Virus record (IMG/VR): IMGVR_UViG_3300042557_001811
Location: 1-46,742 of that record
Source: a virus
Length of the DNA: 46,742 bases
Direction: 5' to 3' (one strand)
Part shown: one piece after another, positions 1 to 46,742 of the stretch
Layout: every line of letters starts with the position of its first letter
How positions within the stretch are numbered: position 1 is the stretch's first letter
Position numbers and translations under genes: made by a program
Notes under the pieces: model-generated
Told to the model about the DNA's origin: nothing
Databases searched by the model: none
Seen by the model: only the letters and a program-made list of their open reading frames with translations

Positions 1-27
1 ATACAGGTTCGAGTCCTGTTCTGATTA
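1..27 (+). tRNA. 3' end of a tRNA gene, cut by the window start
   Basis: Only the T arm (ACAGG, loop TTCGAGT, CCTGT) and the 3' half of the acceptor stem with discriminator A are present. No CCA is encoded. The anticodon lies outside the window, so the amino acid cannot be given. It sits 8 bases before the next tRNA, so the two belong to a tRNA cluster. Confidence 0.75.
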
Positions 28-35
28 CTAAATAT

Positions 36-109
36 ACTCTCGTAGCTCAGCCGGTCAGAGCGTCAGACTCATAATCTGGGGGTCACAGGTTCAAACCCTG
101 TCGGGAGTA
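36..109 (+). tRNA. tRNA with CAU anticodon (tRNA-Met or tRNA-Ile2)
   Basis: A full cloverleaf can be drawn. The acceptor stem ACTCTCG/CGGGAGT has 7 pairs with one G-T. The D stem is GCTC/GAGC, the anticodon stem TCAGA/TCTGG closes the loop CTCATAA (anticodon CAT), and the T stem carries TTCAAAC. The discriminator is A and CCA is not encoded. Sequence alone does not tell elongator Met from an Ile tRNA whose CAU is modified to lysidine. Confidence 0.9.
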
Positions 110-142
110 CTAAATATTAAAACTAAACTAAAATTTAAACTA

Positions 143-1870
143 ATGAGAAAAAATAAACAAAAATGGTATATTCCTGTAAATGAAAATAATTTTGCTGAAC
201 TAGAAGCATGGTGGAAACAGCATACACAATATACAGACTGGCCAAAATTACCATATAGTTCACTTCTTTTATCTGAACATCCAAATGATGATAGTTATTT
301 TTGGGGTGGTTCTGAAGAAAGTTTAAATACAGATCATCCATCTTACCAAAAAATTACACTTGAAGAATTTAGGATAATCATAAATTCATTGCCTGAACAT
401 TGGTATATTGCAGTCACGGACGAAAACATTGAAGAACTCAATAGTTGGAGGTTAAGTAAAAGGACAGTAGATGCTGAACGGTGGGACTCTAAATTTATCC
501 CTGGTGCAAGTCTTTTATCCAGTCATCCAGCAGATGATGGTAGTTATTTTTGGTTAAAAGATGCCAAATGGACTATTGAATATAAACATCCGGAATACAA
601 ACTAATCACTATTGAACAATTCCGTCAAATCACAACAAACCAAACCCAAAACTCTATGAACACACTACCCACAGATTGGTACATTGAAGTAACGGAAGAG
701 AACAAAGAAGAACTCAGCCGTTGGAGGTCAGACCAATGCACCTCTTTTCGAGACTACAAGCTTAGAGCAGGGCAAACATTGCTTTCAAAGCATAAATTAG
801 ACAGCACTTATTATTACTGCGGTAATGCAGAACAAGTTAGGGACAGCGGAAATTACAATGACTACCAAGAAATCACATTAGAACAATTCCGTCAAATCAC
901 AAATACAAATCCTATTAGTAAACATCCAGATAAATGGTATATTCCATTAACTGCCGAGAACTATGCTGACATAAAACCTTGGTGGTTAGAACAAGTTGAA
1001 AAAAGCGGTTGGAAAGGCAGAAATTTGCTTGATACCCATTTAGTTCTTTCTAATCACCCAAAAGATGACAGTCACTATTGGTGTGATACAGAATGTCAAT
1101 TTAATAAAATTCATCCTAGTTATGAAAAAATCACACTTGAACAATTCCTTCAGATTACAAATACAAAACATATGAGCACACATCCAGAAAAATGGTATAT
1201 TGAAATAACCGGAGAGAACAAAAAAGAACTCGAAGATTGGAGACAAAAAGTTGCTACCTCTAATAGGTGCAACACTCCTAAAATTGGACAAGTCTTACTT
1301 TCAAAACATCACAGCGATAATAGTTATTATTATGCTGATGACATCACTGCACTTAGGGGCCGCGATGAGTATAAAGATTATAAAGAAATTACTCTAGAAC
1401 AATTTCGTCAAATCACAAATTCAAAACCTATGTCAAAACCTGAAGTAAAAACAATCCAAATCTCTCGTACATTACTCAACCAGTATTATGAGGCAGCTAC
1501 TGTAGAACAAAGAGAGTACATTATTAATCACTTTAAGTTGGATGGAACGACCACCGATGAAGCAATTCGTGAACTGCACGACTTAGCTTGTTGGGATTGG
1601 AAGCCAAAAATCAAAGCAAATCACCCTGAATGCTTCCCTGAAGAAAGTAAGTACTTTGATTTCTCGAAGTATGTAAACAAACACGGATGTGATGGTATTG
1701 TTTCATCTAATGTAGCTGATTTGCTTGGGTTACACAAGAATTTTATTCAAGTTAGGGATTCTAGTACAAAAACTAATCTTCGTGCATTTTACCTTACTAG
1801 TGACTATAATTGGGAATTAATTAAAGAGGGAGATGTTACGGTTCTAATTCCAACTAAAAAAGTAAAATAA
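143..1870 (+). CDS. Five-repeat protein of unknown function
   Basis: This 575-residue protein has about five tandem copies of an 80-90 residue unit. Each unit opens with a motif like WYIxVTxENxxEL followed by WR or WW, has a middle LLSxHPxDDSYYW-like stretch, and closes with ITLEQFRQIT. Copies begin near residues 8, 87, 177, 265 and 355. Units 1 and 4 share the WW variant and units 2, 3 and 5 the WR variant, so the array probably grew by duplication of a pair. The last 140 residues are unrelated to the repeats and carry no domain I recognise. There is no signal peptide or membrane segment. It is the first gene after the tRNAs, with an A/T-rich leader and no Shine-Dalgarno sequence. The repeated aromatic and acidic pattern suggests a binding scaffold, but the function is unknown. 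Confidence 0.85.
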   Translation: MRKNKQKWYIPVNENNFAELEAWWKQHTQYTDWPKLPYSSLLLSEHPNDDSYFWGGSEESLNTDHPSYQKITLEEFRIIINSLPEHWYIAVTDENIEELNSWRLSKRTVDAERWDSKFIPGASLLSSHPADDGSYFWLKDAKWTIEYKHPEYKLITIEQFRQITTNQTQNSMNTLPTDWYIEVTEENKEELSRWRSDQCTSFRDYKLRAGQTLLSKHKLDSTYYYCGNAEQVRDSGNYNDYQEITLEQFRQITNTNPISKHPDKWYIPLTAENYADIKPWWLEQVEKSGWKGRNLLDTHLVLSNHPKDDSHYWCDTECQFNKIHPSYEKITLEQFLQITNTKHMSTHPEKWYIEITGENKKELEDWRQKVATSNRCNTPKIGQVLLSKHHSDNSYYYADDITALRGRDEYKDYKEITLEQFRQITNSKPMSKPEVKTIQISRTLLNQYYEAATVEQREYIINHFKLDGTTTDEAIRELHDLACWDWKPKIKANHPECFPEESKYFDFSKYVNKHGCDGIVSSNVADLLGLHKNFIQVRDSSTKTNLRAFYLTSDYNWELIKEGDVTVLIPTKKVK

Positions 1871-1876
1871 ACAATT

Positions 1877-2089
1877 ATGAAAAAACTACTATTAGTATTT
1901 GCTCTAGGTATTCTACTTACAAGTTGTAACTGGACCTCCTCATTGCAGGACATGCAATTTCTCCAAACTAAATATCCCACTGTTTATAGGGTAGATGTTG
2001 CAAATTATGTTTGTATTGATTCAATAGGTACTTATCACATACGTGTAACAACGGATGGTCAAATTTATTCTAAAGTTAAAATAGAATAA
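1877..2089 (+). CDS. Small lipoprotein
   Basis: A 70-residue protein starting MKKLLLVFALGILLTSC, a textbook type II signal peptide with lipobox LTSC and lipidation at Cys17. It should therefore be anchored in a host membrane facing the periplasm or the surface. The remaining 53 residues are a short beta-rich stretch with one further cysteine and no domain I recognise. It starts 7 bases after the repeat protein stops, so the two are probably cotranscribed. Phage lipoproteins of this kind often act in superinfection exclusion, but nothing here proves that. Confidence 0.75.
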   Translation: MKKLLLVFALGILLTSCNWTSSLQDMQFLQTKYPTVYRVDVANYVCIDSIGTYHIRVTTDGQIYSKVKIE

Positions 2090-2096
2090 TCTGATT

Positions 2097-2264
2097 ATGG
2101 CTAATAATCCAAATTTAAGTTTTGAAGAATGGCGATTGTATATACGTAAAAAAGCTATTGAATATGATAATTTAAAAACTTGTGATGTAATAAAATCATA
2201 CACAATAAATTGGAATTTATATAACCATATACTAAAATGCAAAAAATATAATGGCTACATATGA
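2097..2264 (+). CDS. Small hypothetical protein (55 aa)
   Basis: An ATG 8 bases after the lipoprotein stop opens a 55-residue frame rich in lysine, tyrosine and asparagine (SFEEWRLYIRKKAIEYD). It ends in TGA 14 bases inside the next gene. The tight packing and gene-like codon use support it, but I recognise no family. It fills what would otherwise be a gap in a closely packed operon. Confidence 0.5.
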   Translation: MANNPNLSFEEWRLYIRKKAIEYDNLKTCDVIKSYTINWNLYNHILKCKKYNGYI

Positions 2265-2460
2265 AAAAAAACTTGCTGTCGGTGATGTACTTAATCTTGT
2301 ACAAGAATATACAATTGAGAAATATTTAGGTAAAAATCCAACATTTACCAAAATGGAACAGTATTCTCAAAAAAAGTATATAATTTACACAGAGAAAATA
2401 CATGAAGTTGTCACTGATTTATCGGAAAAGATCTTTAATTTGGTTGAACTAAACTCTTAA
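2251..2460 (+). CDS. Small hypothetical protein (69 aa)
   Basis: A 69-residue soluble protein, mixed charge, starting MATYEKKLAVGDV. It overlaps the upstream gene by 14 bases and ends 2 bases before the next start, so it belongs to the same operon. No signal peptide, membrane segment or motif is visible and I do not recognise the family. Confidence 0.6.
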   Translation: MATYEKKLAVGDVLNLVQEYTIEKYLGKNPTFTKMEQYSQKKYIIYTEKIHEVVTDLSEKIFNLVELNS

Positions 2461-2462
2461 TT

Positions 2463-2738
2463 ATGTTAGAAATATTGAAAGAAGAACTTTTTGCATTAAC
2501 TAAATTCGGTATGGGTTTAATATTAATAGCGAATAAGAAAGAAGTACATGTATTTTTCAATGAAATTCATTCTATGATTGTACCAAAATCTGAACTTTTA
2601 GATTTTAGTGAGGATGAGTTAATTACTACACTTCAAGAAAATCAAGCGCTTTTGGATTTTGCAATTAAAAAAGATTTTGTAAAAGAAGAGACATCAGAAA
2701 TAAACGAATATTTAAACTATTGTAAAAGTTATGATTAA
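2463..2738 (+). CDS. Small hypothetical protein (91 aa)
   Basis: A 91-residue acidic protein. The first half is hydrophobic and beta-like (ILKEELFALTKFGMGLILIA, then VHVFFNEIHSMIV). The second half is a charged helix with several glutamates. It is spaced 2 bases after the upstream gene and overlaps the next by 8. No family recognised. Confidence 0.6.
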   Translation: MLEILKEELFALTKFGMGLILIANKKEVHVFFNEIHSMIVPKSELLDFSEDELITTLQENQALLDFAIKKDFVKEETSEINEYLNYCKSYD

Positions 2739-2904
2739 TCCTGATAATTTATTGTATTGTTATACAAGAAACAAAATTGAATTTGTCACGCCATCATATA
2801 GTGTAGCATACACTAGACGTGACTTAGATACTACTATTTATATAATACATAAAAAACAGAAACGTATTTTTGATATAAATACCAAAGACATTATTGCAAT
2901 ATAA
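2731..2904 (+). CDS. Small hypothetical protein (57 aa)
   Basis: This frame starts at an ATG inside the last codons of the preceding gene and ends in TAA, whose last A is the first base of the next ATG (TAATG). Both ends are therefore translationally coupled, which supports a real gene despite its size. The 57-residue product is basic (YTRRDLDTT, HKKQKRIFD). Function unknown. Confidence 0.55.
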   Translation: MINPDNLLYCYTRNKIEFVTPSYSVAYTRRDLDTTIYIIHKKQKRIFDINTKDIIAI

Positions 2905-3557
2905 TGAAAAATATTTATTCTATTGGTAAAGGTACTGTATGTAAATCTGAGTTTAAATTTTATATTGATAAAGATGATGTTTTTGGAAATGGTGAATCAT
3001 TTGTATTTTATAGAAATTATTCGCGTACTACTGTAGTACAAGAGTTTCAGTTTGAAAAAAATATTTTATTTTTATCTGTTTCTAAATCATACAAGCTTTC
3101 AAAGTGGTTATGTATTAAACTTAAGTCTTATCTTATTTATCATGATTTATACAAATCAATCCCAATTTTTACAAATTCAAAAGTTATATTATATTCTAAA
3201 AATGTAAATGGGTTTAGCTTAAAAAACTATACTTTTTTTATGATAATTGATGTACCTGACTTGATAAATATTGCGCATACTAGTAATTTGCTAAAAGATT
3301 ATCCTCTATATTCTACTATTTATTTAAAGTCTAAAGGTAATTTTAATTCAATCTTAGATAGTTCAGAAATGTTTGAGACAGTCAGGCGATTCAATAATTT
3401 AAGCTCTCAGTTTTTACGAGAGCTTAAATCTATTGAAGTATCTAATATACCGTATATTAGTGCACCAGTAGAAATTGAGGATTCATTAGACTTAGTTGGC
3501 TTACATTATAAAGAGTTAACAACTATTTGTTTAGATATTAGCCATTTTCTGCCATAA
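2904..3557 (+). CDS. Hypothetical protein (217 aa)
   Basis: A 217-residue protein rich in serine, tyrosine, phenylalanine and lysine, starting MKNIYSIGKGTVCKSEF. It has no signal peptide and no clear membrane helix. Alternating hydrophobic residues suggest a mostly beta N-terminal two thirds and a helical part near residues 150-175 (MFETVRRFNNLSSQFLRELK). The start is fixed by TAATG overlap with the upstream gene. It is the last gene before a 106-base gap with operator-like repeats, so it probably ends an operon. Not recognised. Confidence 0.7.
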   Translation: MKNIYSIGKGTVCKSEFKFYIDKDDVFGNGESFVFYRNYSRTTVVQEFQFEKNILFLSVSKSYKLSKWLCIKLKSYLIYHDLYKSIPIFTNSKVILYSKNVNGFSLKNYTFFMIIDVPDLINIAHTSNLLKDYPLYSTIYLKSKGNFNSILDSSEMFETVRRFNNLSSQFLRELKSIEVSNIPYISAPVEIEDSLDLVGLHYKELTTICLDISHFLP

Positions 3558-3558
3558 A

Positions 3559-3625
3559 TTCCGGTATATCGGATACTAACAATACCAGTATATTAATATC
3601 TGTATTAGATACTAGTATATAGCTA
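3559..3625. promoter_or_regulatory. Operator-like dyad cluster in intergenic gap
   Basis: The gap between 3557 and 3664 holds ATACCAGTAT at 3582-3591 and the perfect palindrome ATACTAGTAT at 3609-3618, 27 bases apart. GATACTA is present at 3572 and 3608, and an inverted GTAT/ATAC pair at 3564-3576. Spaced, similar dyads in front of a gene are typical of repressor or activator sites. No protein partner is known; the helix-turn-helix protein at 4444 is one candidate. Confidence 0.35.
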
Positions 3626-3663
3626 AGATTTAAAAATTACTGTTTCACTTTAATTAGGATTAA

Positions 3664-3837
3664 ATGATAGATGAAAAATACAAAAAGTGGTTATCATCAC
3701 TGCCTGAATCTAAATTACAAATCGAGAAATCTAATCTTGAAGATGTTTTAATTTTCAGTCAAAATGAAAAATCAATACAGTTTGCCCAGGAAAAATTAGA
3801 AATACTTAAATTTGTAGAAAATGGTAATAAAAGATGA
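3664..3837 (+). CDS. Small hypothetical protein (57 aa)
   Basis: A 57-residue charged, probably helical protein (MIDEKYKKWLSSLPESK) ending AGA TGA 17 bases inside the next gene. It is the first frame after the operator-like region. No family recognised. The coupled stop/start arrangement matches the rest of this operon. Confidence 0.5.
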   Translation: MIDEKYKKWLSSLPESKLQIEKSNLEDVLIFSQNEKSIQFAQEKLEILKFVENGNKR

Positions 3838-4339
3838 AACTTTTATAGAGATACTAAAAATTATTATAAAATCCGATAATGCTCATGAAATTGCAACGTT
3901 TCTAAAGTCAAATAGTACATCGAAGCTTATGGATATTATAATATCCTTGCATTTAAATCCAAATAAAAGTTTTTTATTTGAGCAAGGTGATTATTTTAGC
4001 ATAAATTATAGTATTTTAAGTCCTTCATTAGAAGATACCTTATTTGTAAAAGATGATTTAATAGACTTAGGCTTGTACGTTGATAATAAAGTTTTTGGTA
4101 AAGTTATTACAAGTAATAATTACTCAAATACTCATATTAATTCTTACATTGATATGAAATGTCAATTATTCTTTGGTAGCTGTACACATGAAACAGTATT
4201 ATGTGTACATGATCTAGAAAAAGTTAATAAACTTCAAATCCCTTATTTTAATGGCACTAATTTCGATGGACTTATTAAGTCAAAACCGTCTAGAGTATCT
4301 AAGTCTTCAGAAAATGATGACGGAGAAAAACCTTTCTAA
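3821..4339 (+). CDS. Hypothetical protein with SSB-like acidic tail (172 aa)
   Basis: A 172-residue protein with a helical N-terminus (residues 1-45) and a beta-rich remainder. It ends in a disordered acidic tail closing NDDGEKPF. That tail looks like the tip of bacterial single-stranded DNA-binding proteins (E. coli SSB ends DDDIPF), which docks replication partners. The body is not recognisable as an OB fold from sequence alone, so only the tail is comparable. It overlaps both neighbours by about 20 bases. It may be a DNA-binding or replisome-associated early protein. Confidence 0.65.
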   Translation: MVIKDETFIEILKIIIKSDNAHEIATFLKSNSTSKLMDIIISLHLNPNKSFLFEQGDYFSINYSILSPSLEDTLFVKDDLIDLGLYVDNKVFGKVITSNNYSNTHINSYIDMKCQLFFGSCTHETVLCVHDLEKVNKLQIPYFNGTNFDGLIKSKPSRVSKSSENDDGEKPF

Positions 4340-4460
4340 TACTTCTTTTGGATCTTGGATGGCCAATAAATATTGTTGGAATGATGAATCACTCATTAAT
4401 GAAACAGATTTTGAAATGGCATATTCAATTATAATTAAAAAATATGTCAAAAATTTCTAA
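4314..4460 (+). CDS. Small hypothetical protein (48 aa)
   Basis: A 48-residue frame that begins at ATG ATG ACG GAG within the last codons of the gene before and runs 17 bases into the next. It contains FGSWMANKYCW and an acidic middle. The start 63 bases further upstream is possible, but that portion lies wholly inside the previous gene, so I use the internal ATG. Function unknown. Confidence 0.45.
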   Translation: MMTEKNLSNTSFGSWMANKYCWNDESLINETDFEMAYSIIIKKYVKNF

Positions 4461-4692
4461 TTTTGGCATAGTTAATAAAGAAGTTGTAACAGATCCTAAT
4501 TTAAGTTTACAAGCAAAAGGTTTATATGCTATTTTATCGTCTTATTGTGACAAGAATAGACGGTGTTTTCCTTCTTTAAATACACTTTCAGATATTAGTT
4601 CAAAAAGTATTTCTCAAATCTCGTTATACATAAAAGAACTTAAAACTACCGGTTATTTAACCAGAAAGGGTAAATATTTAATACTAAGATAG
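4444..4692 (+). CDS. Helix-turn-helix protein, replication-initiator type
   Basis: An 82-residue protein that is one winged-helix/helix-turn-helix domain. NKEVVTDPNLSLQAKGLYAI is followed by a cysteine-containing turn, CFPSLNTLSDISSKSISQIS is the recognition helix region, and IKELKTTGYLTRKGKY forms the wing. This pattern is typical of the HTH domain at the N-terminus of phage replication initiators and plasmid RepA-like proteins. Here only that domain is present, so it is either a short regulator or a truncated initiator. It closes the first gene block. The next unit has its own promoter, so this protein could be its regulator. It ends in TAG. Confidence 0.75.
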   Translation: MSKISNFGIVNKEVVTDPNLSLQAKGLYAILSSYCDKNRRCFPSLNTLSDISSKSISQISLYIKELKTTGYLTRKGKYLILR

Positions 4693-4767
4693 CTATATTA
4701 ATAAAATAAAAATTTAAAGAAACTATGAAAAGCTAATATTAACACAAACAGATGAAATAAGTTTATA

Positions 4768-4775
4768 TATATTTG
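4768..4775 (+). promoter_or_regulatory. Bacteroidota-type promoter -7 box
   Basis: TATATTTG matches the TAnnTTTG -7 element of Bacteroidota and lies 20 bases before the start codon at 4796, in a 100-base gap after the previous operon. No clear -33 TTG is visible at the usual spacing, so it may need an activator. Confidence 0.5.
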
Positions 4776-4795
4776 TATTGTATATGAACTAGAAT

Positions 4796-5083
4796 ATGAT
4801 TTTACAGCTGCCTAATGGTAATATAATAGAGGTTTCTGTTGAGCAATACCTTGATATGTCTGAAAAAGATTTACAAGAATTGAATGGATTAGGCCGGTCA
4901 TATTTAAAAGAATCTAAAGATCCCTTTTATAACTTATATTCTAAAGAACAAGAGAAAGAAATTGAAGAAGTGAATGATGATATCGAACCTGAATTTCTTT
5001 CTGTATTTGAAGATGACCCTGATATTTTAGATCGTGGGGTCAATATAAATGATATTCTTTTTGACGAAGAAGATATTTTCTAA
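4796..5083 (+). CDS. Acidic small protein (95 aa)
   Basis: A 95-residue, very acidic protein. Residues 1-35 look folded (ILQLPNGNIIEVSVEQYLDM) and the rest is a low-complexity acidic region closing NDILFDEEDIF. The acidic end with a final phenylalanine recalls SSB tips and the tails of nearby proteins. It is the first gene of a two-gene unit with its own promoter and terminator, 28 bases before the SSB-like gene. It may be a partner or regulator of that protein. Not recognised by family. Confidence 0.65.
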   Translation: MILQLPNGNIIEVSVEQYLDMSEKDLQELNGLGRSYLKESKDPFYNLYSKEQEKEIEEVNDDIEPEFLSVFEDDPDILDRGVNINDILFDEEDIF

Positions 5084-5111
5084 CTAACTTAAAAACCTTA
5101 ATAAAACAAAA

Positions 5112-5633
5112 ATGAGTACAGTTACAGTAGTGGCTGATGATAACGGTATGGTTATCCGCCAAAGCAAAAACAATCCTGAATATGGTGTAATTCTATTGGA
5201 ACAGACATCTATTTCAATCCAACAAAATCCATCTAACCCTAAAAGTTTGAACTGGATTAAAAAAAATAAATTGACAACTTTACTTAAAGGTACTGTTGAA
5301 GAATTAAAAGAACTTAACTATAAAGCCGGACAAAAAATTGAAGGTAAAATTGTAGTTAAAGAGTCAGTGACACCTTTTAGTGAGGAAAATCCAGACCAAC
5401 ACTTGAAAATTGCAGGTAAAACCGGCGTTATTTGTTGTTTGTATGGCCAACCAATTTATAGGATCACTTATTATACAACAGATATGGAGGATCAAAATGA
5501 ATTAATCAATCATGATAATGTTGATGCAATTCGTAGTGCTAATTCATCTCAAGTTAATAATGTTATTAATACTTTTGTAGATAGTTCAATTACAGAATCC
5601 GAATTGATTGATGATAATGCATTTGAACTTTAA
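5112..5633 (+). CDS. Probable single-stranded DNA-binding-like protein
   Basis: This 173-residue protein begins with a beta-rich part (residues 1-115: VTVVADDNGMVIRQS, ILLEQTSISIQ, LTTLLKGTVEELKEL, GKIVVKES) as expected of an OB fold. It then has a flexible linker rich in Asn and Ser and an acidic tail ending LIDDNAFEL. The SSB at 19813 ends GDDFEL, so the two tails match. Its own promoter, an A-rich leader and a strong terminator suggest heavy expression, as needed for an SSB. The OB fold is inferred from pattern only. It could instead be a decoy or modulator competing for SSB partners. Confidence 0.6.
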   Translation: MSTVTVVADDNGMVIRQSKNNPEYGVILLEQTSISIQQNPSNPKSLNWIKKNKLTTLLKGTVEELKELNYKAGQKIEGKIVVKESVTPFSEENPDQHLKIAGKTGVICCLYGQPIYRITYYTTDMEDQNELINHDNVDAIRSANSSQVNNVINTFVDSSITESELIDDNAFEL

Positions 5634-5650
5634 AATTTAATTCTTTTTTT

Positions 5651-5682
5651 AAAAAAGGCGGCTAACAACCGCCTTTTTTTTT
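5651..5682 (+). terminator. Intrinsic terminator
   Basis: AAGGCGG and CCGCCTT form a GC-rich stem around a CTAACAA loop, with a run of A before it and nine T after it. It starts 17 bases after the SSB-like gene and, given the A/T flanks, could act in both directions. Confidence 0.9.
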
Positions 5683-5700
5683 ACTCTTTAAACTAATCTT

Positions 5701-6216
5701 ATGCTAAATCCTGAACAAATTAAAACTATTATTAAAGAAGAACAAATAAATAATTTGAGATTTCGTGAAGAGCGATATGCATATTATGGAATATTACAAG
5801 AGTATCAACTGCATAGCTCTGATGAATTGAGGCGTTTGGATTATTCAAAATTGAATCCACAACAACATTTTCTATTTAAACGAGTATTGCATGGTTTAAA
5901 TATTTACACTGTAGAAGAGCAAAATGCACTTCACTGGGATAAAAAGAAAAGGATTAAAAAAGTTTGGCAAAGAGGTCAAGAGGTTATAAACAATTGGAAA
6001 CAATACATTGTAAATAAAAGAGTTAATGATTATCTTTATAAAGTTTTTGGTGAAAATGTAAGAGCAATAATAAATGTACCAGTTGATGAGTATTTACCGG
6101 ATTATAAAAACACTTTAAGTTTAAAGGATCTTGGTTTAACTTATGAAGATGTTATATTAAAATTTATGTCTGAAGGACTTTTACCTAAAAACTTTTTAAC
6201 GTTAAAAGGCAATTGA
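5701..6216 (+). CDS. Hypothetical protein (171 aa)
   Basis: A 171-residue, highly charged and mostly helical protein. An N-terminal region rich in Arg and Tyr (LRFREERYAYYG) is followed by a central basic segment (WDKKKRIKKVWQRG) and a C-terminal part that looks globular. It has no signal peptide or membrane helix. It is the first gene after the terminator. Its TGA overlaps the TTG start of the HNH nuclease, so the two are coupled. The basic helices would suit nucleic-acid binding, but I do not recognise the family. Confidence 0.65.
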   Translation: MLNPEQIKTIIKEEQINNLRFREERYAYYGILQEYQLHSSDELRRLDYSKLNPQQHFLFKRVLHGLNIYTVEEQNALHWDKKKRIKKVWQRGQEVINNWKQYIVNKRVNDYLYKVFGENVRAIINVPVDEYLPDYKNTLSLKDLGLTYEDVILKFMSEGLLPKNFLTLKGN

Positions 6217-6482
6217 AAATAAATAAATTTTCAAAAAAAATGGTTAAACTTAACTCTGAGTATTCAAAGTTAAGAAAGATACATTTGGATACTTATCCAA
6301 TGTGTCAAGCTAAAATTTATAACTGTTTTTTAAAATCAACTGAAATACATCACATGAAAGGACGTGGTAAGTATCATAATGATACTTCCACGTGGCTTTC
6401 TGTGTGTAGAAATTGCCATAGATGGATTGAAGAACACCCAAAAGAAGCAATAGAATTAAATTTATCACAATCAAAATTTTAA
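6213..6482 (+). CDS. HNH endonuclease domain protein
   Basis: An 89-residue protein that is essentially one HNH nuclease domain. Cys31 and Cys38 form the first zinc pair. EIHHMKGRGKYHNDTSTWLS holds the catalytic histidine pair (46-47) and the asparagine. Cys65 and Cys68 in CRNCHRWIEEHP form the second zinc pair. Small HNH proteins of this kind cut DNA in phage packaging, recombination or homing. I choose the TTG start coupled to the upstream TGA because the lysine-rich part before the first ATG (6240) looks like the N-terminus of related proteins. With the ATG start it would be 80 residues. It is not beside any terminase gene here. Confidence 0.8.
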   Translation: MKINKFSKKMVKLNSEYSKLRKIHLDTYPMCQAKIYNCFLKSTEIHHMKGRGKYHNDTSTWLSVCRNCHRWIEEHPKEAIELNLSQSKF

Positions 6483-6484
6483 TT

Positions 6485-6769
6485 ATGGAGTTTAAGCATA
6501 ATGAAAGTAATCTTAAAGATGCTCTAAATATATCTCAGAAGGATATAAGTGATTGCACTACGAAAATAGCAGATATATTAAAAGATGCAGTTTTAGATAA
6601 AGATTTTAAATATAGTCATGTAGTTGAAAAAATTTTACTTACATTTAGCTATAATGAACTTGTTTTGGTATCATCTGTATATGTTCTTGATAAAATTAAA
6701 AATTCAAATTCAGTTATTAGTGCTGTTTTAAATACATTTAATAAGACTGATGATGAAAAAAATAATTAA
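6485..6769 (+). CDS. Hypothetical protein (94 aa)
   Basis: A 94-residue, mainly helical soluble protein (LKDALNISQKDISDCTTKIA, then EKILLTFSYNELVLVSSVYV). It starts 3 bases after the HNH gene and overlaps the following lipoprotein gene by 20 bases. No motif or family recognised. Confidence 0.6.
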   Translation: MEFKHNESNLKDALNISQKDISDCTTKIADILKDAVLDKDFKYSHVVEKILLTFSYNELVLVSSVYVLDKIKNSNSVISAVLNTFNKTDDEKNN

Positions 6770-6965
6770 TACAAAAATAATTATTGTTTTATTGTTTATA
6801 CTTAGTGCCTGTACTAATAATAGACCTTGGACTGTTATTGAAATCAGGACTAAAGGAAAAAAATGCGAGTATGTGTTGTCCCGCTCCAACGGATTCGGGC
6901 CTCAAGTCAAGACCCTGACCGATACCTGTGGGAGGTATCAGTTGTTTCAAACATTAAACTTATGA
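6750..6965 (+). CDS. Small lipoprotein
   Basis: A 71-residue protein with a hydrophobic leader and lipobox LSAC (lipidation at Cys21 if translated from the first of two adjacent ATGs). The mature part (WTVIEIRTKGKKCEYVL to CGRYQLFQTL) has two further cysteines. It resembles short lipoproteins I associate with other Bacteroidota phages. Base composition changes within the gene: the first 110 bases are as AT-rich as the upstream genes, but from about 6860 the sequence becomes much richer in G and C, marking the left edge of the accessory region. Confidence 0.7.
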   Translation: MMKKIINTKIIIVLLFILSACTNNRPWTVIEIRTKGKKCEYVLSRSNGFGPQVKTLTDTCGRYQLFQTLNL

Positions 6966-6966
6966 T

Positions 6967-7140
6967 ATGGAATTTATTGGAATACATGTTGCTTACGAAC
7001 CAAACGCATGGTTTTGGATTACATTACTAAACTTTGATTGGAAAGACCAAAGCAGAAGTTTTTTACATATTGAGAAAAATGACAGCGTTTGGAAGTTTCA
7101 GTTTTTATGGTTGTCAAATAACTGTTGGATTATCGGCTAA
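6967..7140 (+). CDS. Small hypothetical protein (57 aa), first array gene
   Basis: A 57-residue frame starting 1 base after the lipoprotein stop. The product is very rich in tryptophan and other aromatic residues (EPNAWFWITLLNFDW, VWKFQFLWLSNNCW). It has no clear transmembrane helix, as charges are scattered through it. It ends GGC TAA, directly before the first copy of the repeated intergenic element, as do several other genes of this array. Family not recognised. Confidence 0.55.
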   Translation: MEFIGIHVAYEPNAWFWITLLNFDWKDQSRSFLHIEKNDSVWKFQFLWLSNNCWIIG

Positions 7141-7147
7141 TTGCTAC

Positions 7148-7170
7148 CAACTCGCTCATTCGTGAACCCA
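7148..7170 (+). repeat. Intergenic array repeat, copy 1
   Basis: ACTCGCTCATTCGTGAACC (7150-7168), followed by CGTCAGCCTCT and a C/A-rich leader running into the ATG at 7208. The same core recurs at 7681, 7995 (diverged), 8296 and 8579. It lies just after one small ORF and before the next. Confidence 0.75.
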
Positions 7171-7207
7171 CCGTCAGCCTCTAACCTTACCAACCAACCC
7201 CAAACCT

Positions 7208-7399
7208 ATGAAACGATTTTTAGTATTTGCAGGTGATTGCTATTATCCCTTTGGTGGGATGAATGATTTTCAGGAGGACTTTGACACCTTGGAAGAGGCA
7301 AGAAGTTTTGTAGCAAAAATCAAAGAAAAGTGGGAATCTGATTGGGAGGACTTCAAATGGACTGCCATTTGGGATTTGGAAACACGAACCCACGTTTAA
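7208..7399 (+). CDS. Small hypothetical protein (63 aa)
   Basis: A 63-residue protein (MKRFLVFAGDCYYPFGGMND, then EEARSFVAKIKEKWE). The pattern of a short beta strand, a DFDTLEEA turn and one helix, ending in WTAIWDLETR, is common in small phage and bacterial proteins of unknown role. It is the second gene in the cassette-like array, with a C/A-rich leader (CCAACCCCAAACCT) and no Shine-Dalgarno sequence. Confidence 0.65.
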   Translation: MKRFLVFAGDCYYPFGGMNDFQEDFDTLEEARSFVAKIKEKWESDWEDFKWTAIWDLETRTHV

Positions 7400-7407
7400 T
7401 ATGCAAG

Positions 7408-7476
7408 AGCATATAATGAATGAGAAATCGGTCAATAAGCACCCTTATCGCATATAATGAATGATTAATCCGTCAG
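7408..7476 (+). repeat. Diverged tandem copy of array intergenic sequence
   Basis: GCATATAATGAATGA occurs twice, at 7409 and 7451. The second copy runs into AATCCGTCAGCC, the same ending as the other intergenic elements. It stands between two small genes and looks like a diverged, duplicated form of the array repeat. Confidence 0.55.
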
Positions 7477-7484
7477 CCCATAGC

Positions 7485-7691
7485 ATGAAAACGATATACT
7501 TTCAACCAAAGGGAATAAACCCAAAATTTTGCGAAGCAGGTGTCATTCACGAAAGCGACAATGAATCTATCTGCTACTTAGGTGAACCTTGCAAAATATC
7601 AATTAATGATGTAAAAATCATACCAAACGAGAGCGTCGCTTATGATGAAAAAAATGGGTTATATCTTGTTCGGGAAAGTACTCATTCGTGA
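7485..7691 (+). CDS. Small hypothetical protein (68 aa), stop supplied by repeat
   Basis: A 68-residue protein (MKTIYFQPKGINPKFCEAG). I use the ATG at 7485. An in-frame ATG at 7461 exists, but the eight codons between them are the repeat-derived leader. The last codons (ACT CAT TCG TGA) are part of the repeat core itself, so the repeat provides the stop codon and the last residues of the protein. This suggests the repeat was joined onto the 3' end of an older frame. Function unknown. Confidence 0.55.
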   Translation: MKTIYFQPKGINPKFCEAGVIHESDNESICYLGEPCKISINDVKIIPNESVAYDEKNGLYLVRESTHS

Positions 7692-7749
7692 ACAAATCGT
7701 CAGCCTCTGTTCTTACCAAACCTCCCCCAGCGTCAGCCTATAAGCTGAC
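7681..7749 (+). repeat. 69-bp direct repeat, left copy
   Basis: This block is the same as 8585-8653 apart from one base (A for C after CGTGAAC). It starts CTCATTCGTGAAC, passes through CGTCAGCCTCTGTTC and ends in the hairpin GTCAGC-CTATAA-GCTGAC (7732-7749). Such near identity in a fast-changing region points to a recent duplication or gene conversion. Confidence 0.9.
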
Positions 7750-7775
7750 CAATTAAACCTTAAAACCTAAATAAA

Positions 7776-7997
7776 ATGACACAAGAACAAAGTAATAATG
7801 CCAATGTGCTGTTATGTGATGTTTGGGTTCGGGCAGATAAGCCTGTTAGAGAATATCCTTTGGGAACGAAATTCAAAGCCTTAATGGGTGGATATTGGAT
7901 AAGAGTTGAACGAGGGTTTAAATGGTGTACTGGTTCAACGTTCCCAAATGTCGGAGGTGATTGGACTGGCGAAGTGTGTCTGCCAAATATCATATAA
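7776..7997 (+). CDS. Small hypothetical protein (73 aa)
   Basis: A 73-residue protein with many tryptophans and glycines (GGYWIRVERGFKWCTG, PNVGGDWTGEV), probably a small beta barrel. Its start follows the GTCAGC hairpin by 26 bases. Its stop TAA is the first part of the next repeat core (TAACTCGC). Member of the cassette-like array. Family not recognised. Confidence 0.65.
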   Translation: MTQEQSNNANVLLCDVWVRADKPVREYPLGTKFKALMGGYWIRVERGFKWCTGSTFPNVGGDWTGEVCLPNII

Positions 7998-8049
7998 CTC
8001 GCTTATTTGTGAAGTTCGCCCACAACAAATCGTCAGCCCACACGCTGAC
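7995..8049 (+). repeat. Intergenic array repeat, diverged copy
   Basis: TAACTCGCTTATTTGTGAAG (7995-8014), then CAAATCGTCAGCC and a hairpin GTCAGC-CCACAC-GCTGAC at 8032-8049. Stem and position match the 69-bp copies while the loop differs, which is what a conserved structure would look like. Confidence 0.7.
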
Positions 8050-8063
8050 AAAACTTAAATAGA

Positions 8064-8297
8064 ATGACAAGAGAAAAATTTATAAAAAAGTGGCTTAGTA
8101 ATAAAGACTACCAATACACAGAACAAAACCGAGATTTAATGCGAAATGATTTAGACGAGGTGATAAACCAAGCATTGCGCCAACCGCTTGTTAGCAGTTC
8201 GGTTTGTCATTGCAACAACCTTCCTGACGGAGAAATAGCCATTAGTAGTAAAGCACTTCAAAGACCTTATGGTGATTTGGGGCAAACTGACTGCTAA
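8064..8297 (+). CDS. Small hypothetical protein (77 aa), chimeric C-terminus
   Basis: A 77-residue protein. The first 42 residues (TREKFIKKWLSNKDYQYTEQ, then NRDLMRNDLDEVINQAL) resemble a small charged phage protein. From residue 43 the coding sequence lies inside an inverted-repeat element (8190-8298), so the cysteine-containing C-terminal 35 residues appear to come from inserted DNA. The stop TAA is the end of the element and also the start of the next repeat core. The original frame may have ended near codon 42. Function unknown. Confidence 0.55.
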   Translation: MTREKFIKKWLSNKDYQYTEQNRDLMRNDLDEVINQALRQPLVSSSVCHCNNLPDGEIAISSKALQRPYGDLGQTDC

Positions 8298-8298
8298 C
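8190..8298. repeat. Inverted-repeat element with attC-like ends
   Basis: GTTAGCAGT (8190-8198) pairs perfectly with ACTGCTAAC (8290-8298). After one unpaired T, CGGTTTGTC (8200-8208) pairs with GGCAAACTG (8281-8289) with two G-T pairs. The loop is 72 bases. A two-box stem with one extra-helical base and GTTAGCA/TGCTAAC ends recalls the R and L boxes of integron attC sites, although here the boxes face the inside-out way. Confidence 0.6.
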
Positions 8299-8314
8299 TC
8301 GCTCATTCGTGAAC
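8296..8314 (+). repeat. Intergenic array repeat, short copy
   Basis: AACTCGCTCATTCGTGAACC, directly joined to the end of the inverted-repeat element. It lacks the CGTCAGCC part. Instead, 22 bases later the left end of the next inverted repeat (TTAGCACC at 8337) begins. Confidence 0.7.
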
Positions 8315-8336
8315 CCAACCAAACTATACGCAATCA

Positions 8337-8580
8337 TTAGCACCAGTTTTTATTATGGCAGATTACTTTATAGAAGAAAATGAATTGACAAAGCAAATGT
8401 TTGATTTAGACGAAATACTTGCTTTTCAACTCGAAAATGATGTTCAGATTATTTGTGGTGAGGACTATCAATATATGTGCTACATCAACAAATCAGTTTA
8501 TGCAACAGGATTAACACCGATGTTTGCTTTGGCTTATGGTGTCAAAGTCTTTAAGGAGCGTTCTTAAAAATTGGTGCTAA
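8337..8580. repeat. ORF-containing unit with 15-bp terminal inverted repeats
   Basis: TTAGCACCAGTTTTT (8337-8351) pairs over all 15 positions with AAAAATTGGTGCTAA (8566-8580), with one G-T pair. The unit holds exactly one gene: ATG lies 3 bases after the left repeat and the stop TAA is inside the right repeat. The outer TTAGCA/TGCTAA matches the ends of the element at 8190-8298. It looks like a mobile gene cassette. Confidence 0.65.
8355..8567 (+). CDS. Small hypothetical protein in inverted-repeat unit (70 aa)
   Basis: A 70-residue acidic protein (MADYFIEENELTKQMFDLDE). A central beta-like stretch is followed by a C-terminal helix (MFALAYGVKVFKERS). It is the only gene of the unit bounded by 15-bp inverted repeats, and its stop codon overlaps the right repeat. 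No promoter is visible within the unit, so expression must come from upstream, as for integron cassettes. Family not recognised. Confidence 0.65.
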   Translation: MADYFIEENELTKQMFDLDEILAFQLENDVQIICGEDYQYMCYINKSVYATGLTPMFALAYGVKVFKERS

Positions 8581-8653
8581 CTCGCTCATTCGTGAACCAA
8601 TCGTCAGCCTCTGTTCTTACCAAACCTCCCCCAGCGTCAGCCTATAAGCTGAC
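8579..8653 (+). repeat. Intergenic array repeat with 69-bp direct repeat, right copy
   Basis: The core AACTCGCTCATTCGTGAACC is followed by the same sequence as 7681-7749 with one difference, ending in the hairpin GTCAGC-CTATAA-GCTGAC at 8636-8653. It is the last recognisable copy in the array. The gene at 8701 follows after a 47-base C/A-rich leader. Confidence 0.9.
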
Positions 8654-8700
8654 ATAAAATACTCAAAACCACGCAAATTGTCCCATAAAAGACCAAAACC

Positions 8701-8949
8701 ATGAAAACCCCAGTACAAACGCTAATTGACAACCTGTATAATCACGAGTATCATATTGACATCTTGGGTGTCGCTCAATTCCATGGGTATTTTGAGCAGG
8801 CATTAAAGGCTGAAAAGCAGCAAATTGTTAATGCTTATTTGATAGGAATCATAAGCAGTCTTGAAATGCCAGCATCAGAGCAAGCAGAACAATACTATCA
8901 AGAAAACTTTGAATCTAATTCCTCAAATAACCAAACCCCAAACCCATGA
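8701..8949 (+). CDS. Small hypothetical protein (82 aa)
   Basis: An 82-residue helical protein (MKTPVQTLIDNLYNHEYHID) with a motif near residues 40-75 (EKQQIVNAYLIGI, then AEQYYQENF) that I associate with a common short protein family of Bacteroidota phages. Its last residues (SNNQTPNP) are encoded by C/A-rich sequence of the type normally found in the leaders of this region, so the true end may once have been a few codons earlier. It overlaps the next gene by 4 bases. Confidence 0.65.
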   Translation: MKTPVQTLIDNLYNHEYHIDILGVAQFHGYFEQALKAEKQQIVNAYLIGIISSLEMPASEQAEQYYQENFESNSSNNQTPNP

Positions 8950-9347
8950 AACCAGACCCCAAACTGATTGACTCTATGGCGATGAGATATAGGCACGATT
9001 TTGGTTTATTAGACCAAGCTCAAAAAGACTCCATTAGAGTAACTATGACTCAACTTTGGGAAGAAGTTGTGGGTCTTGGTTTTTACAAAGCCGAAAAAAA
9101 CCCCCCAACCCCTAAACTTAAATCAACCATGAAACATGTAGTAAAAACTTATTTAGACGATGGTAGGATATTCAAATATGAAGTTGATTCTGCTGAAAAA
9201 GTTCGTGAACATGCATCTGCAATTGTCAAGGACGGATACAGACACAATGATGGGGAAGTATTTGAACACTACCCACCACATAGAATTCTGAAGGTAAAAA
9301 GTGAAAACATACCAACCAATTATCCTGATATAGTAGAAGGCACTTAA
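8946..9347 (+). CDS. In-frame fusion of two small proteins (133 aa)
   Basis: A 133-residue frame that looks like two separate genes joined. Residues 1-50 are a small helical protein (LDQAQKDSIRVTMTQLWEE). Residues 51-61 (KNPPTPKLKST) are a translation of the C/A-rich leader that precedes other genes here. From Met62 (ATG at 9129) a second protein begins (MKHVVKTYLDDGRIFKYEVD) with a PHRILKV ending. A single lost stop would explain it. The second part may also be made on its own from 9129. Neither half is recognised by function. Confidence 0.6.
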   Translation: MKPDPKLIDSMAMRYRHDFGLLDQAQKDSIRVTMTQLWEEVVGLGFYKAEKNPPTPKLKSTMKHVVKTYLDDGRIFKYEVDSAEKVREHASAIVKDGYRHNDGEVFEHYPPHRILKVKSENIPTNYPDIVEGT

Positions 9348-9380
9348 TATGTTAATTCTCCCAATCTAAACAACAAAACT

Positions 9381-9539
9381 ATGAGTAAGAAATTCTATAA
9401 ATTGACATGGGGTGGTGGTATGGCTCAAATTTGTTGCGGCAAAGTAGAAACGCACACCATCCTATTTGAACTCCTTGAACAAGGCCAATCCGTGAAAGTT
9501 GTGCAAATTGAAAAAAACATCATAAACTCCAAACCGTAA
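9381..9539 (+). CDS. Small hypothetical protein (52 aa)
   Basis: A 52-residue protein (MSKKFYKLTWGGGMAQICCG) with a Gly-rich turn and two adjacent cysteines, followed by a helix and a final strand. The start follows a C/A-rich leader like its neighbours and the stop is 10 bases before the next gene. Family not recognised. Confidence 0.5.
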   Translation: MSKKFYKLTWGGGMAQICCGKVETHTILFELLEQGQSVKVVQIEKNIINSKP

Positions 9540-9549
9540 ACCAAAAGTG

Positions 9550-9864
9550 ATGGCAAAAACTAAATCAAAGGACGATAATAGCACTATTTGTTTTGAAACA
9601 TTTAAGAAGATTGGGGCTTATGAACAATCCATTTTGGAAAAAAAAGACGCAACCTGTTTTAACGGAGAGGTAAACATTCACAAGTACAAGGTTACCGTTG
9701 AGCCAATAGAAGAACCAAAAGAAGTACTTGCCGAAAGGTTACAAAAACTATGGGATGAGTGCGATAATCACCATCATTGGAATCCATTACAAGAAGCTGC
9801 CGAGGAAATTGGATATGAACTAAAGGGTTCGTTTGGTAGTCTTCGTAAAAAAAAATATCAATAA
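9550..9864 (+). CDS. Small hypothetical protein (104 aa)
   Basis: A 104-residue protein. The N-terminal part is basic and acidic mixed. Residues 45-95 carry EEPKEVLAERLQKLWDECDN and a histidine cluster (HHHW), followed by EEIGYELKGSFG. This C-terminal helical motif is one I have seen in short proteins of Bacteroidota phages. An in-frame GTG one codon earlier exists, but the ATG at 9550 is the likelier start. Role unknown. Confidence 0.65.
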   Translation: MAKTKSKDDNSTICFETFKKIGAYEQSILEKKDATCFNGEVNIHKYKVTVEPIEEPKEVLAERLQKLWDECDNHHHWNPLQEAAEEIGYELKGSFGSLRKKKYQ

Positions 9865-9890
9865 TCTCTAAAATTTAAATCAATAAACTA

Positions 9891-9992
9891 ATGAACTTTG
9901 AATCTCTTATTGAACTTGCTCTTTCAGTTGGTCGTGTAGTACTGACTTTGATTTTTATTATCTGCATCTTAACACTCATTTTTACGCAATGA
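9891..9992 (+). CDS. Tiny membrane protein (33 aa)
   Basis: A 33-residue product with one transmembrane helix covering residues 13-31 (VGRVVLTLIFIICILTLIFT) after a short acidic start. Its TGA overlaps the ATG of the following lipoprotein gene (ATGA), which strongly suggests translational coupling and a real gene. The two may work together at the host envelope. Confidence 0.55.
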   Translation: MNFESLIELALSVGRVVLTLIFIICILTLIFTQ

Positions 9993-10222
9993 AACAAACA
10001 TTCCTCCTTATCAGTGCACTGCTATTGACTATTCTTTCTTGCGGTTGCCGTGAAGTAAATACCCCTAGAAAGGGTACCGAATTTGTGTTAATAGAAGGCG
10101 CTAATCCATTAATCATAGTAGAGGTGGATAGTTGTGAGTACTTATTTGGCGATTGGGGTCATGCAACAGTATTAACCCACAAAGGGAATTGCAAATTCTG
10201 TTTAGAGCGCAACAAGAAATAA
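9989..10222 (+). CDS. Small lipoprotein
   Basis: A 77-residue protein with the signal peptide MKQTFLLISALLLTILSC and lipidation at Cys18. The mature part contains several further cysteines (CGCRE, DSCEY, NCKFC) that could form disulphides, and ends in a basic tail. It is coupled to the tiny membrane protein upstream. It is probably exported to the periplasmic face of a membrane. Role unknown. Confidence 0.7.
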   Translation: MKQTFLLISALLLTILSCGCREVNTPRKGTEFVLIEGANPLIIVEVDSCEYLFGDWGHATVLTHKGNCKFCLERNKK

Positions 10223-10257
10223 TTAACCTCAAATTCTTTAACTTTAACCTATAAATT

Positions 10258-10485
10258 ATGTGGCAAAAATGTCCAATTTGCAAGGGTACTGGCGGTACGC
10301 CTGGTGCCTTTTCTAGCTCTTGCCCAACCTGTAATGGAGCAAGAATTATTTCAGAAATAACAGGCTTACCTCCTAAACATATTGAGCAGGAAAAAATAAA
10401 ATGTACCGGCAATGATGGAAATGGATGCTTTTTAAATTCTTGTGGTCATAACTGCGGATGCTTAGGCATACAGCCCAAACCCTAA
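10258..10485 (+). CDS. Zinc-finger protein, DnaJ-like cysteine repeats
   Basis: A 75-residue protein with CPICKGTGGTPG and CPTCNGARI, two CxxCxG-type repeats like the zinc-binding region of DnaJ, about 15 residues apart. A C-terminal cysteine-rich part follows (CTGNDGNGCFLNSCGHNCGC). It probably binds one or two zinc ions. Small proteins of this kind in phages are often annotated only as zinc fingers. A chaperone-like or nucleic-acid-binding role would be a guess. Confidence 0.65.
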   Translation: MWQKCPICKGTGGTPGAFSSSCPTCNGARIISEITGLPPKHIEQEKIKCTGNDGNGCFLNSCGHNCGCLGIQPKP

Positions 10486-10490
10486 AACCT

Positions 10491-10706
10491 ATGATAAAGA
10501 TTAAAGTTGAAGTAGAGTTTGAAATTGATAATGAAATCTGGGGAGCAGAATCCAAAGATATTTCGGAGAAGAAATGGTTTTGGGACACAATCCTCCCAAC
10601 AAGTATCATAATTCTACATAGCAATGAGTGCGGAGATACCATAAGCCAAACCTCCAAATTCGTCATTAAAGAAATAAACAAAACCCCGGACCATCAAACT
10701 AATTGA
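10491..10706 (+). CDS. Small hypothetical protein (71 aa)
   Basis: A 71-residue protein starting MIKIKVEVEFEIDNEIWGAE, with an alternating strand pattern at first and an aromatic middle (KKWFWDTILP). I choose the ATG at 10491, 5 bases after the preceding stop. A longer frame from 10458 would lie inside the previous gene. Family not recognised. Confidence 0.55.
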   Translation: MIKIKVEVEFEIDNEIWGAESKDISEKKWFWDTILPTSIIILHSNECGDTISQTSKFVIKEINKTPDHQTN

Positions 10707-10725
10707 AGCTGTAAAAGAAAAAGAA

Positions 10726-11148
10726 ATGAACACACCAGTAAGTTTTGAATTAGCCAAGTTGCTAAAAGAAAAAGAATTTGATGAAAATTGTTCTGATTAC
10801 TATACTCAAACAGGCAATCTTAATTCTGATGGTTGGGGTGATATTATTTATGAACAAGGATTTGGTTCAGGAGAACCTGATAGAATGTTAAGATTTAATT
10901 ACTCTGACTTTAATAAAAATCAAAAAGAAACTTGTTTTTTATGTCCAACCATTGCTGAAGTAGTAATGTGGTTGTATGAGAAACATGAATATTGGTGCTA
11001 TGTCTATACAAATGGTAAGATATGGCATCCGTGTATTCAACATAAGTTTGGAGATATGGCAGTTTTATCAGGAAAAATTGGGGAATCTAACTCACCAACA
11101 GAAGCATACGAAGCTGCTATTGAATACACTTTAAATAACTTAATCTAA
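10726..11148 (+). CDS. Hypothetical phage protein, paralogue A (140 aa)
   Basis: A 140-residue acidic, aromatic-rich protein. N-terminal SFELAKLLKEKEFDENCSDY, central TIAEVVMWLYEKHEYWCYVY and C-terminal SPTEAYEAAIEYTLNNL define a family I associate with Bacteroidota phages. The next gene has the same layout over its first 95 residues, so the two are tandem paralogues. The stop overlaps the ATG of the next gene (TAATG). From here on base composition returns to the AT-rich phage average. Confidence 0.7.
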   Translation: MNTPVSFELAKLLKEKEFDENCSDYYTQTGNLNSDGWGDIIYEQGFGSGEPDRMLRFNYSDFNKNQKETCFLCPTIAEVVMWLYEKHEYWCYVYTNGKIWHPCIQHKFGDMAVLSGKIGESNSPTEAYEAAIEYTLNNLI

Positions 11149-11483
11149 TGTTAGAAAAAGAATTTGTACCCTACGAACCATCTTTAGCACTCAAAGAACT
11201 TGGGTTTGATGAACCTTGTTTTGGAACATATTTAAGTTCCTTTCAAAGTAATTGGAAGGTATATGAATTGATACTTGAAATGGGTATGAATGAGGAGTTT
11301 GAAGATAATAGAAATGTCTACCTTTTAGAAGGGGCTTGTTCTGCACCAACATTCTCACAAGCAATAAATTTTTTGTATATTTATAGTAATAAACAAATAG
11401 ACATTGAATTAAAGGCAAGTGATAATTATGAAGAAAGAGTTAGAAAAATTAATCAAGGATGTAAAGATTTGCGGAATCTATAA
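11148..11483 (+). CDS. Hypothetical phage protein, paralogue B, truncated by nuclease gene
   Basis: A 111-residue relative of the preceding protein. SLALKELGFDEPCFGTYLS and TFSQAINFLYIYSNKQIDIE align with its counterpart regions, but the usual C-terminus (the SPTEAYEAAIE-like helix of paralogue A) is missing. Instead the frame runs 56 bases into the GIY-YIG gene and ends RKINQGCKDLRNL, which is simply the nuclease gene read in another frame. Insertion of the nuclease gene has apparently cut off the 3' end. Confidence 0.6.
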   Translation: MLEKEFVPYEPSLALKELGFDEPCFGTYLSSFQSNWKVYELILEMGMNEEFEDNRNVYLLEGACSAPTFSQAINFLYIYSNKQIDIELKASDNYEERVRKINQGCKDLRNL

Positions 11484-12147
11484 AATAACAAGTCCAACTG
11501 ATAGGGTTTACATAGGTCAATCTAATGATTTAATTAGAAGAAAGAAAGATTATGAAAAGTATATTAAAAATTCTAATAGACAAGTAAAACTTTTAGCTTC
11601 TATAAATAAATACACTTGGGAAAAACATTTCTTTGAAATAATTGAAGAATGTGTTTTTAATGATTTAAATATTAGAGAACGCTTTTGGCAGGAACATTAT
11701 AATTCTGTTGAAAAAGGACTTAACTGTATCTATACTAAAACAAATGAAAAACCTTCTGTATTTGGGAGTGAGACAAAAGAAAAAATGAAAATTGCACAAA
11801 CAGGTAGTAAAAAATCTAAAATGACAAAAGAAAAAATGTCTAAGATTAGAATAGGCTATAAATTTACAGAAGAAGCTAAATTAAAAATGTCAAATTCAAG
11901 AAAAGGAATAAAATATTCTAAAGAAACTATTGACAAAATGAAGATAGCAGCTTCTAAAAGAAATTTAAAACCTATTTCTTGTTTGTGTCCTAATAATACA
12001 TATTTTGAATTTAACAGTTTTAAAGAAGCTGCATTACATATAGGAGTTAAACCACAATCAATTCAACAAGCAGTCTCTAAAAACAGACCTTGTAAAGGAT
12101 GGAAAATTTTTAAATTAATTCAAATCGTAAAACAAAACAAACAATGA
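11428..12147 (+). CDS. GIY-YIG homing-type endonuclease with NUMOD-like repeats
   Basis: A 239-residue protein. The GIY-YIG nuclease domain is at residues 13-100: GIY at 16-18, YIG at 28-30, arginine just after (NDLIRRKKDY) and the metal-binding glutamate in RERFWQEHY. A linker of three or more repeated basic motifs follows (SETKEKMKIAQTGSKKSKMT, TEEAKLKMSNSRKGIKYS, KETIDKMKIAASKR), typical of the DNA-binding NUMOD3 repeats of SegA/I-TevI-type homing enzymes. It ends with a helix-turn-helix NUMOD1-like segment (FNSFKEAALHIGVKPQSIQQ). It is free-standing, with no intron seen. I use ATG 11428. It has cut into the gene before it. Confidence 0.9.
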   Translation: MKKELEKLIKDVKICGIYKITSPTDRVYIGQSNDLIRRKKDYEKYIKNSNRQVKLLASINKYTWEKHFFEIIEECVFNDLNIRERFWQEHYNSVEKGLNCIYTKTNEKPSVFGSETKEKMKIAQTGSKKSKMTKEKMSKIRIGYKFTEEAKLKMSNSRKGIKYSKETIDKMKIAASKRNLKPISCLCPNNTYFEFNSFKEAALHIGVKPQSIQQAVSKNRPCKGWKIFKLIQIVKQNKQ

Positions 12148-12407
12148 GTACAGTACCAACAGCAAAAGAATTTTATGATGCACATTACTCAGATGATGCG
12201 GTAGTTATAATGAGAGACTTTGCTAAACTACATGTTGAAGCAGCTTTAAAAGAGGCTAGTGAGAAATCTAAAGTTAGAAAAGATACCTATATAATGGGAA
12301 GTGGAACAACTGAAGTTGAACAAATGTTCAATTATGGTAATGGAACTTCTCATTATGTTGACCAAAATTCAATCTTAAACGCTTATCCATTAACTAACAT
12401 AATATAA
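12144..12407 (+). CDS. Hypothetical phage protein (87 aa)
   Basis: An 87-residue protein. TAKEFYDAHYSDDAVVIMRD followed by FAKLHVEAALKEASEKS and a C-terminal SILNAYPLTNI is a pattern I associate with short proteins in Bacteroidota phages. It overlaps the nuclease gene by 4 bases (ATGA). It shares the HVEAALKEA helix type with the three following paralogues and may belong to the same modular set. Function unknown. Confidence 0.65.
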   Translation: MSTVPTAKEFYDAHYSDDAVVIMRDFAKLHVEAALKEASEKSKVRKDTYIMGSGTTEVEQMFNYGNGTSHYVDQNSILNAYPLTNII

Positions 12408-12408
12408 T

Positions 12409-13287
12409 ATGAAAAACATACGCGTATTACCAACAAACAAACCAAGTAAATTATATTTTTGGGAAGACAAATTAGTATTTGGTAGATTAGCAACTACACC
12501 AATGAACAGAAACATCTACATTACTTCCGATGAAGAAATTAAAGAAGGGGATTATGTGGGTTATCCTACACTTAATAATTGGGTTCCTGTTAAATATTTA
12601 GGAGGTGACTTAACAGGTGGTGAGAAAAAAATCATCCTAACAACCGACCCCGACTTAATCAAAGATGGTGTTCAACCCATTGATGATGAGTTTTTAGAAT
12701 GGTTTGTTAAGAATCCAAGTTGTGAAAATGTTAAGGTTGAATTAATAGAAGAAATCCCTAGTGGATTTACTTTTGGTATGTTTGGAAACGATGAACCACC
12801 AACAGAGTTAGTTTACAAAATAATCATTCCAAAAGAACCTAAACAAGAATGGACTCCAACACAAGGAGAACAAGTTTGGATTAAAGTCTTTTCAAATTGG
12901 TCGAGTGGAACATATATTGGTTATGATACAACTAAACATATTCATTTAGTAAGGGAAAATGAAGAAGGTGGGGGCAATTTACTTTCAAGCAGTAAAATAT
13001 TACCTTATAAGTCAATGCCAAATGAACCTAAACAAGAAACACTTGAAGAAGCTGCACACGAATATTTTAAACGCGGTCAGTTAGGCTTTGAAAAAGCATC
13101 AGATACTGAAGAGGCATTTTTAAAAGGTGCTAAATGGATGCAAGAAAGAATGTATAGTGAGGAGGAAGTAAGAAAAATGTTATTTGATTTAGGGGATGTG
13201 TTATTTAACAATTGTCAAAATGGTATTAAAGAAGGAGAACCTGAAAAATACTTTAATGTAATTATTGAACCATTTAAAAAGAAATAA
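12409..13287 (+). CDS. Modular hypothetical phage protein (292 aa)
   Basis: A 292-residue protein of at least three parts. Residues 1-130 have beta-rich segments YITSDEEIKEGDYVGYP and KKIILTTDPDLIKDGVQPID then EFLEWFVKNPSCENV. Residues 135-210 carry a second beta segment (GEQVWIKVFSNWSSGTYIGY). Residues 210-292 carry the module EEAAHEYFKRG, AKWMQERMYSEEEVRKM and a final FKKK that also makes up most of the next two proteins. I associate such modules with metagenomic Bacteroidota phages but know no function. No membrane segment is visible. Confidence 0.7.
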   Translation: MKNIRVLPTNKPSKLYFWEDKLVFGRLATTPMNRNIYITSDEEIKEGDYVGYPTLNNWVPVKYLGGDLTGGEKKIILTTDPDLIKDGVQPIDDEFLEWFVKNPSCENVKVELIEEIPSGFTFGMFGNDEPPTELVYKIIIPKEPKQEWTPTQGEQVWIKVFSNWSSGTYIGYDTTKHIHLVRENEEGGGNLLSSSKILPYKSMPNEPKQETLEEAAHEYFKRGQLGFEKASDTEEAFLKGAKWMQERMYSEEEVRKMLFDLGDVLFNNCQNGIKEGEPEKYFNVIIEPFKKK

Positions 13288-13288
13288 G

Positions 13289-13639
13289 ATGACACAAGGA
13301 GAAATGTTTTCTGATTTGGCACTAGAACAACAATACGATAATATGATAAAAGCATTAGATATGAAACAAGAAACACCTGAAGAAGCTGCTGAAAGATTTT
13401 ATCCTATACCCAAAGGAGGTTCAATATGGAATCCATCAGAAGATGATTGTATTAAAGCAAATAAACAAGAAGGATTTATTGAAGGTACTAAATGGCAAGC
13501 AGAAAGAATGTATAGTAAGGAAGATTTAAAAGAAGCTTTTGAAGCGGGTCATAAAAAAGGATTTAGTGGTTATCCAAATACAGAGAATTGGAAAGAATTA
13601 CCTTTTGAAAAATGGTTTGAACAATTTAAAAAGAAATAA
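13289..13639 (+). CDS. Hypothetical paralogue with AKWQAER-YSxEE module (116 aa)
   Basis: A 116-residue acidic protein: ETPEEAAERFYP, then GTKWQAERMYSKEDLKEAFE, then WFEQFKKK at the end. It shares this frame with the end of the gene before and with the gene after, so the three are tandem paralogues. I use ATG 13289, 1 base after the preceding stop; an upstream in-frame start lies inside the previous gene. Function unknown. Confidence 0.65.
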   Translation: MTQGEMFSDLALEQQYDNMIKALDMKQETPEEAAERFYPIPKGGSIWNPSEDDCIKANKQEGFIEGTKWQAERMYSKEDLKEAFEAGHKKGFSGYPNTENWKELPFEKWFEQFKKK

Positions 13640-13642
13640 GAT

Positions 13643-13978
13643 ATGAATAACAATTTAGAATTTGAAAATGAAGACCCATCTCCTGATAGTATAGAAGACA
13701 ATCATCCAAGAACTAATTATGGAGAAGGTTATGGTGGTAAAGAAACACTTGAAGAAGTTGCCCATGAAATGCTTGTTGATTATGGAATTAAGTCAATAGG
13801 TCAAAGTATAGGAGTTTCAACAGTTAAAAAACTTATGGTGGATATGGCTAAATGGCAAGCAGAAAGAAGGTATAGTGAGGAAGAAGTGTTAAACATTTTA
13901 CAAGAGTTTAAAAGGTATTTATCTTTTGGAGATGAAATTTCACAAGCAGAATGGTTTGAACAATTTAAAAAGAAGTAA
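13643..13978 (+). CDS. Hypothetical paralogue with AKWQAER-YSEEE module (111 aa)
   Basis: A 111-residue member of the same tandem set: ETLEEVAHEML, then MAKWQAERRYSEEEVLNILQ, then AEWFEQFKKK at the end. Residues 1-30 are specific to this copy and acidic. It is the last gene of the accessory block. A tRNA gene follows 6 bases after the stop, so no terminator separates them. Confidence 0.65.
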   Translation: MNNNLEFENEDPSPDSIEDNHPRTNYGEGYGGKETLEEVAHEMLVDYGIKSIGQSIGVSTVKKLMVDMAKWQAERRYSEEEVLNILQEFKRYLSFGDEISQAEWFEQFKKK

Positions 13979-13984
13979 AAAAAA

Positions 13985-14056
13985 GGTTCTATAGTTAAAT
14001 GGATATAACTACAGATTTCTAATCTGTCATTCTTGGTTCGACTCCAGGTAGAACTA
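13985..14056 (+). tRNA. tRNA-Arg (anticodon UCU)
   Basis: The acceptor stem GGTTCTA/TAGAACT ends in a G-T pair. The D stem is GTTA/TAAC, the anticodon stem ACAGA/TCTGT has loop TTTCTAA (anticodon TCT), and the T stem CTTGG/CCAGG carries loop TTCGACT. The discriminator is A and no CCA is encoded. It reads AGA, a codon used heavily by this AT-rich genome. It stands alone between the accessory and replication regions. Confidence 0.9.
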
Positions 14057-14081
14057 CAAACATTTAAATAAAAATTAAGTT

Positions 14082-15176
14082 ATGTCAATTAAAAAAGATT
14101 CAGTACAAGAACAAGCATTAAGTATTATAGAAAATTATAAAAAATGTAGTGTTGGTATTTCAATGGGTGTAGGTAAAACTAGAATTGGAATAAAACATTT
14201 AATAAAAAACTATCATGTTTTTATAAAGGTTTTAGTGGTAATACCAAAACTTTCAATAAAAGATTCTTGGCATACAGAATTAAAAAAAATGGAAGTTGAA
14301 TTTTTACAAGATCATATAACTTTTACCACTTATCTTTCTTTAAATAAAAAAGATCCAAATGATTATGATATAGTATATTTAGATGAATGCCATAATATTC
14401 TACCACATCATGAAAACTTTCTTAATAACTATAATCAAAAGCTACTTGGTTTAAGCGGAACATTACCGGTTTTTCAAAATAGTGAAAAGTATAAGCTAAT
14501 TCAAAAACATTGTCCAACTGTATTTAAATTTTCAGTTGATGAAGCTACAGAGCAAAAAATACTAAATGATTATCGGATTGTAGTACATAAACTTAATTTA
14601 AATAAGTTAAAAACACTTAAGAAAAAAACAAAAGCTGGTAAATTTTGGTACACATCTGAATATAACGATTATACTAGATTATCAAATCTTTTAGAAGAAG
14701 CTGAAACTCCCAAACAAAAACAATTTTATTCTATTTTTAGAATGCGAGCTTTAATGAGTTATCCAACTAAAGAAGAATATTTGGTTAGTATATTAAATGA
14801 TATAAACGATAAATGTATTATATTTGCTAATACTCAAGAGCAAGCAGATAGAATTTGTAAACACAGTTATCACTCAAATAATGATAATTCTGAAGAAAAT
14901 TTAAGACTGTTTAAAGAAGGTACAATAAAAAAATTGTCTTGTATAGCACAACTAAATGAAGGTGTATCAATACCAGAACTTAAAGTGGGAATTATAATGC
15001 ATTCTTATGGTAATGAAAGAAAATCTACACAAAGAATTGGAAGACTTTTAAGATTAAATCCTGATCAAATATCTGTTTGCCATATACTTTGTTATAAAGA
15101 TTCAGTTGATGAGATATGGGTTGATAAAGCACTTGAAGGTTTAGATAAATCAAAAATAGAATACTTAACTTATTAA
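14082..15176 (+). CDS. SF2 helicase (SNF2/DEAD-like)
   Basis: A 364-residue superfamily 2 helicase. Motif I is GISMGVGKTR (GVGKT at 29-33), motif II VYLDECHN near residue 100 (DECH, a DEAH-type box) and motif III GLSGTLP. The second RecA fold includes KCIIFANTQEQADRI and motif VI STQRIGRLLR near residue 325. At this length it is nearly only the two RecA domains. Helicases of this compact SNF2-like type belong to the replication and recombination set of crAss-like and other phages, acting on branched DNA or displacing proteins. It is the first gene of the replication block. Confidence 0.9.
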   Translation: MSIKKDSVQEQALSIIENYKKCSVGISMGVGKTRIGIKHLIKNYHVFIKVLVVIPKLSIKDSWHTELKKMEVEFLQDHITFTTYLSLNKKDPNDYDIVYLDECHNILPHHENFLNNYNQKLLGLSGTLPVFQNSEKYKLIQKHCPTVFKFSVDEATEQKILNDYRIVVHKLNLNKLKTLKKKTKAGKFWYTSEYNDYTRLSNLLEEAETPKQKQFYSIFRMRALMSYPTKEEYLVSILNDINDKCIIFANTQEQADRICKHSYHSNNDNSEENLRLFKEGTIKKLSCIAQLNEGVSIPELKVGIIMHSYGNERKSTQRIGRLLRLNPDQISVCHILCYKDSVDEIWVDKALEGLDKSKIEYLTY

Positions 15177-15177
15177 T

Positions 15178-15438
15178 ATGATACGCGATTTAAATGACCT
15201 TGATTACATAAAAAGAAAAACAGTTGAAGAATGTTGTGAATTATCACATGCTTTGATGCAAAGTATAAATAAACCTAAACTAGATAATTGTAAACAAATT
15301 GAAGATGAAATAGCAGATTTACTAATGTGGTTAAAACAATTAACTGCATACTATAATAATGATTATATTGTTAATAGAATAATAGAAAAAAAACAAATTT
15401 ATTTTAAAGATGAAAAAATTAAATCCGATAATATCTGA
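15178..15438 (+). CDS. MazG-like nucleotide pyrophosphohydrolase
   Basis: An 86-residue helical protein with the MazG metal-binding pattern: VEECCELSHAL (ExxE) near residues 16-26 and QIEDEIADLLMWL (ExxD) near 40-52. Small MazG-like enzymes cleave dNTPs or alarmones to monophosphates and pyrophosphate. In phages they may keep the nucleotide pool clean or lower (p)ppGpp. A second MazG-like gene is at 31217. It starts 1 base after the helicase and overlaps the next gene by 29 bases. Confidence 0.75.
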   Translation: MIRDLNDLDYIKRKTVEECCELSHALMQSINKPKLDNCKQIEDEIADLLMWLKQLTAYYNNDYIVNRIIEKKQIYFKDEKIKSDNI

Positions 15439-15859
15439 TCCGGGTGATGAACAAGATGGTTCTCACATTATAGCTCAAAGCGACAATATTTATCTTCAAA
15501 TTAGTGCTAAAAATGGAAACTTTGATTTTCCAATTGGGACTAATAAAATTAGATTTGAAAATTTTATGCGTTCTGTACCAGATGGTGTAAAATTAGATGT
15601 TTATATTTCTTATAGTACAAATAAAGCAAGTAACGCACAATTAGCAAGAATACATGCTATGTGCAGAGAATTAGCAAATTCAATAGGTTACACTTTTGAT
15701 GAAATTAAGAAATTAATAAAAGACAGATCAGGTCTTTATTACATTAATAACAATAAACGTTATTATAGATCTTTTGCAGATTGTGACAAAATGGAACTAA
15801 ACATGGCAATTCAGTCTTGTATTGAAATTGGAGATTTCAATAATATAAACTTAAGATAA
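15410..15859 (+). CDS. Recombination-protein-like (possibly NinB-like), uncertain
   Basis: A 149-residue protein. Residues 1-60 are beta-rich. The second half has ASNAQLARIHAMCRELANSI, GYTFDEIKKLIKDRSGLYY and KMELNMAIQSCIEIGD. A helix starting with a phrase like SNAQLARIHAMC, followed by a small globular part ending in a helical pair, recalls phage NinB/Orf-type recombination mediators, which help load recombinases on SSB-coated DNA. The resemblance is from memory and weak. It lies inside the replication operon and is convergent with the minus-strand gene after it, overlapping it by 9 bases. Confidence 0.55.
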   Translation: MKKLNPIISDPGDEQDGSHIIAQSDNIYLQISAKNGNFDFPIGTNKIRFENFMRSVPDGVKLDVYISYSTNKASNAQLARIHAMCRELANSIGYTFDEIKKLIKDRSGLYYINNNKRYYRSFADCDKMELNMAIQSCIEIGDFNNINLR

Positions 15860-16267
15860 ATTGTTTCCCATTTTTTGATATAATTCTTTAATCTTTACTG
15901 AGTTATTATCTTTAAAAGCTTGCATTAAATCTTCAATTTCTTGATTACTTATATTAACTTTATTTTTAGTAACTAAATTTTGCTCATAAGCATGTGATCT
16001 GAGAAGCTGCTGTAAAGCAAAGAGAGTGTAAACATTAGATTCAATAGAATTTAAGTTTACACTTTCTGCTTCTTTTCTATCTGTAGATAAAAGTTTTTCA
16101 AACTTTTTAAACATATCCGGAATTGATGTTTTATCTTCAATCAAATCTGTTATAAAGTAAAGAATTATTCTTTCTAAACCAAGAATAAAACCAGTATTAA
16201 CTTCTACGTTTTTAATATTTTGAGTTAAATCGTAGGATTCAGGTAGTGCGTTAATTTTATTGTCCAT
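15851..16267 (-). CDS. Hypothetical protein, lone minus-strand gene (138 aa)
   Basis: A 138-residue, mostly helical acidic protein starting MDNKINALPESYDLTQNIKN. A central helix bears hydrophobic heptads (GFILGLERIILYFITDLIED) and the C-terminus is charged (EIEDLMQAFKDNNSVKIKEL). It has no recognised domain and no signal peptide. It is the only minus-strand gene within 37 kb of plus-strand genes and has its own TAnnTTTG promoter box, so it is expressed separately from the replication genes. This suggests a regulatory or exclusion role, but there is no direct evidence. Confidence 0.7.
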   Translation of the reverse strand: MDNKINALPESYDLTQNIKNVEVNTGFILGLERIILYFITDLIEDKTSIPDMFKKFEKLLSTDRKEAESVNLNSIESNVYTLFALQQLLRSHAYEQNLVTKNKVNISNQEIEDLMQAFKDNNSVKIKELYQKMGNNLS

Positions 16268-16284
16268 TTTATTTTTAATTTAAA

Positions 16285-16292
16285 CAAATATA
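16285..16292 (-). promoter_or_regulatory. Minus-strand promoter -7 box
   Basis: On the minus strand, TATATTTG fits TAnnTTTG and lies 17 bases before the ATG at 16267. It is in the 45-base gap between this gene and the divergent ung gene. Confidence 0.5.
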
Positions 16293-16312
16293 CATATAAA
16301 TACAAGATATAC

Positions 16313-16999
16313 ATGCATATAACAGAAATAAAAGAAAAGTTATCAGAATTATTTTTAAGTCATAACTGGCATTTATTAAATTTCTTTCTTAATCAGCTTG
16401 AATTTTCTATACTTATAGATTATTTAATAGAAGAAAAAAAGAATGGTTTTGTATCAACACCAAGATTTAAAGAATGTTTTAATGGCATATTAACATGTCC
16501 TCCGGATAATATAAAAGTAATTATCATTGGTCAGGATCCCTATCCACAACCAGATGTAGCTGATGGTATTGCGTTCAGTTGTAGTAAAACAATGAAGGAA
16601 CAACCATCATTAAGGTATATATTTAATGAAATTGAAAAAATGTACCCGGATGGGTATAAAAGAGACCCAAACCTACAAAAGTGGACCCGACAGGGTATAA
16701 TTATGTATAATACGGCACTTACTTGTAGAGTTAATGAAATTGGTAGTCACTATCATATATGGAAAGGATTCACGTCATTTTTTTTAAACCATATCAATAA
16801 TAATCATAAAGATTGTATAGCAGTTCTTTTAGGCAAAAAAGCCGAAGAATGGTCTAATACTTTATATAATTTAGATATAATAAAAGTGTCACATCCAGCT
16901 TCAGCTGCATATTCAAAAGGTACTTGGAATAGTAATAATCTTTTTATTGATATAAATAAAAAGCTGGAAAAACTTGGGAAAACCCCTATAGATTGGTAA
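16313..16999 (+). CDS. ung: Uracil-DNA glycosylase, family 1
   Basis: A 228-residue protein with the UDG water-activating motif IIGQDPYP at residues 71-78 (catalytic Asp75), GIAFSC, the conserved LRYIFNEIEKMYPDGY, WTRQGIIMYNTALT, and the loop motif VSHPASAAYSKG near residue 195 in place of the canonical HPSPLS. The catalytic histidine is kept. It removes uracil from DNA, opening base-excision repair, and protects a phage whose DNA contains thymine. The length fits the family (220-230). It starts a new run of plus-strand genes divergent from the gene at 15851. Confidence 0.92.
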   Translation: MHITEIKEKLSELFLSHNWHLLNFFLNQLEFSILIDYLIEEKKNGFVSTPRFKECFNGILTCPPDNIKVIIIGQDPYPQPDVADGIAFSCSKTMKEQPSLRYIFNEIEKMYPDGYKRDPNLQKWTRQGIIMYNTALTCRVNEIGSHYHIWKGFTSFFLNHINNNHKDCIAVLLGKKAEEWSNTLYNLDIIKVSHPASAAYSKGTWNSNNLFIDINKKLEKLGKTPIDW

Positions 17000-17009
17000 A
17001 TTTGTTTTT

Positions 17010-17627
17010 ATGTGGGAACTACTCCAAAAAATTTTAGAGAATAAAATATCACCAGATGCATGTTTATTTTTATTCTCTGTTAGAGAAAGCGTTAACTGTC
17101 CTTATGTTAATGCAAATAAATGTATAGAACAACTTGTCTATGCTGAGTTTATAGTATATACAAAAGATAGTAATGTTGCTAGCAATAAGCAACTAACAAT
17201 AACAGATAAAGGAATGAACTTTATCTATATGTTAGACAACTTCTTTATAAAAGCTAAAGCAAGAACAAATACCCAGATTATGGGTAAAGATTTTTTGGAA
17301 AATATAGAAAAGTATAGATGTATTTTTCCTAAAGCAAAATTACCAAGTGGTATGCCGGCTAGAAATAATACTAAAGCATTGTCTGAATCTTTCAGATGGT
17401 TTTTTGCTACTTTTGATTATACATGGGAAGAAGTACATAAAGCAACAGAAATGTATGTAAAAGAATATGCAAGTAATAATTACTTGTATATGATGACAAG
17501 TCAATACTTTATTTCTAAACAAGACAAACATAAAGTAAAAAAATCAACATTGGCCGATTATTGTGATTTAACTAGAGATGGTGTTGATACTACTAATCAA
17601 AGTTTCTTTAAAGAAAAAGTAGTATGA
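17010..17627 (+). CDS. Winged-helix protein next to DnaB, possible helicase loader
   Basis: A 205-residue protein. Residues 10-75 look like a winged helix (SPDACLFLFSVRES, NANKCIEQLVYAEFIVY, QLTITDKGMNFIYML). Residues 95-165 are helical with aromatic residues (SFRWFFATFDYTWEEVHKAT) and the C-terminus is basic, then acidic. Its stop overlaps the start of the DnaB-type helicase gene by 4 bases. That coupling makes a role as helicase loader or DnaB accessory protein plausible; the sequence itself shows no ATP-binding motif. Confidence 0.65.
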   Translation: MWELLQKILENKISPDACLFLFSVRESVNCPYVNANKCIEQLVYAEFIVYTKDSNVASNKQLTITDKGMNFIYMLDNFFIKAKARTNTQIMGKDFLENIEKYRCIFPKAKLPSGMPARNNTKALSESFRWFFATFDYTWEEVHKATEMYVKEYASNNYLYMMTSQYFISKQDKHKVKKSTLADYCDLTRDGVDTTNQSFFKEKVV

Positions 17628-18574
17628 GTGAAAAACTATGGGATGGTCAACACGCATCTTTCAATGAAGCATTAAAATATATTAAGAATAGACAAGCCGG
17701 AAATGACAAATCTATCCATACTCCCTGGCCAAAATTTAATGATGCAACAGTTGATGGTTTAGAATGGAATAGCCTTACAGTTATTGCCGCAAGACCCGGT
17801 TCAGGTAAAACTTTAATTAAAGACCAAATCATAAGAGAATCTTTTGCTCTTAATCCAAATGATGATTACAGAGTATTAGAGTTTCAGTTTGAGATGGTTG
17901 GCAGAAATTCCGCAATTAGAGAATTTACTTCTATAACCGGTAAATCATATAAAGAATTAACCAGTGCTTCAGGTTCAAGAGTTTTAGACAGCACTATAAA
18001 TCAATGCTATGAATACGCTAAAAAGAGAGTAAAGTATCCTATTGATGTAATAGGAACACCGCTTACAGTAAATCAAATGCGTGATCAAATTGATTTATAT
18101 ATGAATTACCATAAAGGTAAAAAAACAATAATAACACTTGATCATACATTACTTGTCAAAAAAGCTCCTTACCAAAAAGATAGACTAGATACTTTATTTG
18201 AACTTGGTGAATTTTTTACTCAATGTAAAAGAGATTATCCCTGTTTATTTATAACTTTATCTCAATTAAATAGAAATGTAGAGGACCCAGAAAGAGCAAT
18301 AGATGGTAAATATGGTAATTATATTACAGAACAAGACATATTTGGATCAGATGCTATGCTGCAACATGCAGATAATTTAATTGGCATAAACAGACCGGCG
18401 CATAGAAAAATTAGATTTTATGGTCCGGACCGATATGTAATTGAAGATGACAGTGTTTTAGTATTTCATTTTTTAAAAGCTAGAAATGGAGATACTAGAA
18501 TAAGTTTCTTTAAAGGTTTATTTAGTACAATGGAGATTATAGAAATACCAACACCTCAAACACAATCAAGATGA
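17624..18574 (+). CDS. DnaB-type replicative helicase
   Basis: A 316-residue RecA-fold helicase. Walker A is IAARPGSGKT (RPGSGKT at 57-63), followed by a glutamate-containing FQFEMVGRNSAIRE, which fits the DnaB motif 1a region. Walker B is TIITLDHTLLV near residue 165 and motif 3 is FITLSQLNRNVEDPE, with a final arginine-rich part. The N-terminal primase-binding domain of bacterial DnaB is missing, as is common in phage versions. It unwinds the duplex at the fork as a hexamer. It overlaps its neighbours by 4 bases on both sides. Confidence 0.92.
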   Translation: MSEKLWDGQHASFNEALKYIKNRQAGNDKSIHTPWPKFNDATVDGLEWNSLTVIAARPGSGKTLIKDQIIRESFALNPNDDYRVLEFQFEMVGRNSAIREFTSITGKSYKELTSASGSRVLDSTINQCYEYAKKRVKYPIDVIGTPLTVNQMRDQIDLYMNYHKGKKTIITLDHTLLVKKAPYQKDRLDTLFELGEFFTQCKRDYPCLFITLSQLNRNVEDPERAIDGKYGNYITEQDIFGSDAMLQHADNLIGINRPAHRKIRFYGPDRYVIEDDSVLVFHFLKARNGDTRISFFKGLFSTMEIIEIPTPQTQSR

Positions 18575-19101
18575 TTAATACAAAAAGTAAAGAAAATCAA
18601 ATTACATCTGACGAAAGAAGATTGAAAGTCTTAGAATTAAGACAAGAACATCAACCTTATTTTGACGCAGAACATATTAGTGATGCTATATTTATACCCA
18701 AAATGGCATACAGACCTCCAGGTAAAGATGAACTACACATTAGTTTCTTTGCCAGTGAGTTACAAAAAACACAAGATATTTATACTGAATTTGTAAGTAG
18801 CGCTTATGAATGTGAAGACCCAAAAAGAACTCTATATTTGTTTAGACACAATCCCTTTTGGTCAGATGAATATGAGCTAATTGTATCTAACGCTGGTTTT
18901 CAAAGATACTTAGTACCTGTAAGTGAGTTAAAAATAATTAATGATATTACAAACAGAGGTAAAAAAAAGAATCAAAGTAAAGTTTCCGATAATGAAATTG
19001 AAAACCCAGAATGGAAATATTCTAATATTGGCATAGTAGATGCTTTAGATAGAATTACTGGAGTTTTAACTGAAATCAAAGAATTAATTAAAAAAAAGTA
19101 A
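18571..19101 (+). CDS. Hypothetical replication-operon protein (176 aa)
   Basis: A 176-residue protein with an acidic, charged N-terminus (SDERRLKVLELRQEH), a beta-rich core with conserved-looking aromatic residues (AYRPPGKDELHISFFASELQ, FRHNPFWSDEYELIVSN) and a helical, lysine-rich C-terminus (ALDRITGVLTEIKELIKKK). It lies between the helicase and the Sak4-like ATPase, overlapping the helicase gene by 4 bases. I do not recognise it. Position suggests a replisome partner. Confidence 0.65.
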   Translation: MINTKSKENQITSDERRLKVLELRQEHQPYFDAEHISDAIFIPKMAYRPPGKDELHISFFASELQKTQDIYTEFVSSAYECEDPKRTLYLFRHNPFWSDEYELIVSNAGFQRYLVPVSELKIINDITNRGKKKNQSKVSDNEIENPEWKYSNIGIVDALDRITGVLTEIKELIKKK

Positions 19102-19111
19102 AAAAATAAAC

Positions 19112-19795
19112 ATGGCACATAGTATATTAGTGATCGCAGAATCTGGTTCTGGTAAATCAACATCCATCAGGAATTTAGATCCAAAAGAAACAGTAATTGT
19201 TAATATTGCAAATAAACCTTTACCATTTAAAGGTTGGAAGAGTAAATATAAAACGTTAAACAAAGAAAATCCAGATGGAAATTTAGTAAATGTATCTTCA
19301 GGGCCCGGTGTTATGAAAACAATGGCCCACGTAAATGAAAAAATGCCACATATCAAAAATTTAATTATTGATGACTGGCAGTATATGTCAAGCTTTGAGT
19401 ACTTTGATAAAGCGTCTGAAAAGGGATATGATAAATTTACATCTATTGCAGCTAATCTAGCTGCAGTAGCAAAATATCCTAAAGACTTGAGAGAGGACTT
19501 ATATATATTTTTTCTGACCCATTCTGAAGATAGCACGGATATTAATGGTAAAAGAAAAATTAAAGCTAAAACAGTGGGTAAAATGATTGATAATGCTCTT
19601 ACATTAGAGGGTCTATTCTCAATTGTATTATTCGGTAAAGTAATTAAACAAGAAGATGGTAGTTTATCATACGTGTTTGCAACCAAAACAGATGGTGAAA
19701 CAACATGTAAAACACCAATGGAAATGTTTGATCAGGAATTTATTCCTAATGATTTGGCATTTGTAAAAGAATGCATTAAAAAATATGAAAATTAA
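19112..19795 (+). CDS. Sak4-like RecA-type ATPase (phage recombinase)
   Basis: A 227-residue P-loop protein with Walker A IAESGSGKST at residues 8-17, Walker B KNLIIDDWQYM near residue 90 and a sensor-like IFFLTHSED near 140. After it comes KRKIKAKTVGKMIDN, then the FATKTDGE segment. This is the pattern of phage nucleotide-binding proteins called Sak4 or AAA_24, minimal RecA-like single-strand annealing ATPases. They work with an SSB, and here the SSB gene follows 17 bases later. It anneals or exchanges strands in phage recombination and repair. Confidence 0.8.
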   Translation: MAHSILVIAESGSGKSTSIRNLDPKETVIVNIANKPLPFKGWKSKYKTLNKENPDGNLVNVSSGPGVMKTMAHVNEKMPHIKNLIIDDWQYMSSFEYFDKASEKGYDKFTSIAANLAAVAKYPKDLREDLYIFFLTHSEDSTDINGKRKIKAKTVGKMIDNALTLEGLFSIVLFGKVIKQEDGSLSYVFATKTDGETTCKTPMEMFDQEFIPNDLAFVKECIKKYEN

Positions 19796-19812
19796 CCTTT
19801 AAACCAAAAAAA

Positions 19813-20475
19813 ATGCTAAGTACAAAAAATGTTTCATCAAATCGTGTAAGTCCAGTTCTTTCACCTGGTAACTGTAAAATCAAAATTAACAGTCTATCTT
19901 TTGAGGCAACTCCTTATGACAAAAACTCATTCAATATTGTTTTGAATGTTGAAAGTGAGCCTATAAACGGCGAATTTCAAGGATTTCTAATAGATGCCGC
20001 AAATCCAAATGGTCCTCGTTACAAAGGCCAAGTTGGAAAAGTAAGGATGACACCTTATCCGTTTAAGGATGCTGTTCTAGATAACGGTAGAAAAATCAAT
20101 AAAGATCAAGAAATTTTGAAATCTATTGCTTTTCTTGCAGATGTAACCGGTAAGAGAAATGAAGTGGATGATATCAATGTTGATACAATTGATGCCTTTA
20201 TGGACAAGTGTAAAACCATTTTTAAAAACACGGAGTACATTAATGCTTGTATTGGTGGTAGAGAATGGGAAAACACCGAAGGCTATATCAATGTAGATTT
20301 GCATTTGCCCCGCATTTCTAAAAATGGTGTACCAATGGAAAGTCTTAATTCTGAATCTAGCAGATTAATTACATTCAACTATGATGAACATGTAAGGAAA
20401 TTTGTGAAAAAAGAAGCTAATCGAGTTGATACTTTTGAAGCACCAGTAAATTCTGGAGATGATTTTGAACTCTAG
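19813..20475 (+). CDS. Single-stranded DNA-binding protein (phage type)
   Basis: A 220-residue protein. The front two thirds are beta-rich with an OB-fold-like arrangement (VLSPGNCKIKINSLSFEA, NSFNIVLNVESEPI, and YKGQVGKVRMTPYPF). The end is a disordered acidic tail closing NSGDDFEL. The start has an A-rich leader and the gene is followed by a terminator, as expected for a highly expressed SSB. It lies directly after the Sak4-like ATPase, its usual partner. This type of SSB is widespread in phages with this replication set. It coats single strands and docks partners through the tail. Confidence 0.75.
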   Translation: MLSTKNVSSNRVSPVLSPGNCKIKINSLSFEATPYDKNSFNIVLNVESEPINGEFQGFLIDAANPNGPRYKGQVGKVRMTPYPFKDAVLDNGRKINKDQEILKSIAFLADVTGKRNEVDDINVDTIDAFMDKCKTIFKNTEYINACIGGREWENTEGYINVDLHLPRISKNGVPMESLNSESSRLITFNYDEHVRKFVKKEANRVDTFEAPVNSGDDFEL

Positions 20476-20495
20476 TTTTTAATATTTAAAAATGT

Positions 20496-20525
20496 AAAAG
20501 AGCAGGTTAATAGCCTGCTCTTTTT
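20496..20525 (+). terminator. Intrinsic terminator
   Basis: AAAAGAGCAGG and CCTGCTCTTTTT pair around a TTAATAG loop, ending in a T run. It lies 21 bases after the SSB gene and just before the primase gene. It may reduce read-through and set the SSB apart as the most abundant product. Confidence 0.9.
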
Positions 20526-20531
20526 AATTTT

Positions 20532-21500
20532 ATGTATAGTACAAAAAACATTATTTTTGAAATAAATCAAGTACCAAGTTACTGGGCTTTTAAATATTAT
20601 TTAAATTTAGAGGAAGATCTTAAAGGTCAATCTGTAAAACTTAAATCTATTTGGAATCCTTTAGAAAAAACACCAAGTTTTTGCATTTATGTAAATAAAA
20701 AAGAAAACCAATACTATTTTAAAGACTTTTCATCCGGAAAATATGGTGACAAGATTACACTGGTCATGGAAATGTTTGATATTGATTATTCAAATGCCTG
20801 TAATAAAATTGTAAATGATTACAATAGTTTTGGTAAAAACAATACTATTACAAACTATGAATTAAATTTTGACTCTAAATGGCAAGTAACAAATATAAAG
20901 TTTAGAGATTGGAATACAAATGATGCAAAATATTGGCTTTCTTACAGAATTGGAAAAACTTTACTCGAAAAATATAATGTAAAACCAGTATTGGATTTTG
21001 AAATTTGTAGAGATACAAATACTAAAATAAACATCCAAACTGAATATATTTATGCTTATTGCGATAGTTCTAATGAGGCATACAAGATATATCAGCCGTT
21101 TAAGAAAAATAAATTTCTGAAGATTAAACCTTACATACAAGGTTTAGATCAACTAGACTATAATCATCCTTACTTAGTCATTTGCTCTTCGCTAAAAGAT
21201 GCAATGTGTCTCAGAAGTTTTGGTTATAATTTAGATGTTATAGCGCCGGACAGTGAAAATACACTAATTAAAGCCTATATAATTGAAAATTTAATGATTA
21301 AGTACAAAAAAATTATAACTCTTTTTGATAATGATAAAGCAGGTTTAAATGCTATTCAAAAATATAGAGATGTTTATAATATTGATGGTACTTTTCTTGA
21401 AATGAGTAAGGATATATCAGATTCTTTAAAAGAATTTGGTTATGACAAAACAAAAACTATATTAACAACAACTTTAAAAACCATATTGAAAAAAGAATGA
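20532..21500 (+). CDS. DNA primase with TOPRIM domain
   Basis: A 322-residue protein. Residues 1-100 resemble the N-terminal domain of DnaG-type primases but lack zinc cysteines (KTPSFCIYVNKKENQYYFKD then FSSGKYGDKITLVMEMF). The TOPRIM part has LVICSSLKDAMCLRSFG near residue 218, where the usual catalytic Glu is replaced by Ser, and the metal-binding ITLFDNDKAGLNAIQ near 265 (DxD). The SLKDAM variant is found in a class of phage primases, so it is probably active. It makes RNA primers for the replication fork. Its end is coupled to the rusA-like gene. Confidence 0.85.
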   Translation: MYSTKNIIFEINQVPSYWAFKYYLNLEEDLKGQSVKLKSIWNPLEKTPSFCIYVNKKENQYYFKDFSSGKYGDKITLVMEMFDIDYSNACNKIVNDYNSFGKNNTITNYELNFDSKWQVTNIKFRDWNTNDAKYWLSYRIGKTLLEKYNVKPVLDFEICRDTNTKINIQTEYIYAYCDSSNEAYKIYQPFKKNKFLKIKPYIQGLDQLDYNHPYLVICSSLKDAMCLRSFGYNLDVIAPDSENTLIKAYIIENLMIKYKKIITLFDNDKAGLNAIQKYRDVYNIDGTFLEMSKDISDSLKEFGYDKTKTILTTTLKTILKKE

Positions 21501-21883
21501 AATTTTTTATACCAGGTAACGTACCTTCTTCTAAAAATGGAAGGCGTTGGACAGGTAAATATTTTATTGCAAGTAAAACAGTTGTCAATTACAGAAAATA
21601 TTCAAAAAAATATTATTTGGAATATGCTGAAAAGTTTAAGGCTGAATTGGCAAAACATGATTTACCTATAGAAATAGGACTAACCTTTATTAGAGGCACC
21701 AGACATAAATTTGATTATATCAATCCTGCTCAAACTGTGCAAGATGATATGGTTACTTATGGTTGGATTCCTGATGATAACGCTGATTTAATTAAACCTG
21801 TATTTTTTGATTATCAGTATAATAAAACAAAACCGGGTGTAATAATTGAAATAAATCCTAAAAAAAAACCTAAAGTAAAATGA
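21497..21883 (+). CDS. RusA-family Holliday junction resolvase
   Basis: A 128-residue protein with the RusA pattern: FFIPGNVPSSKNGRRW at the start, and then the acidic catalytic cluster HKFDYINPAQTVQDDMVTYG followed by WIPDDNADLIKP (Asp residues near 77, 87, 88 and 97). The end is basic. RusA enzymes are dimeric and resolve four-way DNA junctions with Mg2+. Length (about 120-130) is usual. It overlaps the primase gene by 4 bases and the next gene by 4 (ATGA). Confidence 0.85.
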   Translation: MKFFIPGNVPSSKNGRRWTGKYFIASKTVVNYRKYSKKYYLEYAEKFKAELAKHDLPIEIGLTFIRGTRHKFDYINPAQTVQDDMVTYGWIPDDNADLIKPVFFDYQYNKTKPGVIIEINPKKKPKVK

Positions 21884-22215
21884 ATGATAGTTTAGATTAC
21901 CAAACGCTTTTAACATTAACTACAATGCTTAACGCGGATAATGATGATTTTTCAATTGCAGTATCAAATATAGAAAATCTAAAAGTATCTCGTGTTTTTT
22001 GTGAATTACTTTATAAAAATATTAACTCTATTCCAAAAAAAGTAGAATTTAGAGAACATTTCAATCTTGATAAAGAAGGTTTAGATTTAAATAATCTTAA
22101 TTCAAAAATAAAATTAAAAAATCTGGGTTCTACAAATCCTAATTTACTAAAATATTTTAAATATACGGTTATTAATATTTATGATAAACAATTGAAATAT
22201 CAAAATAACAAATAA
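21880..22215 (+). CDS. Hypothetical protein (111 aa)
   Basis: A 111-residue protein, mostly helical (DYQTLLTLTTMLNADNDDFS) with a lysine- and asparagine-rich second half. Its layout loosely recalls the N-terminal helical domain of DnaB, which is missing from the helicase at 17624, but I cannot show this. It is coupled to the RusA gene by ATGA and lies 11 bases before the VWA gene. Confidence 0.55.
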   Translation: MNDSLDYQTLLTLTTMLNADNDDFSIAVSNIENLKVSRVFCELLYKNINSIPKKVEFREHFNLDKEGLDLNNLNSKIKLKNLGSTNPNLLKYFKYTVINIYDKQLKYQNNK

Positions 22216-22226
22216 TATTAAAATTT

Positions 22227-23402
22227 ATGAGTAATAACCTCAATAAAATTTCTGATAGAATATCAAAAATATCAAAAAATTTAATATTCACAGAGCCCTT
22301 TTATGGTTTATTTTTAATTGGATTAAACAAAACATATAGGGAAGATATACCAACTGCAGGTGTTAGTAAAAATGGAATAGGTGTACAACTTTCAATAAAT
22401 CCAACATTTGTTAATGGTTTATCTGATGACCATACGCATGGTTTATTAAAACATGAGTTACTGCATATTGCATTTGGACATCTTATATTAAGAGATTCAT
22501 TTAATGATAAAGATCTTTTTAATATTGCCGCAGATTTAGAAATAAATCAATATATTGATGAAAGTTATTTACCAACTGGTGGTTTAACTTTAAGTACATT
22601 CTCGGATTTAAAATTACCTGTAAAAGCCGGTACAAAAATTTACTACGATCTCCTTCAGCAAGCAAAACAAGATGGAACATCAGAGACTTTAAATAATATT
22701 TTAAGTCAGATGGAAGGTGATAGTATGTATAGTCATAAAACTTGGGATGAGTTTGAAAATTTATCTGATTCTGAAAAGAAACTAATAAAAAAGCAAATTG
22801 ATCACCAGTTAAAAGAAACTTCAGACAATATACTTAAAAAACAAGGTATAATTCCTGGAGAACTATCGGAAATTATAGATAAGATTAATACAATTGATCC
22901 ACCAAAATTTGATTGGCGTGGGTATCTCAGGAGATTTGTTGGTAAGTCTGTTATTGTATATACGAAAAAATTAAAAAGAAAATTTAACAAACGTTATATT
23001 GAAAATCCAGGCTTAAAAATTAAACATAAAAACAATATTTTAGTTGGAATAGATACTTCTGGATCTGTAAGTACAGATGAATTAAAAGAATTTACAAAAG
23101 AATTGGTTCATATGCATAAAACAGGTCATGTTATTACAGTTGCTCAGTGTGATACAAATCTAAATTCTGTAGAAGTTTTTAATCCAAAAAAAGATTTAAC
23201 TATAAAAGGTCGTGGTGGAACAAGTTTTCAACCTGTAATTGATCACTTTAACAGTAATAAATCTAAATATACAGCTCTTATATATTTGACAGATGGTGAA
23301 TGTAGTGCACCTGTAAATTGTCCAAATAATACATTATGGGTACTAAGTAGTATTTCAACAATTACTTATGATCTACCAGGTAAAACAATTAAACTAAACT
23401 AA
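22227..23402 (+). CDS. VWA-domain protein with zinc-peptidase motif (MoxR partner)
   Basis: A 391-residue protein. HELLHIAFGH (residues 76-85) is a zinc metallopeptidase motif within a helical N-terminal domain of the type seen in DUF2201 proteins. The C-terminal third is a von Willebrand A domain with the MIDAS residues in GIDTSGSVS near 275, a GGTSFQP loop and YLTDGECSAP. It is followed 9 bases later by a MoxR-type ATPase, the usual partner of such VWA proteins. Paired ATPase and VWA genes in phages are often called CobS and CobT although no cobalt chelation is likely. They probably remodel or activate a target complex; the target is unknown. Confidence 0.85.
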   Translation: MSNNLNKISDRISKISKNLIFTEPFYGLFLIGLNKTYREDIPTAGVSKNGIGVQLSINPTFVNGLSDDHTHGLLKHELLHIAFGHLILRDSFNDKDLFNIAADLEINQYIDESYLPTGGLTLSTFSDLKLPVKAGTKIYYDLLQQAKQDGTSETLNNILSQMEGDSMYSHKTWDEFENLSDSEKKLIKKQIDHQLKETSDNILKKQGIIPGELSEIIDKINTIDPPKFDWRGYLRRFVGKSVIVYTKKLKRKFNKRYIENPGLKIKHKNNILVGIDTSGSVSTDELKEFTKELVHMHKTGHVITVAQCDTNLNSVEVFNPKKDLTIKGRGGTSFQPVIDHFNSNKSKYTALIYLTDGECSAPVNCPNNTLWVLSSISTITYDLPGKTIKLN

Positions 23403-23411
23403 ACAAAAAAA

Positions 23412-24683
23412 ATGGCACAAGTAAATCTAAACATTGATGAACTAAAAAATTTTGTCAATCATATTATTGAAAATAATAGATTTTTGCAATCTAATAAAAA
23501 ACCTTCTGTTGCTATTGAAGTAATGGGTGAATCGGGTATTGGCAAAACATCTACTATTGTTGAAATAGCAGCTGAAAAGCAACTGAATTTTGTTAAGCTA
23601 AATCTTGCTCAAATTGAGGAACTTGGTGACTTGGTTGGTTTTCCGGTAAGGCAGTTTCAAATGTATATAGAAAAACAAGTACAAGCTGATGACAATACAG
23701 TTAACTTTACCTCGGCCCAAAAATCTGCTGCAGCAAATAATATAAGTCAACTTAATTCACCTACAGTAGTAAAAAAAGTGGGTGTTTGGGTTGATGAACT
23801 TGCCGTAACTGAATATCTTAAAAATGGATATAAAATGACCGGTAAGAACAGAATGTCATATTGTGCACCGGAATGGATTGCTGATAAAAAAGAAGGTGGT
23901 ATTTTACTTCTTGATGACTGGAACCGTGCGGATATAAGATTTATTCAAGCTGTAATGGAATTGATAGATAGGCAAACTTATATTTCATGGTCTCTACCTA
24001 AAGATTGGCATATCATTTTGACATCTAATCCGGATAACGGGGATTACATGGTAAATTCCATCGATAATGCACAAAAGACACGCTACATTACAGCAAACTT
24101 AAAGTTTGATATAAATGTATGGGCACGTTGGGCTGAAGATGCAGGTATTGATTCACGTTGTATTAACTTTTTGCTTTTGCATCCGGAGTTAGTTACTACA
24201 GAAACAAATGCTAGATCTATTACTACATTTTTTAATTCAATTTCAAGTATTGAATCTTTTGATGATAATCTTTCTCTTATTCAAATGATAGGTGAAGGTT
24301 CAGTCGGAGATACTTTTGCAAGCATGTTTACTATATTTATTAATAATAAATTGGACAAACTTGTTTCACCTAAAGATTTATTACTTAATGAAAATGAAAG
24401 TTATATTTTAGGAGCTCTTTCTGGTTGTATTGGAAAAAATACTACTTATAGAGCAGATATTGCTTCTACTTTAGCTACAAGATTGTGTAATTACGCACTT
24501 GTTTATGCAAAAGAAAATGTTGTTACACAAAAGATAATTGACCGTTTGATTGCATTATCTACTAAAGATTATTTTACAAATGATTTGAAATATCTAATTG
24601 TAAGAACAATCTTTAACGGTAACAAACAGAAATTTAATAAAATGATGATGGATTCTGAGATTATGAAAATGACAATGATTTAA
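23412..24683 (+). CDS. MoxR-type AAA+ ATPase (CobS-like)
   Basis: A 423-residue AAA+ protein: Walker A VMGESGIGKTS at residues 38-47, a pore-loop region around ELGDLVGFPV, Walker B GGILLLDDWNRA near 165, sensor-1 HIILTSNPDNGDY near 205 and an arginine-containing AQKTRYITANLKFD region. The C-terminal 170 residues form a helical lid. MoxR ATPases work as hexameric chaperones together with VWA proteins, here the upstream gene. The protein ends in a methionine-rich stretch. It is 3 bases before the next unknown gene, so a four-gene operon with VWA, MoxR and two partners is likely. Confidence 0.88.
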   Translation: MAQVNLNIDELKNFVNHIIENNRFLQSNKKPSVAIEVMGESGIGKTSTIVEIAAEKQLNFVKLNLAQIEELGDLVGFPVRQFQMYIEKQVQADDNTVNFTSAQKSAAANNISQLNSPTVVKKVGVWVDELAVTEYLKNGYKMTGKNRMSYCAPEWIADKKEGGILLLDDWNRADIRFIQAVMELIDRQTYISWSLPKDWHIILTSNPDNGDYMVNSIDNAQKTRYITANLKFDINVWARWAEDAGIDSRCINFLLLHPELVTTETNARSITTFFNSISSIESFDDNLSLIQMIGEGSVGDTFASMFTIFINNKLDKLVSPKDLLLNENESYILGALSGCIGKNTTYRADIASTLATRLCNYALVYAKENVVTQKIIDRLIALSTKDYFTNDLKYLIVRTIFNGNKQKFNKMMMDSEIMKMTMI

Positions 24684-24686
24684 ACT

Positions 24687-25691
24687 ATGAGCTTAACTAA
24701 AAACGATGAAGGATTTAATCTTAATGCTTTAGCCCATTTTAATTTAGAAGGTGCCTCCTATATGGAGGTGCCTTCTAATACAATGGATACAAGTGAGCCT
24801 TATATAATTTTAAATGAATACGACTATGATCGTATTTATAATATTTTAAGTAAAGACAAAATAACTAATGGAATGTCAAACTTAAAATCTGGTTATTTAT
24901 TAAATAGATGCCCTGTTTCATTAGATAGAGTAAAACATGAAATTAAAAATAAAAAACTCAAACTGTCAAATAATCATTTGACCTCTGATTTTATCATCAC
25001 ACATGATAATTTAGAATTTGAGTTTCATGGTAAAACTATACCTAATATAACATCATTATTTATAAAAGGTAATGCATTTTCTGCTTTTTCTTATAAGTAT
25101 AATAATAAAGCTAAAAGTTTACTTTGTTCTAAGCACGATTGGGTTGTTAGAAAAGCAAACAATTTTGGTTATACTAAAACCTGGTATGCCCAAGTGTTTC
25201 TTGTTAAAAGTAAAGCAATAGAAATTGCATACCTTATTGATACTAATGTTGTACAAGATGTTTTAAATATTAATTCAATTTTAAATAACTCAACTAATCT
25301 AGTAGCTTTAGATGAAAAACTTTTGGATCTTTTAAAAGGTATGATTTCTAGTTCTAACACAGATGATTTAGAAATTGCCGGTAAAATAATTCCTACAATT
25401 GATCAATCTAAAAATTATCATTTTTTATGGGCGCTTTACAGAACTTGTGATACTGATATAAGATATAAATTTACTAGAAACAAAGATGTACAATTTTGGA
25501 TTGATAATAATAAATATGACTATAAGCATTTGTATCCTGGAGAATTTATAGAAGAATTAAAAAAAAATAATGATTTAAACTCTGAAGCTTTTATTTACTT
25601 GGAAAAAGTTGCCAGGAAAGAAATACGCATTACAAATCGTGAGATTTACAATTTTACAGTTTCAATTAAACCTGAATATTTAAATTTATGA
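24687..25691 (+). CDS. Unknown partner 1 of the VWA/MoxR operon (334 aa)
   Basis: A 334-residue protein starting MSLTKNDEGFNLNALAHFNL. A beta-rich part up to about residue 190 contains PYIILNEYDYDRIYNIL and SKHDWVVRKAN. A helical part follows (EIAGKIIPTIDQSKNYHFLW, then ALYRTCDTDIRYKF). The next protein has a similar arrangement, with a beta-like first part and a helical end that includes a comparable LLWSHSNHF segment. The two may be distant paralogues. There are no catalytic motifs I can name. It is spaced 3 bases after the MoxR gene and overlaps the next by 4. A strong hairpin is encoded near codons 20-30. Confidence 0.7.
   Translation: MSLTKNDEGFNLNALAHFNLEGASYMEVPSNTMDTSEPYIILNEYDYDRIYNILSKDKITNGMSNLKSGYLLNRCPVSLDRVKHEIKNKKLKLSNNHLTSDFIITHDNLEFEFHGKTIPNITSLFIKGNAFSAFSYKYNNKAKSLLCSKHDWVVRKANNFGYTKTWYAQVFLVKSKAIEIAYLIDTNVVQDVLNINSILNNSTNLVALDEKLLDLLKGMISSSNTDDLEIAGKIIPTIDQSKNYHFLWALYRTCDTDIRYKFTRNKDVQFWIDNNKYDYKHLYPGEFIEELKKNNDLNSEAFIYLEKVARKEIRITNREIYNFTVSIKPEYLNL
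24745..24777 (+). promoter_or_regulatory. Strong RNA hairpin inside a coding sequence
   Basis: Bases 24745-24758 pair with 24764-24777 over 14 positions, including two G-T pairs, around the 5-base loop TATAT. The stem centre is GGTGCCTCC/GGAGGTGCC. It lies 58 bases into the gene at 24687 and is followed by AATACAATGG, not a T run, so it is not a normal terminator. Such GC-rich pairing is exceptional in this AT-rich genome. Confidence 0.6.
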
Positions 25692-26812
25692 AAAACAAAA
25701 TAAAAATTTTAAAATTTTATTCAACCGCTATTAGTTCTACACTGGGAACGCTTTCATTGCGTATTTTGAATGAAACTGATCCTTATACTTATGCTATTTT
25801 AAATAAAGGTTATTCATTAGATGAGGCTTTAGATATCAAAACCTTGGATATTACAAATTCAGATATAAAAGATGCTGTAATTTATAGAACTTCTGATATT
25901 AAATTACCTAGAGATAAAGTAGAAATACTTAAAAAAGATTATAATTTATCAGTAACACGAGATCTTAATAAATCTAAATATGTTATTATATCTCCAGATA
26001 CAGTTTCTAAATTATTTACAGGTGTTCATTGCAGTTGGCTTACATTATCTGAATTTATAAAAAATTTAGATAAATTTAAAAAATCTAAGTATCGTTTAAA
26101 TGAAACTTTTGACGAGGTAATTAATTTTTTAAATGAGCAAAGTAAAAATTCACAATTTGAAATTGGTGTATCATTTAAAGTACATTTTAGTAATCAAACG
26201 ACTGAAAACATATCTGAGTTACTAAATTTAGAAAAAACTGAATATTTTAGAACACACATTTTTAAATTAAGTGATTATGACACGTATAATGATTTAATAA
26301 ATTGTAATAAGTTATTATTAGATAAAGATCTTATAAAATTTGCAAATGAAAGTGCTATAACTTTAACAGAAGATAATTATAATTATTTTAATGATTTATT
26401 GGAAAATAATAATGTATCAATTCCAGATACAAATATGATATTATCAGTTTTAGCTAATTGTAATTATGAAAAATCTTTTGATATAGTTGCTGCTTTATTA
26501 TGGTCACACAGTAATCATTTTAAACTTAATTCTGATATCTGGAATAGTATAAATGTAAAAACTTTAAGAGCTCATTTTTCTAAATATGTAAGAGCGAATG
26601 AGTATTCTCGGTTAACTATGTTTTCAAATTTCTTACAAGCGCTAAGTGAAGATAAGAAACTAACAGAATTTGCTTTTAAAATCACATCTGAAAAAGTATT
26701 GAGGTTTATGCAAAAGTCTGTAGGTTTTGATGAATCAGTTTTTGAATTTACAATTGAAAATGTAAAGTTAAAGTCTAATATTAAAAATGAATTAATCAAT
26801 AGAATCCCATGA
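25688..26812 (+). CDS. Unknown partner 2 of the VWA/MoxR operon (374 aa)
   Basis: A 374-residue protein. The first part carries STLGTLSLRILNETDPYTYA and SKYVIISPDTVSKLFTGVH, the latter resembling PYIILNEYDYDRIYNIL of the preceding protein. From residue 130 on it is mostly helical, with many lysines and asparagines and a SFDIVAALLWSHSNHFKLNS segment. No enzyme motif and no membrane helix are visible. It overlaps both neighbours by 4 bases, placing it firmly in the operon. It could be a substrate or adaptor for the MoxR/VWA machine. Not recognised. Confidence 0.7.
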   Translation: MKNKIKILKFYSTAISSTLGTLSLRILNETDPYTYAILNKGYSLDEALDIKTLDITNSDIKDAVIYRTSDIKLPRDKVEILKKDYNLSVTRDLNKSKYVIISPDTVSKLFTGVHCSWLTLSEFIKNLDKFKKSKYRLNETFDEVINFLNEQSKNSQFEIGVSFKVHFSNQTTENISELLNLEKTEYFRTHIFKLSDYDTYNDLINCNKLLLDKDLIKFANESAITLTEDNYNYFNDLLENNNVSIPDTNMILSVLANCNYEKSFDIVAALLWSHSNHFKLNSDIWNSINVKTLRAHFSKYVRANEYSRLTMFSNFLQALSEDKKLTEFAFKITSEKVLRFMQKSVGFDESVFEFTIENVKLKSNIKNELINRIP

Positions 26813-27813
26813 CCAACGAAGAAAAAGAATTTTACGCAAATCCATTTAAGTTTAGTTATTCATCCTTAAATAAACTTTTATTTTGTCCTTCTTTATTTTA
26901 TAAGGACTATATACTTAAACAAAAACAAGAGAGATTAGACAAGCATTTAATTGAAGGTAAAGTCTTGCACTGTTTATTGTTTGAACCGGAAAATTTAAAT
27001 AAAAAATTTAAAGTTATTCCGGGTAAATTACCCACTGATAATGTACGAAAAATCATGCAAAAACTGGCAAATTCATTGTTAATGCAGCATGAGAGCAACG
27101 AGATTGACCTTATGGATAAAGAACTTGAAGAGCCAATATTAAGGATATTAAAAGAAGAAAATTTATATCAATCGCTTAATGAAGATTCTGCAAGATTATC
27201 TAAAATTCAATCTAAAGAAAATTTAGAATACTGGAAATTTATTAATAATCCTAAAGTAGATGTATTAGATCAAGAAACACTAACTAAATGTCAAGAACAA
27301 GTTGAACTTATAAAGAGTAATGAGGAAATTAAAAGTCTGATAGGCGAAGCACAAACAGATTTCCCTTTAGATTCTATAGAAACATTTAAGGAAAAATATT
27401 TAGAATGTGATTTAAAACATGTTAATTTTGGTTTAAAAGGTTATGTTGATTTTTACAAAATTGATGATAGTACAAAAACAGTTACAATTTTAGATTTAAA
27501 AACTACAAGTAAAACAATTGATGATTTTCCAGAATCCGTAAATTATTATAACTATGGACTCCAGGCCGCAATATATAATAAGTTAGTATATGAAAATTTA
27601 CCTAAAGAAAAGCAAAATTATAAAGTCATATTTATATTTGTAGTTATCGATAAGTATAATCAAATATATCCATTTGAAGTTGATCATTCTACACTTAACG
27701 TCACTTGGACAGATAATCTAAATAATATAATTAAAAATGTTGCATCATATCATTACGATAATAATAATTATACTTTACCTTACAAATACTTAATAAGTAA
27801 AGTTAAATTATAA
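26809..27813 (+). CDS. PD-(D/E)XK nuclease (RecB/Cas4-type exonuclease)
   Basis: A 334-residue protein. FSYSSLNKLLFCPSLFYKDY at the start is the usual opening helix of this family, and GKVLHCLLFEPE (residues 45-57) supplies the next conserved part. The catalytic core is LKGYVDFYKI near 212 (Asp) and TVTILDLKTTSKT near 228 (D-x-K), followed by YYNYGLQAAIYNKL near 248 (Gln). Such nucleases degrade or trim double-stranded ends in recombination and replication, and are part of the standard set of crAss-like phages. It has no iron-sulphur cysteines. It overlaps the preceding gene by 4 bases. Confidence 0.88.
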   Translation: MTNEEKEFYANPFKFSYSSLNKLLFCPSLFYKDYILKQKQERLDKHLIEGKVLHCLLFEPENLNKKFKVIPGKLPTDNVRKIMQKLANSLLMQHESNEIDLMDKELEEPILRILKEENLYQSLNEDSARLSKIQSKENLEYWKFINNPKVDVLDQETLTKCQEQVELIKSNEEIKSLIGEAQTDFPLDSIETFKEKYLECDLKHVNFGLKGYVDFYKIDDSTKTVTILDLKTTSKTIDDFPESVNYYNYGLQAAIYNKLVYENLPKEKQNYKVIFIFVVIDKYNQIYPFEVDHSTLNVTWTDNLNNIIKNVASYHYDNNNYTLPYKYLISKVKL

Positions 27814-27814
27814 T

Positions 27815-28366
27815 ATGAACATTATATATACATCTTATTTTCAAAAAAGTAAAGTTTTTCTTTATCCTTTATTAAAGTTTAAGAAAAGCATTGAGTTTGT
27901 TCCGGCAGATACATTTATCTGCTGGGACGAATTCATACAAATTTCAGATTATAAGTTTATATGTGTATATAAATGTGAAATGACTTTAGATTTTAAAAAC
28001 TTTGAAACAAAGTATTTGAAAAACCATAATTTATTAGAATCTTATTATAATTTAGTTGATAAGCAAGTCTATATTTTTAACTTTAAAAGTTATAGATATG
28101 ATTTTAATCAATTTGTCAATGGTCATTATTCTAAAATGTCTATGAAATCCAAAGAAATAATTTTAAATTATTTTGCAGACTATGGTAAAATTTCAGAGTA
28201 TATTAAAAGTTTTTTAGATCCAGGTAACTATCATGAAATGTATGCAGAAAACTTAGGAGTTGATATTAAGCTAATTAGAGAGGTACATGAAATCTGCAGT
28301 AAGCCTGATTTTGAAAAAGAATGTTTTAAAGAAAAAATTTTACAAGAAAAAGAAATTAAACTATAA
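27815..28366 (+). CDS. Hypothetical protein (183 aa)
   Basis: A 183-residue protein rich in Tyr, Phe and Lys. It begins MNIIYTSYFQKSKVFLYPLL and has a beta-like part with FVPADTFICWDEFIQIS and YKFICVYKCEM. A helical C-terminus (GNYHEMYAENLGVDIKLIRE) follows. It is 1 base after the nuclease gene and ends a transcription unit, since a promoter box follows. No family recognised. Confidence 0.65.
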   Translation: MNIIYTSYFQKSKVFLYPLLKFKKSIEFVPADTFICWDEFIQISDYKFICVYKCEMTLDFKNFETKYLKNHNLLESYYNLVDKQVYIFNFKSYRYDFNQFVNGHYSKMSMKSKEIILNYFADYGKISEYIKSFLDPGNYHEMYAENLGVDIKLIREVHEICSKPDFEKECFKEKILQEKEIKL

Positions 28367-28374
28367 TATTTCTA

Positions 28375-28382
28375 TATATTTG
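28375..28382 (+). promoter_or_regulatory. Bacteroidota-type promoter -7 box
   Basis: TATATTTG fits TAnnTTTG and lies 17 bases before the start at 28400, in the only gap of more than 30 bases in this stretch. No clear -33 TTG is seen. Confidence 0.5.
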
Positions 28383-28399
28383 TAAAAAAAACACACACA

Positions 28400-28819
28400 A
28401 TGAAAGAAAAAGCCACATTTGGAAAAAATATGATGCTTATTAGTACAGCATTTAGGGGTTTAAACTCTTTTAGTTTAATTCCCTTAACTTTGGATTGTCC
28501 TTATGTTGAAGCAATGTATGATCCATCATCAGGTGTTCTAGCTGTAATAAGTAAAGTAAAAAAAGAAGCTTTACATATGGTTCCTAGATTAGATGATGAA
28601 GGACAGCCAATGAAATTAAAGTTTCCAAATTCAGAAACCGGCAAAGTTGTTAAAGAGCAAAGATTACAAATTGAAACTTTTTCTGAAATTTATATTAAAG
28701 AAAAAGATGAAATTGTACAGTTTGTATATTTGTTTGCTGTGAACAGTGAAGATTTTGATATTTCACGTTACTTTGTAGATGTAAATGAAACTAAATTAAA
28801 GAGCAACCTAGAAATTTAG
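28400..28819 (+). CDS. Hypothetical protein (139 aa)
   Basis: A 139-residue soluble protein with a beta-rich pattern (SFSLIPLTLDCPYVEAMYDP, GVLAVISKVKKEALHMVPRL) and an acidic C-terminal half ending LKSNLEI. It stands behind its own promoter with an A-rich leader containing ACACACACA, so it may be well expressed. It is followed 2 bases later by the thioesterase gene. Not recognised. Confidence 0.65.
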   Translation: MKEKATFGKNMMLISTAFRGLNSFSLIPLTLDCPYVEAMYDPSSGVLAVISKVKKEALHMVPRLDDEGQPMKLKFPNSETGKVVKEQRLQIETFSEIYIKEKDEIVQFVYLFAVNSEDFDISRYFVDVNETKLKSNLEI

Positions 28820-28821
28820 TT

Positions 28822-29208
28822 ATGAACTTGATAACCACTCATCCGGTTAAAAAGTCTGATTTAGGTTTTCATGCAAATTTATTCGGCGGCAAGTTGCTAG
28901 CTTGGCTAGACTCTGCCGCCGCTGCATTTGCTATGGAAATATGTAATACACCTAGAATGGTAACCGTAATGATTGACAAATGCATTTTTAAAAGATCTGC
29001 AAAAGAAGGTCAATTAATTAAAATTTATGGAGATGTAAAAGAAGTTGGAAATACAAGTATGACTTTTTATATGGAAGCTAGGGCTCATAATATATATTCT
29101 GGTGCGCAAACTGTAATATTATCAACAAATATTAAGTTTGTACGAATTGATGAAAATGGTGATCCAATTCCAATAGATAGTCACATAAAAGAAATATATA
29201 AAAAGTAA
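28822..29208 (+). CDS. Acyl-CoA thioesterase, hotdog fold
   Basis: A 128-residue single hotdog domain of the YciA/acyl-CoA hydrolase type. HPVKKSDLGFHANLFGGKLL is followed by AWLDSAAAAFA (Asp30 is in the position of the family's catalytic acid), then the beta strands VTVMIDKCIFKRSA and LIKIYGDVKEVGNTSMTFYM. Such enzymes hydrolyse acyl-CoA to a free fatty acid and CoA. A metabolic gene between replication genes, 3 bases before the DNA polymerase, is unusual. It may change host lipid metabolism or envelope lipids during infection. Its codon use includes GCC runs unlike its neighbours, suggesting acquisition from a host. Confidence 0.85.
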   Translation: MNLITTHPVKKSDLGFHANLFGGKLLAWLDSAAAAFAMEICNTPRMVTVMIDKCIFKRSAKEGQLIKIYGDVKEVGNTSMTFYMEARAHNIYSGAQTVILSTNIKFVRIDENGDPIPIDSHIKEIYKK

Positions 29209-29211
29209 TGG

Positions 29212-31215
29212 ATGAATCATTGGGTAATGGACTACGAAACGCTGAAAAACTGTTTTGTTGCAGTTTTTGAGCACTATAAAAATTCTGAAAGAAAAGTTTT
29301 TGTTGTTCATGATCTCAGAAATGAATTTGAAAACTTTGTTAATTTTATAATAAAGAATAAAGAAAATAAAGAATGGCATATATCATATAATGGTCTGGCC
29401 TTTGACAGCCAAATCACACATTATATTTTAGATAATTATAAGCTATGGCAAAATTTAACCGGTTGCGAAATAGCTGAAATAATTCATCTTTATGCTGCAA
29501 AATGCATTAATAAAAACGACAACAAAGAGTTTCAAGATTATGCACCCTTTAAAATGAAAATAGGTCAAATTGACCTATTTAAAATGAATCACTGGGATAA
29601 TCCTCAAAAACTATCTAGTTTAAAATGGATACAGTATAGTATGGATTGGGATAATATTTTAGAAATGCCCATTCACCATGAAACTATAATTACAACTGAA
29701 ACAGAAATAAATACAATTATTGATTATTGTGCAAATGACGTTTTATCAACTAAAGAAATTTACAACCAATCTCAATCTCAAATAAAATTAAGAAAAGATT
29801 TAAGTAAAAAATATGATGTTAACTTATTTAGCGCATCAGAGCCTAGAATAAGTAAAGAAATTTTTTTATACTACTTATCTCAAAAACTAAATATTCCTAA
29901 AAAGGATATTAAAAAGATGCGTAGTTATAGAACTACTATCAAACTATCAGATTTAATTTTAAACTATATACAATTTGAGTCAAAAGAGTTTAAGTCCCTT
30001 TTAGATAAATTTAAAACAATAGAAGTAAAGGCTGATAATCTAAAAGGCAGTTTTAAATATTCAATGAAATACAAAAATGTAACCACTCATTTTGGCTTAG
30101 GTGGTGTACATGCTGCAAATAAATCAGGTGTATATAAATCAGATAAAGATTATGTAATTATAACGTCTGATGTAATAAGCTTTTATCCTAATTTAGCAAT
30201 TAAGAATTCTTGGGCTCCAGGGCACTTTCCTACAAAAGAGTTTTGTGATCAATATGAATGGTTTTTTAATGAAAGAGTTAAAATTCCAAAAAAGGATATT
30301 ATGAACTATGTTTTCAAAATCGTTCTAAATTCTACATTTGGTTTAAGTAATGAAAAAGACAGTTTCTTTTATGATCCGGAGTTTACTATGAAAGTAACAG
30401 TTAACGGGCAGCTTAATCTTATGATGCTCTATGAAATGATTATGGAAAATATTCCTGAGGCACAAGCATTAATGCAAAATACAGATGGTATAGAAACTAA
30501 AATTCCTAGAATATATTATGAAAAATATATGGAAATATGTCATAAATGGGAACAAATAACGAATCTTAAATTAGAACATAATGAATATCAAACACTTATT
30601 TTGAGTGATGTAAATAATTATATTGCTTTAAATAATTACAAAGAGATTGATTTATATGAATGGGGAAAACTAAAAAAAGAATTTCCGCATTATTTATTTA
30701 AAGTTGAAGACTCTAAATATATGTATGCTCCTTGTAAATTAACAGGTAGGTTTGATTTTCATAACTTAGCGCTCCATAAAAACAAATCAACACTAATTGT
30801 ACGTAAAGCTATATACTATTATTTTATACATAATATTTTACCTAATGATTACTTGGAAAGTAATAAAAATATTTTGGACTACTGTATAGGAAAAAAGTCT
30901 AAAGGACAGTGGAAACAAGTTGCACGATTTGTAAAAGATAACTCTTATTTTGAAAAAGAAATTCAAAAGATTAATAGATATTATATTTCTAAAAGTGACC
31001 ACCTAGAATCTTGTAAAATAACCAAGATAAATAAAGAAGATGGTAGAGAAATACAATTAGAAGCCGGTCAATGGATGCAAGTACTATTTAACAAAATAGA
31101 AATTAAACCAAAATGGGATTTATATAAAATAAATCAAAACTATTATTTTCAGTTAATTGAATCAGAAATAGAAAATATAATTAATTACAAATCACAACAA
31201 CTTAAACTATTTTAA
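29212..31215 (+). CDS. Family B DNA polymerase with 3'-5' exonuclease
   Basis: A 667-residue polymerase. Exo I is VMDYETLKN (Asp7, Glu9), Exo II SYNGLAFDSQI near residue 60 and Exo III DYCANDVLST near 173. Polymerase motif A is ITSDVISFYPNLAIKN near 320, motif B YVFKIVLNSTFGLSN near 371 and motif C MQNTDGIET near 423 (a variant of DTDS). The gap between motifs A and B is very short. The last 200 residues form the thumb and a basic C-terminus. It is smaller than T4-type enzymes and may be similar in size to polymerases of crAss-like phages. It is the probable replicative polymerase, with proofreading. Confidence 0.92.
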   Translation: MNHWVMDYETLKNCFVAVFEHYKNSERKVFVVHDLRNEFENFVNFIIKNKENKEWHISYNGLAFDSQITHYILDNYKLWQNLTGCEIAEIIHLYAAKCINKNDNKEFQDYAPFKMKIGQIDLFKMNHWDNPQKLSSLKWIQYSMDWDNILEMPIHHETIITTETEINTIIDYCANDVLSTKEIYNQSQSQIKLRKDLSKKYDVNLFSASEPRISKEIFLYYLSQKLNIPKKDIKKMRSYRTTIKLSDLILNYIQFESKEFKSLLDKFKTIEVKADNLKGSFKYSMKYKNVTTHFGLGGVHAANKSGVYKSDKDYVIITSDVISFYPNLAIKNSWAPGHFPTKEFCDQYEWFFNERVKIPKKDIMNYVFKIVLNSTFGLSNEKDSFFYDPEFTMKVTVNGQLNLMMLYEMIMENIPEAQALMQNTDGIETKIPRIYYEKYMEICHKWEQITNLKLEHNEYQTLILSDVNNYIALNNYKEIDLYEWGKLKKEFPHYLFKVEDSKYMYAPCKLTGRFDFHNLALHKNKSTLIVRKAIYYYFIHNILPNDYLESNKNILDYCIGKKSKGQWKQVARFVKDNSYFEKEIQKINRYYISKSDHLESCKITKINKEDGREIQLEAGQWMQVLFNKIEIKPKWDLYKINQNYYFQLIESEIENIINYKSQQLKLF

Positions 31216-31216
31216 T

Positions 31217-31519
31217 ATGGATTATTTTGAATTAGAATGTGCTGTAGAAGAATGGGCCTCTGAAAAAGGGATCTTATCAAAGGCTACACCTATGGCTCAA
31301 GCTCTCAAAACTTTGGAAGAAACCACAGAGTTTTGTAGAGCAGTAAACACAAATGACCGTGATGAAATCATTGATTCAATGGGCGATATCATGGTTACTT
31401 TAATTATCCAGGCTAAAATGCAAAATCTTAAATTAGAAGATTGCCTTGAGTCTGCTTATAATGTAATAAGTAAACGTACCGGTAAAATGGTAAATGGCCA
31501 ATTTGTAAAAGATAAATAA
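31217..31519 (+). CDS. MazG-like nucleotide pyrophosphohydrolase 2
   Basis: A 100-residue helical protein with the MazG pattern: ALKTLEETTEFCRAV (ExxE) near residues 29-43 and EIIDSMGDIMVTLIIQAK (with a D-x-x-D-like pair) near 50-67. The C-terminal KRTGKMVNGQFVKD is typical of the phage subfamily. It probably hydrolyses dNTPs or related compounds. It differs in sequence from the first copy at 15178, so it is not a recent duplicate. It starts 1 base after the polymerase gene. Confidence 0.8.
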   Translation: MDYFELECAVEEWASEKGILSKATPMAQALKTLEETTEFCRAVNTNDRDEIIDSMGDIMVTLIIQAKMQNLKLEDCLESAYNVISKRTGKMVNGQFVKDK

Positions 31520-31614
31520 TGAATGATTTTTTAAAACATGATCTTAAACAGGCTATTTATTTAATAATTTATTTGCTTGTAATGTTTTCTTTATCTTTTC
31601 TAGTATCAATTTAA
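31519..31614 (+). CDS. Tiny membrane protein (31 aa)
   Basis: A 31-residue frame with TAATG coupling at both ends. A short charged start (MNDFLKHDLKQ) is followed by one transmembrane helix, AIYLIIYLLVMFSLSFLVSI. Such tiny membrane proteins are easily missed. Function unknown. Confidence 0.55.
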   Translation: MNDFLKHDLKQAIYLIIYLLVMFSLSFLVSI

Positions 31615-32024
31615 TGATTGAGAATAGACAAATTGTATATAATTCACTTACTTGCTCAATATGTTCTACAACCATTGTTAGTTATCATCGTCATGATTAC
31701 AAAACTTGTGGTTGTAGTAACATGGCAAGTATTGATGGTGGTACAACGTATTTGCGCTACGGCGCTTTAGACTTAAAATTAATTAAGCCCTTTGTAGTAT
31801 ATGCAGATGAACCTTTTGAAAAGGTAAGGCTGTATGCTACACGTGGCTCAAGAGGTAAGAATGGCAAAGAACCACTTACCTGGTTAACACTTGCTGAAAT
31901 GACTGATGAACATCTTAAATCTGTTTTGGCATATGGTGGTGATGAATGGCACTTAAAACTTATTGATAAAGAACTTCAATACAGACATGAAAACAACATA
32001 TCCATTAAGGACCCTGAAACCTGA
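31614..32024 (+). CDS. Cysteine-rich phage protein, probable zinc ribbon (136 aa)
   Basis: A 136-residue protein. Residues 1-40 hold LTCSICSTTIVSYHRHDYKT then CGCSNMASIDGG, a probable zinc site of four cysteines with nearby histidines. The rest contains YLRYGALDLKLIKPF and VRLYATRGSRGKNGKEPLTW. I associate this layout with a family of phage proteins of unknown role. It overlaps the next gene by 38 bases. Confidence 0.7.
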   Translation: MIENRQIVYNSLTCSICSTTIVSYHRHDYKTCGCSNMASIDGGTTYLRYGALDLKLIKPFVVYADEPFEKVRLYATRGSRGKNGKEPLTWLTLAEMTDEHLKSVLAYGGDEWHLKLIDKELQYRHENNISIKDPET

Positions 32025-32370
32025 GTTTGTAAAAACAGCTCTTGTAATGAGTAATATTTATATTGACGACTTGACAACTGTAGCAACTATTCAAGATGTT
32101 TTTGCAAAGCTGCATGAAAAAGGAATGGATTTTTCTTTAGATGACGCTATAGAAATTAAGCATAAAAATCATACAGAAGAAAAAAAAACTCCTGAACATG
32201 AAGCAAAATTAAATGAATTAAAATCAACATATCGAGTTTTGAGTGAGTGTTATGTGCCTGGAAGCACAAATAAAGTAAATAAACTAATTTCAGAACAAAT
32301 GGATAAAATTTTAACTGAAATTAAAACGGTTATAAACAATGAAAAACAAGTTAAAATTAATAGGGATTAG
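31987..32370 (+). CDS. Hypothetical protein (127 aa)
   Basis: A 127-residue helical, charged protein starting MKTTYPLRTLKPEFVKTALV. An N-terminal segment with small helices (ATIQDVFAKLHEKGMDFSLD) leads to a long lysine/glutamate-rich region likely to form a coiled coil (HEAKLNELKSTYRVLSECYV). I choose ATG 31987 because the start 24 bases earlier would add residues wholly inside the upstream gene. It overlaps the dNMP kinase gene by 32 bases. Not recognised. Confidence 0.6.
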   Translation: MKTTYPLRTLKPEFVKTALVMSNIYIDDLTTVATIQDVFAKLHEKGMDFSLDDAIEIKHKNHTEEKKTPEHEAKLNELKSTYRVLSECYVPGSTNKVNKLISEQMDKILTEIKTVINNEKQVKINRD

Positions 32371-32992
32371 CGGCAAAATAGGTTCTGGTAAAGACACTAT
32401 TTATAATATCATTAAAGAAACTTATACATTACCTAATGGTAAGGTTTGGCAAAATATGAAATTTGCCGGTAAATTAAAAGCAGTTGCTAGTTTACTTACT
32501 GGAATTCCCATAGAAAAGTTTGAAGATCAAGAATTTAAAAAAACAATTCTTGGATCTGAATGGGGTAAGCCTAATAAACAAAATCCCCTCAGTGCAATTG
32601 AACCTTTTAAAGATATTACAGTTATTGAGATGATGTCTGTAAGAGATTTATTACAAAAACTTGGAACAGAAGCTATGCGAAATGGTCTTCATGAAAATGT
32701 TTGGGTAAATGCTCTCTTTTCAGATTATACAAAAGATCAGTATTGGATTATTACAGATGTTAGATTTCCAAATGAGTTTAAAGCAATCAAAGAAAAAGGT
32801 GGTATTGTGATTAGGGTTAACCGCCCTAGTCATAGCAACCATATAGTTAAAGTTATTAATGATCATCCAAGTGAAACAGCTTTAGATGGATATGACTTTG
32901 ATTATGTTATTGAAAATGACGGTGATTTAAAAAAATTAAAATCTAAAATTAAATCTTTACTTGAAATTTTAAATAATAATGACACAAATTAA
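32339..32992 (+). CDS. Deoxynucleoside monophosphate kinase (T4 gp1-like)
   Basis: A 217-residue P-loop kinase. Walker A is GISGKIGSGKDT at residues 9-20. Conserved parts of the phage dNMP kinase family follow: VRDLLQKLGTEAMRNG then ENVWVNALFSDY near 110, and YWIITDVRFPNEFKAI near 138 (Asp and Arg of the active site). HPSETALDGYDFDYVIEN comes near the end. It converts dNMPs from host DNA breakdown or from the MazG-like enzymes into dNDPs and works alongside the ribonucleotide reductase. It overlaps both neighbours. Confidence 0.88.
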   Translation: MKNKLKLIGISGKIGSGKDTIYNIIKETYTLPNGKVWQNMKFAGKLKAVASLLTGIPIEKFEDQEFKKTILGSEWGKPNKQNPLSAIEPFKDITVIEMMSVRDLLQKLGTEAMRNGLHENVWVNALFSDYTKDQYWIITDVRFPNEFKAIKEKGGIVIRVNRPSHSNHIVKVINDHPSETALDGYDFDYVIENDGDLKKLKSKIKSLLEILNNNDTN

Positions 32993-33635
32993 TCCTGACT
33001 TATATGATTCAGACCCTTTTGCTATGAAAAAAAGTAAATTTGGTCCTTTTAAGGACAATCGTACACTTATTGATAAAGTCAAAGACTTTGGACAATCTCT
33101 CTTATTTTGGAGAAGTAGAAAGAAAGGTATAATTCATACTCGTGATGTAGAGTGGGATGATATCCGTTATATTTTCTTTCCTAGAAGATTTTCTGAAAAG
33201 TATGGTTATTTAGGTTCTGTGCCTGATTACAATAACTATCATAAAGTTATGGTTCCATTGGTTTTAGCTATGGATTATGAGGCAAAACCTTGGTGGTGCC
33301 CACGTTGGTTTCTTAGATTCCTTCAAGTATTTGGTAACGATAATTCTATTGTAAGAGTTCGTAATAGGACACTACACAACTTACATAGAAAACTAACTAA
33401 AGGAATTACATTCACAGATTATAAAACAAAATGGTCTTGGTATGATTTAAGAATCTCAGTTGCTGCACCAAAATACATTCAAGACTTAGCAGATGCTATT
33501 GAGACTCATTATTACAGATCTGGTAAAGAAATAGATACTATTAAACAAATCAAAGCAATTGAGCCTACTTTTAATACAATAATGGATTTGGATGATTATA
33601 TAGATTATTTAAAAGAATTACAAAATAAAAAATGA
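32979..33635 (+). CDS. Hypothetical protein, Trp- and Arg-rich (218 aa)
   Basis: A 218-residue basic protein with several tryptophan-rich stretches (SLLFWRSRKKGI, KPWWCPRWFLRFLQVFG, KWSWYDLRIS). One hydrophobic helix may touch a membrane but is broken by arginines. The C-terminus is acidic and helical. It overlaps the kinase gene by 14 bases. I do not recognise it. Similar proteins occur in Bacteroidota phages as far as I can recall, without a function. Confidence 0.65.
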   Translation: MTQINPDLYDSDPFAMKKSKFGPFKDNRTLIDKVKDFGQSLLFWRSRKKGIIHTRDVEWDDIRYIFFPRRFSEKYGYLGSVPDYNNYHKVMVPLVLAMDYEAKPWWCPRWFLRFLQVFGNDNSIVRVRNRTLHNLHRKLTKGITFTDYKTKWSWYDLRISVAAPKYIQDLADAIETHYYRSGKEIDTIKQIKAIEPTFNTIMDLDDYIDYLKELQNKK

Positions 33636-33679
33636 AAGTATGAAAACATTGGTGATGAAAAATTTAAACTAGTAAAAAT

Positions 33680-34189
33680 ATGAAACTCAACAAAAACTCA
33701 ATCTCAGCAAAACTCTTCCGTTGGTTTTACGGAACAAGTGAACTTCCAACCAATTTATGTCCATACTTTTGGAAATTGGTAATGGCTTATGTATTCGTAA
33801 TTCCACTATTTATTATTTCTTTTCCTTATATTATTATAGATAAAAATTCGTGTAACGAATCACTTGGTCATAGAATTGGTCTTGGTTTCGTTTGTTGGAT
33901 TATTTTTTCTGCTTCAATTGTATGTCTAATTGCAGCTCTCAGTCCCATTATGTTATTTTGGTACACACCGGTTAAAGGTTCTTTTTTAAAAAGTTTAATT
34001 GAGATTGGTTTTGCTGCATGGGCCGGAGGTTTAATTATTGGTGTTTCTTCGTTTATTTATTACCTCGGAAAAAAAATAAAAGAAAGAAAAAGAAGAAATC
34101 TACCGAAAGAAGAAAAACGTTCTAATATCATTGTTGAAATGGTTAAAGCAACCTATTACAAGTACTGTCCTAAAATTGACTGGAATTAA
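33680..34189 (+). CDS. Membrane protein (169 aa)
   Basis: A 169-residue protein with three likely transmembrane helices: LVMAYVFVIPLFIISFPYII near residues 31-50, LGFVCWIIFSASIVCLIAAL near 67-90 and IEIGFAAWAGGLIIGVSSFI near 107-128. The first part is basic and the C-terminal 40 residues are basic and cytoplasmic-looking (KKIKERKRRNLPKEEKR). No family recognised. It may act at the host inner membrane. It is preceded by a 44-base gap with no clear promoter. Confidence 0.7.
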   Translation: MKLNKNSISAKLFRWFYGTSELPTNLCPYFWKLVMAYVFVIPLFIISFPYIIIDKNSCNESLGHRIGLGFVCWIIFSASIVCLIAALSPIMLFWYTPVKGSFLKSLIEIGFAAWAGGLIIGVSSFIYYLGKKIKERKRRNLPKEEKRSNIIVEMVKATYYKYCPKIDWN

Positions 34190-34201
34190 ACCAACCAAAG
34201 T

Positions 34202-34477
34202 ATGAAAACAATAGGACAACAAATTCTTATTGAACCACGAATGAAAACAAAAATTCACGTTAACCAACACCACATAAGGTCTAACAAAACAAAGGGAACT
34301 GATTTACCTGTCATTACTGTGAAACAAGGTAGAAAAAACACATATTGTAATGAAGTTGAAATTATGGGTCCAAGTAAAATTATTTATTGTGGTTCAGGAA
34401 CTGAAACAAAACCATTAATATCATGTGGCGCAAGAGTTGTAATTGAAACCGAATCTGAAATAAAAATAATAAAATGA
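34202..34477 (+). CDS. Hypothetical protein with TIGQQI start (91 aa)
   Basis: A 91-residue, lysine-rich beta-type protein (VITVKQGRKNTYCNEVEIMG, SCGARVVIETESEIKIIK). It begins MKTIGQQI, the same motif as the next two genes (MTQTIAQQI and MTQTIGQQI), although the rest is unrelated. A shared start may mark a common leader or domain. It overlaps the next gene by 4 bases. Confidence 0.6.
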   Translation: MKTIGQQILIEPRMKTKIHVNQHHIRSNKTKGTDLPVITVKQGRKNTYCNEVEIMGPSKIIYCGSGTETKPLISCGARVVIETESEIKIIK

Positions 34478-34839
34478 CACAAACAATAGCACAACAAATT
34501 AACTGGGATTTTAAGACCGATGGTTTTTTAGAAATCAAAGGCAAGAATGGTAAAAACATCTACTTTGAGGATCCAACTGGATTTTATGAAAAGTATAAAT
34601 ACGATTCTCAAGGCAATACAATTTACTATGAAAATTCAGATGGATATTGGGAAAAGCAGGAATACAATTCTGAAGGTAATCAAATATACTATGAAGATTC
34701 AAATGGTTTAATTGAAGACAACCGGCCCAAACCAATTCGTGAATTGACCCTTGAATCACTTGCTGAGGATGTCCACAAATTGAGTGAACTTATGACCCGA
34801 TTTGTAAATCAAGTAAACGAATCCAACACAATCAAATAA
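34474..34839 (+). CDS. YD-type short-repeat protein 1 (121 aa)
   Basis: A 121-residue protein. MTQTIAQQINWDFKTDGFLE is followed by three tandem 21-residue repeats of the form IYYENSDGYWEKQEYNSEGN (the third incomplete), similar in style to YD repeats, and then a helical tail with DVHKLSELMTRFVNQ. It is a paralogue of the next gene, which has one repeat fewer. I associate it with repeat families of Bacteroidota phages. The repeats probably form beta hairpins. Confidence 0.7.
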   Translation: MTQTIAQQINWDFKTDGFLEIKGKNGKNIYFEDPTGFYEKYKYDSQGNTIYYENSDGYWEKQEYNSEGNQIYYEDSNGLIEDNRPKPIRELTLESLAEDVHKLSELMTRFVNQVNESNTIK

Positions 34840-34854
34840 CCAATGCGTTAAAGT

Positions 34855-35226
34855 ATGACACAGACAATAGGACAACAAATCAAATGGGACTTTGAAGTAA
34901 ATGGAACTTTGGTAATTAAAGATAAAAATGGTAGACTAATCTACTTAGAGGATTCAGATGGAGATTGGGCAAAGTTTGAACGGGATACCGAAGGCAATGA
35001 AATCTACTTTGAGAATTCAAATGGTTACATCAACGACAACCGGCCCAAACCCTGTGAAAACAAAATTTATACAGAAAAAGAAGTTGAAAATCTTTTAATG
35101 ACACAAAGAGAAAATTGCTATGTGTCTATACTATCAGTAACAAACGATAAAAAGTTAGCTGAATTAGCAATAAAATCTCCAGAGCCTTGTAATTGGCGTA
35201 ATCAAATACAATCTGAAATACTTTAA
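34855..35226 (+). CDS. YD-type short-repeat protein 2 (123 aa)
   Basis: A 123-residue paralogue of the preceding gene. MTQTIGQQIKWDFEVNGTLV is followed by two repeats (IYLEDSDGDWAKFERDTEGN and IYFENSNGYINDNRPKP) and a different C-terminal helical half (YTEKEVENLLMTQRENCYVS). The two copies differ by one 63-base unit and in their C-termini, the signature of unequal recombination and tail swapping. Function unknown. Confidence 0.7.
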   Translation: MTQTIGQQIKWDFEVNGTLVIKDKNGRLIYLEDSDGDWAKFERDTEGNEIYFENSNGYINDNRPKPCENKIYTEKEVENLLMTQRENCYVSILSVTNDKKLAELAIKSPEPCNWRNQIQSEIL

Positions 35227-35239
35227 GAACAATCTATAA

Positions 35240-36070
35240 ATGATTAAAGTTCAAAATACTAAAACACTTGTAACTAAAGATAATAATAATAGTGCTAATT
35301 GTATTGCACCAAATATAATTTACGGTTGTTTTGGAGGTTGTGTTAATAGTTATTGCTACATGTCTAGATATAACAATAATGTTTTTGTAAATAAAAATGT
35401 TGATGATATATTTAACTCAGTAATAGAATGGGAAAAAAGTTTTACTAAAATCCCGGATCAACAAGATCCAGTTTACACTATGGTTGATATAGCATGTAAT
35501 ACAGATCTTGTTTTAATGCAAAAACATATGCCTGAACCTTTAATTAAATATCTTAAAAGATATGATGACCATCCTAGATTAAATAGTACAATGGCAACAA
35601 AGTATCCGTCTTTATTAAATATTGATGTAAATCATTTTAATAAAAAACCTAGAGTAAGAGTTAGTTTAATGCCTCAAATTTATTCTGATGTATTAGAGCC
35701 CAAGATGCAAAAAATATCTGAAAGAATTTTTGATATTAACAGACTTAAAAATTTAGGTTGGGAAGTGCACTGTAACTATAGTCCTGTAATTTTTTATCCT
35801 GGTTGGGAAAATCATTATGATAATTTATTTAAGGAAGTTAAATTAAACGCCGGAGAAAATAAATGTGAGGTAATTGCTTTAACAAATCATAAAAATCAAA
35901 TGAGCCGGTCTGACAATCAAGCTCAGGAATTAATGAAATATAGCTCAGAAGTAAAAAACAAACAGGGTATAATGAGATATCCTTTGAGCTATAAGTATAA
36001 ACTTTTAAACAAGTTTGTAAGTATATATTCTAAATACTTTGATCCAAAAACAATTAGATATATATTTTAA
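35240..36070 (+). CDS. Radical SAM protein, spore photoproduct lyase type
   Basis: A 276-residue protein. Cys30, Cys34 and Cys39 in YGCFGGCVNSYCYMSR form an iron-sulphur site, but the spacing is CX3CX4C instead of the usual CX3CX2C. The rest follows the spore-photoproduct-lyase layout: MVDIACNTDLVLMQ, STMATKYPSLLNIDVN, VRVSLMPQIYSDVLEPKMQK, ERIFDINRLKNLGWEVHCNY and SPVIFYPGWENHYDNLF. Enzymes of this group repair thymine photodimers or modify nucleic acid with S-adenosylmethionine radicals. It may repair or modify phage DNA. The Cys spacing is unusual and needs checking. Confidence 0.7.
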   Translation: MIKVQNTKTLVTKDNNNSANCIAPNIIYGCFGGCVNSYCYMSRYNNNVFVNKNVDDIFNSVIEWEKSFTKIPDQQDPVYTMVDIACNTDLVLMQKHMPEPLIKYLKRYDDHPRLNSTMATKYPSLLNIDVNHFNKKPRVRVSLMPQIYSDVLEPKMQKISERIFDINRLKNLGWEVHCNYSPVIFYPGWENHYDNLFKEVKLNAGENKCEVIALTNHKNQMSRSDNQAQELMKYSSEVKNKQGIMRYPLSYKYKLLNKFVSIYSKYFDPKTIRYIF

Positions 36071-36115
36071 TTTGTTTATTTCAGTATTATTAGTTAACTT
36101 TATAAAAATTTAAAA

Positions 36116-36970
36116 ATGGGATACCAAAAATCAAGGGAGGTTTCTAAAATTTATTTAGAAAATGCAAGTCTTCCAAAGCATGCCGAATCATACACAGTTA
36201 TACCACATAAATTTGTCATTGATAATGTAATAGAAAACTTAAACAGTTCTAACTACACAATTAAAAAAGAAACTTATATATGTAATCAAGGTGGTAATGT
36301 TGCCCAAGGTATTTATCATCTAGCACCTTTAAATTATAATAGTAGTGACCAAGATCCGGATATCGGTATAATGTTTGCTTGGACAAATTCCTATGATAAA
36401 TCTATTAGATTTCAGTGCTCAGTTGGAGCATATGTTTTTTTATCATCTAGCAATATTGTTGGTGGAGAAATAAACTTTGCTAGAAAACATACCGGCACTG
36501 CAGATTTAGAAATTATATCTCAAATTGAAAGTCAAATTTTAGGTTCTGTAAATACATTTAAAAATATTGTAAATGATAAAAATGAACTGAAAAAAATTAC
36601 ACTCTCAAAAAGAGAACAAGCAGAACTTATTGGCAGACTTTACTACGAAAAAGATATTTTAGAGCCCAGTCAATTATCAATGATTAAAGATGAAATGAAA
36701 AAAAGCTCATTCAACTATAATGTAAGTAATGATAATGCCTGGGCCTTATATAATCATGTTACTTTGGCTTTAAAGAAAACACACCCTAGAAGCTGGTTAT
36801 ATAATAGTAAAGAGTTTCATAAATTTATTACAACAGAATTACTAAGTAATACTAATATAAATACTAAAGACACCTATAACGTTATAGATGTAAACAATGT
36901 AGATCTTGAATCCAATAGCGTTAGTGTTAATATAGATGCCATTATTGAAAATCCTTCTTTTGAACTTTAA
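36116..36970 (+). CDS. DUF932-like protein with FEL tail (284 aa)
   Basis: A 284-residue protein that recalls the DUF932/DUF945 phage and plasmid family: SYTVIPHKFVIDNVIENLNS, DIGIMFAWTNSYDKSIRFQC, FARKHTGTADLEII with the RKHTG motif, and a helical C-terminal part with NAWALYNHVTLALKK. It ends in a flexible tail closing IIENPSFEL, like the FEL tails of the two SSB-type proteins. Members of DUF932 are linked with DNA, but their biochemical role is unknown. The start follows a 45-base gap. It is coupled to the tiny membrane protein by TAATG. Confidence 0.65.
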   Translation: MGYQKSREVSKIYLENASLPKHAESYTVIPHKFVIDNVIENLNSSNYTIKKETYICNQGGNVAQGIYHLAPLNYNSSDQDPDIGIMFAWTNSYDKSIRFQCSVGAYVFLSSSNIVGGEINFARKHTGTADLEIISQIESQILGSVNTFKNIVNDKNELKKITLSKREQAELIGRLYYEKDILEPSQLSMIKDEMKKSSFNYNVSNDNAWALYNHVTLALKKTHPRSWLYNSKEFHKFITTELLSNTNINTKDTYNVIDVNNVDLESNSVSVNIDAIIENPSFEL

Positions 36971-37044
36971 TGGTCAAAGCTGTAATAATTCTACTTATAG
37001 GTTTATTCATAATTATAAACGTAATTAGAAAACCTAAGTTTTAA
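36970..37044 (+). CDS. Tiny membrane protein (24 aa)
   Basis: A 24-residue frame started by TAATG at the end of the preceding gene. It consists of one hydrophobic helix (AVIILLIGLFIIINVI) followed by a basic end (RKPKF), the positive side staying in the cytoplasm. The composition makes it a plausible tiny membrane protein. No function can be given. Confidence 0.5.
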   Translation: MVKAVIILLIGLFIIINVIRKPKF

Positions 37045-37046
37045 TA

Positions 37047-37096
37047 AAGAGAGAACCAACCCCGGGTAGTTTTTTAGTTTCTACCCGGGCTCTCTT
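37047..37096 (+). promoter_or_regulatory. Large two-part RNA hairpin in a leader
   Basis: CCCGGGTAG (37061-37069) pairs perfectly with CTACCCGGG (37081-37089) around an 11-base loop. Outside it, AAGAGAG (37047-37053) pairs with CTCTCTT (37090-37096), leaving a 7-base bulge on the 5' side. There is no T run, and the ATG of the next gene is only 15 bases downstream. It is either a terminator that does not need a T tract or a translational control element. Confidence 0.65.
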
Positions 37097-37110
37097 AAAC
37101 TTTAATAGTT

Positions 37111-37449
37111 ATGACAATAGAAAAAAAATCAAGATCAAATCCAAAAATAGCCGGCGCTTTAGAGCAGGATAGACATAATTTACAAAAACCCAAAAAACTT
37201 AAGTACAAACTTACACGAGAATCTGACGGCTTAACTAAAGTAGGATATAAGATTAAGTGGGTTAGTTTAAACCAAAGAAAAGATTCTGTTTTTTATACGG
37301 AACCTGCAGTAGGTAGATCTCTATTGTTAGACCCAGGAATAGCATTCACATGGCTTACAACGCCAATCACAGAGTTGTTTTACGTTACAAAAGATAAAAT
37401 TAGATTTAAGACAAACAACTCCATTTATATTTTGGAGATTTTGAAATAA
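37111..37449 (+). CDS. Hypothetical protein (112 aa), last gene of plus-strand block
   Basis: A 112-residue basic protein. The first 30 residues are likely disordered (SRSNPKIAGALEQDRHNLQ), and the remainder is beta-like (YKIKWVSLNQRKDSVFYTEP, SIYILEILK). It ends directly against the minus-strand block: its last base is 37449 and the neighbour's stop starts at 37450. It follows a strong hairpin. Not recognised. It may belong with the virion-associated genes rather than with replication. Confidence 0.6.
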   Translation: MTIEKKSRSNPKIAGALEQDRHNLQKPKKLKYKLTRESDGLTKVGYKIKWVSLNQRKDSVFYTEPAVGRSLLLDPGIAFTWLTTPITELFYVTKDKIRFKTNNSIYILEILK

Positions 37450-37749
37450 TCAGCTACCTTTTTTCCATTTTTTACTTGGAGATGCTGTTTTACTAGGAGC
37501 CCATTTTACTTTATCAGCCCAATATGCAGCACTCATTCTACCTTTTGAAATATTCTTAGCATGCCTTGACTTAAATGCCTCTCTCTGGCCAACAGTTTGA
37601 TTAGTTTTGACACCCTGTTGCCCAAAGCGTATAGTTTTAGTCTTTTCACCTTCCTTAGCAACTACAATGTGAGATTTAGTTGGATGTGATGGTGTTGCTT
37701 TTGGTTTATTATAACCACTAACACCTGCATTTTTAAGTTTAGGTTCCAT
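37450..37749 (-). CDS. Basic small protein of a widespread phage family (99 aa)
   Basis: A 99-residue, strongly basic protein: AGVSGYNKPKATPSHPTKSH, VVAKEGEKTKTIRFGQQGVK, and then SRHAKNISKGRMSAAYWADK with a VKWAPSK ending. I recognise this as a conserved family in the late regions of many marine and freshwater phages, without a known function. It may bind DNA or RNA because of its charge. It is the last gene of the minus-strand block. Confidence 0.75.
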   Translation of the reverse strand: MEPKLKNAGVSGYNKPKATPSHPTKSHIVVAKEGEKTKTIRFGQQGVKTNQTVGQREAFKSRHAKNISKGRMSAAYWADKVKWAPSKTASPSKKWKKGS

Positions 37750-37750
37750 A

Positions 37751-39277
37751 TTATGCTACAGTTATTGGTGCTATGTTAGTACCGAATGCTTCACAAGATG
37801 CTACAGTTATTGACAAATTTGCCTTTTTAACTTTTATATCGCCAGTACCATTATAAGTAGGCGTACCACCTACCCATATTGAAATAGCGTCATTTAAAGC
37901 TAAATTTTTAACAGTCCAGGAGTATGTTCTTGTTGCACTACGACCGGTATCTTCATGGGGAATAAATACATAATCATCCCATTGTACTAAATGTGTAAAT
38001 GGAGCAATAACATTACTTCCACTTGTAGATGATTTTCTAAAGTGAACAGGCATACTGACATGTGTTTCCGTATAATTGGTTGTACCATTAACACCTTGAT
38101 AAGTTAATGTAAGCACTAAATTATATTCTAAATTTGCAGCCGTAGCTTTAAATCCTAATACCCCATTTGCATTTGATACCATAGTTGCATCATTTCCTTT
38201 GTCTACAACCATATTGTAAGTATCATACTTATTATCTAAACAACTTACAATAGTGCTAGATAATGTATTAGTACCCGCATTATAATTAAGACCAGTACCA
38301 ATTACAGCATTAGTTAATTCACCAGCAACAACTGATACAATACCAGGGTTTAAATTCAATGTAACGTCAAATATGCCAGATGTAGTAATAGGATTTGGCG
38401 TTGACACAGAAAACCCAGTTGGCATTACAAGTTGAATAGATGTAACAGTTCCACTTCCACCTGTAGTACTTAATGCACCACCACTTAAAGTAAGACCTGA
38501 GCCCAAAGTTATTGAACCGGTTGAGCCTCCAAAACTTGTCACACCTGTATTTGTAATTACAACTCTATCAAGAGTTCCACCAGTATCTAAAGTAGAAACT
38601 TCTATACCGGTTCCCCCGGCAAAGGTTAAAGTATCTTGAACAGCATCTGGTACAAGTGTATTAGAACCACCAGCAGCAGAACTATTAGCTACAGCAATAT
38701 TGTACCATGCATTTGCAGATGATCCTCCGGTAGCACTTATTGTAATGGTTGATGTCGTAGGTGTAAGATTGGGAGTCACTGTTATACCCGAGCCAGCCAC
38801 TATAGTAGGTAAGGTATGTGTTCTATAATTATAAGCTGTTACTTGTCCAGTTGAATTAACTGTAAGCGCTTCAACAGAACCAAAAACTCCACCATTTCCT
38901 AAAAGTGCAGAATCACTAGTGCTTTGAGTGGAAACATTTGTAAGAGAAAATACAGTACCGGTTAAGGTTAACCCAGTACCTGCAGTATATGTAGTATTTT
39001 GATATTGAGGAATATTTAATACAGTACCAGTTAATGTTGCAGCACCAGATGTGCCTGTAGTAGTTAGCGTTATACTACTGACCGGAATATTTGATACAAT
39101 TGATGCAACTAAATCATCATATCTAATTACATGTGGTGTCATTCTAGGGAAATACGAAGAACCACTCACGGTGCTACTCTGAAATCTTCCAAACTCAAAC
39201 CAGTCACGATTTGAGATTAAAGTTTTAACAGCTTCCTTTTTCTCTAGTAATCCTAGTATCTCTTGTATTAATTGCAT
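37751..39277 (-). CDS. Tail fibre or appendage protein (508 aa)
   Basis: A 508-residue protein rich in Thr, Gly, Ser and Val. From residue 60 to 350 it has repeats of the form TYTAGTGLTLTGTVFSL, GTGLNYNAGTNTLSS, SGGALSTTGGSGTVTS and GIVSVVAGELTN, which are typical of trimeric beta-helical tail fibres and collar fibres. The N-terminus (MQLIQEILGLLEKKEAVKTL) is a short helix shared in style with the gene at 40987 and may be the virion attachment point. The C-terminal 130 residues are a beta-rich globular domain, probably for receptor binding. Only two bases separate it from the next gene. Confidence 0.8.
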   Translation of the reverse strand: MQLIQEILGLLEKKEAVKTLISNRDWFEFGRFQSSTVSGSSYFPRMTPHVIRYDDLVASIVSNIPVSSITLTTTGTSGAATLTGTVLNIPQYQNTTYTAGTGLTLTGTVFSLTNVSTQSTSDSALLGNGGVFGSVEALTVNSTGQVTAYNYRTHTLPTIVAGSGITVTPNLTPTTSTITISATGGSSANAWYNIAVANSSAAGGSNTLVPDAVQDTLTFAGGTGIEVSTLDTGGTLDRVVITNTGVTSFGGSTGSITLGSGLTLSGGALSTTGGSGTVTSIQLVMPTGFSVSTPNPITTSGIFDVTLNLNPGIVSVVAGELTNAVIGTGLNYNAGTNTLSSTIVSCLDNKYDTYNMVVDKGNDATMVSNANGVLGFKATAANLEYNLVLTLTYQGVNGTTNYTETHVSMPVHFRKSSTSGSNVIAPFTHLVQWDDYVFIPHEDTGRSATRTYSWTVKNLALNDAISIWVGGTPTYNGTGDIKVKKANLSITVASCEAFGTNIAPITVA

Positions 39278-39294
39278 GATTAAACTTTAAAATT

Positions 39295-39519
39295 TTAATT
39301 TTCGTTTGCCTTAAATATACCTAATGTAATACCTTCTAGAATTGAATTTTTTGACCATAAAAATACCCAGCCTAATAGCGCAATTGGAATAATTGCAGAC
39401 CACGCGGCAAAATCTTTTTCAAAAAAAATATTCATTACAGTCATACCAACTGCTGATAACAAAAACAACAACCCTATAAAAGTTGTTGTTCCCTCTCTAA
39501 GTCTATCTTTTGGGCTCAT
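39295..39519 (-). CDS. Small membrane protein, holin-like (74 aa)
   Basis: A 74-residue protein with two likely transmembrane helices (FIGLLFLLSAVGMTVMNIFF and WSAIIPIALLGWVFLWS) separated by a short acidic loop, with a charged N-terminus (MSPKDRLREG). Size and topology match many phage holins. It sits beside the probable spanin gene, overlapping it by 4 bases, so a role in lysis is reasonable. It is not proven, and no endolysin is in the window. Confidence 0.65.
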   Translation of the reverse strand: MSPKDRLREGTTTFIGLLFLLSAVGMTVMNIFFEKDFAAWSAIIPIALLGWVFLWSKNSILEGITLGIFKANEN

Positions 39520-40019
39520 CTTATAACTAGTTTAAAAAAATTAAACAAAACTGATCTATAGGTAATTAAAAAAATTAAAGTGCTAAAAGCAGACCAAATA
39601 ACTAATGGCCATTTCCACCAATACTCTTTATATACTTTAACCGGTTTTTCAACTTTTTTTTCTATATACTTGTAGTAAACTTCAGTGGATCCTTTAATAT
39701 ATACTTTAAACGTATCAGTTTTTGCTTTAAGCTTAAATGTATTGTTTTTAAGCGCTACATTTAAGTCAATTACTCTACCTTGTAAAATAGCAACTTCACG
39801 CATATGAACGTTGCCAATACTATCACAAAAAAGAAGTGCTTCAACATAAGAACTATCTGGTTCAATTTCTACAACAGTATCTTTTATGTAAATACTGTCT
39901 CTAGTGTAATGTTCGGTATGTGTTTTACATTCATTACAAATTTTATCTCTTTGCCTTTTTGTGACAAAGCAAGAATTTAGAATTAAAAAACTTAAAATGA
40001 ATATAAAATATTTTTTCAT
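39516..40019 (-). CDS. Probable unimolecular spanin (lipoprotein with C-terminal TM helix)
   Basis: A 167-residue protein with lipoprotein signal MKKYFIFILSFLILNSC (lipidation at Cys17). The periplasmic part of about 110 residues is rich in Thr, Lys and Val, beta-like (KTDTFKVYIKGSTEVYYKYI). A C-terminal transmembrane helix, WPLVIWSAFSTLIFLITY, is followed by a basic end. This dual anchoring, outer-membrane lipid plus inner-membrane helix, is the hallmark of u-spanins, which fuse the membranes in the last lysis step. It lies between a holin-like gene and small unknown genes. Confidence 0.7.
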   Translation of the reverse strand: MKKYFIFILSFLILNSCFVTKRQRDKICNECKTHTEHYTRDSIYIKDTVVEIEPDSSYVEALLFCDSIGNVHMREVAILQGRVIDLNVALKNNTFKLKAKTDTFKVYIKGSTEVYYKYIEKKVEKPVKVYKEYWWKWPLVIWSAFSTLIFLITYRSVLFNFFKLVIR

Positions 40020-40235
40020 CTACTTCTTTTTAATAACTTTTTTAGCCGGCGCAGTTCCAATGCCAGATACCATTCCACCTAACATTTTAACTTGCTCTGC
40101 TGCAGCTCTTTTTACTTTTGATAGCAAAGCTTTATCTTTTTGAATTTCATTGTATCTGCTTATAGTGCTCATTGCAGATTCAATAGCCCATTTTTCTTCA
40201 CGTGCTTTGTCTTCTTTTGACATTTTCATTTTCAT
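40020..40235 (-). CDS. Small basic hypothetical protein (71 aa)
   Basis: A 71-residue, lysine- and methionine-rich protein. Its helical first two thirds (EDKAREEKWAIESAMSTISR, DKALLSKVKRAAAEQVKML) lead to a Gly-rich flexible end (GGMVSGIGTAPAKKVIKKK). It is adjacent to the spanin gene (no gap). I do not recognise the family. It resembles in character the other tiny basic proteins of this block. Confidence 0.6.
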   Translation of the reverse strand: MKMKMSKEDKAREEKWAIESAMSTISRYNEIQKDKALLSKVKRAAAEQVKMLGGMVSGIGTAPAKKVIKKK

Positions 40236-40255
40236 ATTTTTTAAATTTAGAGGGT

Positions 40256-40522
40256 TTATCTATATTGTTTAGCTTTTTCTTTTGCTGATTTAGGTTGTGA
40301 AACAAATTGTTTTCCTTTTTTGTTTCCTTCGGCTTTAGCTTTATTTGTAGCCGCTTTCTCACCCGGTGATAAAGCTCCCCAAGCGGCCTCAGGTAAGTAC
40401 CTTTTAGTACCTTTAGACTTTACTTCTTTAGATGAACCTTTCTTCTTATTTGCATAAGTACCAGATGTCATCCACTTTTGCGCAGTCCAATCTCTAAGGC
40501 TTTGTTGAGGATCTTTAGCCAT
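40256..40522 (-). CDS. Small basic protein of a widespread phage family (88 aa)
   Basis: An 88-residue basic protein with the conserved phrases KDPQQSLRDWTAQKWMTSGT, RYLPEAAWGALSPGEKAA and GNKKGKQFVSQPKSAKEK. I recognise this set as a short conserved family of phages and some large eukaryotic viruses; its role is unknown, but it is often near virion genes. It overlaps the gene upstream by one base (TAATG). Confidence 0.75.
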   Translation of the reverse strand: MAKDPQQSLRDWTAQKWMTSGTYANKKKGSSKEVKSKGTKRYLPEAAWGALSPGEKAATNKAKAEGNKKGKQFVSQPKSAKEKAKQYR

Positions 40523-40782
40523 TACTTTTTAGTTTTAACGACTCCGCCAGTCTTTAGTTTGCCAACAACCTTATTAGCTCTTGCATTAGAATAAGAATTC
40601 TTTTGATCTTTTTTTTCTTTTTCGGAGATTCTTTTTTCTCTGGTATCTATTTCTTTATTTACCCTAGCATTTTTTTGAGCTAGAGTTTCCTTTATATTTT
40701 GTTCTCCACCAACTTGTGCTTTTTTAATTACAGAACCACCTACCTTGTATTTGATTCCTGCTTTTTTCATATTTGCGGGCAT
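40522..40782 (-). CDS. Small basic hypothetical protein (86 aa)
   Basis: An 86-residue very basic protein with a Gly/Val start (KAGIKYKVGGSVIKKAQVGG), a long charged helix (AQKNARVNKEIDTREKRISE) and a lysine-rich end (VVGKLKTGGVVKTKK). MGG- and KVGG-type motifs are frequent in tiny structural proteins of phages. Its stop overlaps the next start (TAATG). Function unknown. Confidence 0.6.
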   Translation of the reverse strand: MPANMKKAGIKYKVGGSVIKKAQVGGEQNIKETLAQKNARVNKEIDTREKRISEKEKKDQKNSYSNARANKVVGKLKTGGVVKTKK

Positions 40783-40799
40783 AATTTTATTTTTTAATA

Positions 40800-40985
40800 T
40801 TACCTTTTAGTTTTATATCCGCCGCCTTTAGATTTATATTCTCTAGCAAGCATTTGTGCTTTCCTAGCGGACCATTCTCCAGGATCACCACCTTTAGTGC
40901 CGGCTTTAATCTTTTTAAACAGCGATTCTCTCATACCTGGTTTGGTATAAGTACCTGCTGAATTTACTTTGCTTTTTGCTTTCAT
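40800..40985 (-). CDS. Small basic protein of a widespread virus family (61 aa)
   Basis: A 61-residue protein almost entirely made of one conserved domain: KSKVNSAGTYTKPGMRESLF, KKIKAGTKGGDPGEWSARKA and QMLAREYKSKGGGYKTK. I recognise this as a short family found in cyanophages, other phages and some giant viruses. It has strong positive charge and no known biochemical role. It is probably abundant in the virion or binds nucleic acid. It follows 1 base after the gene upstream. Confidence 0.8.
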   Translation of the reverse strand: MKAKSKVNSAGTYTKPGMRESLFKKIKAGTKGGDPGEWSARKAQMLAREYKSKGGGYKTKR

Positions 40986-40986
40986 G

Positions 40987-41304
40987 TTAAAAACTAGTTA
41001 AAGTAGCTCTTTTCCAAACATTTGCCGCAGTGCACACATATATATAATTTGCATCAACTCTAATATCACCAGGCTCACCTGGATCTGAAGCCGTTGTGAC
41101 AGTTTCTTTTTTTATTTTATTAGATGGAATGTTTGCAATATCTGACACCTTTGCTAGCGAAACACTTTTGTAAGGTACTGGAGATGCTATTCCTAGGATA
41201 TCCGGCTCCTTATGTAAACCTATAACAAATACATCATCCTTAGAAAGCTCTTTTACATACTGCTTTCTTTTAATTAAGGACATTATATCAGTTAAAATGT
41301 TCAT
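40987..41304 (-). CDS. Appendage-type protein with shared N-terminus (105 aa)
   Basis: A 105-residue protein. The first 30 residues (MNILTDIMSLIKRKQYVKEL and on) parallel the N-terminus of the tail-fibre protein at 37751 (MQLIQEILGLLEKKEAVKTL). The end reads GDIRVDANYIYVCTAANVWK, a strand pair frequent in phage fibre tips. I use ATG 41304; an upstream start would read into the preceding gene. It may be a short fibre attached to the same site. The similarity is seen by eye. Confidence 0.65.
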   Translation of the reverse strand: MNILTDIMSLIKRKQYVKELSKDDVFVIGLHKEPDILGIASPVPYKSVSLAKVSDIANIPSNKIKKETVTTASDPGEPGDIRVDANYIYVCTAANVWKRATLTSF

Positions 41305-41305
41305 T

Positions 41306-41605
41306 TTATTTACTTCTTGATTTAAAACTGTTAGTTCTTGATTGCATACTACCACCAATTTGTTTTTTCATAACCGGTTCTTTGTACTTCATCTTTTTAA
41401 CGCCTCCACCTCCACGCATCTTTTCTACAAAATTATCAGACATATCCATACTTCCTCCCATTTGCATTTTAGACAAGAATTTTTCTCCGCCCATTTGCTT
41501 ATATCCCATTTTATTACGGACTTCTGTAGGCAATTTACCAAGACCTTTATTATCAGATGGCACATTTTTCAACTGAGAGTTATCTCCAAATTTAGATTTT
41601 TTCAT
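41306..41605 (-). CDS. Gly/Met-rich small structural-type protein (99 aa)
   Basis: A 99-residue basic protein full of Met, Gly and Lys (GLGKLPTEVRNKMGYKQMGG, MQMGGSMDMSDNFVEK, MRGGGGVKKMKYKEPVMK). Such low-complexity MGG-rich proteins occur near virion genes of many environmental phages. It has no folded domain that I can name. It starts 10 bases after the stop of the gene upstream. Antisense frames over this stretch are shadows. Confidence 0.65.
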   Translation of the reverse strand: MKKSKFGDNSQLKNVPSDNKGLGKLPTEVRNKMGYKQMGGEKFLSKMQMGGSMDMSDNFVEKMRGGGGVKKMKYKEPVMKKQIGGSMQSRTNSFKSRSK

Positions 41606-41615
41606 GATTGCGTTA

Positions 41616-41768
41616 TTAAGTGATTATAAATTTTAAAGTAAAGCATACGATGTGTATGTGAATTTCATACTTAGGCATGCGAGGATTTTTACTATGTATA
41701 GTCTCCCATCCTATGAGAAATTTCTCATAAGGTAAGTTAAGATATAATTCAAATTCAATATTGTTCAT
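41616..41768 (-). CDS. Small hypothetical protein (50 aa)
   Basis: A 50-residue frame between two clear minus-strand genes: MNNIEFELYLNLPYEKFLIG then WETIHSKNPRMPKYEIHIHI. Unlike its neighbours it is neutral and beta-like. It starts 7 bases after the previous stop and ends 10 bases before the next start. That spacing and its codon pattern support a gene, but I do not recognise it. Confidence 0.55.
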   Translation of the reverse strand: MNNIEFELYLNLPYEKFLIGWETIHSKNPRMPKYEIHIHIVCFTLKFIIT

Positions 41769-41775
41769 TTTACTA

Positions 41776-41904
41776 TTATTTACCTTGACCTCTGTATGGT
41801 TTTTTGTATAACTTGCTCATTTTGCTTTTGCTAGTTTTAGTCTTAGCATTAACACCTGGCCTTGAAACTTTAGGTTTTTTATTGACAATAGTTTGAGTTT
41901 TCAT
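41776..41904 (-). CDS. Tiny basic protein (42 aa)
   Basis: A 42-residue, lysine-rich protein: KTQTIVNKKPKVSRPGVNA then SKSKMSKLYKKPYRGQGK. It overlaps the upstream stop (TAATG), so it is coupled. The KLYKKPYRGQGK end looks like conserved endings of tiny phage proteins I have seen (KPYRGQG), suggesting a family of the same kind as its neighbours. Confidence 0.6.
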   Translation of the reverse strand: MKTQTIVNKKPKVSRPGVNAKTKTSKSKMSKLYKKPYRGQGK

Positions 41905-42095
41905 TACTTCTTAAGTTTAGAAAGTGTAATAGCAAGTCTAGCTCTTTTAGCTGTTTTATCATTACCTTTTGCCTTTTCTTTTAACCAATCTTTTTTAATT
42001 GTACCGTCTTTAGACACGGCTCCTGCTCTTTTAGCAGTAGCAGTTAATGAACCGGGCTTCTTAATAGCGCCCTTAATCCAGTTTTTTTTGTCCAT
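41904..42095 (-). CDS. Small basic protein (63 aa)
   Basis: A 63-residue basic protein: MDKKNWIKGAIKKPGSLTAT, AKRAGAVSKDGTIKKDWLKE and ARLAITLSKLKK. KNWIKGAIKKPGALTATAKR-like sequences are a known short conserved motif in phages and giant viruses, so this is a real gene despite its size. It overlaps the gene upstream by 23 bases and is coupled to the next by TAATG. Confidence 0.75.
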   Translation of the reverse strand: MDKKNWIKGAIKKPGSLTATAKRAGAVSKDGTIKKDWLKEKAKGNDKTAKRARLAITLSKLKK

Positions 42096-42249
42096 TGCGC
42101 TTAGTTTTAACGGTTTTTTCTGGCTTTTTGCACTCTAAAGGTGCAGTTTCAAGACTTTTTTCTTGATCAGAATAAGGCTTAAAATAAAAATCTTTACAGA
42201 AAACGCAGGAAAAAGCATTTGCGAGAAATTTCTTTAGACAAGTGAACAT
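42073..42249 (-). CDS. Small cysteine-containing hypothetical protein (58 aa)
   Basis: A 58-residue frame: MFTCLKKFLANAFSCVFCKD, then an acidic stretch with ETAPLECKKPEKT and a basic end. The Cys-rich hydrophobic N-terminus could be a metal site or a short amphipathic helix. It overlaps the following gene by 23 bases in another frame. Both are plausible, as the block is tightly packed, but this one is the less certain. Confidence 0.4.
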   Translation of the reverse strand: MFTCLKKFLANAFSCVFCKDFYFKPYSDQEKSLETAPLECKKPEKTVKTKRNGQKKLD

Positions 42250-42298
42250 AAATAAACTTTATATAACTAATATACAAATAAATTTGAATAAAATCAAG

Positions 42299-42613
42299 TT
42301 ATTTGTTTTTTAATCTCTCATTTTCCTTTTCAAGAAAGGTAACTTTAACTCTTAGTTCACTGACTTCACGCGTTAAATTAAGTATTTGATCTCTCATTTG
42401 ATCTTTTTCCAATGAGCTCTCAGTCAAAAGCTTTTCTAATCTTTTAACCCGATCTCTTAAGTCATCTCTATACATATTCTGTTCATTTTTTTCATTTTGA
42501 ATATCCCTATTTTTTAACTTTAACCTGGATTCATAGAATTTCCAAGCGCCGGCTGAAAAAAGAACTGTAAAAATAGTTGCCAAAAGAGTGGTTAAATTGT
42601 CTATAGTTTCCAT
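42299..42613 (-). CDS. Membrane-anchored coiled-coil protein (104 aa)
   Basis: A 104-residue protein with one N-terminal transmembrane helix (LTTLLATIFTVLFSAGAWKF) followed by a long coiled coil (DLRDRVKRLEKLLTESSLEK, then ILNLTREVSELRVKVTFLEK). Membrane helix plus coiled coil is the layout of phage holin partners, pinholin-like and spanin-like proteins. It starts 1 base after the next membrane protein's stop. A lysis role is reasonable but unproven. Confidence 0.7.
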   Translation of the reverse strand: METIDNLTTLLATIFTVLFSAGAWKFYESRLKLKNRDIQNEKNEQNMYRDDLRDRVKRLEKLLTESSLEKDQMRDQILNLTREVSELRVKVTFLEKENERLKNK

Positions 42614-42614
42614 T

Positions 42615-42989
42615 TTATTTAATTGATAAACATTTCCTTGTTATTGTGGTTAGATTAAAAAAGGCAAAAAAGCTAATAATTACCCATACCCAGTGATAAA
42701 CATCATTAGGTAATGTTTCTTTTATGAAAAAGTATGCAACCACAGCAGTTGAAAATAAAAAATTACCAAAAGCCAAAATCTTTCTTGTTTGAATTGTATG
42801 TAAGCAAACAGCCTTTATTGTAGCCGCCCCTAGTAAAATGGACGGTATAACTAAGTAATAGTTAAAACCCATCTCTAAAGTATAAAAGATAGGAAACATG
42901 AGTAGCCAAATTAAACCCTGTCCCACTTCAGTTTTTTCAGAATCGTAGTAATAAAAAATACTTTTTAATCTTTCAAGCATAACAAACAT
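42615..42989 (-). CDS. Membrane protein with four TM helices (124 aa)
   Basis: A 124-residue protein with about four transmembrane segments (GLIWLLMFPIFYTLEMGFNY, LVIPSILLGAATIKAVCL, ILAFGNFLFSTAVVAYFF, WVWVIISFFAFFNLTTI). The start could be the first ATG (42989) or the one three codons on (42980). It is the first gene of the minus-strand block, 170 bases from nrdB. Together with the coiled-coil membrane protein it may be part of lysis or envelope interaction. Not recognised. Confidence 0.7.
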   Translation of the reverse strand: MFVMLERLKSIFYYYDSEKTEVGQGLIWLLMFPIFYTLEMGFNYYLVIPSILLGAATIKAVCLHTIQTRKILAFGNFLFSTAVVAYFFIKETLPNDVYHWVWVIISFFAFFNLTTITRKCLSIK

Positions 42990-43159
42990 AAACCCTTATT
43001 ATAAAATACAAAATAATTTTCTTATTTTATAGTAAAATCTAAAAATATATTTAAGCAGTTGATATTCAACTTTTTATGAATTATTTGAAAAAAAATTAGG
43101 ATAGTTATAGAATATACTGTAATTTAGTTTTGTATCAAATTTAAATCTTAAACTAATAA
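42990..43159. promoter_or_regulatory. Divergent promoter region between minus block and nrdB
   Basis: A 170-base gap, the largest in the window, between divergent genes. It holds TAGTTTTG (43125-43132, fits TAnnTTTG) 28 bases before nrdB, and a perfect inverted repeat AGTTGA-TAT-TCAACT at 43057-43071 followed by TTTTT, probably an operator or a short terminator. The minus-strand side has only a near match (TATTTTG). Confidence 0.55.
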
Positions 43160-44140
43160 ATGAACAAAAACATCTTTCAACCTAGAATTAATATTTTACC
43201 CTATGAGTATCCGCAACTTTTAAACTATAAAGATGCAATAAGACACTCTTACTGGATTGACACAGAGTATAATTTTACCACTGATATTGATGACTTTAGA
43301 GTAAAAGTTAGTGATTCAGAACGGGAAGTCATAAAGCGAACCATGCTGGCCATTGCCCAAATTGAGGTTAATGTAAAGACCTTTTGGGCAGATATGTATA
43401 AAAGAATGCCAATCACTGAAATTGGAGATGTCGGAATGACATTTGCAGAGTCTGAGGTCCGGCATAAAGATGCTTATGCAAGACTACTTAGAATTTTGGG
43501 TCTTGAAAAAGAGTTTGAAACAGTTATAGAAATACCTGCTATTTCAGATCGGATTAAGTATTTAAGGAAGTACTTGGACGGGACACGGAGTAAAGATGAT
43601 AAAATGTACACTAAGTCAGTACTACTATTTTCTCTATTCATAGAGCATGTCAGTCTATTTAGTCAATTCCTGATTATGATGTCTTTTAATAAAGAAAGGA
43701 ATCTTTTTAAAGGCATCTCAAATGTTGTTGAAGCAACTAGTAAAGAGGAGGATATCCATGGCAACTTTGGTGCTGAAATCATCAATATTATTAAATCTGA
43801 AAATCCGGATTGGTTTGATTCAGATTTTAACGAACTTATCTATTCAGCATGTAAAAAAGCTTTTTCTGCAGAATGCGGGATACTGGATTGGATATTTGAA
43901 AAAGGAGAATTAGAGTTTCTTTCTAAGGAAACAATCAAAATATTCATTATGAATAGATTTAACAACTCTCTTCAAAAAATTGGTATGGACCCATTATTTG
44001 AAGTAAACCAAAAAGATTTAGAAAAAACCCATTGGTTTGAGGTTGAAATTACAGCCACAAAGGAAGGTGACTTCTTTTATAAAAAACAAATAGACTATAA
44101 CAAAAAATCAAAAGCAATTACAAAAGATGACTTATTCTAA
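43160..44140 (+). CDS. nrdB: Ribonucleotide reductase class I, small subunit (R2)
   Basis: A 326-residue protein with the R2 metal and radical residues. FAESEVRHKDAYARLL near residues 96-110 gives Glu, His and the radical Tyr in the ExxHxxxY pattern. LFIEHVSLFSQF near 160 and EEDIHGNFGAE near 195 give the second Glu set and the ExxH. A Glu in AQIEVNVKTFW may replace the usual first Asp ligand. The C-terminus ends ITKDDLF, which in R2 proteins docks to R1. It makes the diiron-tyrosyl radical used by NrdA. It overlaps nrdA by 14 bases. Confidence 0.93.
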   Translation: MNKNIFQPRINILPYEYPQLLNYKDAIRHSYWIDTEYNFTTDIDDFRVKVSDSEREVIKRTMLAIAQIEVNVKTFWADMYKRMPITEIGDVGMTFAESEVRHKDAYARLLRILGLEKEFETVIEIPAISDRIKYLRKYLDGTRSKDDKMYTKSVLLFSLFIEHVSLFSQFLIMMSFNKERNLFKGISNVVEATSKEEDIHGNFGAEIINIIKSENPDWFDSDFNELIYSACKKAFSAECGILDWIFEKGELEFLSKETIKIFIMNRFNNSLQKIGMDPLFEVNQKDLEKTHWFEVEITATKEGDFFYKKQIDYNKKSKAITKDDLF

Positions 44141-45752
44141 ATATTATTGGCTCAATGATGAGAGCAAAACCTATCTCAATAGAGGTTATATAACTGAAGC
44201 TCCTGAACAAAGAATTAAGGATATTGCAAGAATTGCTGAAAAGTACCTTAATGTACACGGCTTTGCTCAGAAGTTTGAAGATTATATGAGTAGGGGTTTC
44301 TATAGTTTGTCTACTCCGGTATGGATTAATTTTGGTAAACAAAAAGGTTTACCTATTAGCTGTTATGGAAGTAATGTAGATGACAATCTTGATAGTATTC
44401 TAAACGCAGGCAGAGAAATTGGGATGATGTCTAAATATGGCGGAGGAACTAGTATATTTTTAGGCAATATCAGATCTAGAGGCTCAGTTATATCAACCGG
44501 TGGTACAGCAGATGGACCCGTTCACTATGCTCGTATTTATGATACTGTTGTGGATGTTTGTAAACAATCTGAAGCAAGACGTGGTGCTTGTGCTGTTTAT
44601 TTACCAATTGAGCATCCGGATATTAATGAGTTTTTGGATATTGGAACGGAGGGCAACTTAATTCAGAATCTTCAGTATGGCATAACTGTCACTGATAATT
44701 GGATTGAAAGTATGAAAGCTGGAGATCAAGATAAACGTGAAATTTGGGCCAAAGTAATTCAGAGACGTAATGATATTGGATATCCTTATATTATGTTTAA
44801 GGACAATAGCAATAACAACTCACCATATAAAGAATTAGGATTTGAAATAACAGCATCTAATCTTTGTTCAGAAATACAACTACCAACAGATAGCTTTAAC
44901 TCTTTTGTATGTTGTTTAGGTTCAATTAACCTTCTTCATTGGAATGAAATTAAAGAAACAGACGCTATTGAAATCTATACTTTATTTCTAAATGCTGTAA
45001 TTGATGAGTTCATAAACAAATCTTCAACTATGCCCGGCATGGCAAGAGCACATCGTTTTGCTAAAGATCATAGAGCAATTGGACTTGGTGTACTTGGTTA
45101 TCATTCCTATTTACAATCACAACTTATTGAGTTTGAATCAATGGAAGCTAAACTAGCAAATGTCCAAATTTTCAAAACAATTAAAGATAGATCCGAAGCA
45201 ACATCAAGAGAGTTATGTGAAATTGGCAATGTTAAATCTATTCGTCCAGGTTATGCTAATACAACCTTGATTGCAATAGCGCCAACTAAATCAAGTTCTT
45301 TTATTCATGGTCAAGTATCAATGGGTATTGAACCAATCAAATCTAATTATTTTGTTAAGGATTTAGCTAAAAGTAAATCTGTATATAAGAATCCTATATT
45401 AGAAACTGAGTTAGAAAAATATAATCTCAATACACCTGAAGTATGGGAAAGTATCCTAAAGAAAAATGGATCAGTTCAGCATTTAGATTTTCCAACTAAA
45501 GCTGTTTTTAAATCTTTTATTGAAATCAGCCCAAAAGAAATAATCATTCAAGCTGCAGCAAGACAAAAGTATATTGATCAATCCCAATCTTTAAACTTAA
45601 TGATTCATCCCAGTGTGCCGGCTAAAGATGTAAATAAGTTGTATTTATTTGCTCACGAGCAAGGTATTAAGACTTTGTATTATCAGTTTAGTGTAAGTAG
45701 TGCACAATCTTTTGTCAGAAATATATTAGAATGCGCTAGTTGTGAAAGCTAA
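44127..45752 (+). CDS. nrdA: Ribonucleotide reductase class I, large subunit (R1), short form
   Basis: A 541-residue catalytic subunit. GLPISCYGSNVDD near residue 75 and VCCLGSINLLHW near 263 hold the redox pair Cys. ASNLCSEIQLPT near 244 gives the active-site Asn-Cys-Glu. IAPTKSSSFIHGQVSMGIEP is the substrate loop and TLYYQFSVSSAQ holds the Tyr pair for radical transfer. CASCES at the end holds the C-terminal thiol pair. The N-terminal ATP-cone of cellular NrdA is missing, as in many phages, so overall activity control by ATP/dATP is probably lost. It reduces NDPs to dNDPs. Confidence 0.94.
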   Translation: MTYSKYYWLNDESKTYLNRGYITEAPEQRIKDIARIAEKYLNVHGFAQKFEDYMSRGFYSLSTPVWINFGKQKGLPISCYGSNVDDNLDSILNAGREIGMMSKYGGGTSIFLGNIRSRGSVISTGGTADGPVHYARIYDTVVDVCKQSEARRGACAVYLPIEHPDINEFLDIGTEGNLIQNLQYGITVTDNWIESMKAGDQDKREIWAKVIQRRNDIGYPYIMFKDNSNNNSPYKELGFEITASNLCSEIQLPTDSFNSFVCCLGSINLLHWNEIKETDAIEIYTLFLNAVIDEFINKSSTMPGMARAHRFAKDHRAIGLGVLGYHSYLQSQLIEFESMEAKLANVQIFKTIKDRSEATSRELCEIGNVKSIRPGYANTTLIAIAPTKSSSFIHGQVSMGIEPIKSNYFVKDLAKSKSVYKNPILETELEKYNLNTPEVWESILKKNGSVQHLDFPTKAVFKSFIEISPKEIIIQAAARQKYIDQSQSLNLMIHPSVPAKDVNKLYLFAHEQGIKTLYYQFSVSSAQSFVRNILECASCES

Positions 45753-45754
45753 AT

Positions 45755-46138
45755 ATGAAGTGTAAGTTTTACATAAAGAATATTGATTTACAACTTTACA
45801 ACTCTAAAATAGTTGTAATTGTTGGTGCTTCTGCACAAGAATTAAATAATTATGTAAACGAACACATTACCAAAATAGATATAAGCGGAAATGAAGGTTG
45901 TGTATTTGAAAATACAACAAGTACTATTTATATGTACTACGTCACACTTTCAAAAAAATTTCTAAGCCATAATCTAATAGCTCATGAAACTTTCCATTTA
46001 GCATCTAAAATAATGGAAAATATAGAGGTGCAAAATGAAGAGGCAATGGCTTGGCTTATTGGTTATCTAAGTGACTTAATATATGCATTTCTATACGAAA
46101 ACAAATTAAAAGTAAATAATAATATATGGGAAGCATAA
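45755..46138 (+). CDS. Small zinc metallopeptidase-like protein (127 aa)
   Basis: A 127-residue protein with LIAHETFHLASKIM near residue 78 (HExxH zinc motif) and a downstream glutamate in NEEAMAWLIGYLSDL as a likely third ligand. The first half is beta-like, with GASAQELNNYVNEH and YMYYVTLSKKFL. The length suggests a minimal, WSS/peptidase-like domain. Proteins like this are frequent in Bacteroidota phages next to nrd genes or virion genes. The substrate is not known. It is 2 bases after nrdA. Confidence 0.7.
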   Translation: MKCKFYIKNIDLQLYNSKIVVIVGASAQELNNYVNEHITKIDISGNEGCVFENTTSTIYMYYVTLSKKFLSHNLIAHETFHLASKIMENIEVQNEEAMAWLIGYLSDLIYAFLYENKLKVNNNIWEA

Positions 46139-46172
46139 AGCCATGCGGGTTAAAGCTCCGAACCCATTATTA

Positions 46173-46742
46173 TTATTTAATGTAGAAATTAGTTAGATTG
46201 TTAAAATCTTGCCACTTTTTAATACTGTATAAAATTGGTATAACATCATTCCAGTTTTTATACAGTTTTAACTCACCTTTTCTAATACCCCTTTGGTAAA
46301 CATAATCTTTGTCAAGATAGAATTCTTCCTTACCCTTAATTAAATAAGCAATTGGTGTAGTTACACTTAAGCTTAAAGCCTCACCTAATTCACCAAGTGT
46401 TCTTGTAGCCGCAATAGGAGAATCAAACATTTGCCAAACCTGTTTAGCGCCCAATGGGGTAAATAAAATTAATTCCTTATATGTTCTATCTGTTTGATAT
46501 CTAAGGAAATTCTTCATTCTTTTTTCAAATTCTGTGTCATCATCCTCATCATCATTTGCAAATAAGGATCCAAAGATAGAACTTAAAGCAAAACTCACCA
46601 TAATAAAGCCAATCTCACCAAGTGTTCTATATGCTCCAAATAGTTTATCTTTTGCACGTTGATCTGACTGAGAATTGTCACCAACATATCCATACTCACT
46701 CATAAAATTTTCCTGATGTTTACCAAACTCTACCTGCAGTGT
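46173..46742 (-). CDS. C-terminal part of a large membrane-associated protein, runs off window
   Basis: The frame stays open to the window end, so this is only the C-terminal 189 residues or so of a longer protein; an internal Met at 46703 is probably not the start. Visible are DQRAKDKLFGAYRTLGEIGF, a transmembrane-like stretch IMVSFALSSIFGSLF, an acidic NDDEDDDTEFEKR, then ELILFTPLGAKQVWQMFDSP and ALSLSVTTPIAYLI. A large late protein with membrane segments near the end would fit an internal virion protein ejected into the host, or a big polyvalent protein. It is convergent with the zinc peptidase gene. Confidence 0.6.
   Translation of the reverse strand, partial: TLQVEFGKHQENFMSEYGYVGDNSQSDQRAKDKLFGAYRTLGEIGFIMVSFALSSIFGSLFANDDEDDDTEFEKRMKNFLRYQTDRTYKELILFTPLGAKQVWQMFDSPIAATRTLGELGEALSLSVTTPIAYLIKGKEEFYLDKDYVYQRGIRKGELKLYKNWNDVIPILYSIKKWQDFNNLTNFYIK

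Follow-up and report, generated by a model that had tools for sequence, protein, structure and literature searches.

Turnover of small accessory genes of unknown function in phages is mostly ascribed to chance recombination. The intergenic stem-loops of T4 (PeSLs) and the lambdoid linkers, for which module swapping via short homologies has reportedly been proposed, resemble the locus described here in that repeated intergenic elements lie between small exchangeable phage genes, whereas the units here also show pairing between their terminal boxes and carry att-type sites.

For 21 phages, gene cassettes with attC sites but no integrase have been described, their joints being of the GTTRRRY form (Qi et al. 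2023, PMC9892861). One of them is the Bacteroidota phage P12002L, whose site directions are divergent and in which IntI1 recombined one of the two sites tested (PMC9892861). As in these phage CALINs, cassettes with attC-like sites lie here in a phage that has no integrase; the differences are that the R boxes are extended and show a recurrent G.T, that an attI-like site recurs after cassettes, that related phages have an integrase clade, and that the ORFs face the att site. In the "reverse integron" described for Treponema denticola (PMC4909258, PMC7691350), integrase and cassettes are transcribed in the same direction, which matches the Bacteroidota chromosomal arrays studied here; the phage version differs, since the order is cassettes, att site and integrase start, with ORFs running toward the att site. 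The IntegronFinder 2.0 survey (PMC9024848) gives few cases for Bacteroidetes, with a single complete integron, that of Salinibacter ruber, besides integrase genes, whereas we found homologues of one integrase (at least 39% identity) in 97 of the 395 Bacteroidota genomes sampled, and cassettes on the integrase side at 16 of the best 30 chromosomal loci (far side, 0/30).

The window (the whole analysed stretch of 46,742 nucleotides from viral record IMGVR_UViG_3300042557_001811) holds at 7148-8653 an array of small genes separated by a repeated core, ACTCGCTCATTCGTGAACC. We put at roughly 80% the probability that these are integron-type gene cassettes in a Bacteroidota phage, and that the core after the end box (R'') serves this system as its attI-type site. 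This reading is drawn from sequence comparison, namely from the pairing of cassette ends, a boundary at the R'' AAC, attC-like hairpins, the likeness between core and att site, and integrases beside such arrays. In an intact cassette the start box (R', GTTANNN..) would be complementary to the end box of that cassette (R'', ..TAAC), and the core directly past R'' would be the integrase-adjacent place of cassette joining. The features are as follows (G020 is a near-identical relative of 117,886 bp):

7132..7168, + strand, end box (R'') of cassette gene 6967-7140 (..TTGCTACCAAC), then exact core copy 1
7208..7399, + strand, cassette ORF c3, 63 aa; various different genes precede c3 in other phages
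7461..7691, + strand, ORF, 76 aa, with its stop inside the shortened core copy
7681..7749, + strand, 5'-truncated core and second linker module; left crossover partner relative to G020
7776..7997, + strand, cassette ORF c82, 73 aa
7811..7827, + strand, start box (R') of c82, GTTATGTGATGTTTGGG; the stretch before it, GCCAATGTGCT, is like the L' arm of other sites
7982..7998, + strand, end box (R'') of c82, GCCAAATATCATATAAC, 14/17 complementary to its own start box
7996..8013, + strand, core (putative attI-type site), variant AACTCGCTTATTTGTGAA
8064..8297, + strand, cassette ORF c16, 77 aa; its start box lies downstream of the start codon
8190..8206, + strand, start box (R') of c16, GTTAGCAGTTCGGTTTG; the stretch before it, GCGCCAACCGCTT, is L'-like
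8283..8298, + strand, end box (R'') of c16, CAAACTGACTGCTAAC
8296..8313, + strand, core (putative attI-type site), exact copy
8336..8352, + strand, start box (R') of c44, ATTAGCACCAGTTTTTA
8355..8567, + strand, cassette ORF c44, 70 aa
8565..8581, + strand, end box (R'') of c44, TAAAAATTGGTGCTAAC
8579..8596, + strand, core (putative attI-type site), exact copy
8599..8653, + strand, second linker module, 55 bp; right crossover partner relative to G020
8701..8949, + strand, ORF c39, 82 aa
6700..13985, no strand, accessory region containing the array; missing in relatives L096 and L097
19112..19795, + strand, Sak4-like single-strand annealing protein (phrog_2872, E 1.5e-60)

Exact copies of the core start at 7150, 8297 and 8580, and 100 shuffles gave no match with up to 3 mismatches. 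The first-pass annotation had reported the recurrence correctly, including the copies at 7150 and 7996 (the latter with 2 mismatches) and the shortened one at 7681, while its positions 8296 and 8579 were one base low. The shortened core, CTCATTCGTGAAC, lacks the 5' end and is part of a 69-nt repeat that is 99% identical to 8585-8653, within which 7695-7749 (55 bp) is identical to 8599-8653. As had been noted there, each copy lies between short unrelated ORFs, the stop codons at 7691, 7997 and 8297 fall within the repeat, and the G+C content is raised (39.6% in 7148-8653 vs 30.1% for the whole window; 0/453 sliding windows of 1506 bp, step 100, reached 39.6%). That the ORFs have no promoter of their own agrees with a scan that gave 3 sigma-70-like sites vs 4.9 expected, a scan that does not cover Bacteroidota promoters. 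The same scan, equally unsuited to Bacteroidota in this respect, lent no support to the core as a promoter, and no promoter plus stem-loop element of the T4 PeSL type was recognised in the linkers. No known RNA family was detected in 6900-10500. Four window cassette proteins had no PHROG, and seven gave one short, doubtful Pfam match.

In three window cassettes, c82, c16 and c44, the start box is complementary to the cassette's own end box, while the cassette gene at 6967-7140 has no start box of its own at a score of at least 8. For c16, the homologue in L095 has the boxes GTTATAAG and CTTATAAC, i.e. a compensatory change. Among 44 non-redundant cassettes, an anchored test, run from -200 almost as far as the end of the gene, found pairing of at least 9 between own start and end in 19 (2.4 in permuted sets, maximum 9) and of at least 12 in 12 (permuted 0.29, maximum 4); an unanchored complementarity search of a 150-bp start region had shown only 4/44 as conspicuous. 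When pairs were found without using the core (n=160), G was opposite T at position 11 in 56, and the mirror reading was seen in 55. The R' boxes are mostly outside GTTRRRY, with T/C at position 5 in 24/56 units and C/T at position 6 in 33/56; those of the window (GTTATGT, GTTAGCA and ATTAGCA) are all of non-canonical form. In related arrays we identified 29 complete attC-like sites, of which 20 have an AAC-GTT spacing of 116-124 nt, and their arm complementarity was 10.8 vs 5.2 when permuted. In the window linkers a complete L''/L' hairpin was not seen, only L'-like stretches before R', and since pairing is kept in only three window cassettes these sites may be inactive. A separate sequence pattern search returned 13 matches vs roughly 30 calculated by base count, so these matches constitute no evidence on their own; one of them, L177, is a phage contig (SU10 capsid, terminase) binned in a MAG.

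Comparison of homologous cassette pairs places the boundary of the mobile unit: 13 pairs diverge within 5 nt past the R'' AAC and none within 5 nt before R', and about 120 nt accompanies the gene on one side only, although 6 pairs, against this placement, reach further right than left. One cassette has the core behind it in L084, and in L089 it has an attC arm there instead. Cutting of the unit at R', in the manner of class 1 integrons, was rejected because the 13 boundaries lie at R''; the boundary at R'' is the usual integron polarity on the other strand, with the gene reversed.

With respect to the core itself, on the Bacteroidota chromosome G062 an integron-like tyrosine recombinase gene has, about 70 nt away from its stop, an end box followed by a site that is identical at 18/20 positions to the 7996 core plus one flanking base on each side. 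When sites are defined solely by the pairing of boxes, the base after the last R'' before the integrase is T (16/16 chromosomal and 14/15 distinct phage sites), whereas after other R'' boxes it is G (4/4 chromosomal, 94/100 phage), and the window cores have T. The fit of the core variants to a matrix of integrase-side sites (n=16) reaches only p 6.5e-5 to 5e-3, and the TATA of the matrix is missing from the cores. By likeness, then, the core resembles an attI-type site, being closer to the integrase-side site than to an attC spacer. The idea that it is the L'' arm of an attC (c24-c11 in L081) was dropped on the grounds of T after last vs G after internal end boxes.

Searches for the core, as the first-pass annotation had proposed, found exact copies in 48 other viral contigs, and for the 19-mer no exact match was present in bacterial genomes. 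Core-like 20-mers with 2 mismatches occurred in 22 of the 395 Bacteroidota genomes without enrichment over a reversed control (32 matches), and among them only the G062 site adjoins an integrase homologue on the same contig. The comparison contigs are metagenomic and many are fragmentary, as are most of the 48. With up to 3 mismatches, 37/48 contigs have one copy, so that a repeat present only once per genome, taken in the annotation as a sign against cassettes, describes these mostly fragmentary contigs and no whole group; 11/48 hold at least two copies, and two contigs hold 10 each.

PF00589 was not detected in the window record or in 17 related contigs and was found in 1/27 further records; the annotated lack of a visible integrase thus holds for the record, and G020 likewise has none. 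Elsewhere, cassettes lie ahead of the integrase at 32/34 assessable viral loci, with 124 facing the integrase, 1 reversed and 0 downstream. The phage integrases, mostly 263-269 aa, form a clade of their own, and such arrays, att sites and the enzyme occur in viral contigs of up to 265,845 bp. The missing integrase is therefore a property of the window phage and not of the cassette system, and the window array looks like an integrase-less derivative.

In the phages the ORFs run toward the att site (118/124 at integrase loci, 60/64 in a separate count), while those of chromosomal arrays run away from it (40/44), i.e. relative to host (Bacteroidota) cassettes the ORF is reversed. Since a phage ORF starts in or near the hairpin and stops at the att site, the array can be read as a single operon from upstream. 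With somewhat less assurance than for the cassette reading as such, we consider it probable that Bacteroidota phages own a dedicated integron lineage, in which the array would end downstream in the att site (AAC then TATTATATATACACACC, with variants) and the integrase would lie directly behind it, the flipped ORFs would let a captured gene be co-transcribed at once with the phage operon, ending at the att site, and integrase-less phages, such as the window phage, would keep and trade cassettes via repeated att sites. That phages have merely acquired ordinary bacterial cassettes (CALINs), with nothing phage-specific, we regard as doubtful: such CALINs are published (Qi et al. 2023, PMC9892861) and one of their carriers, Polaribacter phage P12002L, holds 3 units with pairing and G.T, but the orientation counts and the separate integrase clade speak against it, and so does the lack of any G/A unit scoring at least 11 (the cut used) in TJE1 and H101, both published attC carriers, H101 having one at score 10 that lacks the 12-15 pairing.

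Comparison with relatives bears out the first-pass view of exchangeable, integron-like cassettes within a phage, in that gene order varies and the gain or loss of units falls between copies of the repeat. Specifically, G020 is 99.9-100% identical over 45.9 kb yet lacks exactly three units, i.e. the 904-bp stretch between the two linker copies; in L052, c16 is joined directly to c39 and c44 is absent (window order c16-c44-c39); and in L096 and L097 the flanks of 6700..13985 meet within about 105 bp. The 139 core matches are surrounded by 83 ORF clusters, with differing downstream genes after one and the same upstream gene. Left similarity breaks relative to the core were 0/584 at -150..-20 and 6.9-fold at -20..0, and right breaks 3.8-fold at +18..+40.

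An account by linkers only, in which short homologies between genes let general recombination swap modules and no site-specific system exists, finds support in the G020 difference, where the crossover falls within 55 identical bases of the repeated linker and is of the homologous and not the integrase type. It is also favoured by the wide sharing of linkers among contigs and by the Sak4-like protein, a candidate agent for linker-linker recombination, and homologous recombination probably does shuffle part of the window array at present. As a full explanation it is unlikely, since it leaves unexplained the own-start/own-end complementarity, the recurrent G.T, the R'' AAC boundary and the integrases adjoining structures of this kind. 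Gene-carrying transposons or MITEs with terminal inverted repeats are highly improbable, for although imperfect inverted repeats of about 15 nt bound the units, the boxes vary between units while being complementary within a unit, contrary to conserved terminal repeats, flanking DNA moves with the gene on one side only, and a Y1 transposase search of 18 contigs found none.

If the integron-type reading is correct, the cassettes would have been captured by an integrase of the same family that came from another phage or from the host, the window phage having lost its integrase or never possessed one, and at present the shared linkers may also let units move, through homologous recombination or single-strand annealing. 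Searches based on GTTRRRY may miss such arrays. Phage accessory genes would then have a gene-capture platform with defined ends, an att site and an enzyme. Whether phages have a cassette pool of their own can now be tested, as can the suggestion that reversing the gene inside its cassette adapts capture to an operon rather than to an integron promoter.

The 46,742-bp virus contig of the window carries a replication module (DnaB-like helicase, primase, DNA polymerase, Sak4-like annealing protein and ribonucleotide reductase). The recurring 18-nt core described in the first-pass annotation is present between the small genes as exact copies at 7150, 8297 and 8580; shuffling the sequence 100 times never produced a match. 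The 7996 copy is diverged, as stated there, and the 7681 copy is shortened and sits within a 69-nt repeat. The repeat does contain the stop codons 7691, 7997 and 8297, and the array is G+C-rich (0/453 equal-length sliding windows reach its G+C). The neighbours of this accessory region include endonucleases at 11419-12147 and 6213-6482, listed as GIY-YIG homing and HNH, respectively. Elsewhere, off-diagonal matches to two other contigs (L024 and L094) revealed internal repeats of approximately 95 nt (867-961 and 1125-1219, 81% alike) in ORF 143-1870 (575 aa), and 114-nt stretches at 34620-34733 and 34938-35051 are 76% alike; the neighbouring ORFs that hold them, 34474-34839 and 34855-35226, are probably tandem paralogues.

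Exact copies of the core are found on 48 other viral contigs, in 49 stretches altogether; allowing up to three mismatches, 11/48 carry at least two copies (10 each in two contigs) and 37/48 a single one, and all copies within any one contig are on the same strand. The ORFs adjoining 139 core hits (two-base variants included) form 83 clusters (c numbers), where ORF choice was mechanical and some three-mismatch hits are due to chance. That the genes are exchangeable units, as had been proposed, is borne out: c2 is followed by c9, c13, c16, c38 or c51 in different loci, and c4 by c0, c3 or c7 depending on the locus. Onset of between-locus similarity at core -20..0 was 6.9x expected (584 breaks, 0/584 at -150..-20) and its loss at +18..+40 was 3.8x expected (677 breaks), the breaks being mutually non-independent; further bins were enriched as well, among them right breaks 3.3-fold at -300..-150 and 2.6-fold at +200..+300, approximately the positions of neighbouring joints. 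Gain or loss of units was likewise seen, since the closest phage, G020 (117,886 bp; 99.9-100% identity to the window across 45.9 kb), lacks 904 bp corresponding to units c82, c16 and c44. The crossover falls inside 55 identical bases, and this difference may be an assembly error. Other relatives differ as well: the order is c2-c16-c39 in L052 vs c82-c16-c44-c39 in the window, L095 (flanks 97-99.6%) has different units across 6960-8930 save one c16 relative, and two relatives are without the entire 7.3-kb region.

When representatives of 42 upstream clusters are compared, a degenerate end preceding the core is common to them, and all 42 have T at -8. From the 139 hits we took 44 non-redundant cassettes (leaving out 68 of the same cluster, 12 with >1 mismatch, 10 without ORF and 5 cut by a contig end) and compared each end with the start region of its own or another cassette (5000 permutations). 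Own start box (R') and end box (R'') paired with a score of at least 9 in 19/44 cassettes vs 2.4 permuted (max 9) and of at least 12 in 12/44 vs 0.29 (max 4); an unanchored version gave only 4/44. The paired window cassettes are the same three units absent in G020:

7811-7827 (R') and 7982-7998 (R''), c82 box pair
8190-8206 (R') and 8283-8298 (R''), c16 box pair
8336-8352 (R') and 8565-8581 (R''), c44 box pair

In the c16 homologue of L095 both boxes are altered (GTTATAAG/CTTATAAC vs GTTAGCAG/CTGCTAAC). A core-independent scan of both strands gave 92 box pairs vs 20 in block-shuffled sequence. Among 160 distinct pairs with a score of at least 11, 56 show a G facing a T at position 11 and 55 show its mirror reading, mostly for identical units; the remaining 49 are chiefly A/A and T/T; the 56 G.T pairs show near-complete pairing at 1-9 and 12-15, and 20/56 pair at position 16.

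The 29 complete R''-to-next-R' sites include 20 with a spacing of 116-124 nt and 5 with 76-82 nt, and their arms are complementary (10.8 vs 5.2 permuted, max 6.6 of 500). In 57 homologous, not independent, cassette pairs similarity was lost within 5 nt after the R'' AAC in 13 and within 5 nt before R' in none; informative pairs extended further leftward in 17 and rightward in 6. Five of the leftward extensions measure 122-131 nt, which is close to the length of the hairpin. By these breaks and extensions, the mobile unit reads as hairpin + R' + gene + R''. In L084 the core follows a cassette that in L089 precedes an attC arm, and c33 differs likewise between L020 and L219; this is the pattern expected for the last vs an internal cassette of one array.

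In the Bacteroidota genome G115, a run of 14 same-direction cassettes (score at least 10) stops 93 nt short of a 347-aa tyrosine recombinase. This protein scores above the cut-off of NF040815 (site-specific tyrosine recombinase/integron integrase; 225.5 bits vs 220), stays under the TIGR02249 (integron integrase) cut-off (210.8 vs 265, two stretches) and has XerA and IntI4 among its nearest solved relatives. Homologues are present in 97/395 genomes (E 1e-60). A cassette adjoins the integrase stop in 16 of the best 30 loci, all in the same direction and none on the far side; among other integrases (20, of 27 loci) there is one such case, a 47-residue fragment, 72% identical. Genome G433 has 9 cassettes and an array-side homologue (G433:C2:150830-151870) that is frameshifted, and this integron may therefore be inactive. 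With chromosomal and phage att sites defined through box pairing alone, the last chromosomal R'' is followed by T in 16/16 (TTATA or similar at +5..+9) and internal R'' by G in 4/4. Core variants fit the matrix of the 16 integrase-side sites (p 6.5e-5 to 5e-3) and generic attC arms do not. In genome G062, TCGCTTAATTGTGAGG comes after R'' GGCACATAAC (R' complementarity score 14), and approximately 70 nt separate it from the stop of an integrase homologue (45%); including TAAC, this site is identical to the window 7996 site at 18/20 and to the 8297 site at 15/20 positions, and in the search yielding it core-like 20-mers were no commoner than the reversed control.

The window array has no integrase beside it, as first noted (PF00589 in 0/18 phage records); PF00589 was detected in 1/27 other records, L220, where a 265-aa integrase with 43% identity to that of G115 lies behind the array. 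Its relatives occupy 38 viral loci. Where at least 300 nt upstream of the integrase were available, cassettes were present in 32/34, and at these 34 loci, which include near-duplicate contigs, 124 cassettes face the integrase, 1 is reversed and 0 lie behind. T follows R'' in 14/15 distinct integrase-side sites (e.g. TATTATATATACACAC) and G in 94/100 other phage R''. Among sampled integrase contigs, 4 carry terminase genes and in 1 a family B polymerase adjoins the integrase; phrog_2 (terminase large subunit) was detected in 11/25 records searched, 3 weakly, the window and G020 being outside the 11. Alignment columns R131, H215, R218, H241 and Y250 are conserved; we take them to be the active site. 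In a midpoint-rooted tree the phage enzymes (35 sequences) group apart from the chromosomal ones (29). One Bacteroidales MAG includes a 54,948-bp phage genome (contig L177, G054:C57; SU10-type capsid, terminase) that carries 8 cassettes close to one end and has no PF00589 match.

Counting nested and duplicate units, 40/44 chromosomal cassette ORFs point away from the att site and 60/64 phage array ORFs toward it (1 away, 3 unclear), as do ORFs at phage integrase loci (118 toward, 6 away). The directions are opposite, and the phage cassettes therefore carry the gene flipped; their start codon is often upstream of R' and the stop lies in or right before the R'' box.

Phage CALINs (integrase-less cassette arrays) are described by Qi et al. 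(PMC9892861), where TJE1, H101 and P12002L carry IntI1-tested attC sites. TJE1 has no box pair at score 10. H101 has a single G/A pair at 10, which lacks the 12-15 pairing, and no such pair at 11. In P12002L, 3 of 7 pairs score at least 12, and three units show extended pairing and the G.T mismatch. The units in P12002L (KR136259) are at 14622-15197 (+), 30952-31120 (-) and 40047-40154 (-). Other papers cover 'reverse integrons' (PMC4909258, PMC7691350), Bacteroidetes integrons (PMC9024848, PMC2426708, PMC8618304) and tyrosine recombinase classes (PMC8138268); the relevant terms are absent from PMC8352920, and within the open PMC literature, which excludes subscription papers and preprints, we found no description of flipped cassettes or of this phage lineage.

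The linkers of the window array hold two further modules:

7695-7749, 8030-8051 and 8599-8653, second linker module, CGTCAGCC.., with small inverted repeat GTCAGC/GCTGAC
8030-8051, minus strand, predicted terminator-like site
7409-7475, linker module GCATATAATGAATGA..AAATC, two copies

The latter is also present in linkers of four other phages (L017, L018, L051 and L054). The integron reading leaves both the second linker module and the ATATAATGAATGA module unexplained. We read the window array as a partly degraded representative of this integron-type family that has no integrase and in which copies of the att site follow several genes, a repetition that may have arisen by joining of single units via shared linkers.
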